Shown: positions 1 through 58,248 of the stretch, one piece after another
How positions within the stretch are numbered: position 1 is the stretch's first letter
Layout of the letters: every line of letters starts with the position of its first letter
Assembly (NCBI GenBank): GCA_031292255.1
Contig: JARLHN010000013.1
Location: 1-58,248 of the forward strand
Length of the DNA stretch: 58,248 bases
DNA from: Oryzomonas sp.
GTDB lineage: Bacteria > Desulfobacterota > Desulfuromonadia > Geobacterales > Pseudopelobacteraceae
Direction of reading: 5' to 3'
Notes under the pieces: model-generated
Database searches by the model: none
What the model was told of the DNA's origin: nothing
The model's input: the letters and a program-made list of their open reading frames with translations, nothing else
Position numbers and translations under genes: made by a program

Positions 1-102
1 GAACGATACAACCAGCACTGGCTGGTGGAAAAACTTGGATTCAGAAGCCCTAAACAAGCCTTGAGCGACTTCTACAACGATCAACTCGAGGCAGCAGCAT
101 GA
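1..102 (+). CDS. IS3-family transposase OrfB, C-terminal fragment (gene enters from left)
   Basis: The first 34 codons of the window, from base 1 to the TGA at 100-102, are open and read as the C-terminal tail of an IS3-type DDE transposase (residues ERYNQHWLVEKLGF, then SPKQALSDFYNDQL). That is the usual ending of OrfB proteins after the integrase core. The catalytic part lies outside the window, so intactness cannot be judged. No inverted repeat could be fixed with certainty between the stop codon and base 230. The window also ends in an IS3-type orfA, but the two fragments do not overlap, so whether they are the same element is unknown. Confidence 0.7.
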   Translation, partial: ERYNQHWLVEKLGFRSPKQALSDFYNDQLEAAA

Positions 103-265
103 CTCTTATCTTGTGTCCAAGGCACCGGGCGCGCTACAAACTCTTTTTTTCCTATACAGCTGTCACCCGATTATGATCATAGTTTATGGTCGCACACATT
201 ATTATTTTGGGGGGCTGTGACTAAAATTATGGTATGTTTTACCAACTCAATAAAAAAGGATATAT

Positions 266-907
266 ATGGATTTTTGGTATCATGGGACTCAGGAATATTT
301 TGATAAGTGGGGCGATCCTCCTGTTAAGAGCAAATACAAGCCCGAGCTTCATCCTCATCCATTTGCTTGCCTTACAAAAGACATGGTGCTTGCAAAATGC
401 GCCAGTGAAGGCTCTGGTGGGCTGTGTCGAGCGAATCTATGTAAAAATGCTCATGTCCTTGATTTACGTGATCATTCGAATGATAATGTAAAAGTCTGGG
501 AGGCGGCCAGAGCCTCGGAAATCGGTAAACATCATATTTATGTTCAATCATATGACACGTGGCTTCAGGCTTGTCGTAGCGGTGAAATCCTTAGGTTGGT
601 TGCTCCCATCAATGACGAGCTAAGCATTAGACTTGAAAAATATATAGAAATAGCATTTTCCAGAAAACATCCGTTTGAGCAGCGGAATGAAGCACACCTC
701 GAAGTCCAAAACTTCACTCGCAGATGGATAAACACTGTTATTACTCCAGCTCGCCAATTTGGATATCATGCTGTTATATGTAACGAAATTGATACTCGTC
801 GTCCATCAGGCCCAACAGCTTGTCTGAATCTTCACGTATTCAACATCAAGATGCTTAGTGATCCTGAGTGGGTGTCTATACCTGATATTTTCGCTTGCAA
901 TAGTTGA
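266..907 (+). CDS. Hypothetical protein, possibly ADP-ribosyltransferase-like (YHGT N-terminus)
   Basis: A 213-residue protein. The ATG follows an AAGGA Shine-Dalgarno about 7 bases upstream. The N-terminus has a YHGT motif at residues 5-8, followed by a tract typical of ADP-ribosyltransferase-fold proteins, where Y-H-[GT] starts the NAD-binding strand. The catalytic Glu cannot be assigned by eye. No signal peptide or membrane segment is visible. The gene is clearly AT-richer than the core genes that follow, stands alone next to an IS tail, and converges on a small gene, all of which suggests recent transfer. Known: ART-fold proteins with this start include toxins and RNA 2'-phosphotransferases. 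The ART assignment is inference; the existence of the gene is well supported by its ribosome binding site. Confidence 0.55.
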   Translation: MDFWYHGTQEYFDKWGDPPVKSKYKPELHPHPFACLTKDMVLAKCASEGSGGLCRANLCKNAHVLDLRDHSNDNVKVWEAARASEIGKHHIYVQSYDTWLQACRSGEILRLVAPINDELSIRLEKYIEIAFSRKHPFEQRNEAHLEVQNFTRRWINTVITPARQFGYHAVICNEIDTRRPSGPTACLNLHVFNIKMLSDPEWVSIPDIFACNS

Positions 908-924
908 AAAGATTAACTATCTAT

Positions 925-1152
925 TTATACACCAAATATTACTAAGTTTCGCAGAAGTCTCCCTTCTTCAAGCTGTTTTAGCCACTGAATGGGGGTTAAG
1001 TGAGTTGGACCAATATCAATTATTATTACTGCCTCGCCTCCTTGAGTCGTTCTGGCTTTTAACGATTCTCGGTATTCTGAGGCATCCATCGCTTCAATTG
1101 CCTGCATATTCAACACAGTGCCCTGTTGCATCTCGTTTGTTGTTGCATTCAT
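925..1152 (-). CDS. Small hypothetical protein (75 aa)
   Basis: A 75-residue protein on the minus strand. A good ribosome binding site (AAGGAG, 6 bases from the ATG) lies just upstream of 1152, which is the main reason for calling it. Its stop lies 17 bases from the stop of the convergent ART-like gene. The C-terminal half (roughly residues 39-75) alternates hydrophobic and charged residues (AVIIIDIGPTHL, then WLKQLEEGRL) and could fold as a small alpha/beta domain. There is no recognised family. It shares the AT-rich composition of its neighbour. A toxin-antitoxin relation is possible but not shown, since the two are not in one operon. Confidence 0.45.
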   Translation of the reverse strand: MNATTNEMQQGTVLNMQAIEAMDASEYRESLKARTTQGGEAVIIIDIGPTHLTPIQWLKQLEEGRLLRNLVIFGV

Positions 1153-1346
1153 AATTACTCCTTGCGAATACTTGTTTGAATGTTTTTCACTTTTTGCCAG
1201 CTTCTGCTTCTCTTATGAACTTCAGGCAACTTAATGCTTCCCAAAATCTTCTGCCCCAGGACTCGTCGCTCTCATAAATTGAACTTCCGGCATCTATATG
1301 CTTCAAAAGTTGGCCGTTTTATGGTTCAAGTCACAGTTTTTGCAAC

Positions 1347-1380
1347 AAAAAAACCTCCCCCGTTTCCGGGGAGGTTTTTT
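1347..1380. terminator. Bidirectional intrinsic terminator
   Basis: A-tract, CCTCCCC (1354-1360), 7-base loop, GGGGAGG (1368-1374), T-tract. The A- and T-tracts on either side make it usable on both strands. It ends the minus-strand operon of genes starting at 2297 and 1746. Confidence 0.85.
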
Positions 1381-1401
1381 ATTGCAAGTATGTCGGAACA
1401 A

Positions 1402-1746
1402 CTATTTCTTGCGGCGATCCGACAGCGAGATGACCTTGTGGTTGCCGGAATGCAGCTCGGCCCGCTCCCGTTCTTCCTTTTCATCCTGTTCCCGCTTGAT
1501 GTGCTCCTCTTCTACCGGGGAAACGACCCGCTCCATGCGGATGGGGGTGCCGCCCATGGTGAAAGATGCGCCGTCAAGCTGGAACTCGTCCAGTATCCAG
1601 GTAAACATTTGGAGCGGAAAGGTGAACACCATCAGGCGCACCTGCCACCACCCCGGTTTTACGTCGGGGGTAAGATCTTCGATACGGGCGTAGAAACCCG
1701 GTTTGTCGTCAACGTGGATCAGGACAATGTCGTGGGTGGTGGCCAT
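1402..1746 (-). CDS. Conserved hypothetical protein, charged C-terminus
   Basis: A 114-residue protein. The start at 1746 (MATTHDIVLIHVDDK) is preferred over longer versions because a purine-rich CGAGGA precedes it and the upstream extension looks like shadow coding. The first 80 residues are a compact beta-rich segment with aromatics (DVKPGWWQVRLMVFTFPLQ). The rest is a highly charged helix (EEEHIKREQDEKEERER) ending in basic residues. No catalytic motif is seen. The gene overlaps the end of the upstream Cys-rich gene (stop at 1719) by 28 bases, so the two are co-transcribed and probably translationally coupled. It ends shortly before a strong terminator. Function unknown. Confidence 0.7.
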   Translation of the reverse strand: MATTHDIVLIHVDDKPGFYARIEDLTPDVKPGWWQVRLMVFTFPLQMFTWILDEFQLDGASFTMGGTPIRMERVVSPVEEEHIKREQDEKEERERAELHSGNHKVISLSDRRKK

Positions 1747-2297
1747 GGTGTATCCTCGTGATTTGTGATGGTAGCGGTTCGGCACGACGTGTCGCCGGTA
1801 TGTTCGGCCATGAGCAGAAGCGGCCGTCCGAGTGGTTGTTCCAGCAAGGTTTCCGCCTGTTGCACGCAACGGCGCAACTCCTGCTCCAGGAGTGCCAGTG
1901 CGTTTGCCGCCGTCTCGCTCAAGAGCTCTTCAATAGCCCCGCAGATGAACAGCACGCAGTCAAGCGGCCGGAAAGGCGGCTCCATGCCGCACCCGCAGGC
2001 ATCGCCGTAGGGGCAGAGCGGTTTTTGGGCAAAATCGGGGACCGGCAACGGCGCCTGTTGATCGAACAGGGCCAGCAGGTCCAGCCCGTTGAAGCGGTAC
2101 TTCCCGTTCAGGCAGCATTGCCCGCCGCAATCGCGGCATACCGCATCGCTGCCGGCGGTCAGGGTCAGCATATCCCCTTTGTGCCGCCGGTAGCTGTCGA
2201 GCAATTCCCCGAGCTGTCGCCGCGCGTGGCGGGGAAGCCGGCCATGGATCTTTTCCATGAACCGTACACCCCGCTGCCATGCCTCTTGGTCATTCAT
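1719..2297 (-). CDS. YkgJ-type cysteine-cluster protein
   Basis: A 192-residue cytoplasmic protein. The start MNDQEAWQRGVRF at 2297 is chosen because the longer frame runs into the 3' end of rnpB. A cysteine-rich centre (CRDCGGQCC, then CPYGDACGCG, then PLDCVLFICG) matches the CxxCxxxCC type of the YkgJ/UPF0153 family, which is predicted to bind zinc or an Fe-S cluster. The C-terminal third is helical and Leu/Glu-rich. The gene lies directly downstream of rnpB on the same strand and overlaps the next gene. The biochemical role of this family is not established. Metal binding is inferred from the cysteine pattern. Confidence 0.7.
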   Translation of the reverse strand: MNDQEAWQRGVRFMEKIHGRLPRHARRQLGELLDSYRRHKGDMLTLTAGSDAVCRDCGGQCCLNGKYRFNGLDLLALFDQQAPLPVPDFAQKPLCPYGDACGCGMEPPFRPLDCVLFICGAIEELLSETAANALALLEQELRRCVQQAETLLEQPLGRPLLLMAEHTGDTSCRTATITNHEDTPWPPPTTLS

Positions 2298-2321
2298 CGG
2301 ATAGTTCTCGTGAAAATATTG

Positions 2322-2698
2322 GTTGAAGCAGTCCGTAAGCCGGGTTCTGTTCCCGGGTCGGGTTACCCCTCGCCGGGCGATGGTCATTCATCTGGGACTG
2401 CCGTTACCGGCAGCCTCAAGCAGCCAACCCGGGGGCATGGGCGGGCAGCCCTTAACGCCCCCCTATTTGGCCTTGCTCCTGACGGGGTTTACCTGGCATC
2501 CGGCGTCGCCGTCGGACCCGGTGAGCTCTTACCTCACCCTTTCACCCTTACCTGCCGTGGCAGGCGGACTTCTCTCTGTGGCACTCTGCCCTGGGGTCGC
2601 CCCCGCTGGACGTTATCCAGCGTCATGCCCTATGGAGCCCGGACTTTCCTCCCTTTTGAAAAAGAGCGGCCATCTGTCCTGCTTCAACCAAACTGCGC
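2322..2698 (-). ncRNA. rnpB: RNase P RNA (class A)
   Basis: Read on the minus strand, the segment contains the hallmark GAGGAAAGTCCGGGCTCC of the P4/J region near its 5' side, an ACAGA-type motif in the middle, and the partner segment AACCCGGCTTACGG at the 3' end. This is the catalytic RNA that trims the 5' leader of pre-tRNA. The approximately 375-base length fits the bacterial A type. It lies between the zinc-ribbon gene (stop at 2706) and the YkgJ-like gene. End points are estimated to within roughly 10 bases. Confidence 0.93.
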
Positions 2699-2705
2699 AA
2701 CAACC

Positions 2706-3422
2706 CTACTGGGGCTGCTGATGTTTCAGGATCAGCACCCGCTGGCAGTGGGGGCAACTGATCAGTTCATCGCCCTTGAAGAGGCTGTTGTAGAGCTGAG
2801 GAGGAAGATTCATGTTGCACCCCAGGCAGTAGCCGTCCCGGGCCATGGCGACCGCCTGGCCACGGCGTTGCTCGCGCAGGGCGTTGTAACGCTTGACAAT
2901 GCCGGCCGGCAGTTCCTTGGTAATGGCTTCGCGCCGGGCAACGTCCTTATCGATATCCTGCTGGATCTTGTCGATCTCGGCCTGTTTGTCGTCGCGGCGC
3001 TGGGAGGTGTTCTGTTCCAGATCGGCAAGCGTGTCTTTGAGGGCGGCGATCGCCGTATTCAGTTCGTCGATCAGGCCTATCTTCTGCAGGGTCTGTTCTT
3101 CGATCTCCGCGGCCTGTTTGCGGGCAGCGGCGATCTCCCGGCCAACGGCCTGGTACTCCTTGTTGGTCTTGATCTCCTTCATGTTCGTCTCAGAGCGTCG
3201 GATGTTTTCCTGTTCAACTGCCTGGCTGGCCTCCAACTCTCCCTTTTCCTGCTCGAGTTGCACCACGCGGCTTTCCAGTCCGGCAAGTTCCAGGCGGGCA
3301 TCGGTCAAGGCCTGCTCAATCCCGCCCATTTCTCCCGTCAGCCCATTCCGAGTGGTTTTCAGGTTGTCGATCTGGTAATCGATCTCCTGGAGTTGTTCCA
3401 GCATCTCAAGTCTCTTTTTCAA
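2706..3422 (-). CDS. Coiled-coil protein with C4 zinc ribbon
   Basis: A 238-residue protein. Residues 1-180 form a long heptad-rich antiparallel coiled coil (for example EMLEQLQEIDYQIDNLK). The C-terminus is a zinc ribbon, CLGCNMNL followed about 20 residues later by CPHCQRVL. This is the layout of the C4-type zinc-ribbon family (CdsZ/CT398-like) found next to Nif3-family genes in many bacteria. It lies downstream of the Nif3-like gene on the same strand (gap about 40 bases), and rnpB follows within 8 bases, so one transcript may carry all three. The molecular role is uncertain; nucleic-acid or protein scaffolding is inferred. Confidence 0.85.
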   Translation of the reverse strand: MKKRLEMLEQLQEIDYQIDNLKTTRNGLTGEMGGIEQALTDARLELAGLESRVVQLEQEKGELEASQAVEQENIRRSETNMKEIKTNKEYQAVGREIAAARKQAAEIEEQTLQKIGLIDELNTAIAALKDTLADLEQNTSQRRDDKQAEIDKIQQDIDKDVARREAITKELPAGIVKRYNALREQRRGQAVAMARDGYCLGCNMNLPPQLYNSLFKGDELISCPHCQRVLILKHQQPQ

Positions 3423-3465
3423 AATCAGCTTCCTCCCAATACTTAAATGTGTAGATGTATATCAA

Positions 3466-4584
3466 TCAGACTCTAAAAGGGTCTAATTCTATACGGCACG
3501 GCACGGTGCAACAGTTTCCGTAGCCTGCTTCGGACAACTGCCGGCCAAGGCGTTCGGCCACGTCGTCCACCATGATGATCTCGCTGGGAAAATGTCCGGC
3601 GTCGATCAGGGCGATGCCCAGGTCAAGTGCATCCCGTGCATCATGGTATTTCACGTCGCCCGTCACCAGCACGTCGGCCCCGCAGCGGGACGCTGCACGC
3701 AAGAGCGATGCCCCGCTGCCGCTGCACAGGGCGACCTTTTTGATCACGGTCGCGGGGTTGCCCGCATAGCGCAGGCCGGGCGCATTCAACGCCTTTTTTA
3801 TCCACCCGGCATAGTCGGCCAGGTTTGTCTGCTCCGCCAGGGATCCGACCCTTCCCAGCCCGAGCGGTTTGCCCTCGTTGAGCAGGGGGTAGATGTCAAA
3901 GGCCGGCTCTTCATAGGGGTGCGCGGCCAGAAGCGCTCTTACGGCCCGCGTCAGGTTGCTGCGCTCGATGAGCAGTTCCAGGCGCTGCTCGGGAGCCTTT
4001 TCCATGCTTCCCACGGCGCCGATGAAGGGCGTTGCACCTGTCTGCGGGGTAAAGGTCCCCTCTCCGGGCGCGCTAAACGAGCAATCGCGGTAGTTGCCCA
4101 GTGCTTCGGTCAGGGGAAAGAGCACCGTGCGCACCCGGTCGAGATGGTCGCACGGCACGAAAACCACCAGCTTGCAAAGATCCTGTCCGGACGCGGCCTG
4201 AAGCGGCCGGCAGCCGTAGACCCCCAGGCGTTCGGCCAACAGGTCGTTCAGCCCTCCCTCGGCCACGTCATAGCTGGTATGGATGCTGATGACCGCCAGG
4301 TTGCCCCTGATGGCGGCATGCACGAGTTTTCCTTGAGGGGTTGCGGTCGAAAGGGTCTTCAGTGGTTTGAACAACAGAGGGTGGTGGGTGACGAGCAGTT
4401 GGCAGGAGGCGTTCAGGGCGGCTTCCATGACGGCCGGAGTGGCGTCCAGCGAGACCATGATGCGCTCTATCCCGGCATCCGGGTCTCCGACCTGCAATCC
4501 CGAGTTGTCCCATGATTCGGCCAAACCGGGAGGGGCTATTTTGTTAATAATTCCAAGTATGTCAGAGAGTTTTGGCGTCTTCAT
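3466..4584 (-). CDS. Nif3-like / DUF34 dinuclear metal center protein
   Basis: A 372-residue protein starting MKTPKLSDILGIINKIAPPGLAE at 4584. The Nif3/DUF34 hallmarks are present: ESWDNSGLQVGD near the start, THHPLLFKPLK and the SIHTSYDVAEGGLND metal site, then a CutA/PII-like insert in the middle, and the C-terminal CSGSGASLL and GDVKYHDA with AGHFPSE segments. It is the longer bacterial form with the insertion domain. Databases often name it GTP cyclohydrolase I type 2; a physiological reaction is not firmly established. It is followed by the zinc-ribbon coiled-coil gene, a widespread pairing. The longer reading frame upstream is not used because it enters the stretch next to the tRNA. Confidence 0.9.
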   Translation of the reverse strand: MKTPKLSDILGIINKIAPPGLAESWDNSGLQVGDPDAGIERIMVSLDATPAVMEAALNASCQLLVTHHPLLFKPLKTLSTATPQGKLVHAAIRGNLAVISIHTSYDVAEGGLNDLLAERLGVYGCRPLQAASGQDLCKLVVFVPCDHLDRVRTVLFPLTEALGNYRDCSFSAPGEGTFTPQTGATPFIGAVGSMEKAPEQRLELLIERSNLTRAVRALLAAHPYEEPAFDIYPLLNEGKPLGLGRVGSLAEQTNLADYAGWIKKALNAPGLRYAGNPATVIKKVALCSGSGASLLRAASRCGADVLVTGDVKYHDARDALDLGIALIDAGHFPSEIIMVDDVAERLGRQLSEAGYGNCCTVPCRIELDPFRV

Positions 4585-4699
4585 AGGGTACAAACAAAAA
4601 GAGTGCAACCCTGCGGTGTGCACTCTTGAATAAATGGTGGTACGGGTTGTCCCGTTCGTAGTCTTGCCGGCATCCGGCGCATTATCCTTGTAAGTGAAA

Positions 4700-4776
4700 T
4701 GGTGGGCCCACCAGGACTCGAACCTGGGACCAACCGGTTATGAGCCGGTGGCTCTAGCCAACTGAGCTATAGGCCC
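4700..4776 (-). tRNA. tRNA with CAT anticodon (Ile2 or elongator Met)
   Basis: On the minus strand a complete cloverleaf can be folded: acceptor GGGCCTA with TGGGCCC (one G-T pair), anticodon stem CCGG/CCGG with loop CTCATAA, TTCGA-containing T loop and encoded CCA. The CAT anticodon does not by itself distinguish elongator methionine tRNA from isoleucine-2 tRNA (read after lysidine modification). The lack of initiator features (it has a paired first base pair) excludes fMet. Confidence 0.95.
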
Positions 4777-4858
4777 ATGGAAGGGTTAATACTACGGAAA
4801 TGTGTCGGGAGTGTCAAGAACTTTTGAATCCCGACTTCACGCCTGAAGGACTTCCGCG

Positions 4859-5422
4859 TTACGCCCGGGAGATGAACCTGCCGTCGCGGGTATCCACCTT
4901 GATCTTTTCTCCGGTTGCCAGATACGGCGGAACCTGCAACCTGTGGCCGGTCTCCAGCACGGCCTCTTTGGTTTGGGCCGTGGCGGTGGCGTTTTTGAGC
5001 ACCGGAGCGGTTTCCGTGACGGTTAATTCCACGGTCATGGGCAGCTCCACGTTGACCAGCCGCCCCTCGAAGAGTCCCAGCACCACCTCGGTGCCCTCCA
5101 GCAGAAAGGGGGCCAGCGTCTCGAACTCCTCCTCGGCCACCTCGAACTGTTCATAGGTTCCCAGATCCATGAACATCCCTTTTGCGCCGTCGGCATACAG
5201 GAACTGCCCTTTGTTGCGGCCGTAATCGGCCTCGTCCACCTTGTCGCCGGAACGAAAGGTCTTGTCCAGCACCTGGGAGGTGATCAGGTTGCGGTAGCGG
5301 GTCTTGACCATGGTGTTGGCGCCGCGGGCCGACGGGGACTGGAAGGTTACGTCGAGGATCAGGCATGGCGCACCGTCCAGTTGGATGACGAGCCCTTTTT
5401 TGAAGTCGGATGTGGTGAACAT
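4859..5422 (-). CDS. efpL: Elongation factor P-like protein (EfpL/YeiP type)
   Basis: A 187-residue, three-domain EF-P-fold protein that acts at the ribosome to relieve stalling at proline-rich stretches. The start MFTTSDFKKGL at 5422 has an upstream AAGGAGAAT-type site; the longer frame lacks one. The tip loop of domain I reads QSPSARGANT, with Arg where canonical EF-P has the modified Lys. This matches the YeiP/EfpL branch (SPTARGAAT in the enterobacterial protein) rather than the lysylated or rhamnosylated EF-P branches. The C-terminus (GHRLQVPPYLATGEKIKVDTRDGRFISRA) is typical. Many genomes also carry a canonical efp elsewhere. It lies between the tRNA and queF with its own upstream region. 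Confidence 0.85.
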   Translation of the reverse strand: MFTTSDFKKGLVIQLDGAPCLILDVTFQSPSARGANTMVKTRYRNLITSQVLDKTFRSGDKVDEADYGRNKGQFLYADGAKGMFMDLGTYEQFEVAEEEFETLAPFLLEGTEVVLGLFEGRLVNVELPMTVELTVTETAPVLKNATATAQTKEAVLETGHRLQVPPYLATGEKIKVDTRDGRFISRA

Positions 5423-5583
5423 GGTATTCTCCTTGTAAATTATGTAACTACGCCAACATAGATGCAGTCGAATGCTGTCTCTCACAGAGCTTACTAGGGC
5501 ACAGAGAAAATCGCGAGGATTTTGGTTTGCCCCTCAATAATTGATTTTCTATGCTCTTTGTGTCTCCGTGGCAGATTTTAATA

Positions 5584-6015
5584 TTATTTCTTGCGGTACT
5601 CGGCCGTTGGCCAGAAGGGGATGCCGCCGCGGGGGGTGAACTCGCCCCGCACCGTCACCCAGACCGGGTCGAGCAGCGCGACCAGATCGTTGCAGATGCG
5701 GTTCACGCTGGCTTCGTGGAATTCGCCGTGCATGCGGAAGGAGCCCAGATAGAGCTTGAGGCTCTTGCTTTCGACGCACAGCCGGTCAGGCTGGTAGTCG
5801 ATGACGATTTTTGCGAAGTCCGGCTGGCCGGTCATGGGGCATAGGCAGGTGAATTCCGGGCACTCGATGTGCAGTGTGCCGACGGCCTTGGCCGGGTTCA
5901 TGTCCGCCTGGGCAAAGGGGCTGGGAAATGATTCCAGAAGCCCGGCATCGGGCCGGTCGTAACGATAGGCCGTTGCCCCGGCCCCCAGTGATTTCAGATT
6001 CTCGTGAAGCGCCAT
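5584..6015 (-). CDS. queF: NADPH-dependent 7-cyano-7-deazaguanine reductase QueF
   Basis: A 143-residue single-domain (short type I) QueF. It reduces preQ0 nitrile to preQ1 amine in queuosine tRNA modification. Visible motifs are the catalytic Cys segment EFTCLCPMTGQPDFA, the QueF motif ESKSLKLYLGSFR, and FHEASVNRI with the conserved His-Glu. It ends in PRGGIPFWPTAEYR, usual for the family. It is divergently arranged to the aminotransferase gene. No preQ1 riboswitch aptamer was recognised in the 256-base upstream region. Confidence 0.95.
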   Translation of the reverse strand: MALHENLKSLGAGATAYRYDRPDAGLLESFPSPFAQADMNPAKAVGTLHIECPEFTCLCPMTGQPDFAKIVIDYQPDRLCVESKSLKLYLGSFRMHGEFHEASVNRICNDLVALLDPVWVTVRGEFTPRGGIPFWPTAEYRKK

Positions 6016-6271
6016 GTGTGAGATCTCCCCTGCAATCGGTCAGCAAACGAGCAAGACAATATCACTACGCCGTGCCGCAATCAACCCTTTGCACACGTGC
6101 GCCGGGTCATGGGGCGTCGCTGCCGTGGCATCGCCGGGTTCCATCCGTGTTTTGAACCTCACGGCGGTGAAAAATAACCCTGTTGATGGATGGGTGCAAA
6201 ACAATATGTCGAACTCAGTAAACAGCGTGTATACTCTAAAATCATTTCCCGACAAACAGGGGGATTTCGCC

Positions 6272-7444
6272 ATGGGTTATCCTATTGCACCGCTGATCGA
6301 AAACGTACATTTTCCGCCCATTTCCGAGGTTAGGGCATGGGTGGCGGCACGCCGGGACAATGGGTTGGCATTGATCGACCTCTGCCAGGCCGTGCCCGAC
6401 TATGCTCCGGCCAGGGAGATGACGGCATATCTGGCCGGCCTGCTCGACGATCCGCAGTTGTCCAGGTATTCTTCCGACGAGGGCCTGCCGGAGGTGCGCG
6501 CGGCGATCTGCGACTACTACCGGCGCAAGTACGGGGCGTCGATCTCGCCGGACAACCTCTGCCTGACCATCGGCGCCAGCCAGGCCTTTTGGCTGGCCAT
6601 CGTAACCCTCTGCTGTGCCGGAGATGAGGTAATCGTCCAGGCTCCCTACTACTTCGACCATGCCATGGCCCTGGATATGCTGGGGCTGCGCGGCGTGTAC
6701 GCCCCGTTCGACGAGGCCTCGGGCGGCTTGCCGTCGGCTGCGGCGATCGAGCGCCTGGTCGGCGCCAGGACACGCGCCGTTCTGGTCGTCACCCCCAGCA
6801 ACCCCACCGGTGCCATCACCCAGCCGGAGACGCTTGACGAACTGTTCGAACTGGCCCGGCGTCGTAACATAGCCCTGATCCTGGATGAAACCTACAATGA
6901 GTTCATCCCGGATGGCCGCCGGCCCCACAACCTGTTCAGCCGGCCGGGATGGGGCGAACATTTCATCCACCTGGCCTCCTTCGGCAAGACCTTTGCCCTC
7001 ACCGGCTATCGCGCCGGGATGCTGGCGGCTTCCGAGCCGTTTATCCGCCACGCCCTCAAGGCCCAGGACACCATGGCGGTCTGCCAGCCGCGCATTACCC
7101 AGGAAGCGGTGAAGTTCGGGGTGGAGCATCTGGACGATTGGGTCGCCGCCAACCGCGGCATGATGGCGCGCCGTCATGACCTGTTCCGGTCGGAATTCCT
7201 GAAGCCGGGCAATCCCTTTCAACTGGCTGCCAGCGGCGCGTTCTTCGCCTGGGTGCGGCATCCCTTCCCCGGCCTGACGGGACGCCAGGCCGCAAAGCGG
7301 CTGGTTGACGAGGCCGCCATCCTCACCCTGCCGGGCGAGGTGTTCGGTCCCGGCCTGGAGGGGTATCTGCGGCTGGCCTTCGGCAACATCCGCGAAGAGA
7401 CCATTCCGGAGGCGGTGCGGCGCTTTCGGGAGCTGGAGCGCTGA
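6272..7444 (+). CDS. PLP-dependent aminotransferase, class I/II
   Basis: A 390-residue fold-type I aminotransferase. The start MGYPIAPLIENV at 6272 is preferred; the much longer frame upstream runs through the queF promoter region. Landmarks are SNPTGA, the Asp of LILDETYNEF that contacts the PLP pyridine nitrogen, the Schiff-base Lys in LASFGKTFALTGYRAG, and a C-terminal Arg in the GYLRLAFGN region that binds the substrate carboxylate. Substrate cannot be told from sequence; it is in the broad aspartate/aromatic aminotransferase group. The stop overlaps the ATG of the following DHH-CBS-PAP gene by one base, so the two are translationally coupled. Confidence 0.9.
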   Translation: MGYPIAPLIENVHFPPISEVRAWVAARRDNGLALIDLCQAVPDYAPAREMTAYLAGLLDDPQLSRYSSDEGLPEVRAAICDYYRRKYGASISPDNLCLTIGASQAFWLAIVTLCCAGDEVIVQAPYYFDHAMALDMLGLRGVYAPFDEASGGLPSAAAIERLVGARTRAVLVVTPSNPTGAITQPETLDELFELARRRNIALILDETYNEFIPDGRRPHNLFSRPGWGEHFIHLASFGKTFALTGYRAGMLAASEPFIRHALKAQDTMAVCQPRITQEAVKFGVEHLDDWVAANRGMMARRHDLFRSEFLKPGNPFQLAASGAFFAWVRHPFPGLTGRQAAKRLVDEAAILTLPGEVFGPGLEGYLRLAFGNIREETIPEAVRRFRELER

Positions 7445-10116
7445 TGGACGTCATCACCACCCACACCAATGCCGATTTCGACTGCCTGGGCGCCATGGTT
7501 GCCGCGGCCCGGCTCTATCCCGGCGCACTGATCTCCTTTCCCGGTTCCCAGGAAAAGGCGGTGCGCGACTTCCTGGCCGTCCGGCCCGAGTACCTCACCG
7601 GCGTCGTTCGCGCCAAGGATATCGACCTGGACGCAATTAGCCGGCTGATCATCGTTGATTGCCAACATGGCGAGCGCATCGGGCGTTTTGCCTCCCTTCT
7701 GGATCGCCCGGGCCTTGATATCCATATCTACGACCATCACCCGGTCACGGAACAGAGCATCAAGCCGACCGGCGGCCTGATCTGTCCCCGGGGCTCGTCA
7801 TCCACCATCCTGGCCGGCCTCCTCATGGAACAGGCGGCGGAGCTCACGCCGGAAGAAGCCACCCTGATAATGCTCGGCATCCACGAGGATACCGGCCGTC
7901 TGTTGTTCGCCTCGACCACGCAGGACGACTACCGCGTGGCAGCTTGGCTCATGGAGCGGGGCGCGCGGGTGAATGTCGTGGCTGAGGCCCTTTCCCAGGA
8001 ATTGAGCAGCCAGCAGATGGGGCTCCTGAAGCTCTTGCTGGCCACGCTCAAGACCACGACCATCAACGGCGTCAACATCTCCATCGCCCATGCCGCGAGC
8101 GATCGGTACGTGAGCGACGTTGCCGCCCTGGCTCACCTGATGCGTGACATGGAAAACCTCGACACCCTCTTCGTGGTGGTGGATATGGAGAATCGCGTCT
8201 ACCTGGTGGCGCGCAGCCGTATCCTGGAGGTGAACGTGGGGGACATCCTGCGGCGCTTCCACGGGGGCGGCCACGCCACCGCCGCCTCGGCCGTGGTGCG
8301 CGACCAGTCGTTGTCCCAGGTGCTGCAGCGCCTGGAGGAACATCTGCGGGTCGAGGTCAATCCGCGGGTCTGTGCCGGGGACATCATGTCCGCCCCTGTC
8401 AAGACCATGTCTGACGACGTCACCATCGCCGCAGCAAGGGACCTTTTGACCCGTTACAACTGCAACGCAATGCCGCTCATGTCCGCTGGCCGCATGATCG
8501 GGATCATCTCCCGCAAGATCGTGGAAAAGGCGCTCTATCACGATCTGGGGGACGCTCCGGCCATTGATTTCATGCACTCGGAATTCATGCGGGCCGTTCC
8601 AACCACGCCCATCGCCGACATCCAGGAGTACATGGTGGAGGGGAACCGCCGTTTCGTGCCGGTGTTCAAAGGGGAGGAGCTTACGGGCGCGGTGACGCGC
8701 ACCGACCTGCTGCGTCACATGTACGGCGGCCGCCGTGGTGAGCCGGGGGCACTGTACGATGTGGACGCCCTGGGTTTCTCTGCAAAAAACCGTTCCATTG
8801 CCGGCCTGGTCAACAGGAGGCTTCCAGCTGCGTCCGCCGGGCTCCTGCGCGATCTGGGTGATACCGGCGATGAACTGGGGCTGGAGGTGTACGCCATCGG
8901 CGGTTTCGTGCGCGACCTGCTGCTGGGGGTGGCAAACCTGGACATCGACGTAACGGTGGAGGGGGACGGCATCTTCTTTGCCGAACAGTTCGCGGCCCGC
9001 TACGGCTGCCGGGTGCGCAGCCACCGAACCTTCAACACGGCAGTGGTGATCTTCCCGGACGGCGCCAAGATCGACGTGGCCAGCACCCGCCTGGAATACT
9101 ACGAGTCCCCCGGCGTGCTTCCCACGGTGGAGCGCTCCTCGCTGCGCCACGACCTGTACCGGCGGGACTTCACCATCAATACCCTGGCGCTCAGTCTCAA
9201 CAGCACGTCGTTCGGGCGCCTGACCGATTACTTCGGCGGGCAGCAGGACCTTCAGGAACGGCTGGTCAGGGTGCTGCACAACCTCTCCTTCGTGGAGGAC
9301 CCCACCCGGGTCTTCCGCGCGATCCGTTTCGAGCAGCGTCTCGGTTTCCATATCGCGCCCCATACCGAGAACCTGATCCGCAGTGCGGTGCGGATGAATG
9401 TCCTCGACAAGGTCGGCGGTCTGCGTCTTTTGAACGAGTTGATCCAGATCCTGCGGGAAAAGGAGCCGGCCGGCGCCATTGCCCGCATGGCCGGTTTCGG
9501 CCTGCTGCCGTTCATTCATCCGGCCCTCAGACTGGCCCCTGAGACACGTCGGGTCGTGGATGAGGCCGGGCGGGTCCTGGCATGGTTCCGTCTGCTGTAT
9601 TTGCCGGATGTCTGCGAACAGTGGCAGGTCTACTTCCTGGCCCTGGGCGACAGGCTCACCCATGACGAATTTCATGATGCCTGCCGTCGTCTGGCGGTGC
9701 CGGGGCGTGTCATTACAAAGGTCTTCGGCCATCGCCGGCAGGCATTGGGGACCCTTGACGCCATCCAACGCAGGTTGAGGCGCAACCCCAATGTTCGCAA
9801 CAGCGAGATGTACGCCTGGTTCCACGGGCTACCGCTGGAAGTGCTGCTCTATCTGGCCGCGCGCGCCAGCCGCGAGGAGGTCAGGCGCTTTGTTTCCAAT
9901 TACGTCTCCCACCTGCGCAAAGTTCGCTGCTCCCTTGACGGGGACGGACTGGCTGCGCTGGGGTTGGCGCCGGGGCCGCGATTTCGTGAGATCCTGGATA
10001 GGCTGCTGGTGGCGCGCCTCAATGGCGAGGTGATTAACGACGAGCAGGAGCGCGCCTTGGCGCAGCGGCTGATTTCGTCTGATGACGGAGTTGGTGTTGC
10101 AAAAATGCATCACTGA
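7444..10116 (+). CDS. DHH phosphoesterase - CBS pair - tRNA nucleotidyltransferase/poly(A) polymerase fusion
   Basis: An 890-residue fusion. Residues 1-300 are a DHH/DHHA1 phosphoesterase: THTNADFDCLG, DHH at 97-99, and GGGHATAASA near 273. Residues about 310-430 are a tandem CBS pair (GDIMSAPVKTM, then FMHSEFMRAVPTTPIADI). From about 470 there is a class II nucleotidyltransferase head (AIGGFVRDLLLG with DIDVTVEGD), followed by the neck (RRDFTINTLALSLN, EDPTRVFRAIRFEQR) and a helical C-terminus. Known: such fusions occur in delta-proteobacteria and Aquificae, and the PAP part acts as an A-adding or CCA-adding enzyme on tRNA. The DHH part suggests coupled nanoRNA or 3'-end turnover, and the CBS pair suggests adenylate sensing. 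The last two points are inference. Confidence 0.92.
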   Translation: MDVITTHTNADFDCLGAMVAAARLYPGALISFPGSQEKAVRDFLAVRPEYLTGVVRAKDIDLDAISRLIIVDCQHGERIGRFASLLDRPGLDIHIYDHHPVTEQSIKPTGGLICPRGSSSTILAGLLMEQAAELTPEEATLIMLGIHEDTGRLLFASTTQDDYRVAAWLMERGARVNVVAEALSQELSSQQMGLLKLLLATLKTTTINGVNISIAHAASDRYVSDVAALAHLMRDMENLDTLFVVVDMENRVYLVARSRILEVNVGDILRRFHGGGHATAASAVVRDQSLSQVLQRLEEHLRVEVNPRVCAGDIMSAPVKTMSDDVTIAAARDLLTRYNCNAMPLMSAGRMIGIISRKIVEKALYHDLGDAPAIDFMHSEFMRAVPTTPIADIQEYMVEGNRRFVPVFKGEELTGAVTRTDLLRHMYGGRRGEPGALYDVDALGFSAKNRSIAGLVNRRLPAASAGLLRDLGDTGDELGLEVYAIGGFVRDLLLGVANLDIDVTVEGDGIFFAEQFAARYGCRVRSHRTFNTAVVIFPDGAKIDVASTRLEYYESPGVLPTVERSSLRHDLYRRDFTINTLALSLNSTSFGRLTDYFGGQQDLQERLVRVLHNLSFVEDPTRVFRAIRFEQRLGFHIAPHTENLIRSAVRMNVLDKVGGLRLLNELIQILREKEPAGAIARMAGFGLLPFIHPALRLAPETRRVVDEAGRVLAWFRLLYLPDVCEQWQVYFLALGDRLTHDEFHDACRRLAVPGRVITKVFGHRRQALGTLDAIQRRLRRNPNVRNSEMYAWFHGLPLEVLLYLAARASREEVRRFVSNYVSHLRKVRCSLDGDGLAALGLAPGPRFREILDRLLVARLNGEVINDEQERALAQRLISSDDGVGVAKMHH

Positions 10117-10291
10117 TCTGTCGGCGCTACGCAGATTTGTCACTGATGGTTCTTTTTATATACCATCGTCACACTGATAACATGTTGTAAACATTATTGT
10201 TATAAGATTTTTACGGCATCTCGCCGTCTTTGGCGTCATCCTTGCTTTTCCTTTGCAGACGGAAACTGATACCGCGCAGCGAGGGTAGATC

Positions 10292-10684
10292 ATGAAAACA
10301 ACGGCACGTCTCATCTCTCTGATTACCTGCTGTGCCATGCTGGCTTCGGCGGTACCGGCCTTTGCCAGCGACAATGCCTTTCGCGATATATTCGAGGACG
10401 CGTTTTACGGCGGTGCGGCAGGGACCTTGGTGGGTACTGCTCTGCTGGCCTTTACCAGGAAACCGGCCAATCACCTGGATTACATTGGCTATGGGGCTGC
10501 TTCCGGTGTTCTGGTCGGATCCGTCTATGGCGTGGTCAAATCGGCCAAATCCCTGGCGCAGATAGACAACGGCGTCATAAAGTTCGCCATGCCGACCGTC
10601 TTCCCCGATTTAAGCGATTCCCCGGCCTCGCGCCAGACAAACATCACCTGGCGGGCTTCGTTGTTGCGAGGAACATTCTGGTAA
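10292..10684 (+). CDS. Secreted/membrane hypothetical protein with glycine-zipper segment
   Basis: A 130-residue protein beginning with a clear Sec signal peptide (MKTTARLISLITCCAMLASAVPAFA, cleavage after AFA). The mature part has two glycine/alanine-rich hydrophobic segments (FYGGAAGTLVGTALLAFT and GYGAASGVLVGSVYGVV), a glycine-zipper-like pattern seen in small envelope proteins. The ATG follows GAGGGTAGATC. The gene stands alone: more than 170 bases separate it from the upstream fusion gene and a terminator follows its stop. Function unknown; envelope location is inferred from the signal peptide. Confidence 0.75.
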   Translation: MKTTARLISLITCCAMLASAVPAFASDNAFRDIFEDAFYGGAAGTLVGTALLAFTRKPANHLDYIGYGAASGVLVGSVYGVVKSAKSLAQIDNGVIKFAMPTVFPDLSDSPASRQTNITWRASLLRGTFW

Positions 10685-10721
10685 TATCCCCTCCATGCCC
10701 TGCCATGACAGCCTGAAACCG

Positions 10722-10757
10722 ACGCCTGTTGCGAAATTGCAACGGGCGTTTTTTTCT
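10722..10757 (+). terminator. Intrinsic terminator
   Basis: Perfect 11-bp stem ACGCCTGTTGC / GCAACGGGCGT (with one G-T), 6-base loop, followed by a run of seven T. It ends the upstream signal-peptide gene. Confidence 0.88.
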
Positions 10758-10815
10758 TTGCGTCCCCTGGCCTGTTATGAGTAAATACGACGAAAAAAAA
10801 ATCCGGGAGGAAGTC

Positions 10816-11130
10816 ATGTCACAATTCACAAACGTTACCGTGGTTAAAAAGGCCAACATCTATTTCGACGGCAAGGTGGTCAGCAGAACGGTGCTGTTCC
10901 CCGACGGCAGCAAGAAGACCCTGGGTATCCTGCAGCCGGGGGAGTATGAGTTTTCCACCGGAGCGGCCGAAGAGATGGAGATCCTGGCTGGTGAACTGGA
11001 TTGGCAGGTGAAGGATGATAAGGAATGGAAATGTGTTGTGGCCGGCGAAGCATTCAACGTGCCTGCCCACTCCACGTTCCTGATGAGGACGGAAACGGTG
11101 GTGGATTATTGCTGTTCTTACTTGCCCTAG
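10816..11130 (+). CDS. ppnP: Pyrimidine/purine nucleoside phosphorylase (DUF1255)
   Basis: A 104-residue single-domain cupin-like protein. The start at 10816 (MSQFTNVTVVKKANIYFDGK) has GGGAGG 5 bases upstream. The sequence follows PpnP/DUF1255 throughout: KKANIYFDGKVVSRTV, KTLGILQPGEYEFSTGAAEEMEI, WKCVVAGEAFNVPAHSTF, and the end VDYCCSYLP (family YxCSYL). Known: E. coli PpnP phosphorolyses a broad set of nucleosides. It is followed 55 bases later by gluQRS on the same strand. Confidence 0.93.
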   Translation: MSQFTNVTVVKKANIYFDGKVVSRTVLFPDGSKKTLGILQPGEYEFSTGAAEEMEILAGELDWQVKDDKEWKCVVAGEAFNVPAHSTFLMRTETVVDYCCSYLP

Positions 11131-11185
11131 TGTCCCGCGCGGTTGATTCATACCTGACTCCGTGACACCTACGAGATACCCTTGC

Positions 11186-12118
11186 ATGCCTGATGAAGCC
11201 ACCACCCCACCCCTCGGCCGTTTCGCCCCATCGCCTACCGGCGCCCTGCATACCGGGTCCCTGACGACGGCCGTGGCGAGTTGGCTGATGGCCAGGAGTG
11301 CGGGAGGACGCTGGCTGCTGCGCATCGACGATCTGGATGCGCCGCGCCAGGTGCCGGGCATGGCCGACGATATCATGCGGACCCTGGAGCTTTTCGGCCT
11401 GTACTGGGATGGGGAGGTCTCCCGGCAAAGCGACAACCTGGAGACATATCAGCACTATTTCAGCGAGCTGCTCACGACCGGCCTGGTCTATCCCTGCTGC
11501 TGTTCGCGTCGGGAGATCGCCCTGGCCGCATCGGCGCCCCATCCGGATGATGACTGCCTTCCCTATCCCGGGACCTGCCGCGGCGGAATGCGGGAGGGGG
11601 CGACGGTCCGTTCCTGGCGCCTGCGCGTGCCGGACGAGCCGGTCTGTTTCGAAGATCTGCACAACGGGGTGGTCAGCCAGCATCTGGGAAAACGGTGCGG
11701 GGATTTTGCCGTGCGCCGCGGGGATGGGGAGATAGCCTATCAACTGGCGGTGGTGGTGGACGACCACCTTACGGGAGTGACCCAGGTGGTGCGGGGCGAG
11801 GATCTGCTCCCTTCGACACCGCGGCAAGTCTACATTCAGGGGCTGCTCGGGCTTGCCCGGCCCGCATATTGCCATATCCCCCTGGTGGCCGGCCCCAGCG
11901 GGGCAAAGCTCAGCAAACGGGATAACTTGGTTTCGTACCATCTGGGGAGTTGGCGTGGGAAAGAGGGCGCCCTGCTGCTGGGTGTGCTGCGGTTTCTGGG
12001 GCAAAACCCGCCGCACGGGATGGCCGGAGCATCATGCGACGAGATTCTCCGTTGGGGGGCCGGCTGTTTTGACGTTGCCCGCTTGCCGGCCGCAGGAGGG
12101 GAACTGGTCATTTCATAA
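11186..12118 (+). CDS. gluQ: Glutamyl-Q tRNA(Asp) synthetase GluQRS
   Basis: A 310-residue class Ib synthetase fragment without an anticodon-binding domain. It attaches glutamate to the queuosine base of tRNA(Asp). The start MPDEATTPPLGRFAPSPTG at 11186 fits family N-termini; the longer start adds 8 unlikely residues. Visible are the HIGH-class motif APSPTGALHTGSL, a zinc-binding set (CCCSR, then YPGTCRGG), the DDH of VVDDHLTGVTQVVRGEDLL, and a KMSKS-class KLSKRD. Together with queF in the same window it belongs to queuosine metabolism. Its stop is 13 bases from the stop of convergent mnmH. Confidence 0.95.
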   Translation: MPDEATTPPLGRFAPSPTGALHTGSLTTAVASWLMARSAGGRWLLRIDDLDAPRQVPGMADDIMRTLELFGLYWDGEVSRQSDNLETYQHYFSELLTTGLVYPCCCSRREIALAASAPHPDDDCLPYPGTCRGGMREGATVRSWRLRVPDEPVCFEDLHNGVVSQHLGKRCGDFAVRRGDGEIAYQLAVVVDDHLTGVTQVVRGEDLLPSTPRQVYIQGLLGLARPAYCHIPLVAGPSGAKLSKRDNLVSYHLGSWRGKEGALLLGVLRFLGQNPPHGMAGASCDEILRWGAGCFDVARLPAAGGELVIS

Positions 12119-12131
12119 GTCTGTTGAATAT

Positions 12132-13163
12132 CTACGGATGGCGTTGCCGTTCGCTCCAGAACTCGGCCAGGCGCTGCCCGGCTTTGCCGAAATCCTCCAG
12201 GTCGATCTCCACGTCCGGCGTCCAGGGGCGGTTTTTGTAATATAGCCGGTCGTAGTAGTGCTCAACCAGGCCCCGGGCGATCCCTTCCACATCCCAGTTG
12301 TCCAGCAATGTCTTGATCTCGGCGTAGCGCACGCCGCCCAGTTTCTTTTTGATGCGATCCAGTGCTATGGCCATGGCCTCGCGGTACTCCACGCACGCAT
12401 ACTCTCCGGCCAACCGGTGCACCCGCGTCTCCAGGGATGCGTGGCACCAGACCTTGCAAGCGTCGGCCATGGTCTCATAGAACGTTCCGGGGAGCGATAT
12501 CTTCCCGATGCGCTGGCTTTCGCCCTCCAGGATGATCGGGCGGTCGCAGGGGGCTTTGCGGAAGGCGTCCCAAAGCAGGGTGTCGAAACGTTTTTGACTG
12601 ATGTGCTGAACGAGTCCGACCTCGCCGAAGGCCGAGCCGCGATGGCCGGCCAAGCTTTCCAGATCGATCACGGTCCACTGCTCCCGGTCGAGTCCATTGA
12701 TGAAGGTGGTCTTGCCGGTGCCGGTCATGCCGTGGATGACAATCAGCGGTGCCGGGGGGGTGAACGCTTCGAAACTGGCGCAGACCTGGTTGCGGAAGGC
12801 CCGGTAACCTCCCCTGAGCTGCACCGCCGGGTAGCCGCTCATCTCCAGCAATATGGCCATGGAAAGACTGCGAAGGCCGCCGCGCCAACAGTAGACCAAC
12901 ACCGGCCTGCCGGCCGCATGGGCAATGACGTCATGCACCATGGCGGCAAAGCGGCCGCAGGTCAGTTCCAGGCCGCGCATGCGCGCCTTTCTGGGGCCTT
13001 CCTGTTTGTAGAGCGTGCCGACCTCGACACGCTCCTCATTGGTCAGGATCGGAACATTGACGGCGCCGGGAAGATGATCTTCGGCGAATTCCAGGGGGGT
13101 GCGGGCATCGATGATACAGTGCGTATCCAGCAGCGTTTGGGTGAATGAAATCTTTTCCGGCAT
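12132..13163 (-). CDS. mnmH: tRNA 2-selenouridine synthase
   Basis: A 343-residue protein (also called SelU/YbbB) that replaces sulfur with selenium at the wobble 2-thiouridine of some tRNAs using selenophosphate. The N-terminal half is a rhodanese domain with the catalytic Cys in LVYCWRGGLRS. The C-terminal half is a P-loop domain with GMTGTGKTTF. The start MPEKISFTQTLL at 13163 has GGAG upstream; the very long frame running through fba is a shadow. Its presence implies a selenophosphate supply (selD) elsewhere in the genome. It converges on gluQRS. Confidence 0.95.
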   Translation of the reverse strand: MPEKISFTQTLLDTHCIIDARTPLEFAEDHLPGAVNVPILTNEERVEVGTLYKQEGPRKARMRGLELTCGRFAAMVHDVIAHAAGRPVLVYCWRGGLRSLSMAILLEMSGYPAVQLRGGYRAFRNQVCASFEAFTPPAPLIVIHGMTGTGKTTFINGLDREQWTVIDLESLAGHRGSAFGEVGLVQHISQKRFDTLLWDAFRKAPCDRPIILEGESQRIGKISLPGTFYETMADACKVWCHASLETRVHRLAGEYACVEYREAMAIALDRIKKKLGGVRYAEIKTLLDNWDVEGIARGLVEHYYDRLYYKNRPWTPDVEIDLEDFGKAGQRLAEFWSERQRHP

Positions 13164-13328
13164 ACAAATTCTCCAAAAAACAGTATAAGTGACTCCCTCT
13201 TCGTTGGCAACAGGGAAGTCCCGGGAACCTTTTTTCCTCCTTGAATCCAACCATGTAAAGTGGTACAAAAATCCGACAGATGTTTTCCGATGCCAATGTT
13301 CATGAATAATAAATAACAGGAGGGTGAT

Positions 13329-14609
13329 ATGGTTTATGCGGCGGATTTCGAAATGGCTCTTCAGGTGGGGCGTCCCCCCACTATCTGCAAGCTCTTTCCC
13401 AACTCCAAGGCCCTGATCGTCAGCGGCAAGGTCATCGACCGGGCCATGCTCGCCAAGGGCAAGGCCGTTACGATGGCCGCCAACGGTCGCAACTATTTTG
13501 TCATCCGCGGCGCGCTCGCCGCTGCCCAGCGCGCCAATGCCCCACTGTTCATCGAGATAGCCAAATCTGAAGGGGGCCAAAAGGCCTACTGCGCGGTCAA
13601 CTACTGGAACATGGCCCGCATCGTCGATGCCCTCTGCAACGAGATGGGGATTACCGTTCCGGTCGCCATCCACGCCGACCACTACGGGATCAAGAACGAC
13701 AAGGACCTGGAGGCCGCCAAGGTGGAGGTGCCGACCATGTTCGAGGCGGGGATCACGTCCATTGCCATCGATGCTTCCCATCTCCCGGACGATCAGAACC
13801 TGCTGGCCAACCTGGAGATCAGCAGCTTCATTCCAAAGTGGGCCGGGCTTGAGACCGAGGTGGGGGAGATCAAGGGGAAAGAGGGGCTTTCCACCGTTCC
13901 CGAGGCCAAGTTCCTGGTCCAGGGCTTGAACGCCCATGAAATCTTCCCCGACTGGATTGCTCTCAACAACGGGACCACCCACGGCATAGAGGCGAGCGAC
14001 ACCGGCATCCAGGTCGCACTGACCGCCGACATCCACCATGCCTTGGCCCCTTACAAGTTGAGCGGCGCCCAGCATGGCACATCCGGCAACAGTTCCGAGC
14101 GCCTGCGGGAGATCACCGAAAATACCGCTACCACCAAGGCCAATGTGGCCACCGCCCTGCAGATGATCTCCTGGGGGCTGGAGGTGAACGACTACGGCAA
14201 CGCCCAGCTGGATGCCAACGGCAACTTCATCAAGGTGCCGGGCGAAGGGATGACCGAGGAGTTGTGGGCCGAGATGGTCGCCTATGCCGACTCCAAAGGG
14301 TGGAAGAAGGGCGATTACAAGAACCTGAATCTTCCCTTCGAGAACAAGCTCCTGGCGCAACCGAAGGAGGTCAGGGAACGGATGGCCAAACGGGTCGAGG
14401 CATTCACCTACAAGATGATGACCGAGGTCTTCAACAGCCAGGACACGGCACCACTGGCCATTGAGGCGATCCTCAAGGCCGGTTCGTATGACGTCGGCCC
14501 AAAGGGGACCCAGATCGAAGACCCGGCCCACTGGACCAGGGAGCAGATTGTGGAACGGGCCAAATCCATTGCCAGTGACAAGGGACCGGAAGGTAACTTC
14601 GAGGACTGA
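13329..14609 (+). CDS. fba: Class II fructose-bisphosphate aldolase-type protein
   Basis: A 426-residue class II aldolase-family protein. It is preceded by a strong AGGAGGGTGAT site. The zinc and substrate motifs can be followed: HADHY (metal His/Asp), EAGITSIAIDASHL, ETEVGEIKGKEG (Glu metal ligand), GTTHG and GAQHGTSG. Family members cleave or form fructose 1,6-bisphosphate in glycolysis and gluconeogenesis with a divalent metal. The length is greater than the usual 285-360 residues owing to a C-terminal extension (after about residue 330), matching the long type seen in Geobacter and relatives. The substrate is therefore assigned by family only. Confidence 0.88.
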   Translation: MVYAADFEMALQVGRPPTICKLFPNSKALIVSGKVIDRAMLAKGKAVTMAANGRNYFVIRGALAAAQRANAPLFIEIAKSEGGQKAYCAVNYWNMARIVDALCNEMGITVPVAIHADHYGIKNDKDLEAAKVEVPTMFEAGITSIAIDASHLPDDQNLLANLEISSFIPKWAGLETEVGEIKGKEGLSTVPEAKFLVQGLNAHEIFPDWIALNNGTTHGIEASDTGIQVALTADIHHALAPYKLSGAQHGTSGNSSERLREITENTATTKANVATALQMISWGLEVNDYGNAQLDANGNFIKVPGEGMTEELWAEMVAYADSKGWKKGDYKNLNLPFENKLLAQPKEVRERMAKRVEAFTYKMMTEVFNSQDTAPLAIEAILKAGSYDVGPKGTQIEDPAHWTREQIVERAKSIASDKGPEGNFED

Positions 14610-14658
14610 TCCGATTGGAATGACTGCCAAGTCGGCGCGAATTCAGGAGATACTCCCC

Positions 14659-15036
14659 ATGACGAATACGAGAAAGTTTTCCCGCGTCCCTTTCCGGGTG
14701 AATGCAACCATCAAGACGGCAGACCGCCAGTTTTACGGCAATGTCGAGAATCTCAGCATGAGCGGGATGTTTCTGTGCACCGCGGAACGCCTGCCGGAAG
14801 GGGAGCCGGTGGAGATCACCATCGTCCTGAGCGGGACATCCCCCGAATTGTTTGTCGGTTTCACCGGCAGGGTGAGCCGGGAGACCGAGAACGGCATTGC
14901 GTTCTCCTTCGAAAAGATAGACCTGGATTCCTATACCCACCTCAAGAATATCATTGCCTATAACAGTGAGGATGCCGAGCAGGTAATGGAAGAAATTTAC
15001 CACTCCATCGATGAAAAGCTTACCGAGGAAAAGTGA
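14659..15036 (+). CDS. PilZ domain protein
   Basis: A 125-residue single PilZ domain, the widespread c-di-GMP receptor module. The N-terminal arginine motif RKFSRVPF supplies the RxxxR-type contact. The second motif reads [10 protein letters not shown], with Asn in place of the usual Asp of D/NxSxxG. The C-terminus is a helical tail rich in Glu. The start [12 protein letters not shown] at 14659 has AGGAGA about 12 bases upstream. The 3' end overlaps the start of the following chemotaxis transducer by 26 bases, so the two are probably co-translated, pointing to c-di-GMP input into that signalling protein (inference). Confidence 0.87.
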
Positions 15037-17047
15037 GAGACACTTCGTGCGCAAACAACTTTCCGTGAGAAAGCACTCCACGTCATTGGCATTTGCCGGT
15101 TTCCTGCTCGGCAGCGGCGCCCCCGTCGGCTGGGTCTTCATCCGCACGCTTTTGTTTTACGATAGCGGGAAACCGTTGTTGGGCCAGATCTTCAATGATA
15201 TCGTCGCCTCGCCTGAACATCTCGCCATGTATAATTACATGGGTTTAGGGACCGCCATCGTCCTGGCCGGCATGGGCTACCTAATCGGCCAAAACAATGG
15301 CGAACTGCGCGAACGGGCCGCTGAGCTCGATATCCTCCATAGCGAGGTTGCCTCCCAGAAAGAGATATTTGAAAACCGATACAAGGTGTTGGACAACAAC
15401 ATCAAGAACTTCCATCAGATCAGCAGCAAGATGCAGATGTCCCTCAACCTGGACGAAATCCTGCGGCTGTGCGCTGCGGGGCTTCACGAGGTGCTGGGTT
15501 ATGAACGGGTCAACATCCTCATGGTCCACAACAGCTCCCAGCTTCGTTTCGTCACGACAGCCGGCACGGATAACTATGATGTTACCGACGTGATGCTGCC
15601 CCTCGACGGGAGGATCGGCGTGATCCACAAATGTCTTGCCGAGAAAAAGGTGTTTCTGGTTGACGACATCTCCAAATATCCCGATGACTATCACCTGCAA
15701 CCCCCTTACAACAACGTGAAGCCCCTTCGCTCCAAGAGCTTCGTCCTCTGCCCCATCGTGGTCAAGGGCGAAGCCATCGGCGTTTTCGGCATCGACAACA
15801 AATCCAGCCGCCGCCCCCTGAACGATTCCGACATCGATACGATCATGCTCTTTGCCGATCAGGTCGCGTCGGCCATCACCACGATCAACCTGATGACCTC
15901 CGTCAACACCCTGACCACGGAGATGGAAAACTCGTTCGCCTTCCTGCTGAGCAGCCGGGGGCAGCATTTCAACAACGTCAAGGATCTCAAGGAAAGCGTC
16001 GAGTCGGTTGCCAGCGGTACGGACGCCATCGCCTCGGCTGCCGAGGGGGTGATGGCCTCGGTGGATGAAACCAGTGCCGCTGTCTGCCAGATCTCCGTAT
16101 CCATTGAACAGGTTACCCGCAACCTGGACCATCTGGCCGACATCGTGCACCAATCGGCATCTGCCATGGAGCAGATCAGCAGTACCATCAGCAATGTGGA
16201 GCAGAACGCCGCCATCTCACACGAGGTATCAAGCCAGGTAAAATCCCGCGCGGACGAGAGCCGGGCCATCGTTGCCGAGACGATCGACTCCCTGGCCGAG
16301 ATTCAGGCGTCGGTCGGGCTCTCCTATGAGGCCATCACGAGATTGTCTGAAAACAGCAACAGGATCGAGAATATCATCAATGTGATCAACGACATCACCA
16401 AGCGCACCAACCTGCTGGCCCTGAACGCCTCGATCATTGCCGCCCAGGCGGGCGAATACGGCAAGAGCTTCGGCGTGGTGGCCGAAGAGATCCGTACCCT
16501 TTCGCTCCAGACCGGGCACTCGACCAGCGAGATCACCTCCATCATCGAACAGATCATGACCGAATCCAAAACCGCCGCCAACAACATTACCACCACCAGG
16601 GGCATCGTGCAGCGCGGCGTTGAGTTGGGCAATACGACCGGCGCAACCCTCAAGGCCATTTACGACCGCTCGGTCAGCTCCATGGATATGACCCAACAGA
16701 TCAAACATGCGACGGAAGAACAGGCCAGGAGCGTTCATCTGGTTGCAAAGTCCATGGAAGACATCAGTACCATGACGACCCAGATCTTTGCGGCTTCGAC
16801 CGACCAGACCAAGGCTACCAAGAGTATCGCCCGCTCCATAGAATCCATCAAGGAGATGGCCCATGCAATGGTCAATTCCACCTCGCAGCAAGTGGGAGAT
16901 GGCCTCCGCATCAGCCTGATCGTCGAGTCGGTCGGCGGCATGGTGAAAGAGATGTTCAACAACATGGAGGCCCGCCGTGACCAGGGTGCAGAGGTGATCA
17001 AGGAGTTGGAGTCCATGAGGCGCCTGAACAGTTCGACCCATTCGTGA
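15011..17047 (+). CDS. Methyl-accepting chemotaxis protein with GAF domain
   Basis: A 678-residue membrane-anchored transducer. Two hydrophobic segments (about residues 27-50 and 75-95) flank a short loop of about 25 residues, so there is little periplasmic sensing. A coiled linker leads to a GAF domain (about 145-295; [20 protein letters not shown] is typical). The MCP signalling domain spans about 320-665, with the tip segment [21 protein letters not shown] and then [12 protein letters not shown] that contacts CheA/CheW. The first ATG at 15011 overlaps the PilZ gene. An in-frame GTG at 15047 is an alternative start and gives the same membrane segments. The ligand of the GAF domain is unknown. 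Confidence 0.9.
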
Positions 17048-17106
17048 CGTTTTTTCAGCGTCCCGTTCCATCTGAAGAGTTTTTCGTAGCCCTTTTACAG
17101 TTATTT

Positions 17107-17115
17107 TGGTATAAT
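17107..17115 (+). promoter_or_regulatory. Extended -10 promoter for the panB leader
   Basis: TGG followed by TATAAT (17110-17115) forms an extended -10 element. No good -35 lies 16-18 bases upstream, as is common with extended -10 promoters. Predicted transcription start is about 17122. Confidence 0.5.
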
Positions 17116-17121
17116 TAAAAC

Positions 17122-17326
17122 CTGTGACATATTCACAGGATTCAGGTATGAATAAAATTCGGTCTTCATGACGGCTACCTCAGGGGGGTCGATCAGGCAC
17201 GGGGCCGGAGAGTACGACCAAATACCGCCAGGATTCGGCAACGAACCGGGACGGAAGGGAATACCCGCCAGTGCATTGCATGGCTTTTGCACTGAACGAT
17301 ATCGCGCCTTCCCGGCGCGTTTTTTG
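17122..17326 (+). promoter_or_regulatory. Structured leader ending in an intrinsic terminator upstream of panB (attenuator or small RNA)
   Basis: About 205 bases between a promoter-like element and the panB start. It contains a hairpin right at the predicted 5' end (CCTGTGA / TCACAGG), a GGTCG/CGACC pairing, an AGTGCA/TGCACT hairpin, and then a GC-rich terminator CGCGCC-ttccc-GGCGCG plus six T at 17303-17326. The terminator lies only 20 bases before the panB ATG. This is the layout of a transcription-attenuating leader or of an independent small RNA. No known riboswitch class was recognised. Confidence 0.45.
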
Positions 17327-17346
17327 TTTTGGAGACAGGGGATTGC

Positions 17347-18147
17347 ATGCGCAAGAAAACAACCATACCGGATATCTTCCAGATGAAGCAGGAAGGGCGC
17401 CGCATCACCATGCTGACCGCCTACGATTTTCCCTTTGCGCGCCTCGTGGACCTGGGGGGAGTGGATATGATCCTGGTGGGGGATTCGGCCGGTGTCGTGG
17501 TGGCAGGACACGATACGACCCTGCCGGTCACCATGGATGAGATGCTCTACCACATGAAGTCGGTCAGGCGTGCCGACCCCAAGGCCCTGGTGGTGGCCGA
17601 CATGCCGTTCATGTCGTACCAGGCCGGCGTCGAGGATGCCTGCCGCAACTGCGGCAGGATGATCAAGGAGGCGGGCGCTGAGGCCGTGAAGATCGAGGGG
17701 GGCGTGAACATGGCCTCCGTCATCCGGGCGGTGTCGTCCATCGATATCCCGGTCATGGCCCACATCGGCCTGACCCCCCAGTCGATCCACCGCATGGGGG
17801 GATACAAGGTACAGGGGCGCAAGGACCAGGCCGAACGGATCATGGAGGATGCCCGGGCAATCCAGGAGGCCGGCGCCTTTTCGGTGGTCCTGGAGGGGAT
17901 ACCGGCCCAGCTTGCGGCCCGCATCACTGCCGAGCTCTCCATCCCCACCATCGGCATCGGCGCGGGACCGGATTGTGACGGTCAGGTGCTGGTGATTCAC
18001 GATATCCTCGGGTTGTGCGAAAAGTATTCGCCCAAATTCGTCAAACGTTATGCCGAATTGACTCCGATCATCTCCGAGGCGGTTAAAAACTACGTCGATG
18101 AGGTCCGGGCAGGTACGTTTCCCACTGCCGAGCATTCGTTCAATTGA
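17347..18147 (+). CDS. panB: 3-methyl-2-oxobutanoate hydroxymethyltransferase
   Basis: A 266-residue TIM-barrel enzyme and the first committed step of pantothenate synthesis: ketopantoate from alpha-ketoisovalerate and methylene-tetrahydrofolate. Motifs are [35 protein letters not shown] (Mg-binding Asp), EGG at the active site (VKIEGG), [10 protein letters not shown] and the catalytic Glu region [11 protein letters not shown]. The start MRKKTTIPD at 17347 is chosen because AGGGG lies 6-7 bases upstream; an in-frame ATG 18 bases earlier sits within the T-run of the terminator. First gene of panB-panC-panD. Confidence 0.96.
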
Positions 18148-18152
18148 TATTC

Positions 18153-18236
18153 ACCCCCCTTTAAAAAAGGGGGCAGGGGGGATTTTCTCTGATGCTGAAA
18201 GGCAAATCCCCCTCAATCCCCCTTTGCCAAAGGGGG
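18153..18236. repeat. Dispersed C5-T3 / A3-G5 repeat, copy between panB and panC
   Basis: CCCCCCTTT-N-AAAGGGGG units in tandem with AAATCCCCC segments. The same words recur at 20920, 22385, 22975 and 29533 in this window. The block can form strong hairpins and fills the 109-base panB-panC gap. Confidence 0.75.
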
Positions 18237-18256
18237 AAGAAAAAACCAGGAAACCC

Positions 18257-19108
18257 ATGAACATTATTTCCAACATCGAGGAGATGCAGCAGACCGCCTT
18301 GAGCCTCAAGCGCCAGGGCAAGACCGTCGCCTTTGTCCCCACCATGGGATATCTCCACGAAGGCCACGCCTCGCTGCTCAGGGAAGGACGAAAACGGGGC
18401 GATATCCTGGTGCTCTCCATCTTCGTCAACCCGATCCAGTTCGGCAAGAACGAAGACCTGGACAGCTATCCCCGCGACCGGGAGCGGGACTGCCGCACCG
18501 CTGAAGCATGCGGCGTGGACATCGTCTTCACCCCCGACAGCGCCGCTATGTATCCGCCCGGCTTTCAGACCGGCGTGACCGTGCGCGAACTTACTCTGCC
18601 CCTGTGCGGCGCCAGCCGGCCGGGGCACTTCGACGGTGTTGCCACGGTAGTAGCCAAGCTGTTCTCTATCGTCCAGGCAGACGTGGCCCTGTTCGGCCGC
18701 AAGGATTACCAGCAACTGGCCGTTATCAGGCGCATGGCGGCCGACCTGAACCTGCCGGTGCAAGTGCTCGGCATGCCGATCATCAGGGAGGCTGACGGCC
18801 TGGCCATGAGCTCGCGGAACAGCTACCTGTCGCCGGCGGAGCGGCAAGGCGCCCTCTGTCTCTCCCGTGCGCTGGTGCGGGTCAAGGAGAGATACGCCGC
18901 CGGGGAGCGCTCCGCCGACACCCTGAAAGACGTGGCCCTGGCCGCTATTGCCCAGGAGCCGCTGGCCACAATAGACTATTTGGAATTGCGCGATGGAGCC
19001 ACGCTGGAACCGTTGCAGACCGCAGACAACGGAACGATCCTGGCGCTGGCGGTCAAACTGGGACAGACACGACTGATTGATAACACTTTACTGGGAGAGG
19101 AGTTGTAA
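18257..19108 (+). CDS. panC: Pantothenate synthetase
   Basis: A 283-residue ATP-dependent ligase joining pantoate and beta-alanine. The nucleotidyl-transfer signature is clear: [20 protein letters not shown] (HxGH). It is followed by [18 protein letters not shown], the pantoate site [33 protein letters not shown], and the KMSKS-like [11 protein letters not shown]. The start at 18257 follows CCAGGAAACCC. The longer frame begins inside the panB coding end and reads through the dispersed repeat, so it is rejected. panD begins 2 bases after the stop, so panC and panD are clearly one operon. Confidence 0.96.
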
Positions 19109-19110
19109 CT

Positions 19111-19506
19111 ATGCAGAGAATAATGCTGAAGAGCAAGATCCACCGCGCCACCGTAACCGGCGCCGACCTCCATTACGAGGGGAGCGTCACCATCGACCGT
19201 GACCTGATGGATGCGGCCGACATCGTTTCCTATGAAAAAGTGGCTGTCTGGAATGTGACCAACGGCAGCCGCCTGGAAACCTATGCCATCGAGGGGGAGC
19301 GCGGTTCGGGCGTCATTTGCCTCAACGGCGCCGCCGCCCGCCTGGTGGCGCCCAGGGATCTGGTCATCATCGCCAGCTTCGTCAACATGGACAACGAAGC
19401 GGCCATCGCCCACGAGCCCAAGCTGGTCTTTGTGGACGAGCAGAACCGGATGCTGCCGACTCGCAAGGAAGATGCGGGCCAGGCCAAGCTGAAGTGCGTT
19501 CATTAG
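19111..19506 (+). CDS. panD: Aspartate 1-decarboxylase (pro-enzyme)
   Basis: A 131-residue pyruvoyl enzyme that makes beta-alanine from aspartate. The self-cleavage site Gly-Ser in HYEGSVTID (about residues 24-25) is present, together with RLETYAIEG and the end segment LVFVDEQNR. Adjacent to panC, completing a three-gene pantothenate set. A ribosome binding site (GGGAGAGGAG) sits inside the end of panC. Confidence 0.96.
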
Positions 19507-19535
19507 TGACCCGTGCGGACAGGATTAGAGGGAAC

Positions 19536-19570
19536 CAGGCAGGGCTTCGGCTTTCTGCCTGTTTCTTTTT
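19536..19570 (+). terminator. Intrinsic terminator after panBCD
   Basis: CAGGCAG (19536-19542) pairs with CTGCCTG (19555-19561) with an inner GC-rich loop, followed by TTTCTTTTT. A TATACT -10-like hexamer at 19585-19590 then probably starts the next gene. Confidence 0.7.
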
Positions 19571-19618
19571 GTGGTGGTTGAGGGTATACTAGAACCTTAA
19601 CCACTCAGGGGGGTGAAC

Positions 19619-20878
19619 ATGTCCGAACCCACCATCTACGCCGCCTCATGGCTGATCAATCCCAATACCCCACCTATTGCCGGCGGCGCTCTGCTGGTGA
19701 ACGACGCCAGGGTTGTTGCCGTCGGCACGCTTTCCGAACTGGCCGGTGCCCATTCTGCCCCTGTTGTGGAATTTCCCGGCAGCGCCATCATTCCCGGTTT
19801 CGTCAATGCCCACACCCATCTGGAATTGACCCATTTTCCCTCGTGGCGGCTTAGGACCCATGTGGAGTACAGCCCGCGCCGTTTTGTGGACTGGATCATC
19901 CAGTTGGTCAAGATCAAGCGCGGCCTCAAGGACGGGGATATCCTCGCTTCGTTGCGGGAAGGGGTCCGCATGTGCCTGGAATCCGGCACGACGGCCGTGG
20001 GGGAGATCGTCACCGATCCCGCTTTGACCCCGTACTATCATGCATCGCCGCTTGCGGGGCGTCTCTTTTTCGAGCTGATAGGCCACGACCCGGACCGGTT
20101 TCGCAGTATGTGGGACAGGGCGCTTGCCGCCTGTGAGGAGCAAACCGACCGGCTCGCAGCAGGCCTGTCGCCCCACAGCCCCTACACCATCGGTGAGGAG
20201 TACCTGTCGCTGATCCGGGAGGCGGCATCCTCACGTGCGCTCCCCCTGGCAATCCATATCTCCGAATCCCGCGAGGAGGCTGATTTCGTCTTCGACACCA
20301 GCGGACCGCTGGCAGAGCAGTTCTATCCCTTTGTGGGGTGGCAGGAGTACCTGACGCCGCCCCGCCATTGCAGCTCCACCGAACTTCTGGACCGCAACGG
20401 CCTGCTGTCCCCCACGACCCTGGCCGTACACTGCGTGCATGTCACCTTGTCGGATGCGGAAACACTCCGGGAGCGCGGGGTCAGCGTCGTACTCTGCCCG
20501 CGCAGTAACGAGCGCCTCGATGTGGGCAAGGCGCCTCTGCATATCTTCAAAAAGCTTGCCATTCCATTGGCGCTGGGCACCGATTCCCTTGCCAGCAACG
20601 ACTCCCTCTCCTTGTGGGAGGAAATGCGGTTCGCCCTGGACCTGTTCAGGCACGACCTGTCGCCGGCTGAAGTCTTCTGCATGGTTACCTGCGGCGGGGC
20701 AGCCGCCCTCGGTATTGCAGCCTCCAGCGGTTCGCTGGAACCGGGAAAGCGGGCCGATTTTCAGGTGGTCGGGAATGGGGGGGCGGCGGCGGAGGAGGTA
20801 CTGGAACGGGTCGTTTTCGAGGGGGCGGTCCAGGAGGTGTATGTGGGCGGAGAGCGGTATGTGGGCTCTGCCGCCTGA
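19619..20878 (+). CDS. Amidohydrolase, aminofutalosine deaminase/chlorohydrolase type
   Basis: A 419-residue metal-dependent hydrolase of the AdoHcy deaminase/TrzN branch. Motifs in order: FVNAHTHLELTHFPSW (HxH metal site), HISESREEADFVFDTSG (metal His and catalytic Glu), AVHCVHVT, and GTDSLASNDSLSLWEEMR (metal Asp). The ending with a beta-sandwich segment (LEPGKRADFQVVG) is usual for this superfamily. Such proteins in menaquinone-futalosine organisms include aminodeoxyfutalosine deaminase (MqnX); this is a candidate role, not shown. The ATG at 19619 follows a GGGGGG tract; a GTG 6 bases earlier is less likely. Transcribed alone behind a terminator and a TATACT element. Confidence 0.8.
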   Translation: MSEPTIYAASWLINPNTPPIAGGALLVNDARVVAVGTLSELAGAHSAPVVEFPGSAIIPGFVNAHTHLELTHFPSWRLRTHVEYSPRRFVDWIIQLVKIKRGLKDGDILASLREGVRMCLESGTTAVGEIVTDPALTPYYHASPLAGRLFFELIGHDPDRFRSMWDRALAACEEQTDRLAAGLSPHSPYTIGEEYLSLIREAASSRALPLAIHISESREEADFVFDTSGPLAEQFYPFVGWQEYLTPPRHCSSTELLDRNGLLSPTTLAVHCVHVTLSDAETLRERGVSVVLCPRSNERLDVGKAPLHIFKKLAIPLALGTDSLASNDSLSLWEEMRFALDLFRHDLSPAEVFCMVTCGGAAALGIAASSGSLEPGKRADFQVVGNGGAAAEEVLERVVFEGAVQEVYVGGERYVGSAA

Positions 20879-20919
20879 GGCATCGAAGTAATGATGCCCA
20901 TCCAGGAGCGGATAGAGGC

Positions 20920-20953
20920 AAATCCCCCCTGACCCCCCTTTCGTAAAGGGGGG
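20920..20953. repeat. Dispersed C5-T3 / A3-G5 repeat copy
   Basis: AAATCCCCCC-N5-CCCCCTTTCG and its complement form a hairpin ending in GGGGGGATAAAAA. Same family as at 18153. It lies between the amidohydrolase and the VWA-protein gene. Confidence 0.7.
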
Positions 20954-21045
20954 ATAAAAATCACTGAAAAATAGGGAATCAGCCCCTCTTTGATCCAATC
21001 CGAAAAGTTGGCAAACAACAGCCAAAATCTGTTATCCTTCCAGAT

Positions 21046-22215
21046 ATGAACACCCTTGAAACCGCCATTGTCCGCCTGCTGCGGGAAAAACCGTTTTACG
21101 GCCATTTCATCCTCAACCTGAGGCGTGCGGAGCGATTCTCATCCGGCAATGCCGCAGGCGTGACCATTCGGGACGGCGTGCCGACCCTCTCCCTGAACAC
21201 CCCTCTGTTTGCCGCCCTGTCCCGCGAGGGGCAGCAGGCGCTTCTCGAACACATGGTCAAGCATCTCCTCCATCTTCACCCCCTGCGGCGCAAACAGCGT
21301 AACCGCCACGACTGGGACGTTGCCTGCGACCTGGCCATCAACCCCGGCATCGAAGGGTTGCCGGACGATGCCCTCCTGCCGGAGCAGTACGGCCTGGATG
21401 CGGGTTTGGCGGCGGAGGAGTATTATGGGTTTTTGGTCCCCCCCTTCGACACCGGGAACCTGGAAGGAAGCGGTTACGGCGATGGCGAACAGGAGGACCA
21501 GGGAGCGGCCGGGCAGGGGCGGGCCGCTGTCCGGGACGGGGTGACCCTGGACGACCACGCGATCTGGAGCGATGCCGACAGCACTCCCCTGCCGTTGGGC
21601 GAAGAGATGGTGCGGGCCATCACGCGGGACAGCCTGCGGGGGAGCGACGGCGAGGCTCCGGAAGAGATCCGGGCTCTGGTGGAGGGGCTCCTGCGGCCGT
21701 CACCCGTTCCCTGGCGCCAGTTGCTGCGGCAGTTTGTCGCCACGGCCGGACGGGTGGGGCGGAAGAGCACCTGGGCCAGGGAGCATCGCCGCTTCAGTCA
21801 CCGTACCCCCGGTATCCGCAAGCGGCGCCGGCTCAACCTGCTGGTGGGGATCGATGTCAGCGATTCCACCAATATCGTGGAACTGCGCGAGGCCTTTGCC
21901 CGTGAACTGGTACAGATCGCCCGCGGCAGGGACGCCCATATAACCGTTTTGTACGCCAACAGCCGCATCCAGCGCGTCGATGCCTTCAGCAACTCGTCGT
22001 TCGTGCCCCAGCGTTACGATGGCGGCGGTTTTACCGACCTGCGGCCGGTCTTCGAGTATGCCAGGGCCATGTACCCCTTGCCGGCTGCGGTCATTTACCT
22101 GACCGACGGCATTGGCCCTGCCCCGGAGACGATGCCGTTTCCCACCCTGTGGGTGCTGACCCGGGAAGGGGACCGGCCGGTGCCGTGGGGGGTGGAGTTG
22201 CGGTTGGACGTGTGA
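21046..22215 (+). CDS. VWA-like / DUF2201 putative metallopeptidase
   Basis: A 389-residue cytoplasmic protein. The N-terminal half has a metallopeptidase-like helix HMVKHLLHLHPLRR (about residues 67-80) followed by WDVACDLAINPGI, as in the DUF2201 family. The C-terminal half is a VWA-like domain with LLVGIDVSDSTN (the MIDAS DxSxS region) and YLTDGIG. Known: this family normally pairs with a MoxR-type AAA ATPase, forming a chaperone-like pair. Here the likely partner ATPase is encoded at 36721-37872, on the other strand and 15 kb away. No other gene is co-transcribed. Confidence 0.75.
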   Translation: MNTLETAIVRLLREKPFYGHFILNLRRAERFSSGNAAGVTIRDGVPTLSLNTPLFAALSREGQQALLEHMVKHLLHLHPLRRKQRNRHDWDVACDLAINPGIEGLPDDALLPEQYGLDAGLAAEEYYGFLVPPFDTGNLEGSGYGDGEQEDQGAAGQGRAAVRDGVTLDDHAIWSDADSTPLPLGEEMVRAITRDSLRGSDGEAPEEIRALVEGLLRPSPVPWRQLLRQFVATAGRVGRKSTWAREHRRFSHRTPGIRKRRRLNLLVGIDVSDSTNIVELREAFARELVQIARGRDAHITVLYANSRIQRVDAFSNSSFVPQRYDGGGFTDLRPVFEYARAMYPLPAAVIYLTDGIGPAPETMPFPTLWVLTREGDRPVPWGVELRLDV

Positions 22216-22569
22216 GCGGTAACATCCGCCACAACGACTTAGAAACACAGGGAATGGCGGGAGTAAGGCAAGCAAACTGACGATCAAGTACCACGTTAAC
22301 ATAGCGGGGAACCGTTAGACGGAAGATTCGCGCTTATCATCAAAAAGTTTCGGAACTATAACCGAAAGATAGGTGCTGTTTGTCTTCCCCCTTTGACAAA
22401 GGGGGACCGAGGGGGATTTACACCTCTCTAAAGCAAATCCCCCCTACCCCCCCTTTGATAAAGCGGGGAATTGCTCCTGTCTTTCATTGGGTTATAGACC
22501 CTGAAATGCTTTGCTTTTGTCTGTGAACCTCCGTGTCTCCGAGGCAGAATTATTTCAAGAAAGGATCGT
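22216..22569. other. Intergenic region without a gene
   Basis: 354 bases. It contains two back-to-back copies of the dispersed C/G-run repeat (22385-22468) and, just before the next gene, a CTCCGTGTCTCCGAGGCAGA word that also appears in variant form near 5560 (GTGTCTCCGTGGCAGA). No ORF with a ribosome binding site and no promoter of clear quality is seen. Confidence 0.6.
22385..22468. repeat. Dispersed C5-T3 / A3-G5 repeat, double copy
   Basis: CCCCCTTTGACAAAGGGGG hairpin, a GAGGGGGATTT arm, then AAATCCCCCC and CCCCCCCTTTGAT. The arms pair with each other over the whole block. Confidence 0.75.
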
Positions 22570-22974
22570 ATGGACGAATTCAAACCGATGACCGCGGAAT
22601 CGGTCGGGAAACTGCTGGAAGAGGCGGGGGCCGAGGTGATGGTGCGCCCCGGGAGGAGCGAGAGCTACGGCGCCCCGCGGGAGTTCTCCTTCGAGGTAAA
22701 GGCCTCTTTTCCCAACGGCATGGGGCTGCACGTGGTGGCACGCCAGTTCAACTACCGCGACCCCTGGGAGGCGCAGGGGAGGATCAACGACATGGTCGAT
22801 GTGTCCCTGTTGCGGGACGGCGGCTATTCCTCCCTGCCGAAGGGCTTCGACTATTTCCAGGGGATTGACGAGGAGTGCGGGCTGGATGAAGAGCGTTTGA
22901 AGGAGGTGATCGCCTGCGTCGGCGGGATGAACCCCAAGCTCTACCTGTTGCAGGAGATGACCGGTGATTTATAA
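22570..22974 (+). CDS. Conserved hypothetical protein (134 aa)
   Basis: A 134-residue soluble protein with an AAGGATCGT site before the ATG. The sequence is alpha/beta with acidic ends: N-terminal helix SVGKLLEEAGAEV, central strand pair FSFEVKASF and LHVVARQFNYR, and C-terminal helix DEERLKEVIACVGG. No cysteines are arranged for metal binding and no catalytic motif is recognised. It stands alone between repeat-rich spacers and is followed by another copy of the dispersed repeat. Function unknown. Confidence 0.65.
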   Translation: MDEFKPMTAESVGKLLEEAGAEVMVRPGRSESYGAPREFSFEVKASFPNGMGLHVVARQFNYRDPWEAQGRINDMVDVSLLRDGGYSSLPKGFDYFQGIDEECGLDEERLKEVIACVGGMNPKLYLLQEMTGDL

Positions 22975-23009
22975 GCTCCCCTCCTTGATAAGGAGGGGGT
23001 GGGGGTGGT
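22975..23009. repeat. Dispersed C5-T3 / A3-G5 repeat copy
   Basis: CTCCCCTCCTTGATAAGGAGG followed by GGGTGGGGG. A short hairpin form of the family, between the 134-aa gene and the end of lspA. Confidence 0.6.
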
Positions 23010-23048
23010 CGAATTTAGTATCATCTCGGCTGCAACTTGGCACATATC

Positions 23049-23537
23049 CTAACTCTTTGCCTGTTTCTGCCGTTGTTCCTCCCGCAGCATGTCCAGCGCC
23101 AGCAGGGCCACGCCGACGCAGATCAGGGAGTCGGCAACGTTAAAGGCCGGCCAGTGGTATGCTCTCCAGTACACATCGAGGAAATCGACCACCTCGCCCC
23201 GGCGGACCCGGTCGATCAGGTTGCCCACGGCGCCCGAAAAGATCATGGCCAGGGAGACCTGGGCTAACCGTTGGTCATTGCGCAGGCGGTTGAAGGCGAT
23301 CACGATCACCACTGCCGCTACGGCCGAGATGGCGATGAAGAACGGGAGCCGCCAGGAGGCCTGGGAGAGGAAGCTGAAGGCGGCTCCTTTGTTGCGCACG
23401 TACGTGATGTTGAACAGGCCGTCGATGACCGGGATCGACTGGAACATCTGCATGCTCCGGTCGATGTACAGTTTGGTCAACTGATCGGCGACCAGCCCGA
23501 CGATGGCAATACTGGCGAAGATCGTCCAGCGCCGCAT
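23049..23537 (-). CDS. lspA: Lipoprotein signal peptidase (signal peptidase II)
   Basis: A 162-residue inner-membrane aspartyl protease with four hydrophobic segments. It removes signal peptides from prolipoproteins. The family motifs are present: DQLTKLYIDR, YVRNKGAAFSFL, the catalytic Asp pair in GAVGNLIDRV (first) and FNVADSLICVG (second). The start MRRWTIFASIAIVGL at 23537 is taken rather than the longer frame because it begins directly before the first membrane helix. It lies 2 bases after the ileS stop, a common gene order (ileS-lspA). Confidence 0.95.
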   Translation of the reverse strand: MRRWTIFASIAIVGLVADQLTKLYIDRSMQMFQSIPVIDGLFNITYVRNKGAAFSFLSQASWRLPFFIAISAVAAVVIVIAFNRLRNDQRLAQVSLAMIFSGAVGNLIDRVRRGEVVDFLDVYWRAYHWPAFNVADSLICVGVALLALDMLREEQRQKQAKS

Positions 23538-23539
23538 TT

Positions 23540-26314
23540 CTAGACCACCGCCGCGGTGCATTTGGGGCAGATGGCGGGATGCGACGTATCCTGTCCCAAC
23601 TCCTCGCTGTAGCACCAGCAACGTTCACATTTTTCGCCCGGTGCGGCAGACACCTGCACCCGCAGGCCGGGGATGGTTTCCGCCATATAGCTGTCGCCGG
23701 ACACGGCGTCAACCAGGGTGACCTTGGAGACGATGAAGATCGCGGCCAGGTCGGCGGCATATTCTCCGAGAAAGGCCAACAGTTCCGGTTCGGCGCATAT
23801 GGTCACTCCGGCATCCAGGGAGTGGCCGATGGTCTTGGACACACGGGCCTGCTCCAGGGCCTTGGAGACCTCGGCCCGCACCTTCATGATCCGGTCCCAG
23901 CGCTCCACCAGTTTGTCGTCCTTCACTTCGGGCTGGAGTTTTGGGAACCCTGCCAGGTGAATGCTGGCCTCGTGTTCGCCCGGCAGGTACTGCCACGCCT
24001 CGTCGGCGGTGAAGGAGAGTACCGGCGCGATCAGGCGCAGCAGGGTATCCAGGATGCGATACATGACGGTCTGGGCGCTGCGCCGCTCCAGGGAGTCCTT
24101 CCTGCTGGTGTAAATGCGGTCCTTGAGGATATCCAGGTAGAAGGCGCTCATTTCCACGGTGCAGAAGCCGTTCACGGCATGGTACAGGACGTGGAACTCG
24201 AAGCCGCCGTAGGATGCAAGCACCTTTTCCTTCAAAAGTTCCAACTGGTGAAGGGCCCAGCGGTCGATCTCCGGCATGTCCGCGTATGCCGTGCTGTCCC
24301 TGGCCGGGTCGAAATCGTTGATGTTCCCAAGTATGTATTTGCAGGTGTTGCGGATGCGGCGGTAGGCCTCGGACAGGCGGCTCAGGATCTCCTGGGAGAT
24401 GCGGATATCGTCGCGGTAGTCCTGGGCGGCCACCCACAGGCGCAGGATCTCGGCGCCGTACTTCTTGATGATCTCTTCCGGTGCCACCACGTTGCCGACC
24501 GACTTGCTCATCTTGCGGCCGGAACCGTCCACCACGAAACCGTGGGTCAGGACGTTTCTGTAGGGGGCGCGGCCGCGGGTGCCGACGCTTTCCAGCAGCG
24601 AAGAGTGGAACCAGCCGCGGTGCTGGTCGCTCCCCTCCAGGTACAGGTCGGCCGGCGAGGAGAGCTTGGGGTTGGACTCCAGCACGGCGGCATGGGAAAC
24701 GCCCGAATCGAACCACACGTCCAGGATGTCCATCTCCTTTTCGAACTCCGTTGACCCGCATTTTGGGCATTTCGTCCCCTGGGGCAGGAGCCGGGCGGCC
24801 TCCCAGTCGAACCAGACGTCGGCGCTGTGCTGTGTGAAGTGTTCGGCCACGTGGTCCATGATGTCGCCGTCAGCCAGGTATTCGCCGCAGGACTTGCAGG
24901 AGAAGGCCGTAATCGGCACGCCCCAGGTGCGTTGGCGGGAGATGCACCAGTCCGGACGGTTTTCGATCATGCCGTAGATGCGTTCCTTGCCCCATTTGGG
25001 AATCCACTGCACCTGGTCGATGGCCTCCAGCGACTTCCGGCGCAGGTCGTCGGCCTGCATGGAAATGAACCATTGCTCGGTCGCCCGGAAGATAATCGGC
25101 TTTTTGCAGCGCCAGCAGTGGGGGTAGGAGTGGGTGATGGCAGCCTGCCCGATCAGTGCCCCGACCTCGGTCAGCTTCTCGATCACGGCCGGGTTGGCGG
25201 CAAAGACGAACTGGCCGCCGAAGAATTCCAGATTCTGGAGATACTTGCCGTGGTTGTCCACCGGATTGTAGATCTCCAGCCCCTCCTTCAGGGCCAGTTC
25301 GTAGTCTTCCTGGCCGTGGCCGGGGGCGGTGTGGACGCAGCCGGTGCCGGCCTCCAGCGTCACGTGCTCGCCCAGGAGGATGATGGAATCCCGGTCGTAG
25401 AAAGGGTGCTTGCAGCGCTTGCGCTCCAGGGCGGTCGCCTTGAAGGTGGCGATGACCTCCCCTGACAGGCCGACGGCCTTCATGAAGCTGTCTTTCAGCC
25501 CTTCCGCCACGATCAGTACGCCCTTTTCCGTCTCCAGGGCCACATAGTCGAATTCGGGGTGCAGGGCCACGGCCAGGTTGGCCGGGATGGTCCAGGGGGT
25601 CGTGGTCCAGATCACCACGTAGGCCTGTTTGCCTGCCAGGGCCGGGATGGCCGCGGAGACGTCGTCCTGGAGGGCGAAACGGACGTAGATCGACGGCGAC
25701 GTATGGTCGGCATACTCCACCTCCGCCTCGGCCAGGGCCGTGACGCAGGAGGAACACCAGTGGACCGGTTTCTTGCCGCGATACAGCCCGCCGTTTTTGG
25801 CGAACTTGGCCAACTCCCGGGCGGTCTGCCCCTCGTATTCGTAGTTCATGGTCAGGTAGGGGGTGTCCCAGTCCCCCAGCACGCCCAGGCGTTTGAACTC
25901 ATCCCTCTGGATGGCGATAAACTTCTCCGCGTATTTCCTGCACTCGCGTCGCATCTCCAGCTTGGAGATCTCATGCTTTTTCGATCCCAGGTTTTTCTCC
26001 ACCTGCAGTTCGATCGGCAGGCCGTGGCAGTCCCAGCCCGGCACGTAGGGGGCATGAAAACCCTCCATGCGCTTACTCTTCAGGATCACGTCCTTGAGGA
26101 TCTTGTTCAGGGCGTGGCCGATATGGATATGGCCGTTGGCGTAGGGGGGGCCGTCGTGCAGGATGTAGGTCCGCTTATCCTTGCCGCTCGCCTCTATGCG
26201 GGCATACAGCCCCTCGGCTGCCCATTTGTCGAGGATTTCCGGCTCCCGCTGGTTCAGGTTGGCCTTCATGGGAAAGTCGGTTTGGGGCAGATTCAGTGTG
26301 TCTTTATAATCCAT
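23540..26314 (-). CDS. ileS: Isoleucyl-tRNA synthetase
   Basis: A 924-residue class Ia synthetase. The HIGH motif is at 64-67 (PYANGHIHIGHALNK), the editing domain CP1 follows (TTTPWTIPANLAVALHP), and KMSKS is in GRKMSKSVGNVV (about residue 600). There is a C-terminal zinc site, CERCWCYSEELG followed by CPKC, characteristic of the bacterial zinc-containing type. The stop precedes lspA. Upstream of the start are 262 bases before the divergent mreB. No T-box was recognised. Confidence 0.97.
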   Translation of the reverse strand: MDYKDTLNLPQTDFPMKANLNQREPEILDKWAAEGLYARIEASGKDKRTYILHDGPPYANGHIHIGHALNKILKDVILKSKRMEGFHAPYVPGWDCHGLPIELQVEKNLGSKKHEISKLEMRRECRKYAEKFIAIQRDEFKRLGVLGDWDTPYLTMNYEYEGQTARELAKFAKNGGLYRGKKPVHWCSSCVTALAEAEVEYADHTSPSIYVRFALQDDVSAAIPALAGKQAYVVIWTTTPWTIPANLAVALHPEFDYVALETEKGVLIVAEGLKDSFMKAVGLSGEVIATFKATALERKRCKHPFYDRDSIILLGEHVTLEAGTGCVHTAPGHGQEDYELALKEGLEIYNPVDNHGKYLQNLEFFGGQFVFAANPAVIEKLTEVGALIGQAAITHSYPHCWRCKKPIIFRATEQWFISMQADDLRRKSLEAIDQVQWIPKWGKERIYGMIENRPDWCISRQRTWGVPITAFSCKSCGEYLADGDIMDHVAEHFTQHSADVWFDWEAARLLPQGTKCPKCGSTEFEKEMDILDVWFDSGVSHAAVLESNPKLSSPADLYLEGSDQHRGWFHSSLLESVGTRGRAPYRNVLTHGFVVDGSGRKMSKSVGNVVAPEEIIKKYGAEILRLWVAAQDYRDDIRISQEILSRLSEAYRRIRNTCKYILGNINDFDPARDSTAYADMPEIDRWALHQLELLKEKVLASYGGFEFHVLYHAVNGFCTVEMSAFYLDILKDRIYTSRKDSLERRSAQTVMYRILDTLLRLIAPVLSFTADEAWQYLPGEHEASIHLAGFPKLQPEVKDDKLVERWDRIMKVRAEVSKALEQARVSKTIGHSLDAGVTICAEPELLAFLGEYAADLAAIFIVSKVTLVDAVSGDSYMAETIPGLRVQVSAAPGEKCERCWCYSEELGQDTSHPAICPKCTAAVV

Positions 26315-26537
26315 GGTGCTGTCTCCTCACAGGCTCCTGCGTGGTTGAAAATTTAATAAAAATATCGTGATAGCGGGGAAATGTCAAGGAATGCCCTGTG
26401 CTTGACGGGCAGAGGGAAATATATGTGCACGGATTGTCATTGGGGGTATTGGTGTTAAAATGGGATCGGGCGTTGTAAAATCATATTCTCCTTGCACATG
26501 TCGCCCTATTCTGGTAATCTTTTTAGCCTTTTCCTGA

Positions 26538-27620
<1,083 letters not shown>

Positions 27621-27867
27621 CCGGGGCTGCCCGAGAGCCACGCAGAAACTCTCTATCAGCGGGGATGGACGGGATATTCAGGATGCGCCGCGAATTGCCG
27701 ATCCTGTTTTTCTGTTTATCCCTGTTGTCATTTTGGTGCCCAGTGTTCTGTGCGGTCGGTTCGCCGCGGTAATTCCTTTTGAGTTTAAGCTCCTGGCATG
27801 GCACGGCGACGCAGCCACGGGCTGAAAGTACCTGAATGACAAGGAATGAATCAACAGCTCACCAGAT
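27621..27867. repeat. Intergenic region with a dispersed-repeat-like segment
   Basis: The stretch 27655-27735 (GGGGATGGACGGGATATTCAGG, split by a spacer, and ATCCTG-N-TTTATCCCTGTTGTCA) has the GGGATnnACAGGATnnA composition of short dispersed intergenic repeats found in many bacterial genomes. The minus-strand reading frame here is a by-product of the repeat. A GCAGCCACGGGCTGAAAG word at about 27810 resembles one at about 31648. Confidence 0.4.
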
Positions 27868-28917
27868 ATGACAACTCCTTCCATCGACATAATCGTCCCT
27901 GTCTGGAACAGCCCTTTTGAAACCCGTGCCTGTCTGTCGGCGATCCTTGGTCACTCTCCCGAGGCGCGCCTGATCATCGTCGATAACGGCAGCAGCCGGG
28001 AGACCGAACTGATGCTGGAGGAGTTCTCCGAGCCGCTGGGAGAACGCGGCCTGTTCATAAAGTCCGAGCGCAACATCGGGCTGGTGCCGGCTATCAACAG
28101 GGGGCTGGCGCGCTCAGACGGCGATTTTGCCGTCATCCTTCGGCCGCATGTGCTGGTCACGCACGGATGGCTGGAAGCACTCACGGCTGTTGCCGGGGAT
28201 CCCCGGGTCGGTATCGTCTCGCCGGTTTTCAGCGGCAGCGGGGCATCGCCGCTCTGTGCGGTCAACAACAGGCGCGATTGCTCGTCGCTCGATACCTTCG
28301 CGGTTTCGTTTTCGGCCCTGCTGCTGAAGAACGAGATGCGCATGCAGGCCGGTTTTTTCGACGAGGGGATGGATAACGGCGAGTGGTGCCTGACTGATTA
28401 CGTCCGTCGTGCGTGGAGCAAGGGGTATCGTACCTGCGCAACGTCACGCTCCCTCCTGATCAGCGGCCAGGAAACCGTCTTTGGTTCGGAGGAGCGCCGG
28501 CAGGGCCAGGCCCGCGCCAGCAGAGAGCGCTACCGGGGGCAGTGGGGCGCCACCCGACATTATTGCGTCTACTTCGGCCCGGATACGGATGTCAGCCCCC
28601 TTGCCGATGCCGTGGAAACCATTCTTGAGGGCTCCCGTCAGGGGCATCGCTTCACCCTGCTGCTGCATCACCGCCAGGCCAAGGAGTTTCGCCGCTGCGG
28701 CTGGAGTTGCCTGCACACCGGCATAGATCTGGTGCGGTTGTCCATGCTCATGCCGCAACGGGATCTGGTGCGCAAGCTGGGGGTGCTCCAGGGGGCTGCC
28801 CCCGGGATGACCATGGTGTGCTGGAAGGACGATGCGCCCTCTGCCGGCATGGAGATGGCCATGCCTTTCACGGGAATGGCCGCCACGATCAGGGATGCGT
28901 ATAGCGAGAATAAATGA
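27868..28917 (+). CDS. Glycosyltransferase family 2 protein
   Basis: A 349-residue protein. The N-terminal GT-A fold is recognised by DIIVPVWNSPFETRACLSAI, LIIVDNGSSRET and ERNIGLVPAINRGLARSDGDFAVIL. The DXD-type site is replaced by a less clear RPHVL segment, and the acceptor region is EMRMQAGFFDEGMDNGEWCLTDYVRR. The C-terminal 100 residues have no known domain. It lies directly before gmhA, so a role in LPS core or another surface glycan is inferred. The ATG is preceded by a weak ribosome binding site. Cytoplasmic; no membrane segment. Confidence 0.85.
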   Translation: MTTPSIDIIVPVWNSPFETRACLSAILGHSPEARLIIVDNGSSRETELMLEEFSEPLGERGLFIKSERNIGLVPAINRGLARSDGDFAVILRPHVLVTHGWLEALTAVAGDPRVGIVSPVFSGSGASPLCAVNNRRDCSSLDTFAVSFSALLLKNEMRMQAGFFDEGMDNGEWCLTDYVRRAWSKGYRTCATSRSLLISGQETVFGSEERRQGQARASRERYRGQWGATRHYCVYFGPDTDVSPLADAVETILEGSRQGHRFTLLLHHRQAKEFRRCGWSCLHTGIDLVRLSMLMPQRDLVRKLGVLQGAAPGMTMVCWKDDAPSAGMEMAMPFTGMAATIRDAYSENK

Positions 28918-28953
28918 ACGCCGGGCCGCCCTGGTCCGAAACGGAGGTAGCTC

Positions 28954-29523
28954 ATGGTTGCTGATGTGACGAAACAGTTCCAGGCCCACCGCGCGCTGTT
29001 CGAGGCCATGGAGCGCGATATGGCGCCGTTGATTGCCGAGATGGCTGCCATGCTGACCGATACCCTAAGCAAGGGAGGGAAGCTCCTGGTGATGGGCAAC
29101 GGAGGTTCAGCGGCCGATGCCCAACATTTCGCGGCCGAGATCGTCGGACGTTTCAAGCTGGAACGCCGGGCGTTGCCGGCCGTGGCGCTCTCCACCGACA
29201 CCTCCATCCTGACCGCTATCGGCAACGATTACGGCTTCGAGGCCGTTTTCAGCCGCCAGGTCGAGGCCCTTGCCGCGCCGGGCGATATGGTGGTCGGCAT
29301 CTCCACCAGCGGCAACTCCCCCAATGTGCTCAAGGCTCTTCAACTGGCGCGGGAACGCGGCTGCCGCGTTGTTGGCCTGCTGGGGCGTGACGGCGGGAGC
29401 ATCAAGGCTGTCTGCAACTTGGCGCTGGTTGTCCCGTCCGACGATACCCCCCGCATCCAGGAGGGACACATCACCATCATCCACATCGTCTGCGACCTGG
29501 TGGAAAAAGCGCTGTTCGGGTAA
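28954..29523 (+). CDS. gmhA: Sedoheptulose-7-phosphate isomerase
   Basis: A 189-residue SIS-domain protein that converts sedoheptulose 7-phosphate to D-glycero-manno-heptose 7-phosphate for the LPS inner core. Signatures are [28 protein letters not shown], the SIS core [16 protein letters not shown], and the C-terminal [15 protein letters not shown] (catalytic Glu and metal His). The ATG has ACGGAGGTAG upstream. It follows the glycosyltransferase by 36 bases. The substrate is inferred from the strong match. Confidence 0.95.
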
Positions 29524-29532
29524 TTGATTTTG

Positions 29533-29554
29533 CTTCCCCCTTTGCTAAGGTGGG
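29533..29554. repeat. Short dispersed C5-T3 repeat remnant
   Basis: CTTCCCCCTTTGCTAAGGTG: a decayed copy of the family at 18153, 20920, 22385 and 22975. Confidence 0.45.
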
Positions 29555-29582
29555 AACCCACAACAACATGGAAGGTTCTGAA

Positions 29583-30539
29583 ATGAAGCTCCAGCCTATC
29601 GATCTCGCCGCCGTCACGACCTACCCCATTGCCGAACGCCGGAACAAGGTTTCCCTTGCCCGTGATTTTGCCGCTGCAATCACGCCCGGAATGACCGTTG
29701 CCGACCTGCTGGCGGCCATGCCCAAGCAGTTGGGCGCCGAGGATCTCAATGCGGCCATTAACGCGATCGTAGCGGCCCGCCGCAAGGGTAAGCCGGTGGT
29801 GATCGGCATTGGTGGCCATGTCGTTAAATGTGGCCTGCAACCGGTGCTGAAGGCGCTGATCGACGCCGATGTGGTGACTGCGGTTGCCATGAACGGTTCC
29901 GCCTCGATCCACGACTACGAGATATCGCTGATCGGAGAGACCAGCGAGGATGTGGGTGCCGTGCTTCACTGCGGTACCTTCGGCATGGCCGAAGAGACCG
30001 GACGGGACATCAACCGGGCGCTCAAGGCCGGCTGTGCCGAGGGGGTGGGGTACGGCGAAGCGCTCGGGCGCTTCATCGTGGAAAACCGCAACCCCCATGC
30101 CGGGGCCAGCCTGCTGGCGGCCTGCCATGTCAAGGACATTCCCGCCACGGTGCATGTGGCCGTAGGTACCGACATCATCCATCAGCACCCGGAGGCTGAC
30201 GGCGCCGTGCTGGGACAGGCCACGTTCACCGATTTCCGACTGTTCACCTCCGTGGTGGCGACACTTGGCGATGGAGGGGTCTTCATCAATATCGGCAGCG
30301 CCGTGATCATGCCGGAGGTGTTTCTCAAGGCGCTCTCCATTGCGCAGAACATGGGTTTTCATGTGGACCATTTCACCACCGTCAATTTCGATATGCAGCA
30401 GCATTACCGTCCGTTGCAAAATGTGGTCAAGCGTCCGACCGCAGGCGACAGCCGCGGCTTGGCGATTACCGGTCACCACGAAATCATGATTCCGCTCCTC
30501 GCGGCAGGGGTTCTGGACAAAATCGGCGCTACACGGTGA
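29583..30539 (+). CDS. Conserved protein, deoxyhypusine-synthase-like fold
   Basis: A 318-residue soluble protein (start MKLQPIDLAAVTTYPIAERR at 29583; the longer frame has no ribosome binding site). The sequence has Rossmann-type glycine-rich segments (GKPVVIGIGGHVVKCGLQPVL; VGYGEALGRFIVENR) and an active-site-like HPEADGAV and FHVDHFTTVNFDMQQHYRP. The overall appearance recalls the deoxyhypusine-synthase superfamily, which binds NAD, but the catalytic lysine cannot be identified with confidence. Bacterial homologues are often annotated as hypothetical proteins next to LPS-heptose genes. It follows gmhA by 60 bases, so a link to sugar-nucleotide or polyamine metabolism is inference. Confidence 0.6.
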   Translation: MKLQPIDLAAVTTYPIAERRNKVSLARDFAAAITPGMTVADLLAAMPKQLGAEDLNAAINAIVAARRKGKPVVIGIGGHVVKCGLQPVLKALIDADVVTAVAMNGSASIHDYEISLIGETSEDVGAVLHCGTFGMAEETGRDINRALKAGCAEGVGYGEALGRFIVENRNPHAGASLLAACHVKDIPATVHVAVGTDIIHQHPEADGAVLGQATFTDFRLFTSVVATLGDGGVFINIGSAVIMPEVFLKALSIAQNMGFHVDHFTTVNFDMQQHYRPLQNVVKRPTAGDSRGLAITGHHEIMIPLLAAGVLDKIGATR

Positions 30540-30620
30540 AACATTAGTTTGAATTATTCCAAACTTGTTTTATACTGTGAAATACCGTAGTAGGCTTGAA
30601 AATGTTATCCGGAGAAAAAA

Positions 30621-31016
30621 ATGACCCTGCCCGGAATTGTGCTGATCATCATCACGGCGGTGCTATGCATCTTGATTATGGCTTTCATTCCGACCCTCAT
30701 GGCCGTGAAGCGGGCGGCGGTTTCCCTGAGCTCGCTGTCGGACATGATCCATTCGGAGCTGAAACCGGTCATCCATGAGTTGACCGCGGTTTTGGCCGAA
30801 CTGAAGGTCGTCGGCGGCGGCGTGGCCGAGCATACCGACGATGTCAAGCGCTTCATGACGGCGCTGGGCGAAACCGGAGACAACCTCCACACCATCAACC
30901 GGTCGGTAGGGATCGTTACCGGAGTGCTCAGTACCACATCGGCATGGGCGGTCGGCGCCAAGGTTGCGGGTAAGTATCTGTTTGAACGCTATCTCAAAAA
31001 ACGGGGAGGAAAATGA
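30621..31016 (+). CDS. DUF948 membrane protein
   Basis: A 131-residue protein with one N-terminal transmembrane segment (GIVLIIITAVLCILIMAFIPTL). A long amphipathic helix follows (roughly 27-100), then a short glycine/alanine segment and a basic tail (FERYLKKRGGK). This matches DUF948, small membrane-anchored coiled-coil proteins. ATG with CGGAGAAAAAA upstream. The stop overlaps the ATG of the following YtxH gene (ATGA), so both are made together; DUF948-YtxH pairs occur widely, often linked to stress response. Confidence 0.85.
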   Translation: MTLPGIVLIIITAVLCILIMAFIPTLMAVKRAAVSLSSLSDMIHSELKPVIHELTAVLAELKVVGGGVAEHTDDVKRFMTALGETGDNLHTINRSVGIVTGVLSTTSAWAVGAKVAGKYLFERYLKKRGGK

Positions 31017-31333
31017 CCATGTCTGACGAGGAAAAAGGAATTTCCGCAGGAACGGTGATGGTGTCATTTCTGGCCGGAGCAGCTCTCGGCGCCGGACTCG
31101 CGTTGCTGTATGCGCCCAAGAGCGGCAAGGAGATGCGAGAGACCATCGCCGATCTGACCGATGATGCGGTCGACAAGATCAAGGAATACGCCAAAGAGGC
31201 CCAGGATAAGATCAAGACGGCCATCGAGGACGGCAAGGACACCATTGTGGAGAAGAAGAGCATTCTGGCGTCGGCCATCGAAGCCGGCAGGGAAGCGATG
31301 CACCGAGAGAAGGAACGCGTCGCAACGCCTTGA
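31013..31333 (+). CDS. YtxH domain protein
   Basis: A 106-residue protein. It opens with a hydrophobic membrane segment rich in Gly/Ala (VMVSFLAGAALGAGLALLYAPKSGKEMRE, which includes the YtxH hallmark LLYAPKSGKE). A long charged helix follows (residues 45-95), as in YtxH/general-stress proteins. GGAGG lies 5 bases before the overlapping start codon. It is translationally coupled to DUF948. Terminated about 25 bases after the stop. Confidence 0.85.
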   Translation: MTMSDEEKGISAGTVMVSFLAGAALGAGLALLYAPKSGKEMRETIADLTDDAVDKIKEYAKEAQDKIKTAIEDGKDTIVEKKSILASAIEAGREAMHREKERVATP

Positions 31334-31354
31334 TGACTGATGTGAAGTCGAGAA

Positions 31355-31378
31355 AAGCCCACTACGGTGGGTTTTTTT
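31355..31378 (+). terminator. Intrinsic terminator after DUF948-YtxH
   Basis: CCCAC-TACG-GTGGG stem-loop (31358-31371) followed by seven T. Confidence 0.85.
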
Positions 31379-31569
31379 AGTTTGCTGCACCCTGGCCCTG
31401 CTGCCGGTCTTCATGGTGTGGATCCACACCAGTCGGATCATCGTCCTGGCCGGGCTGGAGTTTGTCGGTTATCCTCAACAGGGCATCCCAGCCACAACCC
31501 CGCCTGCAATGGGGGAGGGGGACGAGGGTGTGCTTCGTGAACGCCTATGCCGCAAGGCTTTGCCCGCCA

Positions 31570-31598
31570 TTGACTTTCTTTTGAAACTCCTCTATAAT
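31570..31598 (+). promoter_or_regulatory. Sigma-70-type promoter for the MltD-like gene
   Basis: TTGACT at 31570-31575, a 17-base spacer, and a perfect TATAAT at 31593-31598. Predicted transcript start near 31605, giving a leader of about 150 bases before the coding start at 31757. Confidence 0.75.
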
Positions 31599-31604
31599 TC
31601 TAAA

Positions 31605-31756
31605 ACTTTATCGAACACGATGTCGGGATTCCGGTAACTGCACAGCCATGGGCTGAAAGCGACAGAGGCTATTGAACCTTCAAGCCGAAGTGTTTTCGAG
31701 ATGTCCATGCCGTCAGCCCTGATGAGTCACGGCGTTTATGTTTTCAGGGAAATCGT
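31605..31756 (+). promoter_or_regulatory. Long structured leader of the MltD-like gene (candidate riboswitch)
   Basis: About 152 untranslated bases with several helices: GGGATTCCGGTAACTGCACAG, the CAGCC/GGGCTG hairpin at about 31650, GGCT-N-AGCC at 31675-31700 and a GCCGT/ACGGC pairing at 31712-31733. Words such as GGGCTGAAAG, AAGCCGAA and CCGTCAGC recall the c-di-AMP (ydaO-yuaA) class, which often controls cell-wall hydrolases. The match to the consensus is partial and unverified. Confidence 0.35.
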
Positions 31757-33241
31757 ATGATGCATATCATCATAGCCATACTCCTCGTTCTCTGCTCGTT
31801 TCCGGCAGGCGCTACCGAGCCGGTCCAGCCTCTTCTGGCCGAGTTGACCAACCCGGCCGTACCGGCGCTGCCCGCATTGGAACAGGTGGCGCTCGTCCCG
31901 CGCGACGAGTTGACGGATGAAGAGGAACCACAGCAGGACGTCAGTGAACTTTTTACGCTCGAAGAACTTAAGGACAAAGCGGACGACGCTGGCGAATTGA
32001 CCCTGCCCGATGTAGATCTCCCCCAAGCCGATATTCCCCTGGCCCTCAACAGCAAAGTCGAATATTTCCTCACCTATTTTCAGACCAGAGGCAAGCAATC
32101 CTTCTCCCGCTGGCTCTCCCGTTCGTCCCGCTACATCCCCATGATGAAAGAGGTTCTCAAGCACGAAGGGATGCCGGAAGACCTGGTCTTCGTGGCCATG
32201 ATCGAGAGCGGTTTCCATATGCATGCCCGCTCGGTGGCCAATGCCGTGGGGCCGTGGCAGTTTATCTCCGGCACCGGCCGGCGGTATTCCCTGCGTATCG
32301 ACCAGTGGATCGACGAACGCAAGGACCCGCTCAAGGCAACGGTCGCTGCCGCACTGTACCTGAAAGAGCTTTACGGCATGTTCAACGGCGACTGGTATCT
32401 GGCGGCCGCCGGCTATAATGCCGGCGAAAACAAGATACTGCACGCCATCAGCATGTACAATACCAACGACTTCTGGGAACTCTCACGGGGTTCCTATCTC
32501 AAGCGCGAGACCAAGGAGTATGTCCCCAAACTGCTTGCCGCTGCCATAATTGCCAAGGATCCCGCCCATTACGGTTTTTCCGACGTTGCCTACCTGCCGC
32601 CGATCGAGTTCGATACCGTCAAGGTCCCGTCGCGCACCGATCTGGAGCTGGTGGCCAAGCTGATCGGCACCACCTACGATACGGTCAAGGAGTTGAATCC
32701 TGCCCTGCGCCATTGGTGCACACCGCCCAATTATCCCGACTACGAACTGAAGATTCCCAAGGGGACAAAGCTGCAATTCGAGGCTGCTTACGATAAAATT
32801 CCCGAGGATCAGCGCTTCACCGAAAAGGTGCTTTACACGCGTTATCGTGCCCGGAAAAAGGAGTCACTCAAGGTGATCGCACTCCGTTACAATACGACCC
32901 CGGATGTGCTGGCCGAATTGAACGGGCTCTCCGGGAAGAGCCGCATAGCCGGTAAGACGCTGGTTGTGCCGATCCGGCAGACGGTTGATTTCAGCCATGA
33001 GGGGCGTTCTGTCGTCGCTACGTCCAACAGTGCGCCCAAGGGTGGCTACGCCAAATATTATACCGTGAAGAAAGGCGATACCCTGTTTTCGCTCGCCAAG
33101 CGTTTCAATGTCTCATCCAAGCTCCTCTCGGTATGGAACAATCTGAAGCAAAGGGTTGCTCTTAGGCCGGGACGGCGCATCATCATTGCCAAGTTTATTG
33201 AAAAGAACGGAGCTATGGTTCCTGAAGCACAGAATAGCTGA
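31757..33241 (+). CDS. MltD-like membrane-associated lytic transglycosylase with LysM repeats
   Basis: A 494-residue envelope protein with an N-terminal signal peptide (MMHIIIAILLVLCSFPAGA). The SLT transglycosylase domain spans about residues 125-265: the catalytic Glu in VFVAMIESGFHMHA, then AVGPWQFISGTGR and LAAAGYNAGENKI. Two LysM peptidoglycan-binding modules follow, the first around 365-410 (ESLKVIALRYNTTPDVLAELN) and the second around 430-475 (YYTVKKGDTLFSLAKRFNV). It cuts peptidoglycan glycan strands non-hydrolytically, as MltD does. It has its own strong promoter and long leader, and a downstream membrane TPR gene 40 bases away may be co-transcribed. Confidence 0.92.
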   Translation: MMHIIIAILLVLCSFPAGATEPVQPLLAELTNPAVPALPALEQVALVPRDELTDEEEPQQDVSELFTLEELKDKADDAGELTLPDVDLPQADIPLALNSKVEYFLTYFQTRGKQSFSRWLSRSSRYIPMMKEVLKHEGMPEDLVFVAMIESGFHMHARSVANAVGPWQFISGTGRRYSLRIDQWIDERKDPLKATVAAALYLKELYGMFNGDWYLAAAGYNAGENKILHAISMYNTNDFWELSRGSYLKRETKEYVPKLLAAAIIAKDPAHYGFSDVAYLPPIEFDTVKVPSRTDLELVAKLIGTTYDTVKELNPALRHWCTPPNYPDYELKIPKGTKLQFEAAYDKIPEDQRFTEKVLYTRYRARKKESLKVIALRYNTTPDVLAELNGLSGKSRIAGKTLVVPIRQTVDFSHEGRSVVATSNSAPKGGYAKYYTVKKGDTLFSLAKRFNVSSKLLSVWNNLKQRVALRPGRRIIIAKFIEKNGAMVPEAQNS

Positions 33242-33281
33242 TTTTTTCGCCTTGTCCGTCTCACCATGAAAGGAAGGACCG

Positions 33282-34022
33282 ATGTATAATATCCTCATTT
33301 CCGCCGCGTCGGGCGTGGCGTTGTTTCTGCTGCTGCTCTTTGCCGTCAAGCTCCCCTGGTGGGTGTCGCTCCTGCTCGGCCTGGTGGTCTTCAGCGTGGC
33401 CTTCCTGCTCATCTCCCGTGTCATCATGAAGAGGGTCATGGTTTCCATTGAAACCGCCGGCAAGGACCTCCAGGCGCAACCACCGCGCTTTGAAAAGGCT
33501 GTCCGCGAATTGAAGGAGGCACTGCAATACGGTAAATGGCAGATCTACGTGGAAGGACAGGTCAACTCCCAAATCGGCATGATCTACTACATGAAGCGCG
33601 ATTTTTCCAACGCCTTCCCGTTTCTTGAAAAGTCGTTCTTCAAGAACTGGGCAGCCATGGCTATGCTGGCCATCTGCTACATGAAGCGCCAGAAGAAGGA
33701 CAAGATGATCGCTACCTTTGAGAAGGCGGTCCAGTGGAATTCGAAGGAGTCGCTGCTCTGGGGCTTGTACGCCTATTGCCTGAACGAATGCGGCGATGTG
33801 TCGAAGGCCAAGGAGGTTATGGGGAGGGGATTGAAGAAGCTGCCCGGCGACGGGCCGCTCAAGGATAACCTTGAATGCCTCGAACAGGGGAAGAAGATGA
33901 AGATGAGAAGCTACGGCGACATGTGGTTCCAGTTCCACCTGGAGAGCCTCGGGGCCTTGCAGAAACACCAGATGGCAGCCATGGGCGGTCGCATGCAGCG
34001 CCGCATGGTGGCCAGAAGGTAG
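33282..34022 (+). CDS. Membrane-anchored tetratricopeptide-like protein
   Basis: A 246-residue protein. Two adjacent hydrophobic helices at the N-terminus (SGVALFLLLLFAVKL and WWVSLLLGLVVFSVAFLLI) anchor it. The cytoplasmic part has a helical-hairpin series resembling TPR motifs (for example WQIYVEGQVNSQIGMIYYMKRDFSNAFPFLEKSF), with a Met/Arg-rich tail. GAAAGGAAGG lies before the ATG. It sits 40 bases after the MltD-like gene, so a role in envelope or peptidoglycan homeostasis is inferred from context only. Confidence 0.75.
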   Translation: MYNILISAASGVALFLLLLFAVKLPWWVSLLLGLVVFSVAFLLISRVIMKRVMVSIETAGKDLQAQPPRFEKAVRELKEALQYGKWQIYVEGQVNSQIGMIYYMKRDFSNAFPFLEKSFFKNWAAMAMLAICYMKRQKKDKMIATFEKAVQWNSKESLLWGLYAYCLNECGDVSKAKEVMGRGLKKLPGDGPLKDNLECLEQGKKMKMRSYGDMWFQFHLESLGALQKHQMAAMGGRMQRRMVARR

Positions 34023-34060
34023 TAATCTCTACTCACCCTGCTCTGTATATAACCCCTTTG

Positions 34061-34085
34061 AAAGCCGTCGCGAGACGGCTTTTTT
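34061..34085 (+). terminator. Intrinsic terminator
   Basis: AAAGCCGTC-GCGA-GACGGCTTT stem-loop running into a T-tract, ending the MltD/TPR unit. Confidence 0.88.
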
Positions 34086-34203
34086 GATTTCTCGTCAAAA
34101 TATCGTACTATTATACTGCAAATACGAAATTCCAAAGCCGGCATGTTCGGCCAACGGCATAGGGATGCTTATTGAGGCAGTGGAGCGCCAGAGGGGGAGC
34201 ATC

Positions 34204-34674
34204 ATGAAGGTAAAGGTGTGCGTAGTGTCGGCCGGGCTTGGCCTGATGGCAGCGGCTCTCGGGGTGGTTCAGCAGGCCTGGGCCACGTTGGGGGGATCCG
34301 CCGATTCGGTTGCAACGGATCGCAAGGCGCTTTCGGCAGTGCAGCGCGCCACAACGGTCAAGCCGGGTTATACGGTCCAGGAGATCATATCCGATGCAAC
34401 CCATGTGCGGGAATACGTGTCGTTGGAAGGGATTGTGTTTGCAATCGCCTGGAACGGGTTTATGCCTCCCGACCTTACGAAACTGCTGGGTTCCTATGCC
34501 GCTGAATATCAGCAGGCATTACAGAACACCCCTCGCCAGACAGGGGTGAGGCATCAGCACGTACAGGGAAAAAGGGTCATTGTGGAAAAGTGGGGACATA
34601 TGCGGAACCTGCAAGGGCGGGCGTATGTCCCTGTCTTGGTGCCTTCGGGGGTGAGCCTTGATGACATCAAATAA
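34204..34674 (+). CDS. DUF2844 family secreted protein
   Basis: A 156-residue protein with a signal peptide (MKVKVCVVSAGLGLMAAALGVVQQAWA, cleavage after AWA). The start at 34204 is chosen because it begins the signal peptide and follows GGGAGC. The mature part begins with ATLGGSADSVATDRKAL, the conserved DUF2844 start, and later has the conserved hydrophobic segment EYVSLEGIVFAIAWNGFMPPDLTKLLGSY. Function unknown. It overlaps the next gene by 14 bases; DUF2844 and DUF3443 genes are regularly adjacent, so the products probably act together in the envelope. Confidence 0.8.
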   Translation: MKVKVCVVSAGLGLMAAALGVVQQAWATLGGSADSVATDRKALSAVQRATTVKPGYTVQEIISDATHVREYVSLEGIVFAIAWNGFMPPDLTKLLGSYAAEYQQALQNTPRQTGVRHQHVQGKRVIVEKWGHMRNLQGRAYVPVLVPSGVSLDDIK

Positions 34675-35869
34675 GACAGTCATGTTCCCGCTTTTCATAC
34701 TCATGGTGCTCGCCGGTTGTGGCGGCTCAGGGGGCGGTTCCGGCTCGCCGGGTCCCCCGGTAGTGGGTCCGCCCGTTATAGGGAACAACGTGCTGACCAT
34801 AACCGTTAACGGCTCTCTCTGCTCGGATAACCCCTCCTATCTCAACGAACCGTGCGTCAGTGTCACGATTTGTTCCCCCGGTTCAACCAACTGCCAGACG
34901 ATCGACGACATACTCCTCGATACCGGAAGCTATGGGTTGCGTATCTTTAATCAGGCGGTTACTGTTCCGCTCACTCAAGTGACGTCAGGTTCCGGATTGT
35001 TGGCCGAGTGTGTCCAGTTCGGAGATGGCAGTTCTATGTGGGGTCCGGTGCAGATGGCAAATGTTATTCTGGGAAATGAGCCGGCGGTTCAGATCCCCAT
35101 TCATGTCGTCGACCAGGGTTTCGGAACGCCGTCCACTCTCTGCACGAGTCCAAACTCCAGGCCGGACACCAGTCCTTTCGAAGCCAACTACAATGGAATT
35201 CTCGGAGTAGGCCCCTTTGCACAGGATAGCGGACAGTATTTTTCCTGTAGCGGGGCTGCAAGCGGATCGCCATGTACAGCGACAACACCAAACGCCAAAG
35301 TCATAAACCCGGTTGCAGCGCTCCCAGTCGGGGGTGACAATAACGGCGTGATAGTGCAACTGCCGAGCGTTCCCGCGGACGGGGCGGGTTCAGCCAGCGG
35401 TTCGCTCATATTGGGTATCGGCACCCAGACCAACAACACTGTGCCTTCCGGGGTGACGGCCTATGGTGTCGATCAAGTCGCCGAATTTACCACCATCTTC
35501 AACAGTACCCAGTACGCCAGCTTCATCGATACCGGCTCGAACGGGCTCTTCTTCCCAAGCCCCTCGGCGACCCAGCTTCCTTCCTGTCCCACTCCCAATA
35601 CTGTCTGGTTCTGCCCCCCGGCCGCAAACGGCTTTTCAGCGTCCGCAACCAATACCGGCGCAAGCGGTTCGCCAAGCGGGATTGTTAACTTCCTGATCGG
35701 CAATGCCGACAACCTGTTTAACACGTCAAACCTGGTGTTCGGCGAACTAGGCGGCAAAGCGGTAAACATCTTTGATTGGGGGCTGCCCTTTTTCTTCGGG
35801 CGAAGCGTCTTCGTTGGGATCGATGGGACGAGTTCGAGCCTGGGAACAGGTCCATACTGGGCGTACTGA
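34661..35869 (+). CDS. DUF3443 lipoprotein with pepsin-like aspartic protease signature
   Basis: A 402-residue lipoprotein: the lipobox LAGC puts the acylated Cys at residue 20, followed by a Gly/Pro/Ser linker. The rest is the DUF3443 domain. Two DTGS motifs are present, at 87-90 (LLDTGSYGLRIF) and 290-293 (FIDTGSNGLFFP). Between them are FGDGSSMWGPVQ (flap-like), YNGILGVGPFAQDSG and GSLILGIG, which match the order of pepsin-family landmarks. Two-lobed aspartic proteases carry one DTG per lobe, so a protease fold is inferred; catalysis is not shown. The ATG at 34661 is preferred to an adjacent TTG. It overlaps the DUF2844 gene. Confidence 0.8.
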   Translation: MTSNKTVMFPLFILMVLAGCGGSGGGSGSPGPPVVGPPVIGNNVLTITVNGSLCSDNPSYLNEPCVSVTICSPGSTNCQTIDDILLDTGSYGLRIFNQAVTVPLTQVTSGSGLLAECVQFGDGSSMWGPVQMANVILGNEPAVQIPIHVVDQGFGTPSTLCTSPNSRPDTSPFEANYNGILGVGPFAQDSGQYFSCSGAASGSPCTATTPNAKVINPVAALPVGGDNNGVIVQLPSVPADGAGSASGSLILGIGTQTNNTVPSGVTAYGVDQVAEFTTIFNSTQYASFIDTGSNGLFFPSPSATQLPSCPTPNTVWFCPPAANGFSASATNTGASGSPSGIVNFLIGNADNLFNTSNLVFGELGGKAVNIFDWGLPFFFGRSVFVGIDGTSSSLGTGPYWAY

Positions 35870-36197
35870 GCTACCGGCAAGAGGTAAGTGGTGGCCTTTT
35901 TTCGTCGTTGTCCGGGGACCGCTTTTCGATGCAATGAGCCTGCTCGGCATTCCTTATCGTGGGGCTCATACCACTGGGTTATGCGCTCGAGATGCCGGAT
36001 CAGGAATGCGCGCACTCGCGGAAGCCGCTGGATGAAATCATGCATTACGAAAAGTGGGGGTTGTGAGGTGGAAACGGAGCAAAACCTCCTTGCATTAGCA
36101 CCGGTGGTTTGATATATAATGAAAAGAAGGTTCGTAACGAAGAGATAAATAAGGTTTTTTTAACAAAGAGGCGGGACGGTCCGCCGGGAGGAAGGCC
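35870..36197. other. Intergenic region without a supported gene
   Basis: 328 bases. Short frames occur (for example 35888-36112) but lack ribosome binding sites and resemble no protein. AT content rises after 36100 (TATATAATGAAAAG at about 36112), where a promoter for the next small gene probably lies. Confidence 0.5.
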
Positions 36198-36392
36198 ATG
36201 CTTATTCAGGTGCTCTATGATGACAACAGATATGATTATGTTAAAGGTTTTCAGCTTGACAGGCTGCTGGAAGGGAATAAGGTTCAAAAGTTCAAGCGTA
36301 GTTCGGGATGGGTTACCGTCGGCGTAGACCCCATTCGCTGGAGGAGAAGCCCGAGCTACGACGGCATGGAGCGGAGAACCGCCTGGACATGA
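36198..36392 (+). CDS. Small conserved Geobacter-type protein (64 aa)
   Basis: A 64-residue protein with a strong GGGAGGAAGG ribosome binding site before the ATG. The start MLIQVLYDDNRYDYVKGFQLDRLLEGNKVQKFKRSSGWVTVGVDPIR resembles the short GSU3473-type family seen in Geobacter genomes, as far as can be told without a search. The end is basic and aromatic (RRSPSYDGMERR). It may bind nucleic acid or another protein; function unknown. Encoded alone. Confidence 0.65.
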   Translation: MLIQVLYDDNRYDYVKGFQLDRLLEGNKVQKFKRSSGWVTVGVDPIRWRRSPSYDGMERRTAWT

Positions 36393-36720
36393 TAGAACAC
36401 GAGAATTTTTCGGAAGTCCCCTTCTTCATAGGCAGGAGGACCTTCCGGGGTCTGAAGGGATTAGGTAGACGTTAATTCAAGTTTTGAAGGCTGTTGTGTG
36501 ATTAACGTGTGAGCCTCGTAGAAGCGGGGGGAGCAGGTTGGCTAGCGGATTTGCCGGCTCCCCGGCAGCGGTCCCGGCAAGAAAAGCGAGAGGCAGGTTA
36601 GTGATGTGCGACACCCCGCCGGAGGCATTCCGGCGGGGTGTCGCACTATGTGGATAAAAATCGTCAGCACCAGGCTCTGTCGGAACCTGATGCCCAAAAT
36701 TCGCAAGAAGGGTCGGTTTT
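36393..36720. other. Intergenic region with an 18-bp perfect hairpin
   Basis: 328 bases without a gene. Its main feature is an uninterrupted 18-bp inverted repeat, left arm 36606-36623 (starts GTGCGACACC) and right arm 36629-36646, with a 5-base loop. There is no T-run on either side. It lies downstream of the MoxR-type ATPase (minus strand) and may act as a transcript-stabilising or terminating hairpin. Confidence 0.6.
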
Positions 36721-37872
36721 CTAGCTTTTGGCCTCTTCGCTGATGGCCCGGATGGCATCGAAGACCGCGGCATCGTATTTGTCCTGGCTGATGGCCAGGG
36801 CGATCGCGGGGATCTTGAGCAGGGTCTTGACGAAACCGAAGCGCAGGTCGCGGGGAAGGATGGCGATGTAGGCAACCAGGTTCTCCTCCTGGATCGGACC
36901 CAGCACCGGCGAAGCCTGGAGCAATGCCGTCAGGTCCGTCATGGTGGCAGCCTGGATATCGTCGCGCTGGGCTGCGGCTTTATCTGCTACCTCCGGCCAG
37001 TTGTTCAGTATGTCGGCGGCCGTCAGGGGGCGATGGCGGTTGTCGGCCAGCCAACGCATGAACATGATGGCCGCCTCCCGACCGACGATGCCGGAATAGA
37101 CCTCCATCTCCAGGTCGCCGGGAAAACGGCAGTTCCTGCGCAGGACGCTGATCATCTCCCAGGCCCGCTCGCTCGGCTCGACCTGGAGGTCCATGGGGGC
37201 ACCCTGGCTCGCAAGCAGGTTGGTATTGGCAGACAGAAAATGCCGGACCCCGTCATCCAGTCCCCGTTCCGCGGCATAGCGCGACCAGCAGGCATGGTCG
37301 CTCTCCACGTACAGCATCACCATCCGGTCGATCAGGGCACGGTCCAGGGTGGCCACCTGGTAGCTGCCGTCGGGCGGATTGATGGTCACCACCACCTTGT
37401 GGCGGGAGGCAAGCCGATGGGTGTGCAGGGCGCGCGGTTCACCTTCGATGGGTGGCTCGACAAACTGGAAGATGGCCTGGAGGGTATCTTCCTGCTGCGC
37501 GCGATTCAGCTCGTCGCAATGGACCACCGTAGGCGGGTCGTTGTCGGCCGGCCACCATGACGGTTGGGACCAATGCATGATGTCCCCTTCGCGATAGGGA
37601 ATGCCGACCAGGTCGCCGACCTCCATCTGCCCGAGTCGCAGGGAGGCGTAGCGCCAGTTGTCCTCGCGGCAGACCTGGATGATTCCGGCGGTTTTGCCTA
37701 CGCCACGGTGCCCGACGACGCACGGTGTCAGATCGGTTTTTGCGAGGATTTCCCGGAGGACCAGCTTCATTTGGCCAATATTCACACAGTTCCCTTTGGT
37801 GGTTGATGTTTCGATCATAGCCCCAAATGGGTTTTGCTTCAAGCTTGCCGACGTCTTTTTGCGGGTTGTCAT
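36721..37872 (-). CDS. MoxR-like AAA ATPase
   Basis: A 383-residue AAA+ protein. The Walker A is GHRGVGKTAGI (about residues 54-64), and Walker B is VVHCDELNRAQ. The sensor 1 region TINPPDGSYQVATLDRALIDRM is present. Proteins of this type usually work with a VWA-domain partner to remodel or load cofactors into enzymes. The plausible partner is the VWA/DUF2201 gene at 21046-22215, distant here. The ATG at 37872 lacks a strong ribosome binding site. No co-transcribed neighbours. Confidence 0.85.
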   Translation of the reverse strand: MTTRKKTSASLKQNPFGAMIETSTTKGNCVNIGQMKLVLREILAKTDLTPCVVGHRGVGKTAGIIQVCREDNWRYASLRLGQMEVGDLVGIPYREGDIMHWSQPSWWPADNDPPTVVHCDELNRAQQEDTLQAIFQFVEPPIEGEPRALHTHRLASRHKVVVTINPPDGSYQVATLDRALIDRMVMLYVESDHACWSRYAAERGLDDGVRHFLSANTNLLASQGAPMDLQVEPSERAWEMISVLRRNCRFPGDLEMEVYSGIVGREAAIMFMRWLADNRHRPLTAADILNNWPEVADKAAAQRDDIQAATMTDLTALLQASPVLGPIQEENLVAYIAILPRDLRFGFVKTLLKIPAIALAISQDKYDAAVFDAIRAISEEAKS

Positions 37873-37986
37873 TTAGTTTTCATCCGGAGTTTCCGGATGG
37901 AAACTATTTAGAAACGCCTTATCACAGAGCGTAAAGTGTGGTATAGACAAGGGGCTTCAAATGGTAGCGCGCCAGGGGAGACAGTC

Positions 37987-40212
37987 ATGGGTGAACAGGG
38001 GCGGCGCCTCACATACAGCGGCAAATCGTTTCTGTTGCTGATTGCCCTGATCGCTGCCGGTTTCGCCGGAAATTTCTTCTCACTGCGCCTCTTCACCGGT
38101 TTCAACTTCTTGTTCGGCAGCATTGCGGTGCTCTTGACGGTCCGCCTGTTCGGCATTCGCTGGGGGCTTGTGGCCGGATTGGCTGCCTCGTTATGGACTA
38201 TCAAGCTCTATGGGCATCCCTTTGCCGTGATCTGGCTCTGCGGCGAGCCGCTCTTTGTCGGCTGGCTGTTGCACAAGGGGAAAAAACACAACGTTCTCCT
38301 CTGCGACGCCTTCTACTGGCCGTTGGTGGGGGCTCCCCTGGTATGGCTCATCTTCCGGTATGTCATGCATGTGACGGCATTGGGAGCCGTGGCCGCCATG
38401 CTGACCTACTGGGTCGTCGGCATCACCAATGCGCTGGTCGCCGGCCTTTTGCTGGCCTATATCCCCCGCATCGCCCCTCTCTACGGCCTGGATATGTCCC
38501 GCACCATACCGATCCATCACCTGATCTTCAACATCCTGATGGCTGTGGTGTTGATACCATCCATCGTAGTCATGGTCATCTATGGCAAGGGGGCCGAGAA
38601 CCGCTACCTAAAGGAGATGTATGCAGGTATTGATGACAGCCTGAAGGTTGCCGGCTACGAAACGCGCATCAAGCTCCAGGAACTGGCCGTGGAGGCGAGC
38701 GGAACCTCAATGCCGGACAAGGAGGTCGTTGGTGTCCTGCGAGGTATCCTCCTGGATGCGCGCGGTAGTCAGCGGCGCCGGATCACCCTGATCGACGGTT
38801 CCGGCAAGGTTATTACCGGCACCGATGACGCCCCGGGTGACGTGTCAAGCTTTGAACCATGCCGTGGCGGGACACCGGAGCCGGTTGGAGAGAGCGGCAT
38901 TTACCGTTGCATGCCGACGCTGGACCGGCCAGTGCCACTCTTGCAGCGGATGCACGACGCGACCTTCTTCCGTCGTGCCCCCCTAGGGGGCGGCACCACC
39001 TGGAGCATGGCCGTCGAATTCCCCTTTGCACCCTATCAGCGAGCGTTGCTCCACGATCATATCGAATCGCTGGTGATCGTGCTCTGTCTGAACATGTTCG
39101 TTCTGGTGACCTCGCTCTCAGTCTCCCACCGCCTGGCCGCGCCCCTCTACCGGCTGTCGCAGGTGACGACCGACCTGCCCAAGCGCCTTCTGCGGGAGAA
39201 CATCAGCGCGTGGCCGGAAAGCATGGTTAGTGAGATCGATCAGTTGATCGGAAATTTCAAGGTCATGTCCATCGCCCTCAGCCAACGGTTTCAGGAGATA
39301 ACCTACAACAATGAGGCCCTGGAGCATCACGTCGCGGAGCGCACCGGGGAGTTGACCAGGACCAACGCGGAATTGCAGAAGGAGATTGCCGAGCGGAGAA
39401 TGACCGAACGCCAGCGTGACGCCCTGATGGTGGAGCTGCAGAAAAAAAACAGGGAGTTGGAGGGGATCGTGTATGTGGCATCCCACGACCTGCGTTCACC
39501 CCTGGTCAATGTGCAGGGATTCAGCCGGAAATTGGCCAAGAGTTGCGTCGAGTTGGACGAGTTCATGGCCGGGCTGGGTCTGGATGCATCTGAGCAGGCT
39601 CGCATCGAGCCGATACTCAGGGAAAGCATCCCCAAATCCCTCGGCTTCATTACCCGCAGCATCGAGAAGATGGATAGCCTGCTGGGCGGCCTGCTGCGGC
39701 TCTCCCGCATGGGAAGGACGGCGGTTTGTTTCGAAACCCTTGACATGCGCTTTTTGATATCAAATATTATTGCTTCCATAACCTATCAGATCGAATCCGC
39801 GGGTGCGCGGGTCGAGGTCAACCCATCGCTTGACCCCTGTCTCGGCGACAGTGTCCAAGTTACCCAGATATTCAGCAATTTACTGGATAACGCCTTGAAA
39901 TATAGTGCCGCCGACCGTCCGCTGGTGGTTCATATCGCAAGCGAGGAATTTGAGGAAGGTGTGCGCTATTGCGTCGAGGATAACGGCATCGGCATCCCCC
40001 ATGACCAGCAGGACAAGATCTGGGAGATATTCCATCGCCTTAATCCGGGAGATACCCAGGGAGAAGGGCTTGGTCTGACCATGGCGCGCCGCATCGCCGA
40101 TCGTATGGGGGGCTCGATCTGGGTGGAGTCCGAGCCGGCAATGGGCAGTCGCTTCTATGTTGTCCTGCCGTGCGCACCGCAACCGGATGAGAATTTGACC
40201 GCAGGAGCATGA
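37987..40212 (+). CDS. Membrane histidine kinase
   Basis: A 741-residue sensor kinase. The N-terminal 190 residues contain at least five membrane helices (MASE-like; for example GLVAGLAASLWTIKLYGH and LVAGLLLAYIPRI). An extracytoplasmic segment (about 210-350) and a further membrane helix (about 365-385) follow. A coiled coil (LEHHVAERTGELTRTNAELQKEIAERR) leads to the phospho-acceptor His500 in YVASHDLRSPLVN. The ATPase domain has NLLDNALKYS, DNGIGIPHDQQ and GEGLGLTMARRIADRMGG. The start MGEQGRRLTYSG at 37987 is chosen for its fit to the membrane region. The response-regulator gene starts 2 bases after the stop, so they form a two-component pair. The signal is unknown. Confidence 0.9.
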   Translation: MGEQGRRLTYSGKSFLLLIALIAAGFAGNFFSLRLFTGFNFLFGSIAVLLTVRLFGIRWGLVAGLAASLWTIKLYGHPFAVIWLCGEPLFVGWLLHKGKKHNVLLCDAFYWPLVGAPLVWLIFRYVMHVTALGAVAAMLTYWVVGITNALVAGLLLAYIPRIAPLYGLDMSRTIPIHHLIFNILMAVVLIPSIVVMVIYGKGAENRYLKEMYAGIDDSLKVAGYETRIKLQELAVEASGTSMPDKEVVGVLRGILLDARGSQRRRITLIDGSGKVITGTDDAPGDVSSFEPCRGGTPEPVGESGIYRCMPTLDRPVPLLQRMHDATFFRRAPLGGGTTWSMAVEFPFAPYQRALLHDHIESLVIVLCLNMFVLVTSLSVSHRLAAPLYRLSQVTTDLPKRLLRENISAWPESMVSEIDQLIGNFKVMSIALSQRFQEITYNNEALEHHVAERTGELTRTNAELQKEIAERRMTERQRDALMVELQKKNRELEGIVYVASHDLRSPLVNVQGFSRKLAKSCVELDEFMAGLGLDASEQARIEPILRESIPKSLGFITRSIEKMDSLLGGLLRLSRMGRTAVCFETLDMRFLISNIIASITYQIESAGARVEVNPSLDPCLGDSVQVTQIFSNLLDNALKYSAADRPLVVHIASEEFEEGVRYCVEDNGIGIPHDQQDKIWEIFHRLNPGDTQGEGLGLTMARRIADRMGGSIWVESEPAMGSRFYVVLPCAPQPDENLTAGA

Positions 40213-40213
40213 G

Positions 40214-40678
40214 ATGATCAACAACCGGTTCAAGAAAGAGGTCATCATCCTGATTGCCGAGGACGATGACGGCCACGCCGAACTGATCCAGGACAATCTT
40301 CAGGAATCGGGTCTCAGAAACCCGATCATTCGTTTTAACAACGGCCAGGAAGCCTTGGATTTTTTCTACGGCGAGCCGGACGGCGATACGCCCCGTTGCG
40401 AAAAAGAGCAGGCATATATGATGCTTCTGGACATCCGAATGCCCAAGGTGGACGGCGTGGAGGTGCTCAGGCAGATCAAGTCCGACCCGGAATTGAAGAA
40501 CATGCCGATTATCATGTTGACCACCACCGACGACCCCCGTGAGATCCACACCTGTTACAGCCTGGGATGCAGTTGTTATGTCACCAAGCCGGTGGATTAC
40601 GGAAAATTCGCGGAGATGTTGAGCAGACTGGGCTTGTTCCTGCTGGTGGTGCAGGTACCGGAACTGAACGGGGCATAG
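40214..40678 (+). CDS. CheY-like single-domain response regulator
   Basis: A 154-residue receiver domain without output domain (Rcp1-type). The acidic pocket is AEDDDG (17-20), phospho-acceptor Asp73 is in MMLLDIRMPKVDGVEVL, the conserved Thr is in MLTTTDDPRE (about 103) and Lys125 is in CYVTKPVDYG. It begins 2 bases after the kinase stop, so it is the direct partner of the upstream histidine kinase. Output must be by protein-protein interaction. Followed 46 bases later by glmS. Confidence 0.93.
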   Translation: MINNRFKKEVIILIAEDDDGHAELIQDNLQESGLRNPIIRFNNGQEALDFFYGEPDGDTPRCEKEQAYMMLLDIRMPKVDGVEVLRQIKSDPELKNMPIIMLTTTDDPREIHTCYSLGCSCYVTKPVDYGKFAEMLSRLGLFLLVVQVPELNGA

Positions 40679-40724
40679 GCAAAAAGCTGTTTTCAGGACA
40701 ATTTAAATTTCGGAGGAATCTCCT

Positions 40725-42554
40725 ATGTGCGGAATTGTAGGGTATATCGGCGGGCAAGAGGCAACGCCGGTCATACTGGATGGGCTCAAGAAGCTGGAGT
40801 ATCGCGGTTACGACTCGGCAGGCATCGCCACCCTGGCAGGCGGAGAAACGGGCATCAGGCGCAGTGAAGGCAAGTTGGTCAACCTGGAAAACCTGCTGCG
40901 CGAGCAGCCGCTTTCCGGCGTGATCGGCATTGGCCACACCCGCTGGGCAACTCACGGCAGGCCCTCGGAGATCAATGCCCATCCCCACAAGGCAGGCCCG
41001 ATCATCGTGGTGCATAACGGCATCATCGAGAACTACCTGCAACTCAGGGAACAGCTCAAACAGACCGGCCACATCTTCAAGAGCGAGACAGATACCGAGG
41101 TCATCTCCCATCTGGTCGAGGAAAAGCTCAAAGACGATCCCGACTTCCCACAGGCGGTCCGGCTGGCCCTGGCCGAGCTGCGGGGTGCCTATGCCGTCTG
41201 CATCCTCAACGAACACCAGCCGGGCATGCTGATCGCCGCCAAGCTGGGGTCCCCGATGGTGGTCGGTCTTGGAAACGGCGAATTTTTCGTTGCCTCGGAC
41301 ATCCCCGCCATCCTGGCCCATACACGGGAGATGGTCTTCATGGAGGATGGCGAAATGGTCGTGTTCCACGGGGGAACAGCCGCATTCTCCACCATCGCCG
41401 GCGTCCCGCTGGACAAAAAGGCGCGGCACATCGACTGGTCGCCGCTGATGGCAGAAAAGGGGGGCTACCGGCACTTCATGCTCAAGGAGATCCATGAACA
41501 GCCCCGTGCCGTGCGCGACACCATCGCCGGACGGCTCCTGGAGCAGGAAGGGGACGTGTACCTGGAGGACCTGAAGTTCAGCGACCGGCAACTGGCGGCC
41601 ATGAAGCGGATCGTCATCGTGGCCTGCGGCACATCCTGGCATGCCGCCCTGGTCGGCAAGTTTTACATCGAGGGATATTGCCGCATCCCTGTCGAGGTGG
41701 ATATCGCTTCGGAGTTCCGCTATCGCAACCCGGTCATCGACGAGCATACACTTGTGATGGTCATCTCCCAGTCGGGGGAGACCGCCGACACCCTGGCCGC
41801 CCTGAGAGAGGCCAAATCGCGCGGCGCCATGAACATGTCCATCTGCAACGTGCTGGATTCCTCCATTGCCCGGGAATCCGCCGGCGTGATTTACACCCAC
41901 GCCGGTCCCGAGATCGGAGTTGCCTCCACCAAGGCCTTTGTCACCCAGCTCACGGCACTGTACCTGTTCACCATCCGTTTGGGCCGGGCCATCTGCGCCA
42001 TCGATTCCGCAACGGGCCAGCACATGATCGCCTCCCTCAAAAAGGTTCCGGCCATGCTGGAGGAGGCCCTCAAGCTCAATGCCGATATCGAGAGGATTGC
42101 CCGCAAATACATGAACGCCCGCGACTTCCTCTACCTGGGGCGCGGTAAAAACTTCCCCATTGCCCTGGAGGGGGCGCTCAAGCTCAAGGAGATTTCCTAC
42201 ATCCATGCCGAGGGCTACCCGGCCGGCGAGATGAAGCACGGTCCCATTGCCCTGATCGACGAGGACATGCCGGTGGTCATGCTCGTGCCGCTCAACAACG
42301 CCTTTGAGAAGACCCTGTCCAACATGGAGGAGGTCATCGCCCGCAACGGCCGGGTGATTGCGCTCTGCAGCGAGGGGGATGAAGAGGTCAGGGGCCGGGC
42401 CGAGGACACCGTCGAGATTCCCCGTATCGACGAGGATCTGGACCCGTTCCTGCTCTCCGTGCCGCTGCAACTTCTGGCATATCACATTGCCGTGTTGAAG
42501 GGGACGGACGTGGATCAGCCGAGGAATTTGGCAAAATCGGTGACCGTGGAGTAG
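40725..42554 (+). CDS. glmS: Glucosamine-6-phosphate synthase
   Basis: A 609-residue enzyme that makes glucosamine 6-phosphate from fructose 6-phosphate and glutamine. Cys2 of [10 protein letters not shown] is the glutaminase nucleophile (after Met removal), followed by RGYDSAG and HTRWATHG. The C-terminal half has two SIS domains ([47 protein letters not shown]), with the end [18 protein letters not shown] precedes the ATG. The 3' coding end carries the conserved sequence recognised by TnsD-type proteins: the Tn7-like element begins 24 bases after the TAG. No glmS ribozyme is present. Confidence 0.98.
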
Positions 42555-42578
42555 GGACGGGGGCTGATGAATAATATT
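42520..42578 (+). other. attTn7 target site at the end of glmS
   Basis: The last codons of glmS ([12 protein letters not shown]-stop) plus 24 bases. TnsD is known to bind the conserved 3' end of glmS and to direct insertion 23-25 bp past the stop. The predicted target duplication is the 5 bases before the element's TGT terminus (ATATT, 42574-42578). The other copy was not found within the window. Confidence 0.8.
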
Positions 42579-42594
42579 TGTACGCAAAAAACAA

Positions 42595-42667
42595 TGTTGG
42601 CTACTAATAAAAAAAGTCGGCTACTGCAAAAATATGTCGGCTACTATAAAATAAAGTCGGCAACTAT
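42595..42667 (+). repeat. Four tandem 20-bp TnsB-site-like repeats (transposon right end)
   Basis: Units begin at 42595, 42615, 42635 and 42655, exactly 20 bp apart, with core [AT]GTYGGCWACT preceded by an A/T tract. The pattern AAAATA-GTCGGCAACT is close to the Tn7 TnsB site (AAAATAGTTGGGAACT). Close-packed sites next to glmS match the right end of Tn7, which has four overlapping TnsB sites. Confidence 0.85.
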
Positions 42668-42690
42668 CAGTTCAATAGCCGTCAATTACG

Positions 42691-42719
42691 AAGGGGCTTC
42701 AGCGAAAGCCCCTTTTTTT
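42691..42719 (+). terminator. Intrinsic terminator just inside the transposon
   Basis: GGGGCTT (42693-42699) pairs with AAGCCCC (42706-42712), followed by seven T. It faces glmS transcription and would stop read-through into the element. It also lies at the end of the minus-strand sigma operon. Confidence 0.85.
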
Positions 42720-42732
42720 CTTTAATACCCAA

Positions 42733-43509
42733 TCAGTCTTCCAGCATCTTTTCGTCTTCAAAAACCAACAGCGTAAGAATTTCTGAAGGTCCTACTCGGA
42801 AGGTTTGCTCCAATACCTCATATCGTTGTGCATCCCGATGATCGAACCATGCTTCCGCAGACACATATGTCATTTGTGATGTCGTTATAGACTTCTTGGT
42901 ATCAAAAAGAACATCCCTGGCCGAGCTTTCAGCCTGAAGGTCTTTCCTTGGGAACCACCTGTCGGGAATCATAGGGGAACGGGAAAACCAGCAACGGCCT
43001 TGTTGATTGTGGCAAATGATGAAAGCCGGAATATCCCCTGTCTCGACGCAACGGATAGCCGCCGCTGTCGTGCTAACGCCAAAATCATCCCCAAGTTTCC
43101 TGATGGCATCAAAATCGATTTGGCGATAGGTTCTCAGCGCGGGCAGGAACAGATACCTGGGCATCAGTAAGTTGACCGCATAGGTGTCAGCGTGTTTTTC
43201 TGCCGGCGAACCGTTACTTCTGAAGTTCTCGATTTCATCCGACCTGCAAACCATGACCTGACCGCGATGAAAATGCCAGTGCCCCAGTTCGTGGGCTAGC
43301 GAAAAACGTTGCCTCCCGAAGCTGCATTGATTGTTGACCGTCACAATAGCGGAGTCGCCGACCCCCAAAATCCTCGCCTCACAACCATCGAGGGACTGAA
43401 ACTTGACCGTCACGCCGCGAATCCAAGCAATGGCCTCAAGATCGATCTCCCCCGGTTCTGTTACGCCCAGCGACTGGAGAAGTTCTTCTGCTGGCGTGAG
43501 ACGCCTCAT
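42733..43509 (-). CDS. ImmA/IrrE family metallopeptidase
   Basis: A 258-residue protein. The zinc-protease motif is HELGHWHFHRG (about residues 74-84), in the context FSLAHELGHWHFH, and the third ligand is likely in EKHADTYAVNLLMPRYLF. This is the ImmA/IrrE (COG2856) family, known to cleave repressors or control regulator stability. The start overlaps the previous stop (ATGA), so it is the last gene of a three-gene minus-strand operon with the sigma factor. A role in releasing the sigma factor by cleaving the middle protein is inference. Lower GC than the core genes. Ends before the terminator at 42691. Confidence 0.85.
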   Translation of the reverse strand: MRRLTPAEELLQSLGVTEPGEIDLEAIAWIRGVTVKFQSLDGCEARILGVGDSAIVTVNNQCSFGRQRFSLAHELGHWHFHRGQVMVCRSDEIENFRSNGSPAEKHADTYAVNLLMPRYLFLPALRTYRQIDFDAIRKLGDDFGVSTTAAAIRCVETGDIPAFIICHNQQGRCWFSRSPMIPDRWFPRKDLQAESSARDVLFDTKKSITTSQMTYVSAEAWFDHRDAQRYEVLEQTFRVGPSEILTLLVFEDEKMLED

Positions 43510-43946
43510 TTGTTAGTCTCGGTATCAGCCTCCGGATCATAAATGCCAAGTTCCCGGAGATCTTCCAGCATGCTCAAGACATCAGAATCAGAAAGTTCTT
43601 TGCCTTTCCTGGCGGCAAGGGTGAACTCCTGAGTGGATTCCGGGTGCTTCTGCAAAATAGTTGCGAGCGTTCTTCTTGCTTGCAAGGGGTCTAGAGTGAT
43701 GACTTTCCCCTTCTGCGGTTCTTTTTTCTGTTGGGCAACAGCCAAGCGAGCCGCGGAGAGGCGCTTTTTGGCCGCCAGTGTTTGTGCGGTTTTCAATATC
43801 TCACGAACACGTGTAGCCTCTGCCTCTGGTGATCCGGAATCCTCCGCTGCTTCGGAAAGAATCTCTTTATCGGAAGTGTTCAAGATATCCTCAACAAGTG
43901 CATCTGTCAGATGGTCAAGCATATCTCGATGACTTTGCGTTCTCAT
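43506..43946 (-). CDS. Small acidic/charged protein, possible sigma-regulating partner
   Basis: A 146-residue protein with start MRTQSHRDMLDHL at 43946, giving an ATGA overlap with the sigma-factor stop; a longer start at 43955 is possible. It is mostly helical, with acidic N-terminal (VEDILNTSDKEILSEAAEDSG) and basic middle (QTLAAKKRLSAARLAVAQQKKEP) sections. No membrane segment, Cys motif or known domain. Sandwiched and translationally coupled between the sigma factor and the ImmA-type protease, it has the position expected of an anti-sigma factor or protease substrate. That is inference from context. Confidence 0.65.
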   Translation of the reverse strand: MRTQSHRDMLDHLTDALVEDILNTSDKEILSEAAEDSGSPEAEATRVREILKTAQTLAAKKRLSAARLAVAQQKKEPQKGKVITLDPLQARRTLATILQKHPESTQEFTLAARKGKELSDSDVLSMLEDLRELGIYDPEADTETNK

Positions 43947-44530
43947 AATTTCCACCCTTCCGGATATGCTTTGTCAATGCGCCGGCGCATAAGCCGCCGC
44001 TTCGAATTGTATGCTGTCCCGTCAAGGCCCGTCAGTTCGCGGAGTTCACTCGCATCCATCCCCTCCATGTTTCCTTCAACGATCAGCCGAGCATGTTCGT
44101 CATCGGCAAACAATGACAATATTGCCGTACGAATCGCCGCCGATTCTTCTTCTGAAATAAGCATCTGATCAGCATTGGGCACCTCAGTAGGCTTATCTAT
44201 ATCCACCGAGGTTTCGTCACAGTCATCGCCTGTTCTGGCGATCAAAAGAAGTTCGGGTGAGCGGGTATGCGATTTGAACAGGCTGGAAGCGAGACTCCTC
44301 ATAGTGCCTGCTAGGAAAGCAATCAAGCTAATTCCACGTGGGCAGTTTCTATTACCTTCGAGAGCGGCCTCAAATGTTTGCTGCAGAAGATCATCAGGAT
44401 CTATTCTGCCTAGACTATATCGCCTTGCGATACGGCCTAGACGTATCAAGTCCGCATCGGACAGCGATGAAAGGGCTTCATTCATCTCTTCCACAGACAG
44501 GACAGGTTTTTCAGGAGCAGGCGTCAGCAT
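43943..44530 (-). CDS. Sigma-70 (ECF-like) RNA polymerase sigma factor
   Basis: A 195-residue protein. The region-2-like helix set is RIARRYSLGRIDPDDLLQQTFEAALEG and CPRGISLIAFLAGTMRSLASS; a C-terminal helix-turn-helix (EGMDASELRELTGLDGTAYNSKRRLMRRRIDKAYPEG) resembles region 4. The start at 44530 is preferred because GGAG lies 6 bases upstream; the ATGs at 44536 and 44542 lack such a site. First gene of the minus-strand operon. It faces a divergent Ubl operon, and both have the same bipartite element upstream, so autoregulation and control of the Ubl operon are inferred. Confidence 0.75.
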   Translation of the reverse strand: MLTPAPEKPVLSVEEMNEALSSLSDADLIRLGRIARRYSLGRIDPDDLLQQTFEAALEGNRNCPRGISLIAFLAGTMRSLASSLFKSHTRSPELLLIARTGDDCDETSVDIDKPTEVPNADQMLISEEESAAIRTAILSLFADDEHARLIVEGNMEGMDASELRELTGLDGTAYNSKRRLMRRRIDKAYPEGWKL

Positions 44531-44560
44531 CCTCATCTCCATTGCCGTTTCTGATTAGTA

Positions 44561-44649
44561 ATGCTCCAAAACTATCATTTCTCGGACACAAAAAAAAGAT
44601 TTTATAAAAATTTACCATTGATGTCCGAGACCGCATTCGAGTGGAGCAT
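44561..44649. promoter_or_regulatory. Mirror-image divergent promoter pair
   Basis: Plus strand: TGTCCGAGA (44622-44630), N11, TGGAGCAT (44642-44649). Minus strand: the same two words, TGTCCGAGA (complement of 44580-44588) and TGGAGCAT (complement of 44561-44568), also separated by 11 bases. The copies are separated by 33 bases of AT-rich DNA. Layout and spacing resemble -35/-10 boxes of one sigma factor serving both operons. Confidence 0.75.
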
Positions 44650-44700
44650 CCATTAATAGAGCATACATGCGTTTAAACCTCATATGGGAAAGGAAAAATT

Positions 44701-44970
44701 ATGACCAACCATTCAGAACACGCCCCAGGACACCACAAGAAGACAATGATCATTGTAAACGGCCGGGAACGCGAATTTATCGGCCACAAGATCACTTATG
44801 AAGAAGCCGTCGCATTGGCCTTCCCAGGTGAGCAAACTGGCAGGGACACCACTGTTTATACCGTTGCCTATGCGAGCCACCACGGCAAAGATGGCACTCT
44901 CGTCGCGGGCCAGAGCGTTGAGGTCCATGAAGGGATGGTGTTCAATGTCACAAAGACCAATCGTTCTTGA
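44701..44970 (+). CDS. Ubiquitin-like protein, multiubiquitin family
   Basis: An 89-residue single beta-grasp protein: MIIVNGREREFIGHKITYEEAVALAFP, then TVYTVAYASHHGKDGTLVAGQSVEVHEGMVFNVTKTNRS. This matches the bacterial multiubiquitin family, here with a single domain. The C-terminus ends in KTNRS, not in the diglycine of eukaryotic ubiquitin. Ubls in related bacterial conjugation operons are thought to be joined to targets by the neighbouring E1/E2-like proteins; for this one that is inference. The ATG has AAAGGAAAAATT upstream. The 3' end overlaps the E1-like gene by 26 bases. The plus-strand copy of the mirror-image promoter lies 52-79 bases upstream. Confidence 0.85.
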   Translation: MTNHSEHAPGHHKKTMIIVNGREREFIGHKITYEEAVALAFPGEQTGRDTTVYTVAYASHHGKDGTLVAGQSVEVHEGMVFNVTKTNRS

Positions 44971-46141
44971 TGCCGATATAAGGAGACTTCAGGATGAGGG
45001 GTACGAGGTGGAGGTGCTTAATGGACACCTCCTGGTTCACTCAATCCCCTATGTGACCTCGCTGGCAGTGGTGTCCTATGGCATTGTGGTTACCGACCTG
45101 AACGGGACGATTGGAGAGTTGGGCCGGCCAAAGGATCATCAGGTTTGGTTCACAGGGGAATTTCCGTGCCACAGCACAGGAAAACCCATAGAAGCCCTGC
45201 GTCATTCCGGAGGCCAGACTTTGTGGACTGGTTTTGCGGTTCAGCATCGATTCTCAAATAAACCGGAGAGTGGATTCCCAGATTACTACTCCAAAATGAA
45301 GAGTTACATCACCATTATTTCTAACGAGGCCAAGGCTATTGATCCAACTGCGACGCCTTGCACATTTAAAGTCATCGTGCCGAGCGAAGAGGCGAACTCC
45401 GTCTTCAAGTACTATGATTCAGCATCAAGCCGGGCCAATATTATCGCTGTTTCCGAGAAGCTGGCCATGGAAAAGGTCGCGATTGTGGGACTCGGTGGCA
45501 CCGGCTCCTATGTCTTGGATTTGGTGGCCAAGACGAGGGTTAGAGAGATCCACCTTTTTGATGGTAAAATCTTTAATCAACACAACGCCTTCCGGGCGCC
45601 TGGGGCCGCCTCGGTTGAGACATTGGAAGCAAGGCCAGCCAAGGTCGATTATTATGCCGGGACGTATGGCGCGATGCGGCACGGGATTGTTCCTCATAGC
45701 GTCTTTATCAGCCAAGATAATGCCGAACTTCTGGCGGAGGTGGATTTCGTCTTTCTTTGCGTCGATACAGGCCTATCAAGGAAAGTGATCAGTACATTCC
45801 TGCGGGATAGGGATATCCCTTTTGTCGACGTTGGCATGGATTTACAGATGATATTCGAGGCTAATCAGCTTATTGGCACCTGTCGAACAACACTAGTCAC
45901 TCAGGGAAAGGCTGATCATTTTGATGACTATGCGCCCCAGGGTACGGATACCGACGAAGACCTCTATCGCAGCAACATCCAGGTGGCAGATATGAACGCT
46001 TTAAATGCGGCCCTTGCGGTTGTGAAGTGGAAACAGTTTTGCGAGTTCTATCGGGATCAATTCGAGGTCCATCATTCGACATTCTCCATTGATTCCCATT
46101 CTCTTACACGAGACGTGACGAATATAGGAGACTCCCATTGA
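44945..46141 (+). CDS. E2/E1-like fusion: DUF6791 domain plus ThiF-type adenylation domain
   Basis: A 398-residue protein. The N-terminal ~165 residues (VWFTGEFPCHSTGKPIEAL; FSNKPESGFPDYYSKMKSYI) match the DUF6791 region seen in Ubl-operon proteins, a likely E2-like module; Cys75 is a candidate acceptor but untested. The C-terminal part is a ThiF/E1 Rossmann domain with GLGGTGS at 182-188, HLFDGKIFNQHNAFRAPGA, and DFVFLCVDTGLSRKVISTFL. The start at 44945 (MSQRPIVLDAD) is chosen over a longer frame that would read back through the Ubl gene. No clear zinc Cys set. It overlaps the upstream Ubl and the downstream DUF6527 gene. Confidence 0.85.
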   Translation: MSQRPIVLDADIRRLQDEGYEVEVLNGHLLVHSIPYVTSLAVVSYGIVVTDLNGTIGELGRPKDHQVWFTGEFPCHSTGKPIEALRHSGGQTLWTGFAVQHRFSNKPESGFPDYYSKMKSYITIISNEAKAIDPTATPCTFKVIVPSEEANSVFKYYDSASSRANIIAVSEKLAMEKVAIVGLGGTGSYVLDLVAKTRVREIHLFDGKIFNQHNAFRAPGAASVETLEARPAKVDYYAGTYGAMRHGIVPHSVFISQDNAELLAEVDFVFLCVDTGLSRKVISTFLRDRDIPFVDVGMDLQMIFEANQLIGTCRTTLVTQGKADHFDDYAPQGTDTDEDLYRSNIQVADMNALNAALAVVKWKQFCEFYRDQFEVHHSTFSIDSHSLTRDVTNIGDSH

Positions 46142-46566
46142 AGCGTCCAAAACTATCTTCGATCAGTCCTCGGTTTGTTGGAGTCATTCCAGACCAACTG
46201 GAGGAAGGGGTTCTCTATATCTGCGAACGTTATGGTACAGCGATCCATAAGTGCTGTTGCGGATGTGGAGAAGAGGTCGTTACGCCTCTCTCTCCCGCCG
46301 ACTGGGCTATCCGCGTGATTGGTGAAACTATTACACTCAGCCCCTCTATTGGCAACTGGAGCTTCGCTTGTCGCTCTCACTATCTCATCAAAAACAATCA
46401 AGTGATTTGGGCTGGAACGCTAACGCCAGGGCAAATTGAGCAGGTTAAGGCCCAAGACAGGTCTGATAAGGAATTATACATAGCTGCCGTCAACTCACAA
46501 AAATGTAAGGAGAATAGTATTTGGTCAAAGCTGGTCAGCTTTTTCAAAAAATTATTGTCGTTTTAA
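46138..46566 (+). CDS. DUF6527 family protein of Ubl operons
   Basis: A 142-residue protein starting at a TTG (46138) that overlaps the E1-like stop; ATAGGAG lies about 8 bases upstream and supports this start. Two metal-like clusters are seen: HKCCCGCGEEV (about residues 37-47) and CRSHYLIKNNQVIWAG (about 77-92), with TLSPSIGNW between them. This pattern is typical of DUF6527, repeatedly adjacent to multiubiquitin/ThiF genes and proposed to be a peptidase or zinc protein. A function in processing or removing the Ubl is inference. It ends in a basic, hydrophobic tail (SIWSKLVSFFKKLLSF). Last gene of the operon. Confidence 0.8.
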   Translation: MKRPKLSSISPRFVGVIPDQLEEGVLYICERYGTAIHKCCCGCGEEVVTPLSPADWAIRVIGETITLSPSIGNWSFACRSHYLIKNNQVIWAGTLTPGQIEQVKAQDRSDKELYIAAVNSQKCKENSIWSKLVSFFKKLLSF

Positions 46567-46628
46567 TCGACTGTAGGGCACCCAATTTTATTAGGCCCGC
46601 CAAACTAATACGACAGGAGGTGAAGGGC

Positions 46629-46801
46629 ATGGCCACAAATCCCCCACAGGTGACGGCCACAGGAACGGGGCCGTCAGAGACAGATCCCAGGTTTTCAACC
46701 CGGTGAACGAGCGATGGACGAAACGCGATACCGAAACCGGCAAGTTCATGGATCAGAAAGCCGACAAGGAGCCGTTCAAGTGCGTCCGCAAGGAGAAGTG
46801 A
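46629..46801 (+). pseudogene. Small conserved basic protein gene with apparent 1-base frameshift
   Basis: A very good ribosome binding site (AGGAGGTGAAGGGC) precedes an ATG at 46629, but that frame gives only MATNPPQVTATGTG and stops at 46705. A different frame from about codon 3 gives a coherent basic peptide: KSPTGDGHRNGAV, then RDRSQVFNPVNERWTKR, then DTETGKFMDQKADKEPFK, ending at TGA 46799-46801. Adding one A after ATGGCCA would restore a 57-residue protein. It resembles small conserved proteins with the TGDGHRxGAV start, recalled without a search. Either a real one-base deletion or a sequence error. Alternatively only a 32-residue product from GTG 46703 is made. It lies just before tnsA. 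Confidence 0.6.
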
Positions 46802-46861
46802 GAGAGCTGGGGCTCCCCACAAAGGAGCCCTTCTCCTCTGCATATCTGGAGGTAAGGTAAT

Positions 46862-47689
46862 ATGCCGCGACGGAAAACTAGCACTGCAGCCAACAAGCTG
46901 AAAAAAGGGCGCGGCCAGGGCCACGGCCAGAGCTACACCCCTTTCCTCTACACACGCGAGGTGCCTTCCCTTGGGAAGGCGAGCCGTATCAAAGGATGGA
47001 AGACCGGGAGGGTTCACCATTTCCTTTCTACTCTTGAGAGCGACTACTTCTACGCTCTTGAGTGGTTCCCGGTCATCACCGACATACGCGAACAGTTCCC
47101 CCTCCCCTTGGATGCCACCCAAAAGATAGCCGAACGCCTCTCCATCTGGCACCATCAAGACCCCAAGAACAAAGAGCCGTGTGACGTCACCACGGATTTC
47201 CTGATCGACGTCGAGATTGACGGCAACCACCACCTGATCGCCCGCACCGTCAAGCCTTCAAGCGATTTGAATAATTCGCGGATTATCGAGAAATTTGAGA
47301 TAGAACGCACTTACTGGCATGAACAGGGTGTTGACTGGGGCATCGTCACGGAACGGGAAATCCCCAAGGCTTTGGCGCGAAACGTCGAATGGGTCCATTC
47401 CGCACTCGACCCGGCTGAGGCTCCCGGGATCAAGTCTGGTTACATTCCCTTTATCGAGAGCGCGCTGTTCGAAGAACTCGCCAATAACCCTTCAGCCTCT
47501 GTCGCCCAGGTCGGCATGGAAATCGACAGTCGCTTGGGGCTGAGGGGAGGCACAGCCCTATGGGTCGTGAAGCATCTCATAGCGAGCCGGCAATGGGAAG
47601 TGGACATGATGACGAGGATAGAACCCCATCAACCCTTGGCGGTGGTTCGTGCCGGAGTGGCGACGACGCTGGAGAGGATGCGCCAATGA
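46862..47689 (+). CDS. tnsA: TnsA endonuclease of Tn7-like transposase
   Basis: A 275-residue protein (Tn7 TnsA 273). It cuts the 5' ends of the transposon as part of the heteromeric transposase. Candidate catalytic residues in the PD-(D/E)xK-like fold are Glu59 (FLSTLES), Asp112 (TTDFLID) and Lys131 (ARTVKP). Their spacing is close to Tn7 (Glu63, Asp114, Lys132), and the family segment VITDIREQFPL follows the Glu. The C-terminal part (DSRLGLRGGTALWVVKHLIASRQW) is the TnsB/C-contacting domain. GGAGG is 8 bases from the ATG. The stop overlaps the tnsB start (ATGA). Confidence 0.95.
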   Translation: MPRRKTSTAANKLKKGRGQGHGQSYTPFLYTREVPSLGKASRIKGWKTGRVHHFLSTLESDYFYALEWFPVITDIREQFPLPLDATQKIAERLSIWHHQDPKNKEPCDVTTDFLIDVEIDGNHHLIARTVKPSSDLNNSRIIEKFEIERTYWHEQGVDWGIVTEREIPKALARNVEWVHSALDPAEAPGIKSGYIPFIESALFEELANNPSASVAQVGMEIDSRLGLRGGTALWVVKHLIASRQWEVDMMTRIEPHQPLAVVRAGVATTLERMRQ

Positions 47690-49896
47690 TCAATATCGTA
47701 GTCAACATGATAATCGAATGGTTGGACGCCGAAACGGAGAAACCGCTGCTGGAGCGGGTGCTCTGGATAGATCCCCATGGCGAAGCCATCTTCGTGATAT
47801 CCATCAACGACCCTAAATCACTTCCACTCTTGCGTACTCGCTCCGAAATCGAGTCGGCATTACAACAAGAGATTGCAACACCCCGTACGGTTGATCCTTA
47901 TTCTGCCCTTGCCGCTCCAAGCCAACAAATCCCAGCCAATCACCTGAAAGTGAGGGACAGGGTGTGGGACAGAATACGGGGCCTCGTCAGCCAAGAACCT
48001 GAGATTTATTTCGAAGAGCGACGTAAGCAGCTGATCATGAATGACCCTGTGGCTTCCAAGGGGGCGGTGGACAAGGTTTATAATTGCCTGCGCAAGTATT
48101 GGAAACGAGGGATGATCAAGAATGCCCTCCTGCCCGACTACGCCAACAGCGGCGCCCCGGGGAAACAGCGTGGGATAAGGGAGGGAAGGAAGCGCGGCCG
48201 TAAGCCGAAAGTGGTTCTGGTCAACCCGGAGTTCATCGGAGTCAATGTGGATGACGGCATCCGACGCATCTTCAACATCGCGTTCAAGCGCTACTACAAC
48301 TCCAGAAAGAAGAACCCACTGAAGCGTGCTTATGACGAGATGGTCCGGAAACACTTCAATCTCGGACACCGCAACCAAAATGGACGTGACATACCTGTCA
48401 CTCCGCCCGCCCACCTGGTGCCAACACTTGGGCAATTCGTCTACTGGTACCACCGCCAGAAAAATCTCGTCCATTCCATCGTGTCCCGCGAGGGGCGCCG
48501 TGCCTACGAACTCCGCCACCGGCCAGTGCTCGGTGACTCCACCCAGGCGGCCTTCGGACCTGGCTCCATTTACCAGATTGACGCCACGGTCGCAGACATC
48601 TACCTCGTAAGCCAGCTTGACCGCATCAGGATCATTGGCCGGCCAGTCATCTATTTCTGCATAGACGTGTTCTCCCGGCTGTGCGTTGGGCTGTACGTGG
48701 GCCTTGAGGGGCCCAGTTGGCTCACCGGCATGATGGCGCTGGCCAACACCACCGCCGACAAAGTCGGTTTCTGCGCCGAATTCGGCATCGAGATTTCCGC
48801 CGAGGACTGGCCGGGCGGTCTGCTCCCGGAGCAGATCACCGCCGACCGTGGCGAGTTCATCGGCATCTCGTCGGACCAATTGGTAGATGGTCTTAACATC
48901 ACCTTCACGAATTGCCCGCCGTTCAGGGGCGACCTGAAGGGGATCGTGGAACAGTACTTCCGCCGGGCGAACGATACGTGCGTCAAGTGGATACCCGGAG
49001 CGGTCAGGAAGAGGGAGCAGGGCGAGCCGGACTACCGTCTGGACGCCACCCTCACCATAAGCGAGTTCACCAGGACTCTGATCCTTATGGTGATCGAGTA
49101 CAACCTGTTCCACCGTATCGACGATTACCCAATGGGCAAGGACATGATGGGCGACGGAGTCGAGCCGGTACCGATCGACCTTTGGAATTGGGGGATAGTC
49201 AACAGATCGGGCCACCTGCGCGAGAGATCGCCGGACGCCGTCAAGCTGGCCCTTCTGCCCCGTGATTCCGCCACCATCACCCTGAAGGGCATCCGCTTCA
49301 ACGGGATGTTCTACATTTGCGAGCGGGCCATCAGGGAGCAATGGTTCGTGAAGGCCAGGCACTCGGGAAACTGGGTCATGGAGGCGTCATACGACCCTCG
49401 AAAGCCGGAGGTCATCTATCTCAACCCCGGCAACGGGGTTCTCGAACCCTGCCAACTGCTTCCGCGCGACGAGCGGTTCAAGGACTTTCGCATCGAGGAG
49501 ATACTCGAATACCAGGAGGTCCAGAAACAGAATTCCGCGCTGCATAAGTCGGTCAGGATGCAAAGCCGTGGGGAACTGTCGGCCGTCGTGGAAGCGGAGG
49601 TCGGCGAGGCCCTTGCGCGTACAGAGGAAGCCAAGGCGCGACAGGCGGGCGTGAGCGATAATGCCCGCCTCAAGGGCATCCGAAAGAACCGCCAGGATGA
49701 GAAAGAGCGCATTCGCGAGGAAGAGGCCTGGGACATGAGGGCGGATGGTGGGTGGCGTGATGGTCAGGGTCCCGCAGAGGTCGTGACACTCCCCGTGGAG
49801 GATGCGCTTGATGCCGCCGAATCCCTCACTGCGTCAAAACGGAAGAGGTTTCTGGAGGCAATTGAACGCTCAGAGAATGAGGAGGGCAACGCATGA
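47686..49896 (+). CDS. tnsB: TnsB DDE transposase
   Basis: A 736-residue integrase-type transposase (Tn7 TnsB 702). It binds the terminal repeats and joins 3' ends to the target. The start at 47686 overlaps the tnsA stop. The DDE triad is Asp299 (QIDATVADIY), Asp387 (ITADRGEF) and Glu422 (KGIVEQYFR). The distances 88 and 35 equal those of Tn7 TnsB. N-terminal helix-turn-helix-like regions (residues 120-240, with RKRGRKPKV) should bind the repeats at 42595-42667. A Mu-type beta-barrel and a charged C-terminal tail follow. The frame begins earlier at 47560 in principle but overlaps tnsA and lacks a ribosome binding site there. Confidence 0.95.
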   Translation: MINIVVNMIIEWLDAETEKPLLERVLWIDPHGEAIFVISINDPKSLPLLRTRSEIESALQQEIATPRTVDPYSALAAPSQQIPANHLKVRDRVWDRIRGLVSQEPEIYFEERRKQLIMNDPVASKGAVDKVYNCLRKYWKRGMIKNALLPDYANSGAPGKQRGIREGRKRGRKPKVVLVNPEFIGVNVDDGIRRIFNIAFKRYYNSRKKNPLKRAYDEMVRKHFNLGHRNQNGRDIPVTPPAHLVPTLGQFVYWYHRQKNLVHSIVSREGRRAYELRHRPVLGDSTQAAFGPGSIYQIDATVADIYLVSQLDRIRIIGRPVIYFCIDVFSRLCVGLYVGLEGPSWLTGMMALANTTADKVGFCAEFGIEISAEDWPGGLLPEQITADRGEFIGISSDQLVDGLNITFTNCPPFRGDLKGIVEQYFRRANDTCVKWIPGAVRKREQGEPDYRLDATLTISEFTRTLILMVIEYNLFHRIDDYPMGKDMMGDGVEPVPIDLWNWGIVNRSGHLRERSPDAVKLALLPRDSATITLKGIRFNGMFYICERAIREQWFVKARHSGNWVMEASYDPRKPEVIYLNPGNGVLEPCQLLPRDERFKDFRIEEILEYQEVQKQNSALHKSVRMQSRGELSAVVEAEVGEALARTEEAKARQAGVSDNARLKGIRKNRQDEKERIREEEAWDMRADGGWRDGQGPAEVVTLPVEDALDAAESLTASKRKRFLEAIERSENEEGNA

Positions 49897-51614
49897 GCCA
49901 GGATGTCTATCGAAACAAACGCCTTCTGGTTGGAGAAAGGTGTGCGGCGGCCTACTGCGAGAGTGACGAACCACTCTATAGGCACAACTGCTACATCGAA
50001 GCGTTGCCACCACCTCGCACCCCTGAGAAAACCTCCTCACTGGTCGGCAGGTATCCGGTCTATGACCCCAAGGAGCGAACTCTGCCGACATTGCGGCGCC
50101 TTGAGGCGGTTTACCGCATAGCGAAGTGCGTATTCCCCATGCCGGACTTCCTGGCGCTTGAGCAAAAGATCTCTCGCATGATCAGGAACGGGTATTTCGC
50201 CCGCAACCCCTTGGATGTGGAGTGGCGTCGCCAGTTGAACGCTGGCTTCCCTGATTCGTTCAAATCAGTCGGTGATAGCGAACCGATACCATTGATGCGT
50301 TCCTCAGCCGCCAGCATCGCCATCATAGGTCTGAGCGGGGTTGGCAAATCAACTTCGGTGGAGAGCATACTGGGCACGTACCCCCAGGTCATAGTCCACA
50401 CGGAATACAACGGCACGCCGTTCGATCAGCACCAGCTTGTGTGGCTCAAGCTCGAATGCCCGTTCGACGGGTCGCTGAAAGGACTTTGCATGTGTTTCTT
50501 CGAAGCGCTCGACTCGATCCTGGGGACCCGCTATGCGGTTGAGTACTGCGGCAACCGCCAAAAGAGCACCGTCAACAACCTGTTGCCTGTCATGGCAAGG
50601 CTGGCGGCAGAGTTCGGCATCGGGGTCCTGGTGATCGACGAGATCCAGCGGCTCAACGAGGCGCACAGTGGTGGGTCACAGAACATGCTGAACTTCTTCG
50701 TCGAGCTCACGAACACGTTTGGGGTGCCCATCGTTCTAATCGGTACTTTCAAGGCGTTCAGCCTCTTCACCAGCGATTTCGCCATGGCGCGCCGGGTCGC
50801 GGGCCAGGGTGACGTGATCATCTCCAATCTCCAGAAGGATATCTATTGGAACCACTTCCTTGAGAAGCTCTGGAAATATCAGTGGACGAACGTGCCGACC
50901 GAACTCTCCAAAAAATTGAACGACATCATGTACTCGGAGTCACAGGGTATCGTCGACATCGCGGTTAAACTCTACATGCTGGCGCAATGGAGCGTGATCG
51001 GCGAGGAGGATGAGCGCCTCACACCAGCCAGGATCAGGGAGGTGGCCCGGGATAATTTCCATGCGGTGCGGCCTATGCTGCAAGCCTTGCGCTTGAATGA
51101 TCCTGATGCCCTCGCCAAGATCAGCGACGTGATCCCGCAGGCGGAGCACCTTGACAAGTTTCTCACCTTGTCCACAAAGCGGGTGATGCTCTCCGGAACA
51201 GTCGACAAACTCGCCAACCAGGATCAGCCAGGACTCACGGACATGGTGGAGCGCATGGAGTCTCCTGTGAGCCAGATTGAGGCGATGCTAATCGCCGCTG
51301 GTCACCCAGTTTCCCTGGCACAAGAATGGGCTCGCCAAGCGGTTCAGCGCCACGCCAATTCAACCGACCTGAGGACAGCCACCAGTGAGGCGTTCAGAAT
51401 CGCTGCCGAACACCTTTTACAGGAGCAAGGAGCGGTACAACAACCCAACCCCATGATCAAAACTACTAAAAAGCCAAAGCCTGTTCCCTTGAGCGGGGAT
51501 TTGAGGGAGATTGTCAAGGTGGCCCTGAAGAAGAAGGAGCCGGCATACGACGCTCTGAAGGCCGCCGATGTCATAAAGCCCGCCACGGAATTTCTTAAGC
51601 TGGCGGAGGCGTGA
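49893..51614 (+). CDS. tnsC: TnsC AAA+ regulator of transposition
   Basis: A 573-residue ATPase (Tn7 TnsC 555) that links target selection (TnsD or TnsE) to the TnsAB transposase. Walker A is GLSGVGKST at 146-154, Walker B is VLVIDE at 245-250. The sensor region GVPIVLIGTFKAFSLF follows. The N-terminal ~130 residues resemble the TnsD-interacting part; the C-terminal extension (after about 430) is charged and probably contacts TnsA. The ATG overlaps the tnsB stop (ATGA). ATP-bound filaments and target immunity are known for the family, not shown here. Confidence 0.95.
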   Translation: MSQDVYRNKRLLVGERCAAAYCESDEPLYRHNCYIEALPPPRTPEKTSSLVGRYPVYDPKERTLPTLRRLEAVYRIAKCVFPMPDFLALEQKISRMIRNGYFARNPLDVEWRRQLNAGFPDSFKSVGDSEPIPLMRSSAASIAIIGLSGVGKSTSVESILGTYPQVIVHTEYNGTPFDQHQLVWLKLECPFDGSLKGLCMCFFEALDSILGTRYAVEYCGNRQKSTVNNLLPVMARLAAEFGIGVLVIDEIQRLNEAHSGGSQNMLNFFVELTNTFGVPIVLIGTFKAFSLFTSDFAMARRVAGQGDVIISNLQKDIYWNHFLEKLWKYQWTNVPTELSKKLNDIMYSESQGIVDIAVKLYMLAQWSVIGEEDERLTPARIREVARDNFHAVRPMLQALRLNDPDALAKISDVIPQAEHLDKFLTLSTKRVMLSGTVDKLANQDQPGLTDMVERMESPVSQIEAMLIAAGHPVSLAQEWARQAVQRHANSTDLRTATSEAFRIAAEHLLQEQGAVQQPNPMIKTTKKPKPVPLSGDLREIVKVALKKKEPAYDALKAADVIKPATEFLKLAEA

Positions 51615-51615
51615 C

Positions 51616-53190
51616 ATGCTCCCGTTTTTCCCCAGCCCATACCCCGATGAGTTGTTCTCTGGGATATGCTCCCGCTACCATCAGAGAAGCGGGCATACGA
51701 GCATTGGGGAGACATTACGTGACCTCTTCGATAACAGGCTGGCGACCGTCACGACGGATTTCCCGATGAACATACGCTTGGTGTCTGAGAAGCTCTCCCC
51801 GGCCAGCAAAAATACTCTGCCCCATCTGATCAATGCCCATACGCTGCTGCCGCTGTATCTCCCGTTTCTCCCCGAGAGCCGGGCCGCTAAAATAATCGAT
51901 CTAATGACCCGCAAGACCACTGTCGGTAATTTCCACATGACCATCGGCGCCACAGCGAGCGCCATCCGCTCCATCGCCTTCCTTCGCTATTGTCCGGCAT
52001 GCCTGCGCGATGATCGGATGAGTCGCGGGGAGCCATATTGGCACCGCAGCCATCAGGTGCCAGGCGTGGATGTGTGCCACCTGCATCAGGGCCGGTTGGT
52101 CGCCTCCACCGCGGCCGCCCATGGGGTCGGCAGCAAGCACGACCTGATTCCGTTGTCCGGCATTGCCGAAACCTGCGGCTCATCATCGGATGGACTCCAT
52201 GGGCTCAGCCATCACGCATGGCTGGCCAGGTCCGCTCATTGGCTTCTGAACGTGACGCCTCCGATACAACCACAAGGCCTCGAACGGCTGCGCCACGGTT
52301 ATCTGCTCCATTTGCGGCGGATCGGCCTGGCGGGCGCGTCATGGCGGCTGGAGTGGCATGAACTCATCAGGCAGTTTCTTGATTTTTACGGTCTTGAGTT
52401 CCTTGACGAGGTTCATAGCCCGCTCGCCTTGGGTAGTTCAGACAACTGGCTGCTGTCCATGCTGCACAAGCCCAGGAAGGCGTCCCACCCCTTGCGGCAT
52501 TTTCTGATTATCAGGTTCCTAGACCTCGAGGTCGAGGAATTTTTCCATCGAGCTGCTGAGTTGGAGAATAGGCCCGGGTGGTATTCAAAAACTGTCAAGT
52601 GGCGCCTTGGCGATGCAGACACTGGTGATAGCAAGACGGACACCAAATCACTTGAGGAACACTCGCTTTATTCCCGTCGCGAGAGTTGGCTACGAGCATG
52701 CGCATTTAATCCGGTTGCCGGCGTGAGAGGCCTGCGTCGAATTTATGGCGCCGACTACTCCTGGCTTTACCGCCATGACAGGGAGTGGCTGCGCTCGCAT
52801 TCGCCGCATAAGCCTCACCCCTCCAACAAGGTGAGGGTGGACTGGGACGAGCGTGACGCCTCGCTCGCGTCTCAGGTCATTGCCGTTGCAGCAGAGATCA
52901 AGAACAGCCAGGGGCGGCCCATACAAGTCACCGTGCGAGCCATCGGCATACGCCTTGGGGCCACGGCCTTGTTCGAAAAACTGATGGCCCACCTGCCAAG
53001 GACCGGGACCGCTTTGGCAACGGTCGTGGAATCCAGGGATGAGTTCGCGAGCCGTCGACTTCGGTTGGCGGCCGAGAGGCTTGGGCGGCAGGGCGAGCCT
53101 GTTCGTGCCTGGGAGCTCGTCAGGGCGGCCGGGCTCCGGCCGGAGTGCGTCACCCGTCTGGCTGAGGAAATAGGAAGGCTGGTGGCTTGA
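51616..53190 (+). CDS. tnsD: TnsD target selector (TniQ family)
   Basis: A 524-residue protein (Tn7 TnsD 508), long enough for a true TnsD rather than a short TniQ. The N-terminus MLPFFPSPYPDELFSGICSRYHQRSGHTS is the TniQ signature. A zinc finger follows: RYCPACLRDD with HQVPGVDVCHLHQ (residues about 135-165). The C-terminal ~250 residues contain the DNA-binding helices that recognise the glmS end. The element's insertion 24 bp after glmS shows this target is used. It starts 2 bases after the tnsC stop. Key context: tnsE follows, so both targeting routes are encoded. Confidence 0.93.
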   Translation: MLPFFPSPYPDELFSGICSRYHQRSGHTSIGETLRDLFDNRLATVTTDFPMNIRLVSEKLSPASKNTLPHLINAHTLLPLYLPFLPESRAAKIIDLMTRKTTVGNFHMTIGATASAIRSIAFLRYCPACLRDDRMSRGEPYWHRSHQVPGVDVCHLHQGRLVASTAAAHGVGSKHDLIPLSGIAETCGSSSDGLHGLSHHAWLARSAHWLLNVTPPIQPQGLERLRHGYLLHLRRIGLAGASWRLEWHELIRQFLDFYGLEFLDEVHSPLALGSSDNWLLSMLHKPRKASHPLRHFLIIRFLDLEVEEFFHRAAELENRPGWYSKTVKWRLGDADTGDSKTDTKSLEEHSLYSRRESWLRACAFNPVAGVRGLRRIYGADYSWLYRHDREWLRSHSPHKPHPSNKVRVDWDERDASLASQVIAVAAEIKNSQGRPIQVTVRAIGIRLGATALFEKLMAHLPRTGTALATVVESRDEFASRRLRLAAERLGRQGEPVRAWELVRAAGLRPECVTRLAEEIGRLVA

Positions 53191-53220
53191 CCAGCCGATA
53201 TTATCGCTTCTGGAGGGAGA

Positions 53221-54879
53221 ATGAACCTCAAGCTCGGATCTTGGCCATTCCCGGCCGGCATGCCGGCTCATCTTTGTTGGGTGAAGTCACCGAGGCAGGT
53301 CGGAAGGGATAAGCAGTGGCAGCAGAAGGTGCTGTTTCAGGGGCAGAACGGTATGTTCCATGAGCGCATGCTGCCATGGGGGGTGGTTCCCGCCCTGAAG
53401 CTCGGTGTTCAATTCGTGAATGGCGAGGTATCTGGGAGGTCTTCCGCCGGCGATGTGAAGGTTTTCAGGCTGGGCGATACCGCCACGTGCCGTTTCACGT
53501 CGAGCGACTACCTGAGAAACGAGTGGCTGGACAGGGTGCGGGAGTACCAGAGACAGCTGTTGGTTGAGCACTGCGTCTGCATCGAGGATGGCGAGACCAG
53601 ACTGTGGATGCCGTGTATCGAGGTCGCCAGGGCGTTCTTCGCAATAAACAAGCAGTTGGCCTATCTTCTGCTGGATCCCATGGGGTTGTCGAAGATATGC
53701 TCATCCGAATTGGAGGGTGGCAAAGTGCGGGTACATTTCAACAAGGAGATGCCGGTGGCCTCGATCAACAAACTACTTGCCGCCCGCGTGGCCACGATCC
53801 GGCACCATGCCCCATGGGATGGCGCCTGGCGGCAGGTCTGGAACCGCTCAATCAAGAACCCCGGCGAGCCGACAGTGTATTCGCAGTTGTATTGCTGTCC
53901 ACCGACAGTCAATGGTTCGACCTGGTCTGTCCGGGGTATCCAATGTGAAAACGGTTTCTTTGTGTTGGAGATCCGTGGGATCCGGACCCAAGCTAAGCTA
54001 CCTTTCGACGAGGTGGCCTACACCCATCCCCATCTAACCTTCTCGCCTGATGGCGGGGAATCTGCTGAGGCTTGCGATGGAAGTGGGAGTGGTGGTGGCT
54101 CAAGGGAAGAGCACAGTGATGACGGCGAGATAGATTCGGGCACATTGCCGCCAAAGAGATCGCGCAATCCCCTTCACGGCCCCATGGCGGTCTCCTTCAT
54201 GGAGTTCGGCAATGGCGTTAAGGTGTTGAGGCATTGTGGTGAGGGCTGGCCGAAACCGCGAAGGAGCAAAGTGCCTGAAGGCGGTGAAGGAGGAGAAGTG
54301 GAAGTAACCGCGACTAAATTGAAAGGGCCTGTGCGGGTTTCCCTGAATGACGATGGGGGGCTGGGAGAGATCCTGGCGGCCGAGTTCAAGCCCATTGAAG
54401 AGCTTGTGGACGTGCCACCTGGATTGAAGTCTTTCATCACTGCCGTCAAAGGGATGAAGAAAGTGAAGGTGGCGTGCACCATAAAGGCTGTTCCAGATGA
54501 GTCACCACTGGCGAAACTTCATGATGGCCAACGGCATTTCGTGTTGGTGCATGTGCGAGCGTTTGGGCGGTGGCCGGGGAAGGGGTACGTGCTGGAGATC
54601 GATTCATCGGATGGCCATAGGGTATCCACGTTGGTCTTTCTGCCTAAAGGTGATTTTCACGCCCTGGATACGGCCAATAAAATGTTGAAAGAATGCTTTG
54701 CCAAGGGGAGATATTGGACTTCGGATACCATCAAAAATGAAGAGACCGTGTTGAAGTATGAGCTGGTAAGGCATAGATTGCTTGAGCCGGTTCACTGGGG
54801 TGGCCGGTTACGTTCAAAGATAAACTTGTTGGATGGGGATATACCTGAAAATGCACGAATCAGTTTGATGGATCAATGA
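53221..54879 (+). CDS. tnsE: TnsE-like target selector
   Basis: A 552-residue protein (Tn7 TnsE 538), positioned after tnsD with a GGAGGGAGA site. Alignment by eye with Tn7 TnsE is weak but collinear. It shares a segment like WMPCIEVARAFFAINKQLAYLLL (TnsE has IPQLELARSLFLIN), SVRGIQC-VLEIRGI (TnsE HVKGR-VEEIVGLEI), and a Gly/Ser/acidic linker (about 280-330). A C-terminal domain (VHVRAFGRWPGKGYVLEIDSSDGHRVSTLVF) resembles TnsE VLLEVDASDGVKMLSTKVL. Known: TnsE directs insertion into discontinuously replicated DNA such as conjugating plasmids. The TnsE call is moderately strong and should be confirmed by structural comparison. Confidence 0.8.
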   Translation: MNLKLGSWPFPAGMPAHLCWVKSPRQVGRDKQWQQKVLFQGQNGMFHERMLPWGVVPALKLGVQFVNGEVSGRSSAGDVKVFRLGDTATCRFTSSDYLRNEWLDRVREYQRQLLVEHCVCIEDGETRLWMPCIEVARAFFAINKQLAYLLLDPMGLSKICSSELEGGKVRVHFNKEMPVASINKLLAARVATIRHHAPWDGAWRQVWNRSIKNPGEPTVYSQLYCCPPTVNGSTWSVRGIQCENGFFVLEIRGIRTQAKLPFDEVAYTHPHLTFSPDGGESAEACDGSGSGGGSREEHSDDGEIDSGTLPPKRSRNPLHGPMAVSFMEFGNGVKVLRHCGEGWPKPRRSKVPEGGEGGEVEVTATKLKGPVRVSLNDDGGLGEILAAEFKPIEELVDVPPGLKSFITAVKGMKKVKVACTIKAVPDESPLAKLHDGQRHFVLVHVRAFGRWPGKGYVLEIDSSDGHRVSTLVFLPKGDFHALDTANKMLKECFAKGRYWTSDTIKNEETVLKYELVRHRLLEPVHWGGRLRSKINLLDGDIPENARISLMDQ

Positions 54880-55022
54880 ACGTAATGCAAATGACAAAAT
54901 GTCATATGATCCATGAATGGTCTTGATTTCAAGATGCCTCGTCGGTATATTTGGCCGACTTTAGCGGACTTTGACTAATTCAGCGTTCACTTGAGATATT
55001 TTATGGTAATTACGGGGGCGGC
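54880..55022. other. Intergenic region with one TnsB-site-like word
   Basis: 143 bases. GTCGGTATATTTGGCCGAC (54939-54957) is a partial palindrome, and TTGGCCGACTTTA reads like a single TnsB core in inverted orientation relative to the right end. Only one copy is seen and no TGT/ACA terminus is near. A weak promoter for the next gene may also lie here. Confidence 0.4.
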
Positions 55023-55793
55023 ATGTCTATTTCAGGTTATAGTGAATTCGAGGTTGACATTGAAAGAGTGTTGAGGGAGCAGTTGCCGATATTTTTTGAG
55101 GATATTAGCCCAGCGGCATTGACTCTGGAAAATATCGAAAAACTTCCTCCGGAAGGTAAGGGTGCTTACCTCCTGCTATATGACGATCTGCCCGTGTACG
55201 CGGGTAAGACTGATTACAGGCATGGATTCAAATCTCGGCTTAATCGTCACTTCAAGTCGGTACAGGATCGTAGGAATCTGGACCCTTTGAAAGTGTCTTT
55301 CAAAGCGGTCAGGATATTCGTGTTCTCCGCATTGGATGTTGAGAGCATCGTCATTGAGGAGCTAAGAAAGATAAACAAAGATTGGCTTAAATGGAATTTC
55401 TCAGGATTCGGGTCGAATGACCCGGGGCGTAAACGGGAAGGGCAAGAGCCGGCTAAGTTTGATGTGGACTACCCTATAGACGTAATGAAGTCGCTCCCGT
55501 ACATCTCTAAAGGAAGCTACCTGGTCGCTGAGGTCTTGACAATCCTGAAAGATAACTTGCCTTATCTCTTACGGTGGCAGAGCAAGCCGAAGGGCCGTTC
55601 AGGTCATGACGATTTTCATGAAACTCATGTGGAGTTCCATGAAAACGGGATGACTGTATTGGGGGTAATGAAGTCGATTGTGGACGCATTGCCTGGGAAT
55701 ACATGGCAAGCGACCGTGTTCCCGGGAAGGATAATCCTGTATAAGGCAACAAAGGACTATGAGTTTACACAACATATCATAAAGAAGAGTTAG
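55023..55793 (+). CDS. Eco29kI-like GIY-YIG restriction endonuclease
   Basis: A 256-residue protein. The GIY-YIG core is GAYLLLYD (47-54) with VYAGKT (58-63), followed by Arg72-x3-His76 (SRLNRHF), Glu113 (EELRKI) and Asn125 (WNFSGFGSNDPG). The GFGxxDPG segment and the later Asp/Pro-rich VDYPIDV match the Eco29kI group, which cuts CCGCGG. Spacing of the Arg-His and Glu-Asn pairs follows that group as I recall it. It is longer than Eco29kI (about 214 residues) at the C-terminus. It is convergent to vsr and the methyltransferase, so it is the restriction partner. The actual target is inferred only from family. Confidence 0.75.
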   Translation: MSISGYSEFEVDIERVLREQLPIFFEDISPAALTLENIEKLPPEGKGAYLLLYDDLPVYAGKTDYRHGFKSRLNRHFKSVQDRRNLDPLKVSFKAVRIFVFSALDVESIVIEELRKINKDWLKWNFSGFGSNDPGRKREGQEPAKFDVDYPIDVMKSLPYISKGSYLVAEVLTILKDNLPYLLRWQSKPKGRSGHDDFHETHVEFHENGMTVLGVMKSIVDALPGNTWQATVFPGRIILYKATKDYEFTQHIIKKS

Positions 55794-55828
55794 TTGCCTG
55801 ACAGTATTGATGAAGGGAAGTCATCTTG

Positions 55829-56263
55829 CTAAAAGGTGGGCATCGCCTTTATGGTTGTGGCGAGCCATTTGAGGTTTTCCATGTTATTCGTCTCGCATTC
55901 CCAATATACAATGACTTTCCACCCTCTCTTTTCCAGTTCCAACCGAACACGCTTATCTCGATCAACATTGTCGCGGAACTTCTTCTCCCAAAACTCCGCT
56001 CTTGATTTTGGCGTCCGGCAGGAGGCGCAACCAGCGTGGCGATGCCAAAAACAACCATGGATGAAAACAACGCACCTCCGGGACGGAAATACGACATCTG
56101 GTTTTCCCGGCAGTGATTTGGCATGTATTCGGAATCGTAACCCTGAGCGGTGGAGGAAAGATCGAACCTTCAATTCTGGCGTTGTGTCCTTAGCTTTCAC
56201 CCGAGACATCACTTCGCTTCGGGTGAGGGGACCCGTTGGAGGGAGCTTTCCTTTTTTTCTCAT
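55829..56263 (-). CDS. vsr: Very short patch repair endonuclease (Vsr)
   Basis: A 144-residue nuclease that nicks next to T-G mismatches arising by deamination of 5-methylcytosine. Conserved residues are visible: Asp56 in LPGKPDVVFPSRR, His69 in FIHGCFWHRHAGC, His74, and a zinc set Cys71, Cys79, Cys82 with the later WECETNN. Asp-His distances equal those of E. coli Vsr (Asp51, His64, His69). It lies 24 bases downstream of the methyltransferase in the same direction. It protects against mutation at sites methylated by the partner enzyme. Confidence 0.93.
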   Translation of the reverse strand: MRKKGKLPPTGPLTRSEVMSRVKAKDTTPELKVRSFLHRSGLRFRIHAKSLPGKPDVVFPSRRCVVFIHGCFWHRHAGCASCRTPKSRAEFWEKKFRDNVDRDKRVRLELEKRGWKVIVYWECETNNMENLKWLATTIKAMPTF

Positions 56264-56287
56264 GTCCGAACTTGGCCTGAATGCTGA

Positions 56288-57451
56288 TTACGCGGCATTT
56301 AGGAACTCCACCTCCTCATCACCATTCAATGCCTCCCTCATGTGACTTCCCACCGTTAGGGCGAGTTTTACCGGGACCGCGTTACCAAGCTGCCTCATGC
56401 TTTCCGTCCATGAACAAGGGAAAATGAAGTCATCTGGAAAACCTTGGAGGCGTGCCGCCTCTCTGACCGTGAAGTAGCGCACCGAACCATCGTCGCAAAC
56501 CATCATGTTCTCACCACCAGGAACACCATGGCCACCCGCCTTTAGCGCTTTTGCGGGCTGATCAAGAGGGCTGCCGGTGTGTCCTGGATAAACCCTGGCA
56601 CCCGCCTGGAAGATGTGTTTATTTCTGCCATTTGGTTCGCCAAGCCCCAAAAGGGCATCGCGGACTGTTACCCATGGTGACCCAACGGGTGGGGTTGTTA
56701 GTCTCCGTAATCTTTGAACTAGTGAACTGTCAGTAGCAGCTATTCGCCGATCAGTGGGAATAGGCATTCCATGTCTTGCCCAGTATTGACCCGTCACCCA
56801 CTGATCCCATAAAAGCCTCTCACGTGAATGAGTTGGTTGGGGAAGGGCCAGTGGAATTCCGAGGTTTCTCCTGATGCCCATGATTATGACCCGATGTCTC
56901 TTTTGCGCGACGCCATAATCGGCAGTGTTCACCTTAAGCACCTTCACGTCATAAACGACTTCATCGGGAGAGCCGACCAACCTTGTGAGGTGTTCCTGAT
57001 ATGTCTCATGATCAAATTTTTCAAGATGTGGTGAGGCGAGATGGGCGATGATCCATGCGAGATAATCCGCGAAGGCGGTGCGCAACAACCCCTTCACATT
57101 CTCAAAAATGAATCCTCTCGGCGACAAGTCGCGCACAGCGCGGATGGCTTGTGGCCACATGTCGCGAGAATCCTCATTTCCAGTGTGCCTGCCGCCTATT
57201 GAAAATGGCTGGCAAGGTGGTCCACCCGCCACCAAGTGCGGTTCTCGATCGATTTCCCTCCAGTCAATTTTCCGAACATCTTCACAACGGATTGGCCAGT
57301 TTGAGGCATATTCAATTCCGCGAAGTTTGTTTTGGGTTATGGTTGCGCATGCGTCACCATTCCACTCTACCATCAGGTCATGTTCAAAACCGGCCATCGA
57401 AAGGCCCATCGCGAGCCCCCCGCACCCCGAAAAGAGTTCCACGCTTCTCAT
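56288..57451 (-). CDS. DNA (cytosine-5) methyltransferase
   Basis: A 387-residue C5 methyltransferase. Motif I is LFSGCGGLAMG (6-16), motif IV is AGGPPCQPFSIGG with catalytic Cys80, and motif VI is FENVKGL. A target-recognition region follows (about 210-290). Motifs IX-X are RYFTVREAARLQGFPDDFIF and QLGNAVPVKLAL. Its size and the neighbouring nuclease fit M.Eco29kI-type enzymes, which modify CCGCGG; specificity is not proven. It begins 12 bases after the ribbon-helix-helix gene in a three-gene minus-strand operon with vsr. It should methylate the triple CCGCGG cluster upstream of the operon if its specificity is as inferred. Confidence 0.93.
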   Translation of the reverse strand: MRSVELFSGCGGLAMGLSMAGFEHDLMVEWNGDACATITQNKLRGIEYASNWPIRCEDVRKIDWREIDREPHLVAGGPPCQPFSIGGRHTGNEDSRDMWPQAIRAVRDLSPRGFIFENVKGLLRTAFADYLAWIIAHLASPHLEKFDHETYQEHLTRLVGSPDEVVYDVKVLKVNTADYGVAQKRHRVIIMGIRRNLGIPLALPQPTHSRERLLWDQWVTGQYWARHGMPIPTDRRIAATDSSLVQRLRRLTTPPVGSPWVTVRDALLGLGEPNGRNKHIFQAGARVYPGHTGSPLDQPAKALKAGGHGVPGGENMMVCDDGSVRYFTVREAARLQGFPDDFIFPCSWTESMRQLGNAVPVKLALTVGSHMREALNGDEEVEFLNAA

Positions 57452-57463
57452 GGCGACAACCTC

Positions 57464-57646
57464 CTATTCCATTTCCAACGGCAAAAGCGGACCTCCGTCA
57501 GCCTCCTCGATGAAACGAACGATCGCCTTGCGTGCGAGCCAAGACATGGCCACATCATTTTTATCAGCTAATTCCTTTAATCTAGCATGTTGTTGCTTGG
57601 ATAGTGTTATTGAAACGCGCCCGGAGTTTTTGCCGTCTTTACCCAT
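57464..57646 (-). CDS. Ribbon-helix-helix (CopG-type) regulator
   Basis: A 60-residue protein, start MGKDGKNSGRVSITLSKQQHARLKELADKNDVAMSWLARKAIVRFIEE at 57646. This start has GGGAGG 7 bases upstream and is preferred to a longer GTG start. The pattern is a beta strand (RVSITLS) followed by two helices, as in CopG/MetJ-type dimeric repressors. It is encoded first in the methyltransferase operon and directly downstream of three CCGCGG sites, so control of its own operon is likely (inference). Confidence 0.8.
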   Translation of the reverse strand: MGKDGKNSGRVSITLSKQQHARLKELADKNDVAMSWLARKAIVRFIEEADGGPLLPLEME

Positions 57647-57903
57647 TTTTTTGCCTCCCGCGGTATTCCGCGGCACTCCGCGGATATTTGCATTCTAGTT
57701 AATGTTTTTCTGAATGTCAAACTTTATTGATGATTATTTCATAGCATATCAATGTGACAGTAAGCGTCGTGCGGCTAGAAAAAATGTGAATTCTATATTC
57801 AACCGCTCAAGTACAAATTATACACACTTCGCGCAGATGACGTTCTCCCCTTAAACTGATCCAAAAAATTGTGTTAGACTTTCGGCATCCGAAAGGAGAC
57901 ACA
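57647..57903. other. Intergenic region between RM operon and IS element
   Basis: 257 bases, AT-rich apart from the CCGCGG cluster. No gene. A transposon end or IS boundary could lie here: GTGCGGCTAGAAAAAA at about 57766 resembles a TnsB core but is in the same orientation as the right-end repeats. The IS boundary is estimated near 57850 from the orfA leader. Confidence 0.4.
57658..57683 (-). promoter_or_regulatory. Three CCGCGG sites at 10-bp spacing (candidate operator/methylation site)
   Basis: CCGCGG at 57658-57663, 57668-57673 and 57678-57683, all in the same helical phase, with 4-base spacers TATT and CACT. The nearest overlaps the start of the GGGAGG ribosome binding site of the ribbon-helix-helix gene. 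Confidence 0.7.
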
Positions 57904-58170
57904 ATGAGAAAATCCAGGTTCACCGAGGAACAGGTTGCAGCAGCAGTGAGACAGGCCGAATCAGGGGTTCCAGTAGTAGATATCTGTCGGCGCCTGGGAG
58001 TCACTGAAGTCACCTTTTACCGCTGGAAGAAGCAATTTGCCGGTATGGGCGTGACCGAACTCAGAAAGCTACGTCAACTGGAAGATGAGAATCGCAAGCT
58101 CAAGTCATTGGTTGCCGATCTGACCTTGGACAAGCACATGCTCCAGGAGGTCATCGCAAAAAAGCTTTGA
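57904..58170 (+). CDS. IS3-family OrfA (transposase helix-turn-helix protein)
   Basis: An 88-residue protein: MRKSRFTEEQVAAAVRQAESGVPVVDICRRLGVTEVTFYRWKKQFAG is the usual IS3-type helix-turn-helix, followed by a leucine-rich coiled region (ELRKLRQLEDENRKLKSLVADLTLDKHMLQEVI) for dimerisation. ATG at 57904 after GGAGACACA. A programmed -1 frameshift on A6G at 58158-58164 would fuse it to OrfB. Confidence 0.9.
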   Translation: MRKSRFTEEQVAAAVRQAESGVPVVDICRRLGVTEVTFYRWKKQFAGMGVTELRKLRQLEDENRKLKSLVADLTLDKHMLQEVIAKKL

Positions 58171-58248
58171 GGCCGGCACGCAAGCGGCAGCTGGTAGAGT
58201 TCCTCCGTGTAGCCTTTAAGGTGAGTGAGCGCCATGCTTGCCGGCTGA
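58156..58248 (+). CDS. IS3-family OrfB, N-terminal fragment (runs off window)
   Basis: The -1 frame relative to orfA reads KKALRPARKRQLVEFLRVAFKVSERHACRL to the window edge, the typical N-terminus of OrfB before the integrase core. The start depends on frameshifting at A6G (58158-58164); no independent start is evident. Confidence 0.75.

Follow-up and report, generated by a model that had tools for sequence, protein, structure and literature searches.

In the Bub (bacterial ubiquitination-like) pathway, BubB is an E2 and BubD is a JAB deconjugase fused to the E1, and the chemistry is that of an oxyester. Pathways of this kind were reportedly characterized by Ye et al. in 2026 and Gong et al. 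in 2025, and the CapH–CapP regulators, said to have been described by Lau et al. in 2022, reportedly pair CapP with a CapH partner bearing an N-terminal helix-turn-helix (HTH) and are activated by single-stranded DNA (ssDNA). According to the accessible part of one paper (PMC13373217), CapH with CapP, or CapW, adjoins 219 of 544 Bub operons, no phage protection by Bub operons is reported, and the damage-triggered controllers of antiviral operons, namely CapW, CapH–CapP and CapK–CapS, are repressor systems. Operon type 6e, as set out in the accessible part of its description (Iyer, Burroughs and Aravind 2006, PMC1779556), comprises a sporadically distributed ubiquitin-like (Ubl) family with between one and three repeats, an E1-like protein whose N-terminal domain is JAB or, in some members, a different one, and a Cx3C zinc-finger protein.

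The locus described here was found in a 58,248-nucleotide stretch of Oryzomonas sp. DNA (contig JARLHN010000013.1), which was analysed as a whole and is referred to as the window. Its Ubl half is of a known kind, operon type 6e, the sister of Bub; less expected was the facing switch, a trio of genes for a CapP-type peptidase, a small protein and a sigma-like protein. A sigma version of the CapP switch was not found in the open-licence papers that made up the literature searched. The reading favoured here, with moderate confidence, is that the window carries a mobile, damage-switched Ubl conjugation module controlled by the trio through a dedicated sigma factor.

Gene content of the module

42733..43509, minus strand: CapP-type M78 (ImmA/IrrE) metallopeptidase (Pfam M78, 1.5e-15; PADLOC capP, 3e-63)
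43506..43955, minus strand: 149-aa protein predicted to be all-helical, proposed anti-sigma factor and CapP substrate (gene order, predicted structure)
43943..44542, minus strand: sigma-70/ECF-like protein (probable region 2, putative region 4)
44561..44588, minus strand: promoter-like element directed at the sigma operon (TGTCCG-N18-GCAT)
44622..44649, plus strand: promoter-like element toward the Ubl operon (the same TGTCCG-N18-GCAT element)
44701..44970, plus strand: single-domain multiubiquitin-family Ubl (Multi_ubiq, 6.5e-14)
44945..46141, plus strand: DUF6791-ThiF, an E1-type adenylating enzyme with N-terminal DUF6791 (DUF6791, 1.4e-51; ThiF, 1.5e-11)
46138..46566, plus strand: DUF6527 protein with a probable zinc site (DUF6527, 1.4e-24)

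A preliminary description had placed a multiubiquitin-family Ubl, a DUF6791-ThiF protein and a DUF6527 protein in one overlapping operon, facing an operon of sigma, small-protein and ImmA genes; every one of these frames was recovered, with Pfam matches for all three proteins of the Ubl operon, and the trio genes likewise overlap neighbour to neighbour. The Ubl, whose closest match in the PDB is a solved multi-ubiquitin protein (9cd2, 7.5e-7), has the C-terminus ...TKTNRS and thus ends in Ser, with no terminal Gly. The adenylating enzyme likely starts at ATG 44945 (residue numbers count from a reference of 44939-46141, two codons ahead of this ATG), and its nucleotide-binding and catalytic residues are invariant in 9/9 members of the family. 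Citrobacter BubCD is both its best fold match (3.7e-15; TM 0.46, rmsd 17) and its nearest relative by sequence. In the DUF6527 protein, Cys39, Cys43, Cys78 and His81 are invariant (8/8) and form a probable zinc site, as judged from the alignment. A full-length match to the DUF6791-E1 was present in only two of 57 related genomes, its own and G055; viral contigs gave no match to the E1 alone and six loci with an alignment as query, and a further viral query returned nothing beyond the contig from which it came.

The module shares with Bub a multiubiquitin-type Ubl and a BubC-like E1 in one operon, together with CapP-type control, but differs in that the Ubl ends in Ser rather than Gly and in that a separate E2 and JAB are absent: neither was matched in any of the 11 DUF6791 loci (four-sequence E2 profile at E<=1e-3; five-sequence JAB profile), and a separate E2 (Prok-E2_E) is present in locus L077. 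Compared with type 6e as the accessible part of PMC1779556 presents it, the window corresponds to the non-JAB variant, having a Ubl, an E1 with an unrelated N-terminal domain and a Cx3C zinc protein; it differs in its single Ubl domain, in the absence of an E2/RWD protein and JAB, and in carrying the trio, where no regulator is described. On the domain matches, DUF6791 replaces JAB in this branch of Ubl operons. The adenylating enzyme had been described as an E2/E1-like fusion, and the E1 half of this claim stands on the ThiF match and the invariant residues, whereas the E2 half is plausible but not established: hhalign of DUF6791 against Prok-E2_E gave E=0.017 with a probability of 2.7, against 0.38 for JAB and 0.57 for an unrelated profile, and for this reason the E2-likeness of DUF6791 is treated as a lead. 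DUF6791 may itself be E2-like, judging from sequence; Cys77 (8/9) and Cys274 are the only Cys positions shared by at least six of the nine members, and none is listed as invariant among the nine.

On the opposite strand, the gene described as ImmA encodes a peptidase of the M78 (ImmA/IrrE) family, as claimed, and can now be refined to the CapP type, so that the expected trigger is ssDNA or DNA damage; sensing of ssDNA by the window's CapP would follow from its homology to CapP. The PDB entry 7t5t, 'CapP', matches the peptidase at 3.5e-11; a HELGH zinc site is followed 11 residues on by Cys88, and Glu104 is also present, with the zinc ligands and Cys88 invariant in 13/13 sequences. The sigma-like protein matches Sigma70_r2 at 1.1e-4, just short of the Pfam cut-off, and TIGR02937 at 2e-4 over residues 36-173, below the cut-off, and Sigma70_r2 is weakly matched by 7/14 of its family at E<=0.1. 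For the 149-aa protein, the predicted model is helical, with one helix 36 residues long, and A114-A115-R116, invariant across 66 sequences, is placed in a loop. Its family has no significant Pfam match among the matches listed, and a Foldseek search with it gave no significant fold match; an anti-sigma role is therefore proposed from gene order.

The trio and its promoter-like elements in other genomes

A genome scan for CapP yielded 411 relatives, of which the best 80, closest to the window's CapP, were analysed. The small-protein and sigma genes lie directly upstream of CapP in 77 of these 80, a proportion that describes close relatives and not all 411, since trio loci supplied the alignment used as the CapP query and the window's subfamily was favoured in the ranking. 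The three exceptions (L045, L086 and L093) are cut by contig ends, and the sigma match is fragmentary in L060, L085 and L092. The sigma and small-protein frames overlap in 75/77 loci and the small-protein and CapP frames in 71/78. A CapP match (E<=1e-10) occurs in 19 of 395 genomes of the phylum, the window's own included; of the other 18, two were examined, one with a distant trio (L148) and one (L149), a more distant CapP relative, with no sigma or small-protein match. Among 20 plasmid loci examined, sigma relatives without CapP were found in L012, L014, L015, L017 and L195. Mobile DNA is the context of the window and of the plasmid loci alike.

The same set of six genes was also found in L147, another genome of the order, and in L026, L048 and L081; no match to the window's tns proteins was found in these four stretches (12.6-16.8 kb) at E<=1e-3. 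The description of the six genes as a self-contained module is supported, with the refinement that its two halves are not exclusive to each other. Opposite the trio in 81 non-redundant loci are Ubl/E1 operons (12), CBASS (10), other E1/JAB operons (9), Pycsar (2), Beta_protein (2) and small DUF2188/DUF3892-type operons (20), and 26 are unassigned; the trio is thus not exclusive to Ubl operons. Conversely, the Ubl operon lies beside a WYL protein in L018 and, in L019, beside an XRE protein that weakly matches the CapP profile. The possibility that the trio is an ImmA-type cargo with no relation to the Ubl genes was rejected because 12/81 trio loci face Ubl operons, and yet this same modest fraction, together with the 26/81 loci with nothing assigned, counts against the favoured module reading.

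The range of facing operons also bears on function. The trio might instead regulate stress, with the Ubl operon serving for general or stress-related protein modification and not for antiviral action, as the 20 of 81 loci facing only small DUF2188/DUF3892-type ORFs would allow, and as the accessible part of PMC13373217 does in proposing that Bub operons may serve more global stress responses. This alternative is considered doubtful, as the targets include CBASS and Pycsar genes and the window and plasmid loci sit on mobile DNA.

The two promoter-like elements of the module share the full form TGTCCGAGA-N11-TGGAGCAT. The motif TGTCCG-N16-18-GC[AC]T (GCAT or GCCT) is present on both strands in 42/81 trio loci and at least once in 61/81, counts supplied mostly by the loci from which the motif was derived, against an expectation of 0.012 per 430-bp region (background, the remainder of these loci); across 50 shuffled sets, the both-strand motif appeared in no locus and the single motif in 0.6 loci per set. 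Among held-out plasmid loci, it was found at least once in 3/4 and on both strands in 1/4, and L148 has none. Of the 20/81 loci without the motif, three have another form (class B), which at 3/81 is too rare for a test. In the diverged sigma clade (L148, L183 and L184), this position is taken by TGGC[AG]AA...CGGCA, which points in both directions in L148 and L184. In the window's own genome, the full form occurs only at the two module sites among 22 occurrences of a loose pattern, and a wider regulon is not claimed because the reversed control of that pattern occurs 6 times.

These elements bear on a second alternative, a variant of CapH–CapP in which the 149-aa protein would be a diverged CapH repressing at the divergent promoter region, CapP would cut that protein upon ssDNA binding and the sigma-like gene would be auxiliary. 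A CapH-like DNA-binding role of the small protein is made possible by weak matches to the PADLOC capH profile in 36/66 small proteins (1.7e-5 for that of the window, covering most of the profile) and to MCM_C, a winged-HTH family, in 6/66 (best 0.02), and the adjacency of CapH with CapP, or CapW, to Bub operons noted above is in keeping with it. The variant is nevertheless unlikely, given that none of the 25 of 54 families listed for the 66 small proteins is a significant HTH family, that the predicted model is helical with its long helix, that conservation in the DNA takes the form of a bipartite element aimed at each gene with sigma-promoter-like spacing, and that the sigma gene is retained in nearly all of the best 80 CapP loci. 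Relative to CapH–CapP as far as PMC13373217 is accessible, the window shares a CapP peptidase with an intact zinc site, beside immune operons that include CBASS and Pycsar, and differs in a partner without a clear HTH, an added sigma-like gene and bipartite divergent promoter-like elements. In the accessible part of that paper, CapK–CapS and CapW likewise act as modular regulators that respond to damage and govern Bub and CBASS operons, through kinase/STAS and WYL proteins as opposed to the window's sigma, small protein and peptidase.

Proposed control of Ubl conjugation

Under the favoured reading of a sigma-controlled module, the dedicated sigma factor would be kept inactive at rest by the 149-aa protein. 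DNA damage or phage attack would generate ssDNA, on binding of which CapP would become active and cut the 149-aa protein, releasing sigma; the freed factor would bring RNA polymerase to both of the matching divergent promoters, so that its own operon is amplified and the Ubl, E1 and DUF6527 genes are switched on. The Ubl C-terminus would then be adenylated by the E1 and the Ubl joined to target proteins, in defence or in a stress response; DUF6791 may act in place of the missing E2, and the zinc-binding DUF6527 protein would probably choose the targets.

If true, a sigma-factor version would follow another control logic than the repressor systems, self-amplifying and with a readable promoter, and its targets could therefore be found by sequence. 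It would also make it possible to test directly when the multiubiquitin operons, which are poorly understood, come to expression, and the DUF6791 branch, with neither JAB nor a separate E2, raises the question of how so few proteins can attach a ubiquitin-like tag.

Position within the Tn7-like element

40725..42554, plus strand: glmS, target gene of the Tn7-like element (ORF; orthologues elsewhere)
42568..42665, no strand: Tn7-like right end with its TGT terminus near 42579 (four repeats resembling TnsB sites, spaced at 20 bp)
46620..46805, plus strand: small-ORF remnant (counterpart in L183 and L184 uninterrupted, immediately upstream of tnsA)
46862..54879, plus strand: tnsA, tnsB, tnsC, tnsD (TniQ) and tnsE-like core (ORFs and Pfam)

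The element has a TnsABCD core, a TnsB-site array and an insertion after glmS. Pfam matches are strong for tnsA and tnsD/TniQ and fall under the curated cut-offs for tnsB (Mu-transpos_C) and tnsE (TnsE_C); tnsC was assigned by position and length, a profile search having given no useful match. The TGT terminus of the right end lies approximately 25 bp past the glmS stop. A 16-base TnsB-site pattern, derived from the right-end repeats themselves and searched with 3 mismatches allowed, matches the window 5 times, including 4 times at the right end, against 0.54 expected. Similar right-end arrays occur in L184, L186 and L189, preceded in L184 and L186 by glmS orthologues of 74% identity. No left end was seen within the contig.

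The earlier claim that cargo splits the right end from tnsA was borne out: the array lies by glmS, no such array was found directly before tnsA in the window, and the first TnsB-type site is 4,266 bp from tnsA, with the six cargo genes in between. Tn7-like transposons with defence cargo, in the accessible parts of PMC8649781 and PMC11406308, resemble the window in the TnsABCD core, 20-bp site arrays, defence-type cargo and post-glmS insertion, but differ from it in cargo position. Of two related Tn7 elements, L184 has a diverged trio in the 4,829 bp that separate its repeat array from tnsA, and L183 likewise has a diverged trio before tnsA, the right end being seen in the former. These two elements suggest that the space between right end and tnsA is a shared cargo slot, and possibly a site of defence-cargo exchange.

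The GC content of the module, 49.6% where tns has 57.3% and the left flank 58.8%, and the presence of the six genes without tns genes in the L147 stretch would suit a separate insertion of the module between glmS and a Tn7 that was already there. Such an origin is nonetheless highly improbable, given that the TnsB-site array lies outside the module, by glmS and not by tnsA, and that a diverged trio lies between array and tnsA in L184 and precedes tnsA in L183. The chances appear evenly balanced that the trio represents a widespread mobile 'immune sigma factor' switch, in which a dedicated sigma/anti-sigma pair, coupled to a protease activated by ssDNA and reading a promoter code of its own, switches on interchangeable antiviral operons (Ubl conjugation, CBASS and Pycsar), and which one Tn7 lineage docks between right end and tnsA. 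The small ORF that is open just before tnsA in L183 and L184 persists in the window as a remnant whose start lies in a different frame from the conserved rest of the ORF.

Position of the module beside the Tn7 right end

A six-gene module had been placed between the Tn7 right end and tnsA in the preliminary description, and this placement was borne out in the window (contig 37 of 44 in its genome). Four TnsB-site-like repeats at 20-bp spacing follow the TGT terminus beside glmS, and are succeeded by capP, a small gene and a sigma-like gene on the minus strand (the trio), a 158-bp gap, the genes for a ubiquitin-like protein (Ubl), a DUF6791-ThiF protein (E1) and a DUF6527 protein on the plus strand, and tnsA to tnsE; the first repeat lies 4,266 bp ahead of tnsA. 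The trio does lie opposite the Ubl operon as described, with its "ImmA" label refined to CapP by PADLOC and PDB matches. The module was also found on a contig of G055, a genome of the same order, and in record CALMBF010000041.1; the observation is real and more than chance.

Right-end features of the window and diverged trios of related elements
Window, 40725-42554: glmS, with the TGT terminus ~25 bp past its end
L183, 1519-3389: diverged sigma/small/CapP trio before tnsA
L184, 7707-11757: diverged sigma/small/CapP trio before tnsA

Relatives of tnsA (E ≤ 1e-20) were identified in 13 of the 117 genomes of the order, the window's own counted, and the seven closest other tnsA-bearing elements (L183-L189) formed the comparison set. 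A TnsB-site array is located 4,829, 927 and 176 bp before tnsA in L184, L186 and L189, respectively; none was found within the stretches examined of L183, L185, L187 and L188, the L183 contig starting 3,951 bp before tnsA. L183 and L184, which hold the nearest relatives of tnsA (64-65% identity), each have a CapP gene (33-34% identity) ahead of tnsA, next to which lie genes for a small protein and a sigma-like protein whose families align with those of the window at hhalign probabilities of 98.2% (sigma) and 97.3% (small protein), versus 0.1% and 2.7% in cross controls; the stretches of the other five elements, L185-L189, contain no capP match. The sigma gene in both loci faces small ORFs and tnsA, and the ORF directly before tnsA has a remnant in the window (46620-46805, start out of frame); the L184 trio is followed by genes for a DUF2188 protein, a 231-aa protein and a Schlafen/AlbA-like protein. 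Because the window, L183 and L184 all carry the trio before tnsA, the right-end side seems to be a cargo place in this Tn7 branch, on the basis of three elements, one of them without a right end in view. The position of the module in Tn7 is unusual and appears to be common to relatives, and no such right-end-side cargo is described in the accessible parts of PMC8649781 or PMC11406308.

Just inside the right end, a G+C-rich hairpin and, after it, a T run were noted by eye (42690-42722). The left-side cargo (54880-57700) includes a protein weakly matching a type II restriction enzyme, a Vsr endonuclease and a cytosine methyltransferase, and a frame at the contig end (57871-58248) resembles, by eye, an IS3-type transposase orfA; the transposon left end was not seen in this contig.

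A proposed sigma/small protein/CapP regulator

One genome per species (84,980 species) was scanned with 13 aligned CapP proteins of trio loci as the query; of the 411 relatives identified, the 80 most similar to the window's CapP were retained. Among these close relatives, the small protein and sigma adjoin CapP in 77 of 80 loci by profile, the other three (L045, L086 and L093) being cut by contig ends, and the sigma match is fragmentary in L060, L085 and L092. Reading frames overlap between the sigma and small genes in 75/77 loci and between the small gene and capP in 71/78. The CapP zinc site is invariant in 13 of 13 sequences, as is Cys88, which lies 11 residues further on. A cysteine switch is known from CapP. 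The whole trio is present in 15 of the 20 plasmid loci located via sigma or the small protein, and no CapP match was found within the stretch examined in plasmid loci L012, L014, L015, L017 and L195. In L014, L015 and L017 the sigma relative is accompanied by a second gene of shorter length, and the genes opposite encode an rRNA adenine methyltransferase or an S8 peptidase. A CapP relative of the same phylum (L149:6341-7219) has no sigma or small-protein match.

Comparison of the upstream regions of 91 loci with their own reverse complements revealed a bipartite element, TGTCCG-N16-18-GC[AC]T. Of 81 non-redundant loci, 42 have it in both directions, 11 have it pointing only toward sigma, 8 only away from sigma, and 20 have it in neither direction, the pattern having been derived from the same loci, and hence a small held-out set was also inspected: the element is found both ways in L192, once each in L193 and L195 (in the latter at an unusual distance) and not in L194 or L148. 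Fifty shuffled sets gave no both-way loci and on average 0.6/81 one-way loci, and the remaining 1.16 Mb of the loci contains 32 matches. The diverged-sigma loci L148, L183 and L184 have TGGC[AG]AA...CGGCA instead, in both directions in L148 and L184, as found by reading those same loci. A promoter that varies along with its sigma is the expectation for a sigma-promoter pair, and is reported here as an observation, not a test.

The most economical reading is a sigma/anti-sigma pair with CapP as an ssDNA-triggered protease, in which the small protein would hold sigma until CapP, triggered by ssDNA, cleaved it. An A114-A115-R116 motif, invariant in 66 small proteins and placed in a loop of the predicted all-helical model (pLDDT 85.6, pTM 0.47), would suit such cleavage. 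The main rival makes the small protein a CapH-like repressor; none of the HTH families is significant among the 25 of 54 Pfam families listed for these proteins, although the winged-HTH family MCM_C matches 6 of the 66 sequences (best 0.02). The regulator is a new version of CapP control. In the accessible part of PMC13373217, 219 of 544 Bub (bacterial ubiquitination-like) operons are reported to have CapW or CapH+CapP alongside, and no sigma-linked CapP is described.

Operons facing the trio

Target labels were taken from matches to window genes or to genes of annotated plasmid loci, a few being set by hand. The 81 loci comprise 12 Ubl/E1, 10 CBASS, nine other E1/JAB (L036 being counted on a weak match), two Pycsar (PADLOC PycC ~1e-230) and two Beta_protein targets, 20 with DUF2188/DUF3892-type small ORFs only and 26 without a class. 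Small DUF2188/DUF3892/92-aa ORFs face the trio in L004, L009, L010, L040, L041, L047, L058 and others, recalling the YegP genes that neighbor CapK-CapS, a regulator found beside Bub, CBASS and YegP genes according to the accessible part of PMC13373217. The divergent operon of one trio locus (L096:3668-5638) has a weak BilD match (2.4e-11).

The Ubl half of the module

The Ubl half is of an already known kind, a JAB-less and E2-less branch. Its Ubl, E1 and zinc protein fit operon type 6e, including the subset with a non-JAB domain on E1, as set out in the accessible part of PMC1779556. The best solved relatives are the multi-ubiquitin protein 9cd2 and Citrobacter BubCD; the latter is nearest to the window E1, the sequence match spanning the E1 part only. 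No E2 or JAB profile match was found in 11 DUF6791 loci. DUF6527 is matched in all 11 and Ubl in 10 (L151 begins at E1). The JAB-form trio locus L077 encodes a Ubl, Prok-E2_E and JAB-ThiF by Pfam, plus a DUF6527-like protein.

Numbered from reference position 44939, two codons ahead of the likely ATG (44945), E1 residues G184, G186, G189, D208, N216, R219, K235 and D276 are invariant in 9/9 members, and Cys77 of DUF6791 is retained in 8/9 (Tyr in L048). Judging from these protein families, E1-driven tagging would lie downstream of the switch. The predicted DUF6791 fold (mean pLDDT 79.7, nine sequences) runs helix, four strands, a loop with P76-C77, short strands and a long helix, an order that we take to resemble the E2 fold; a likeness to Prok-E2_E by profile comparison is suggestive only. 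The Ubl C-terminus of the DUF6791 form is near-constant, ...T(N/S)RS or similar (window 44941-44970 and relatives), with Ser instead of Gly: all seven Ubls of this form have a terminal Ser. The L077 Ubl has TEG at its end, and in the L021 Ubl ten more residues follow TEG.
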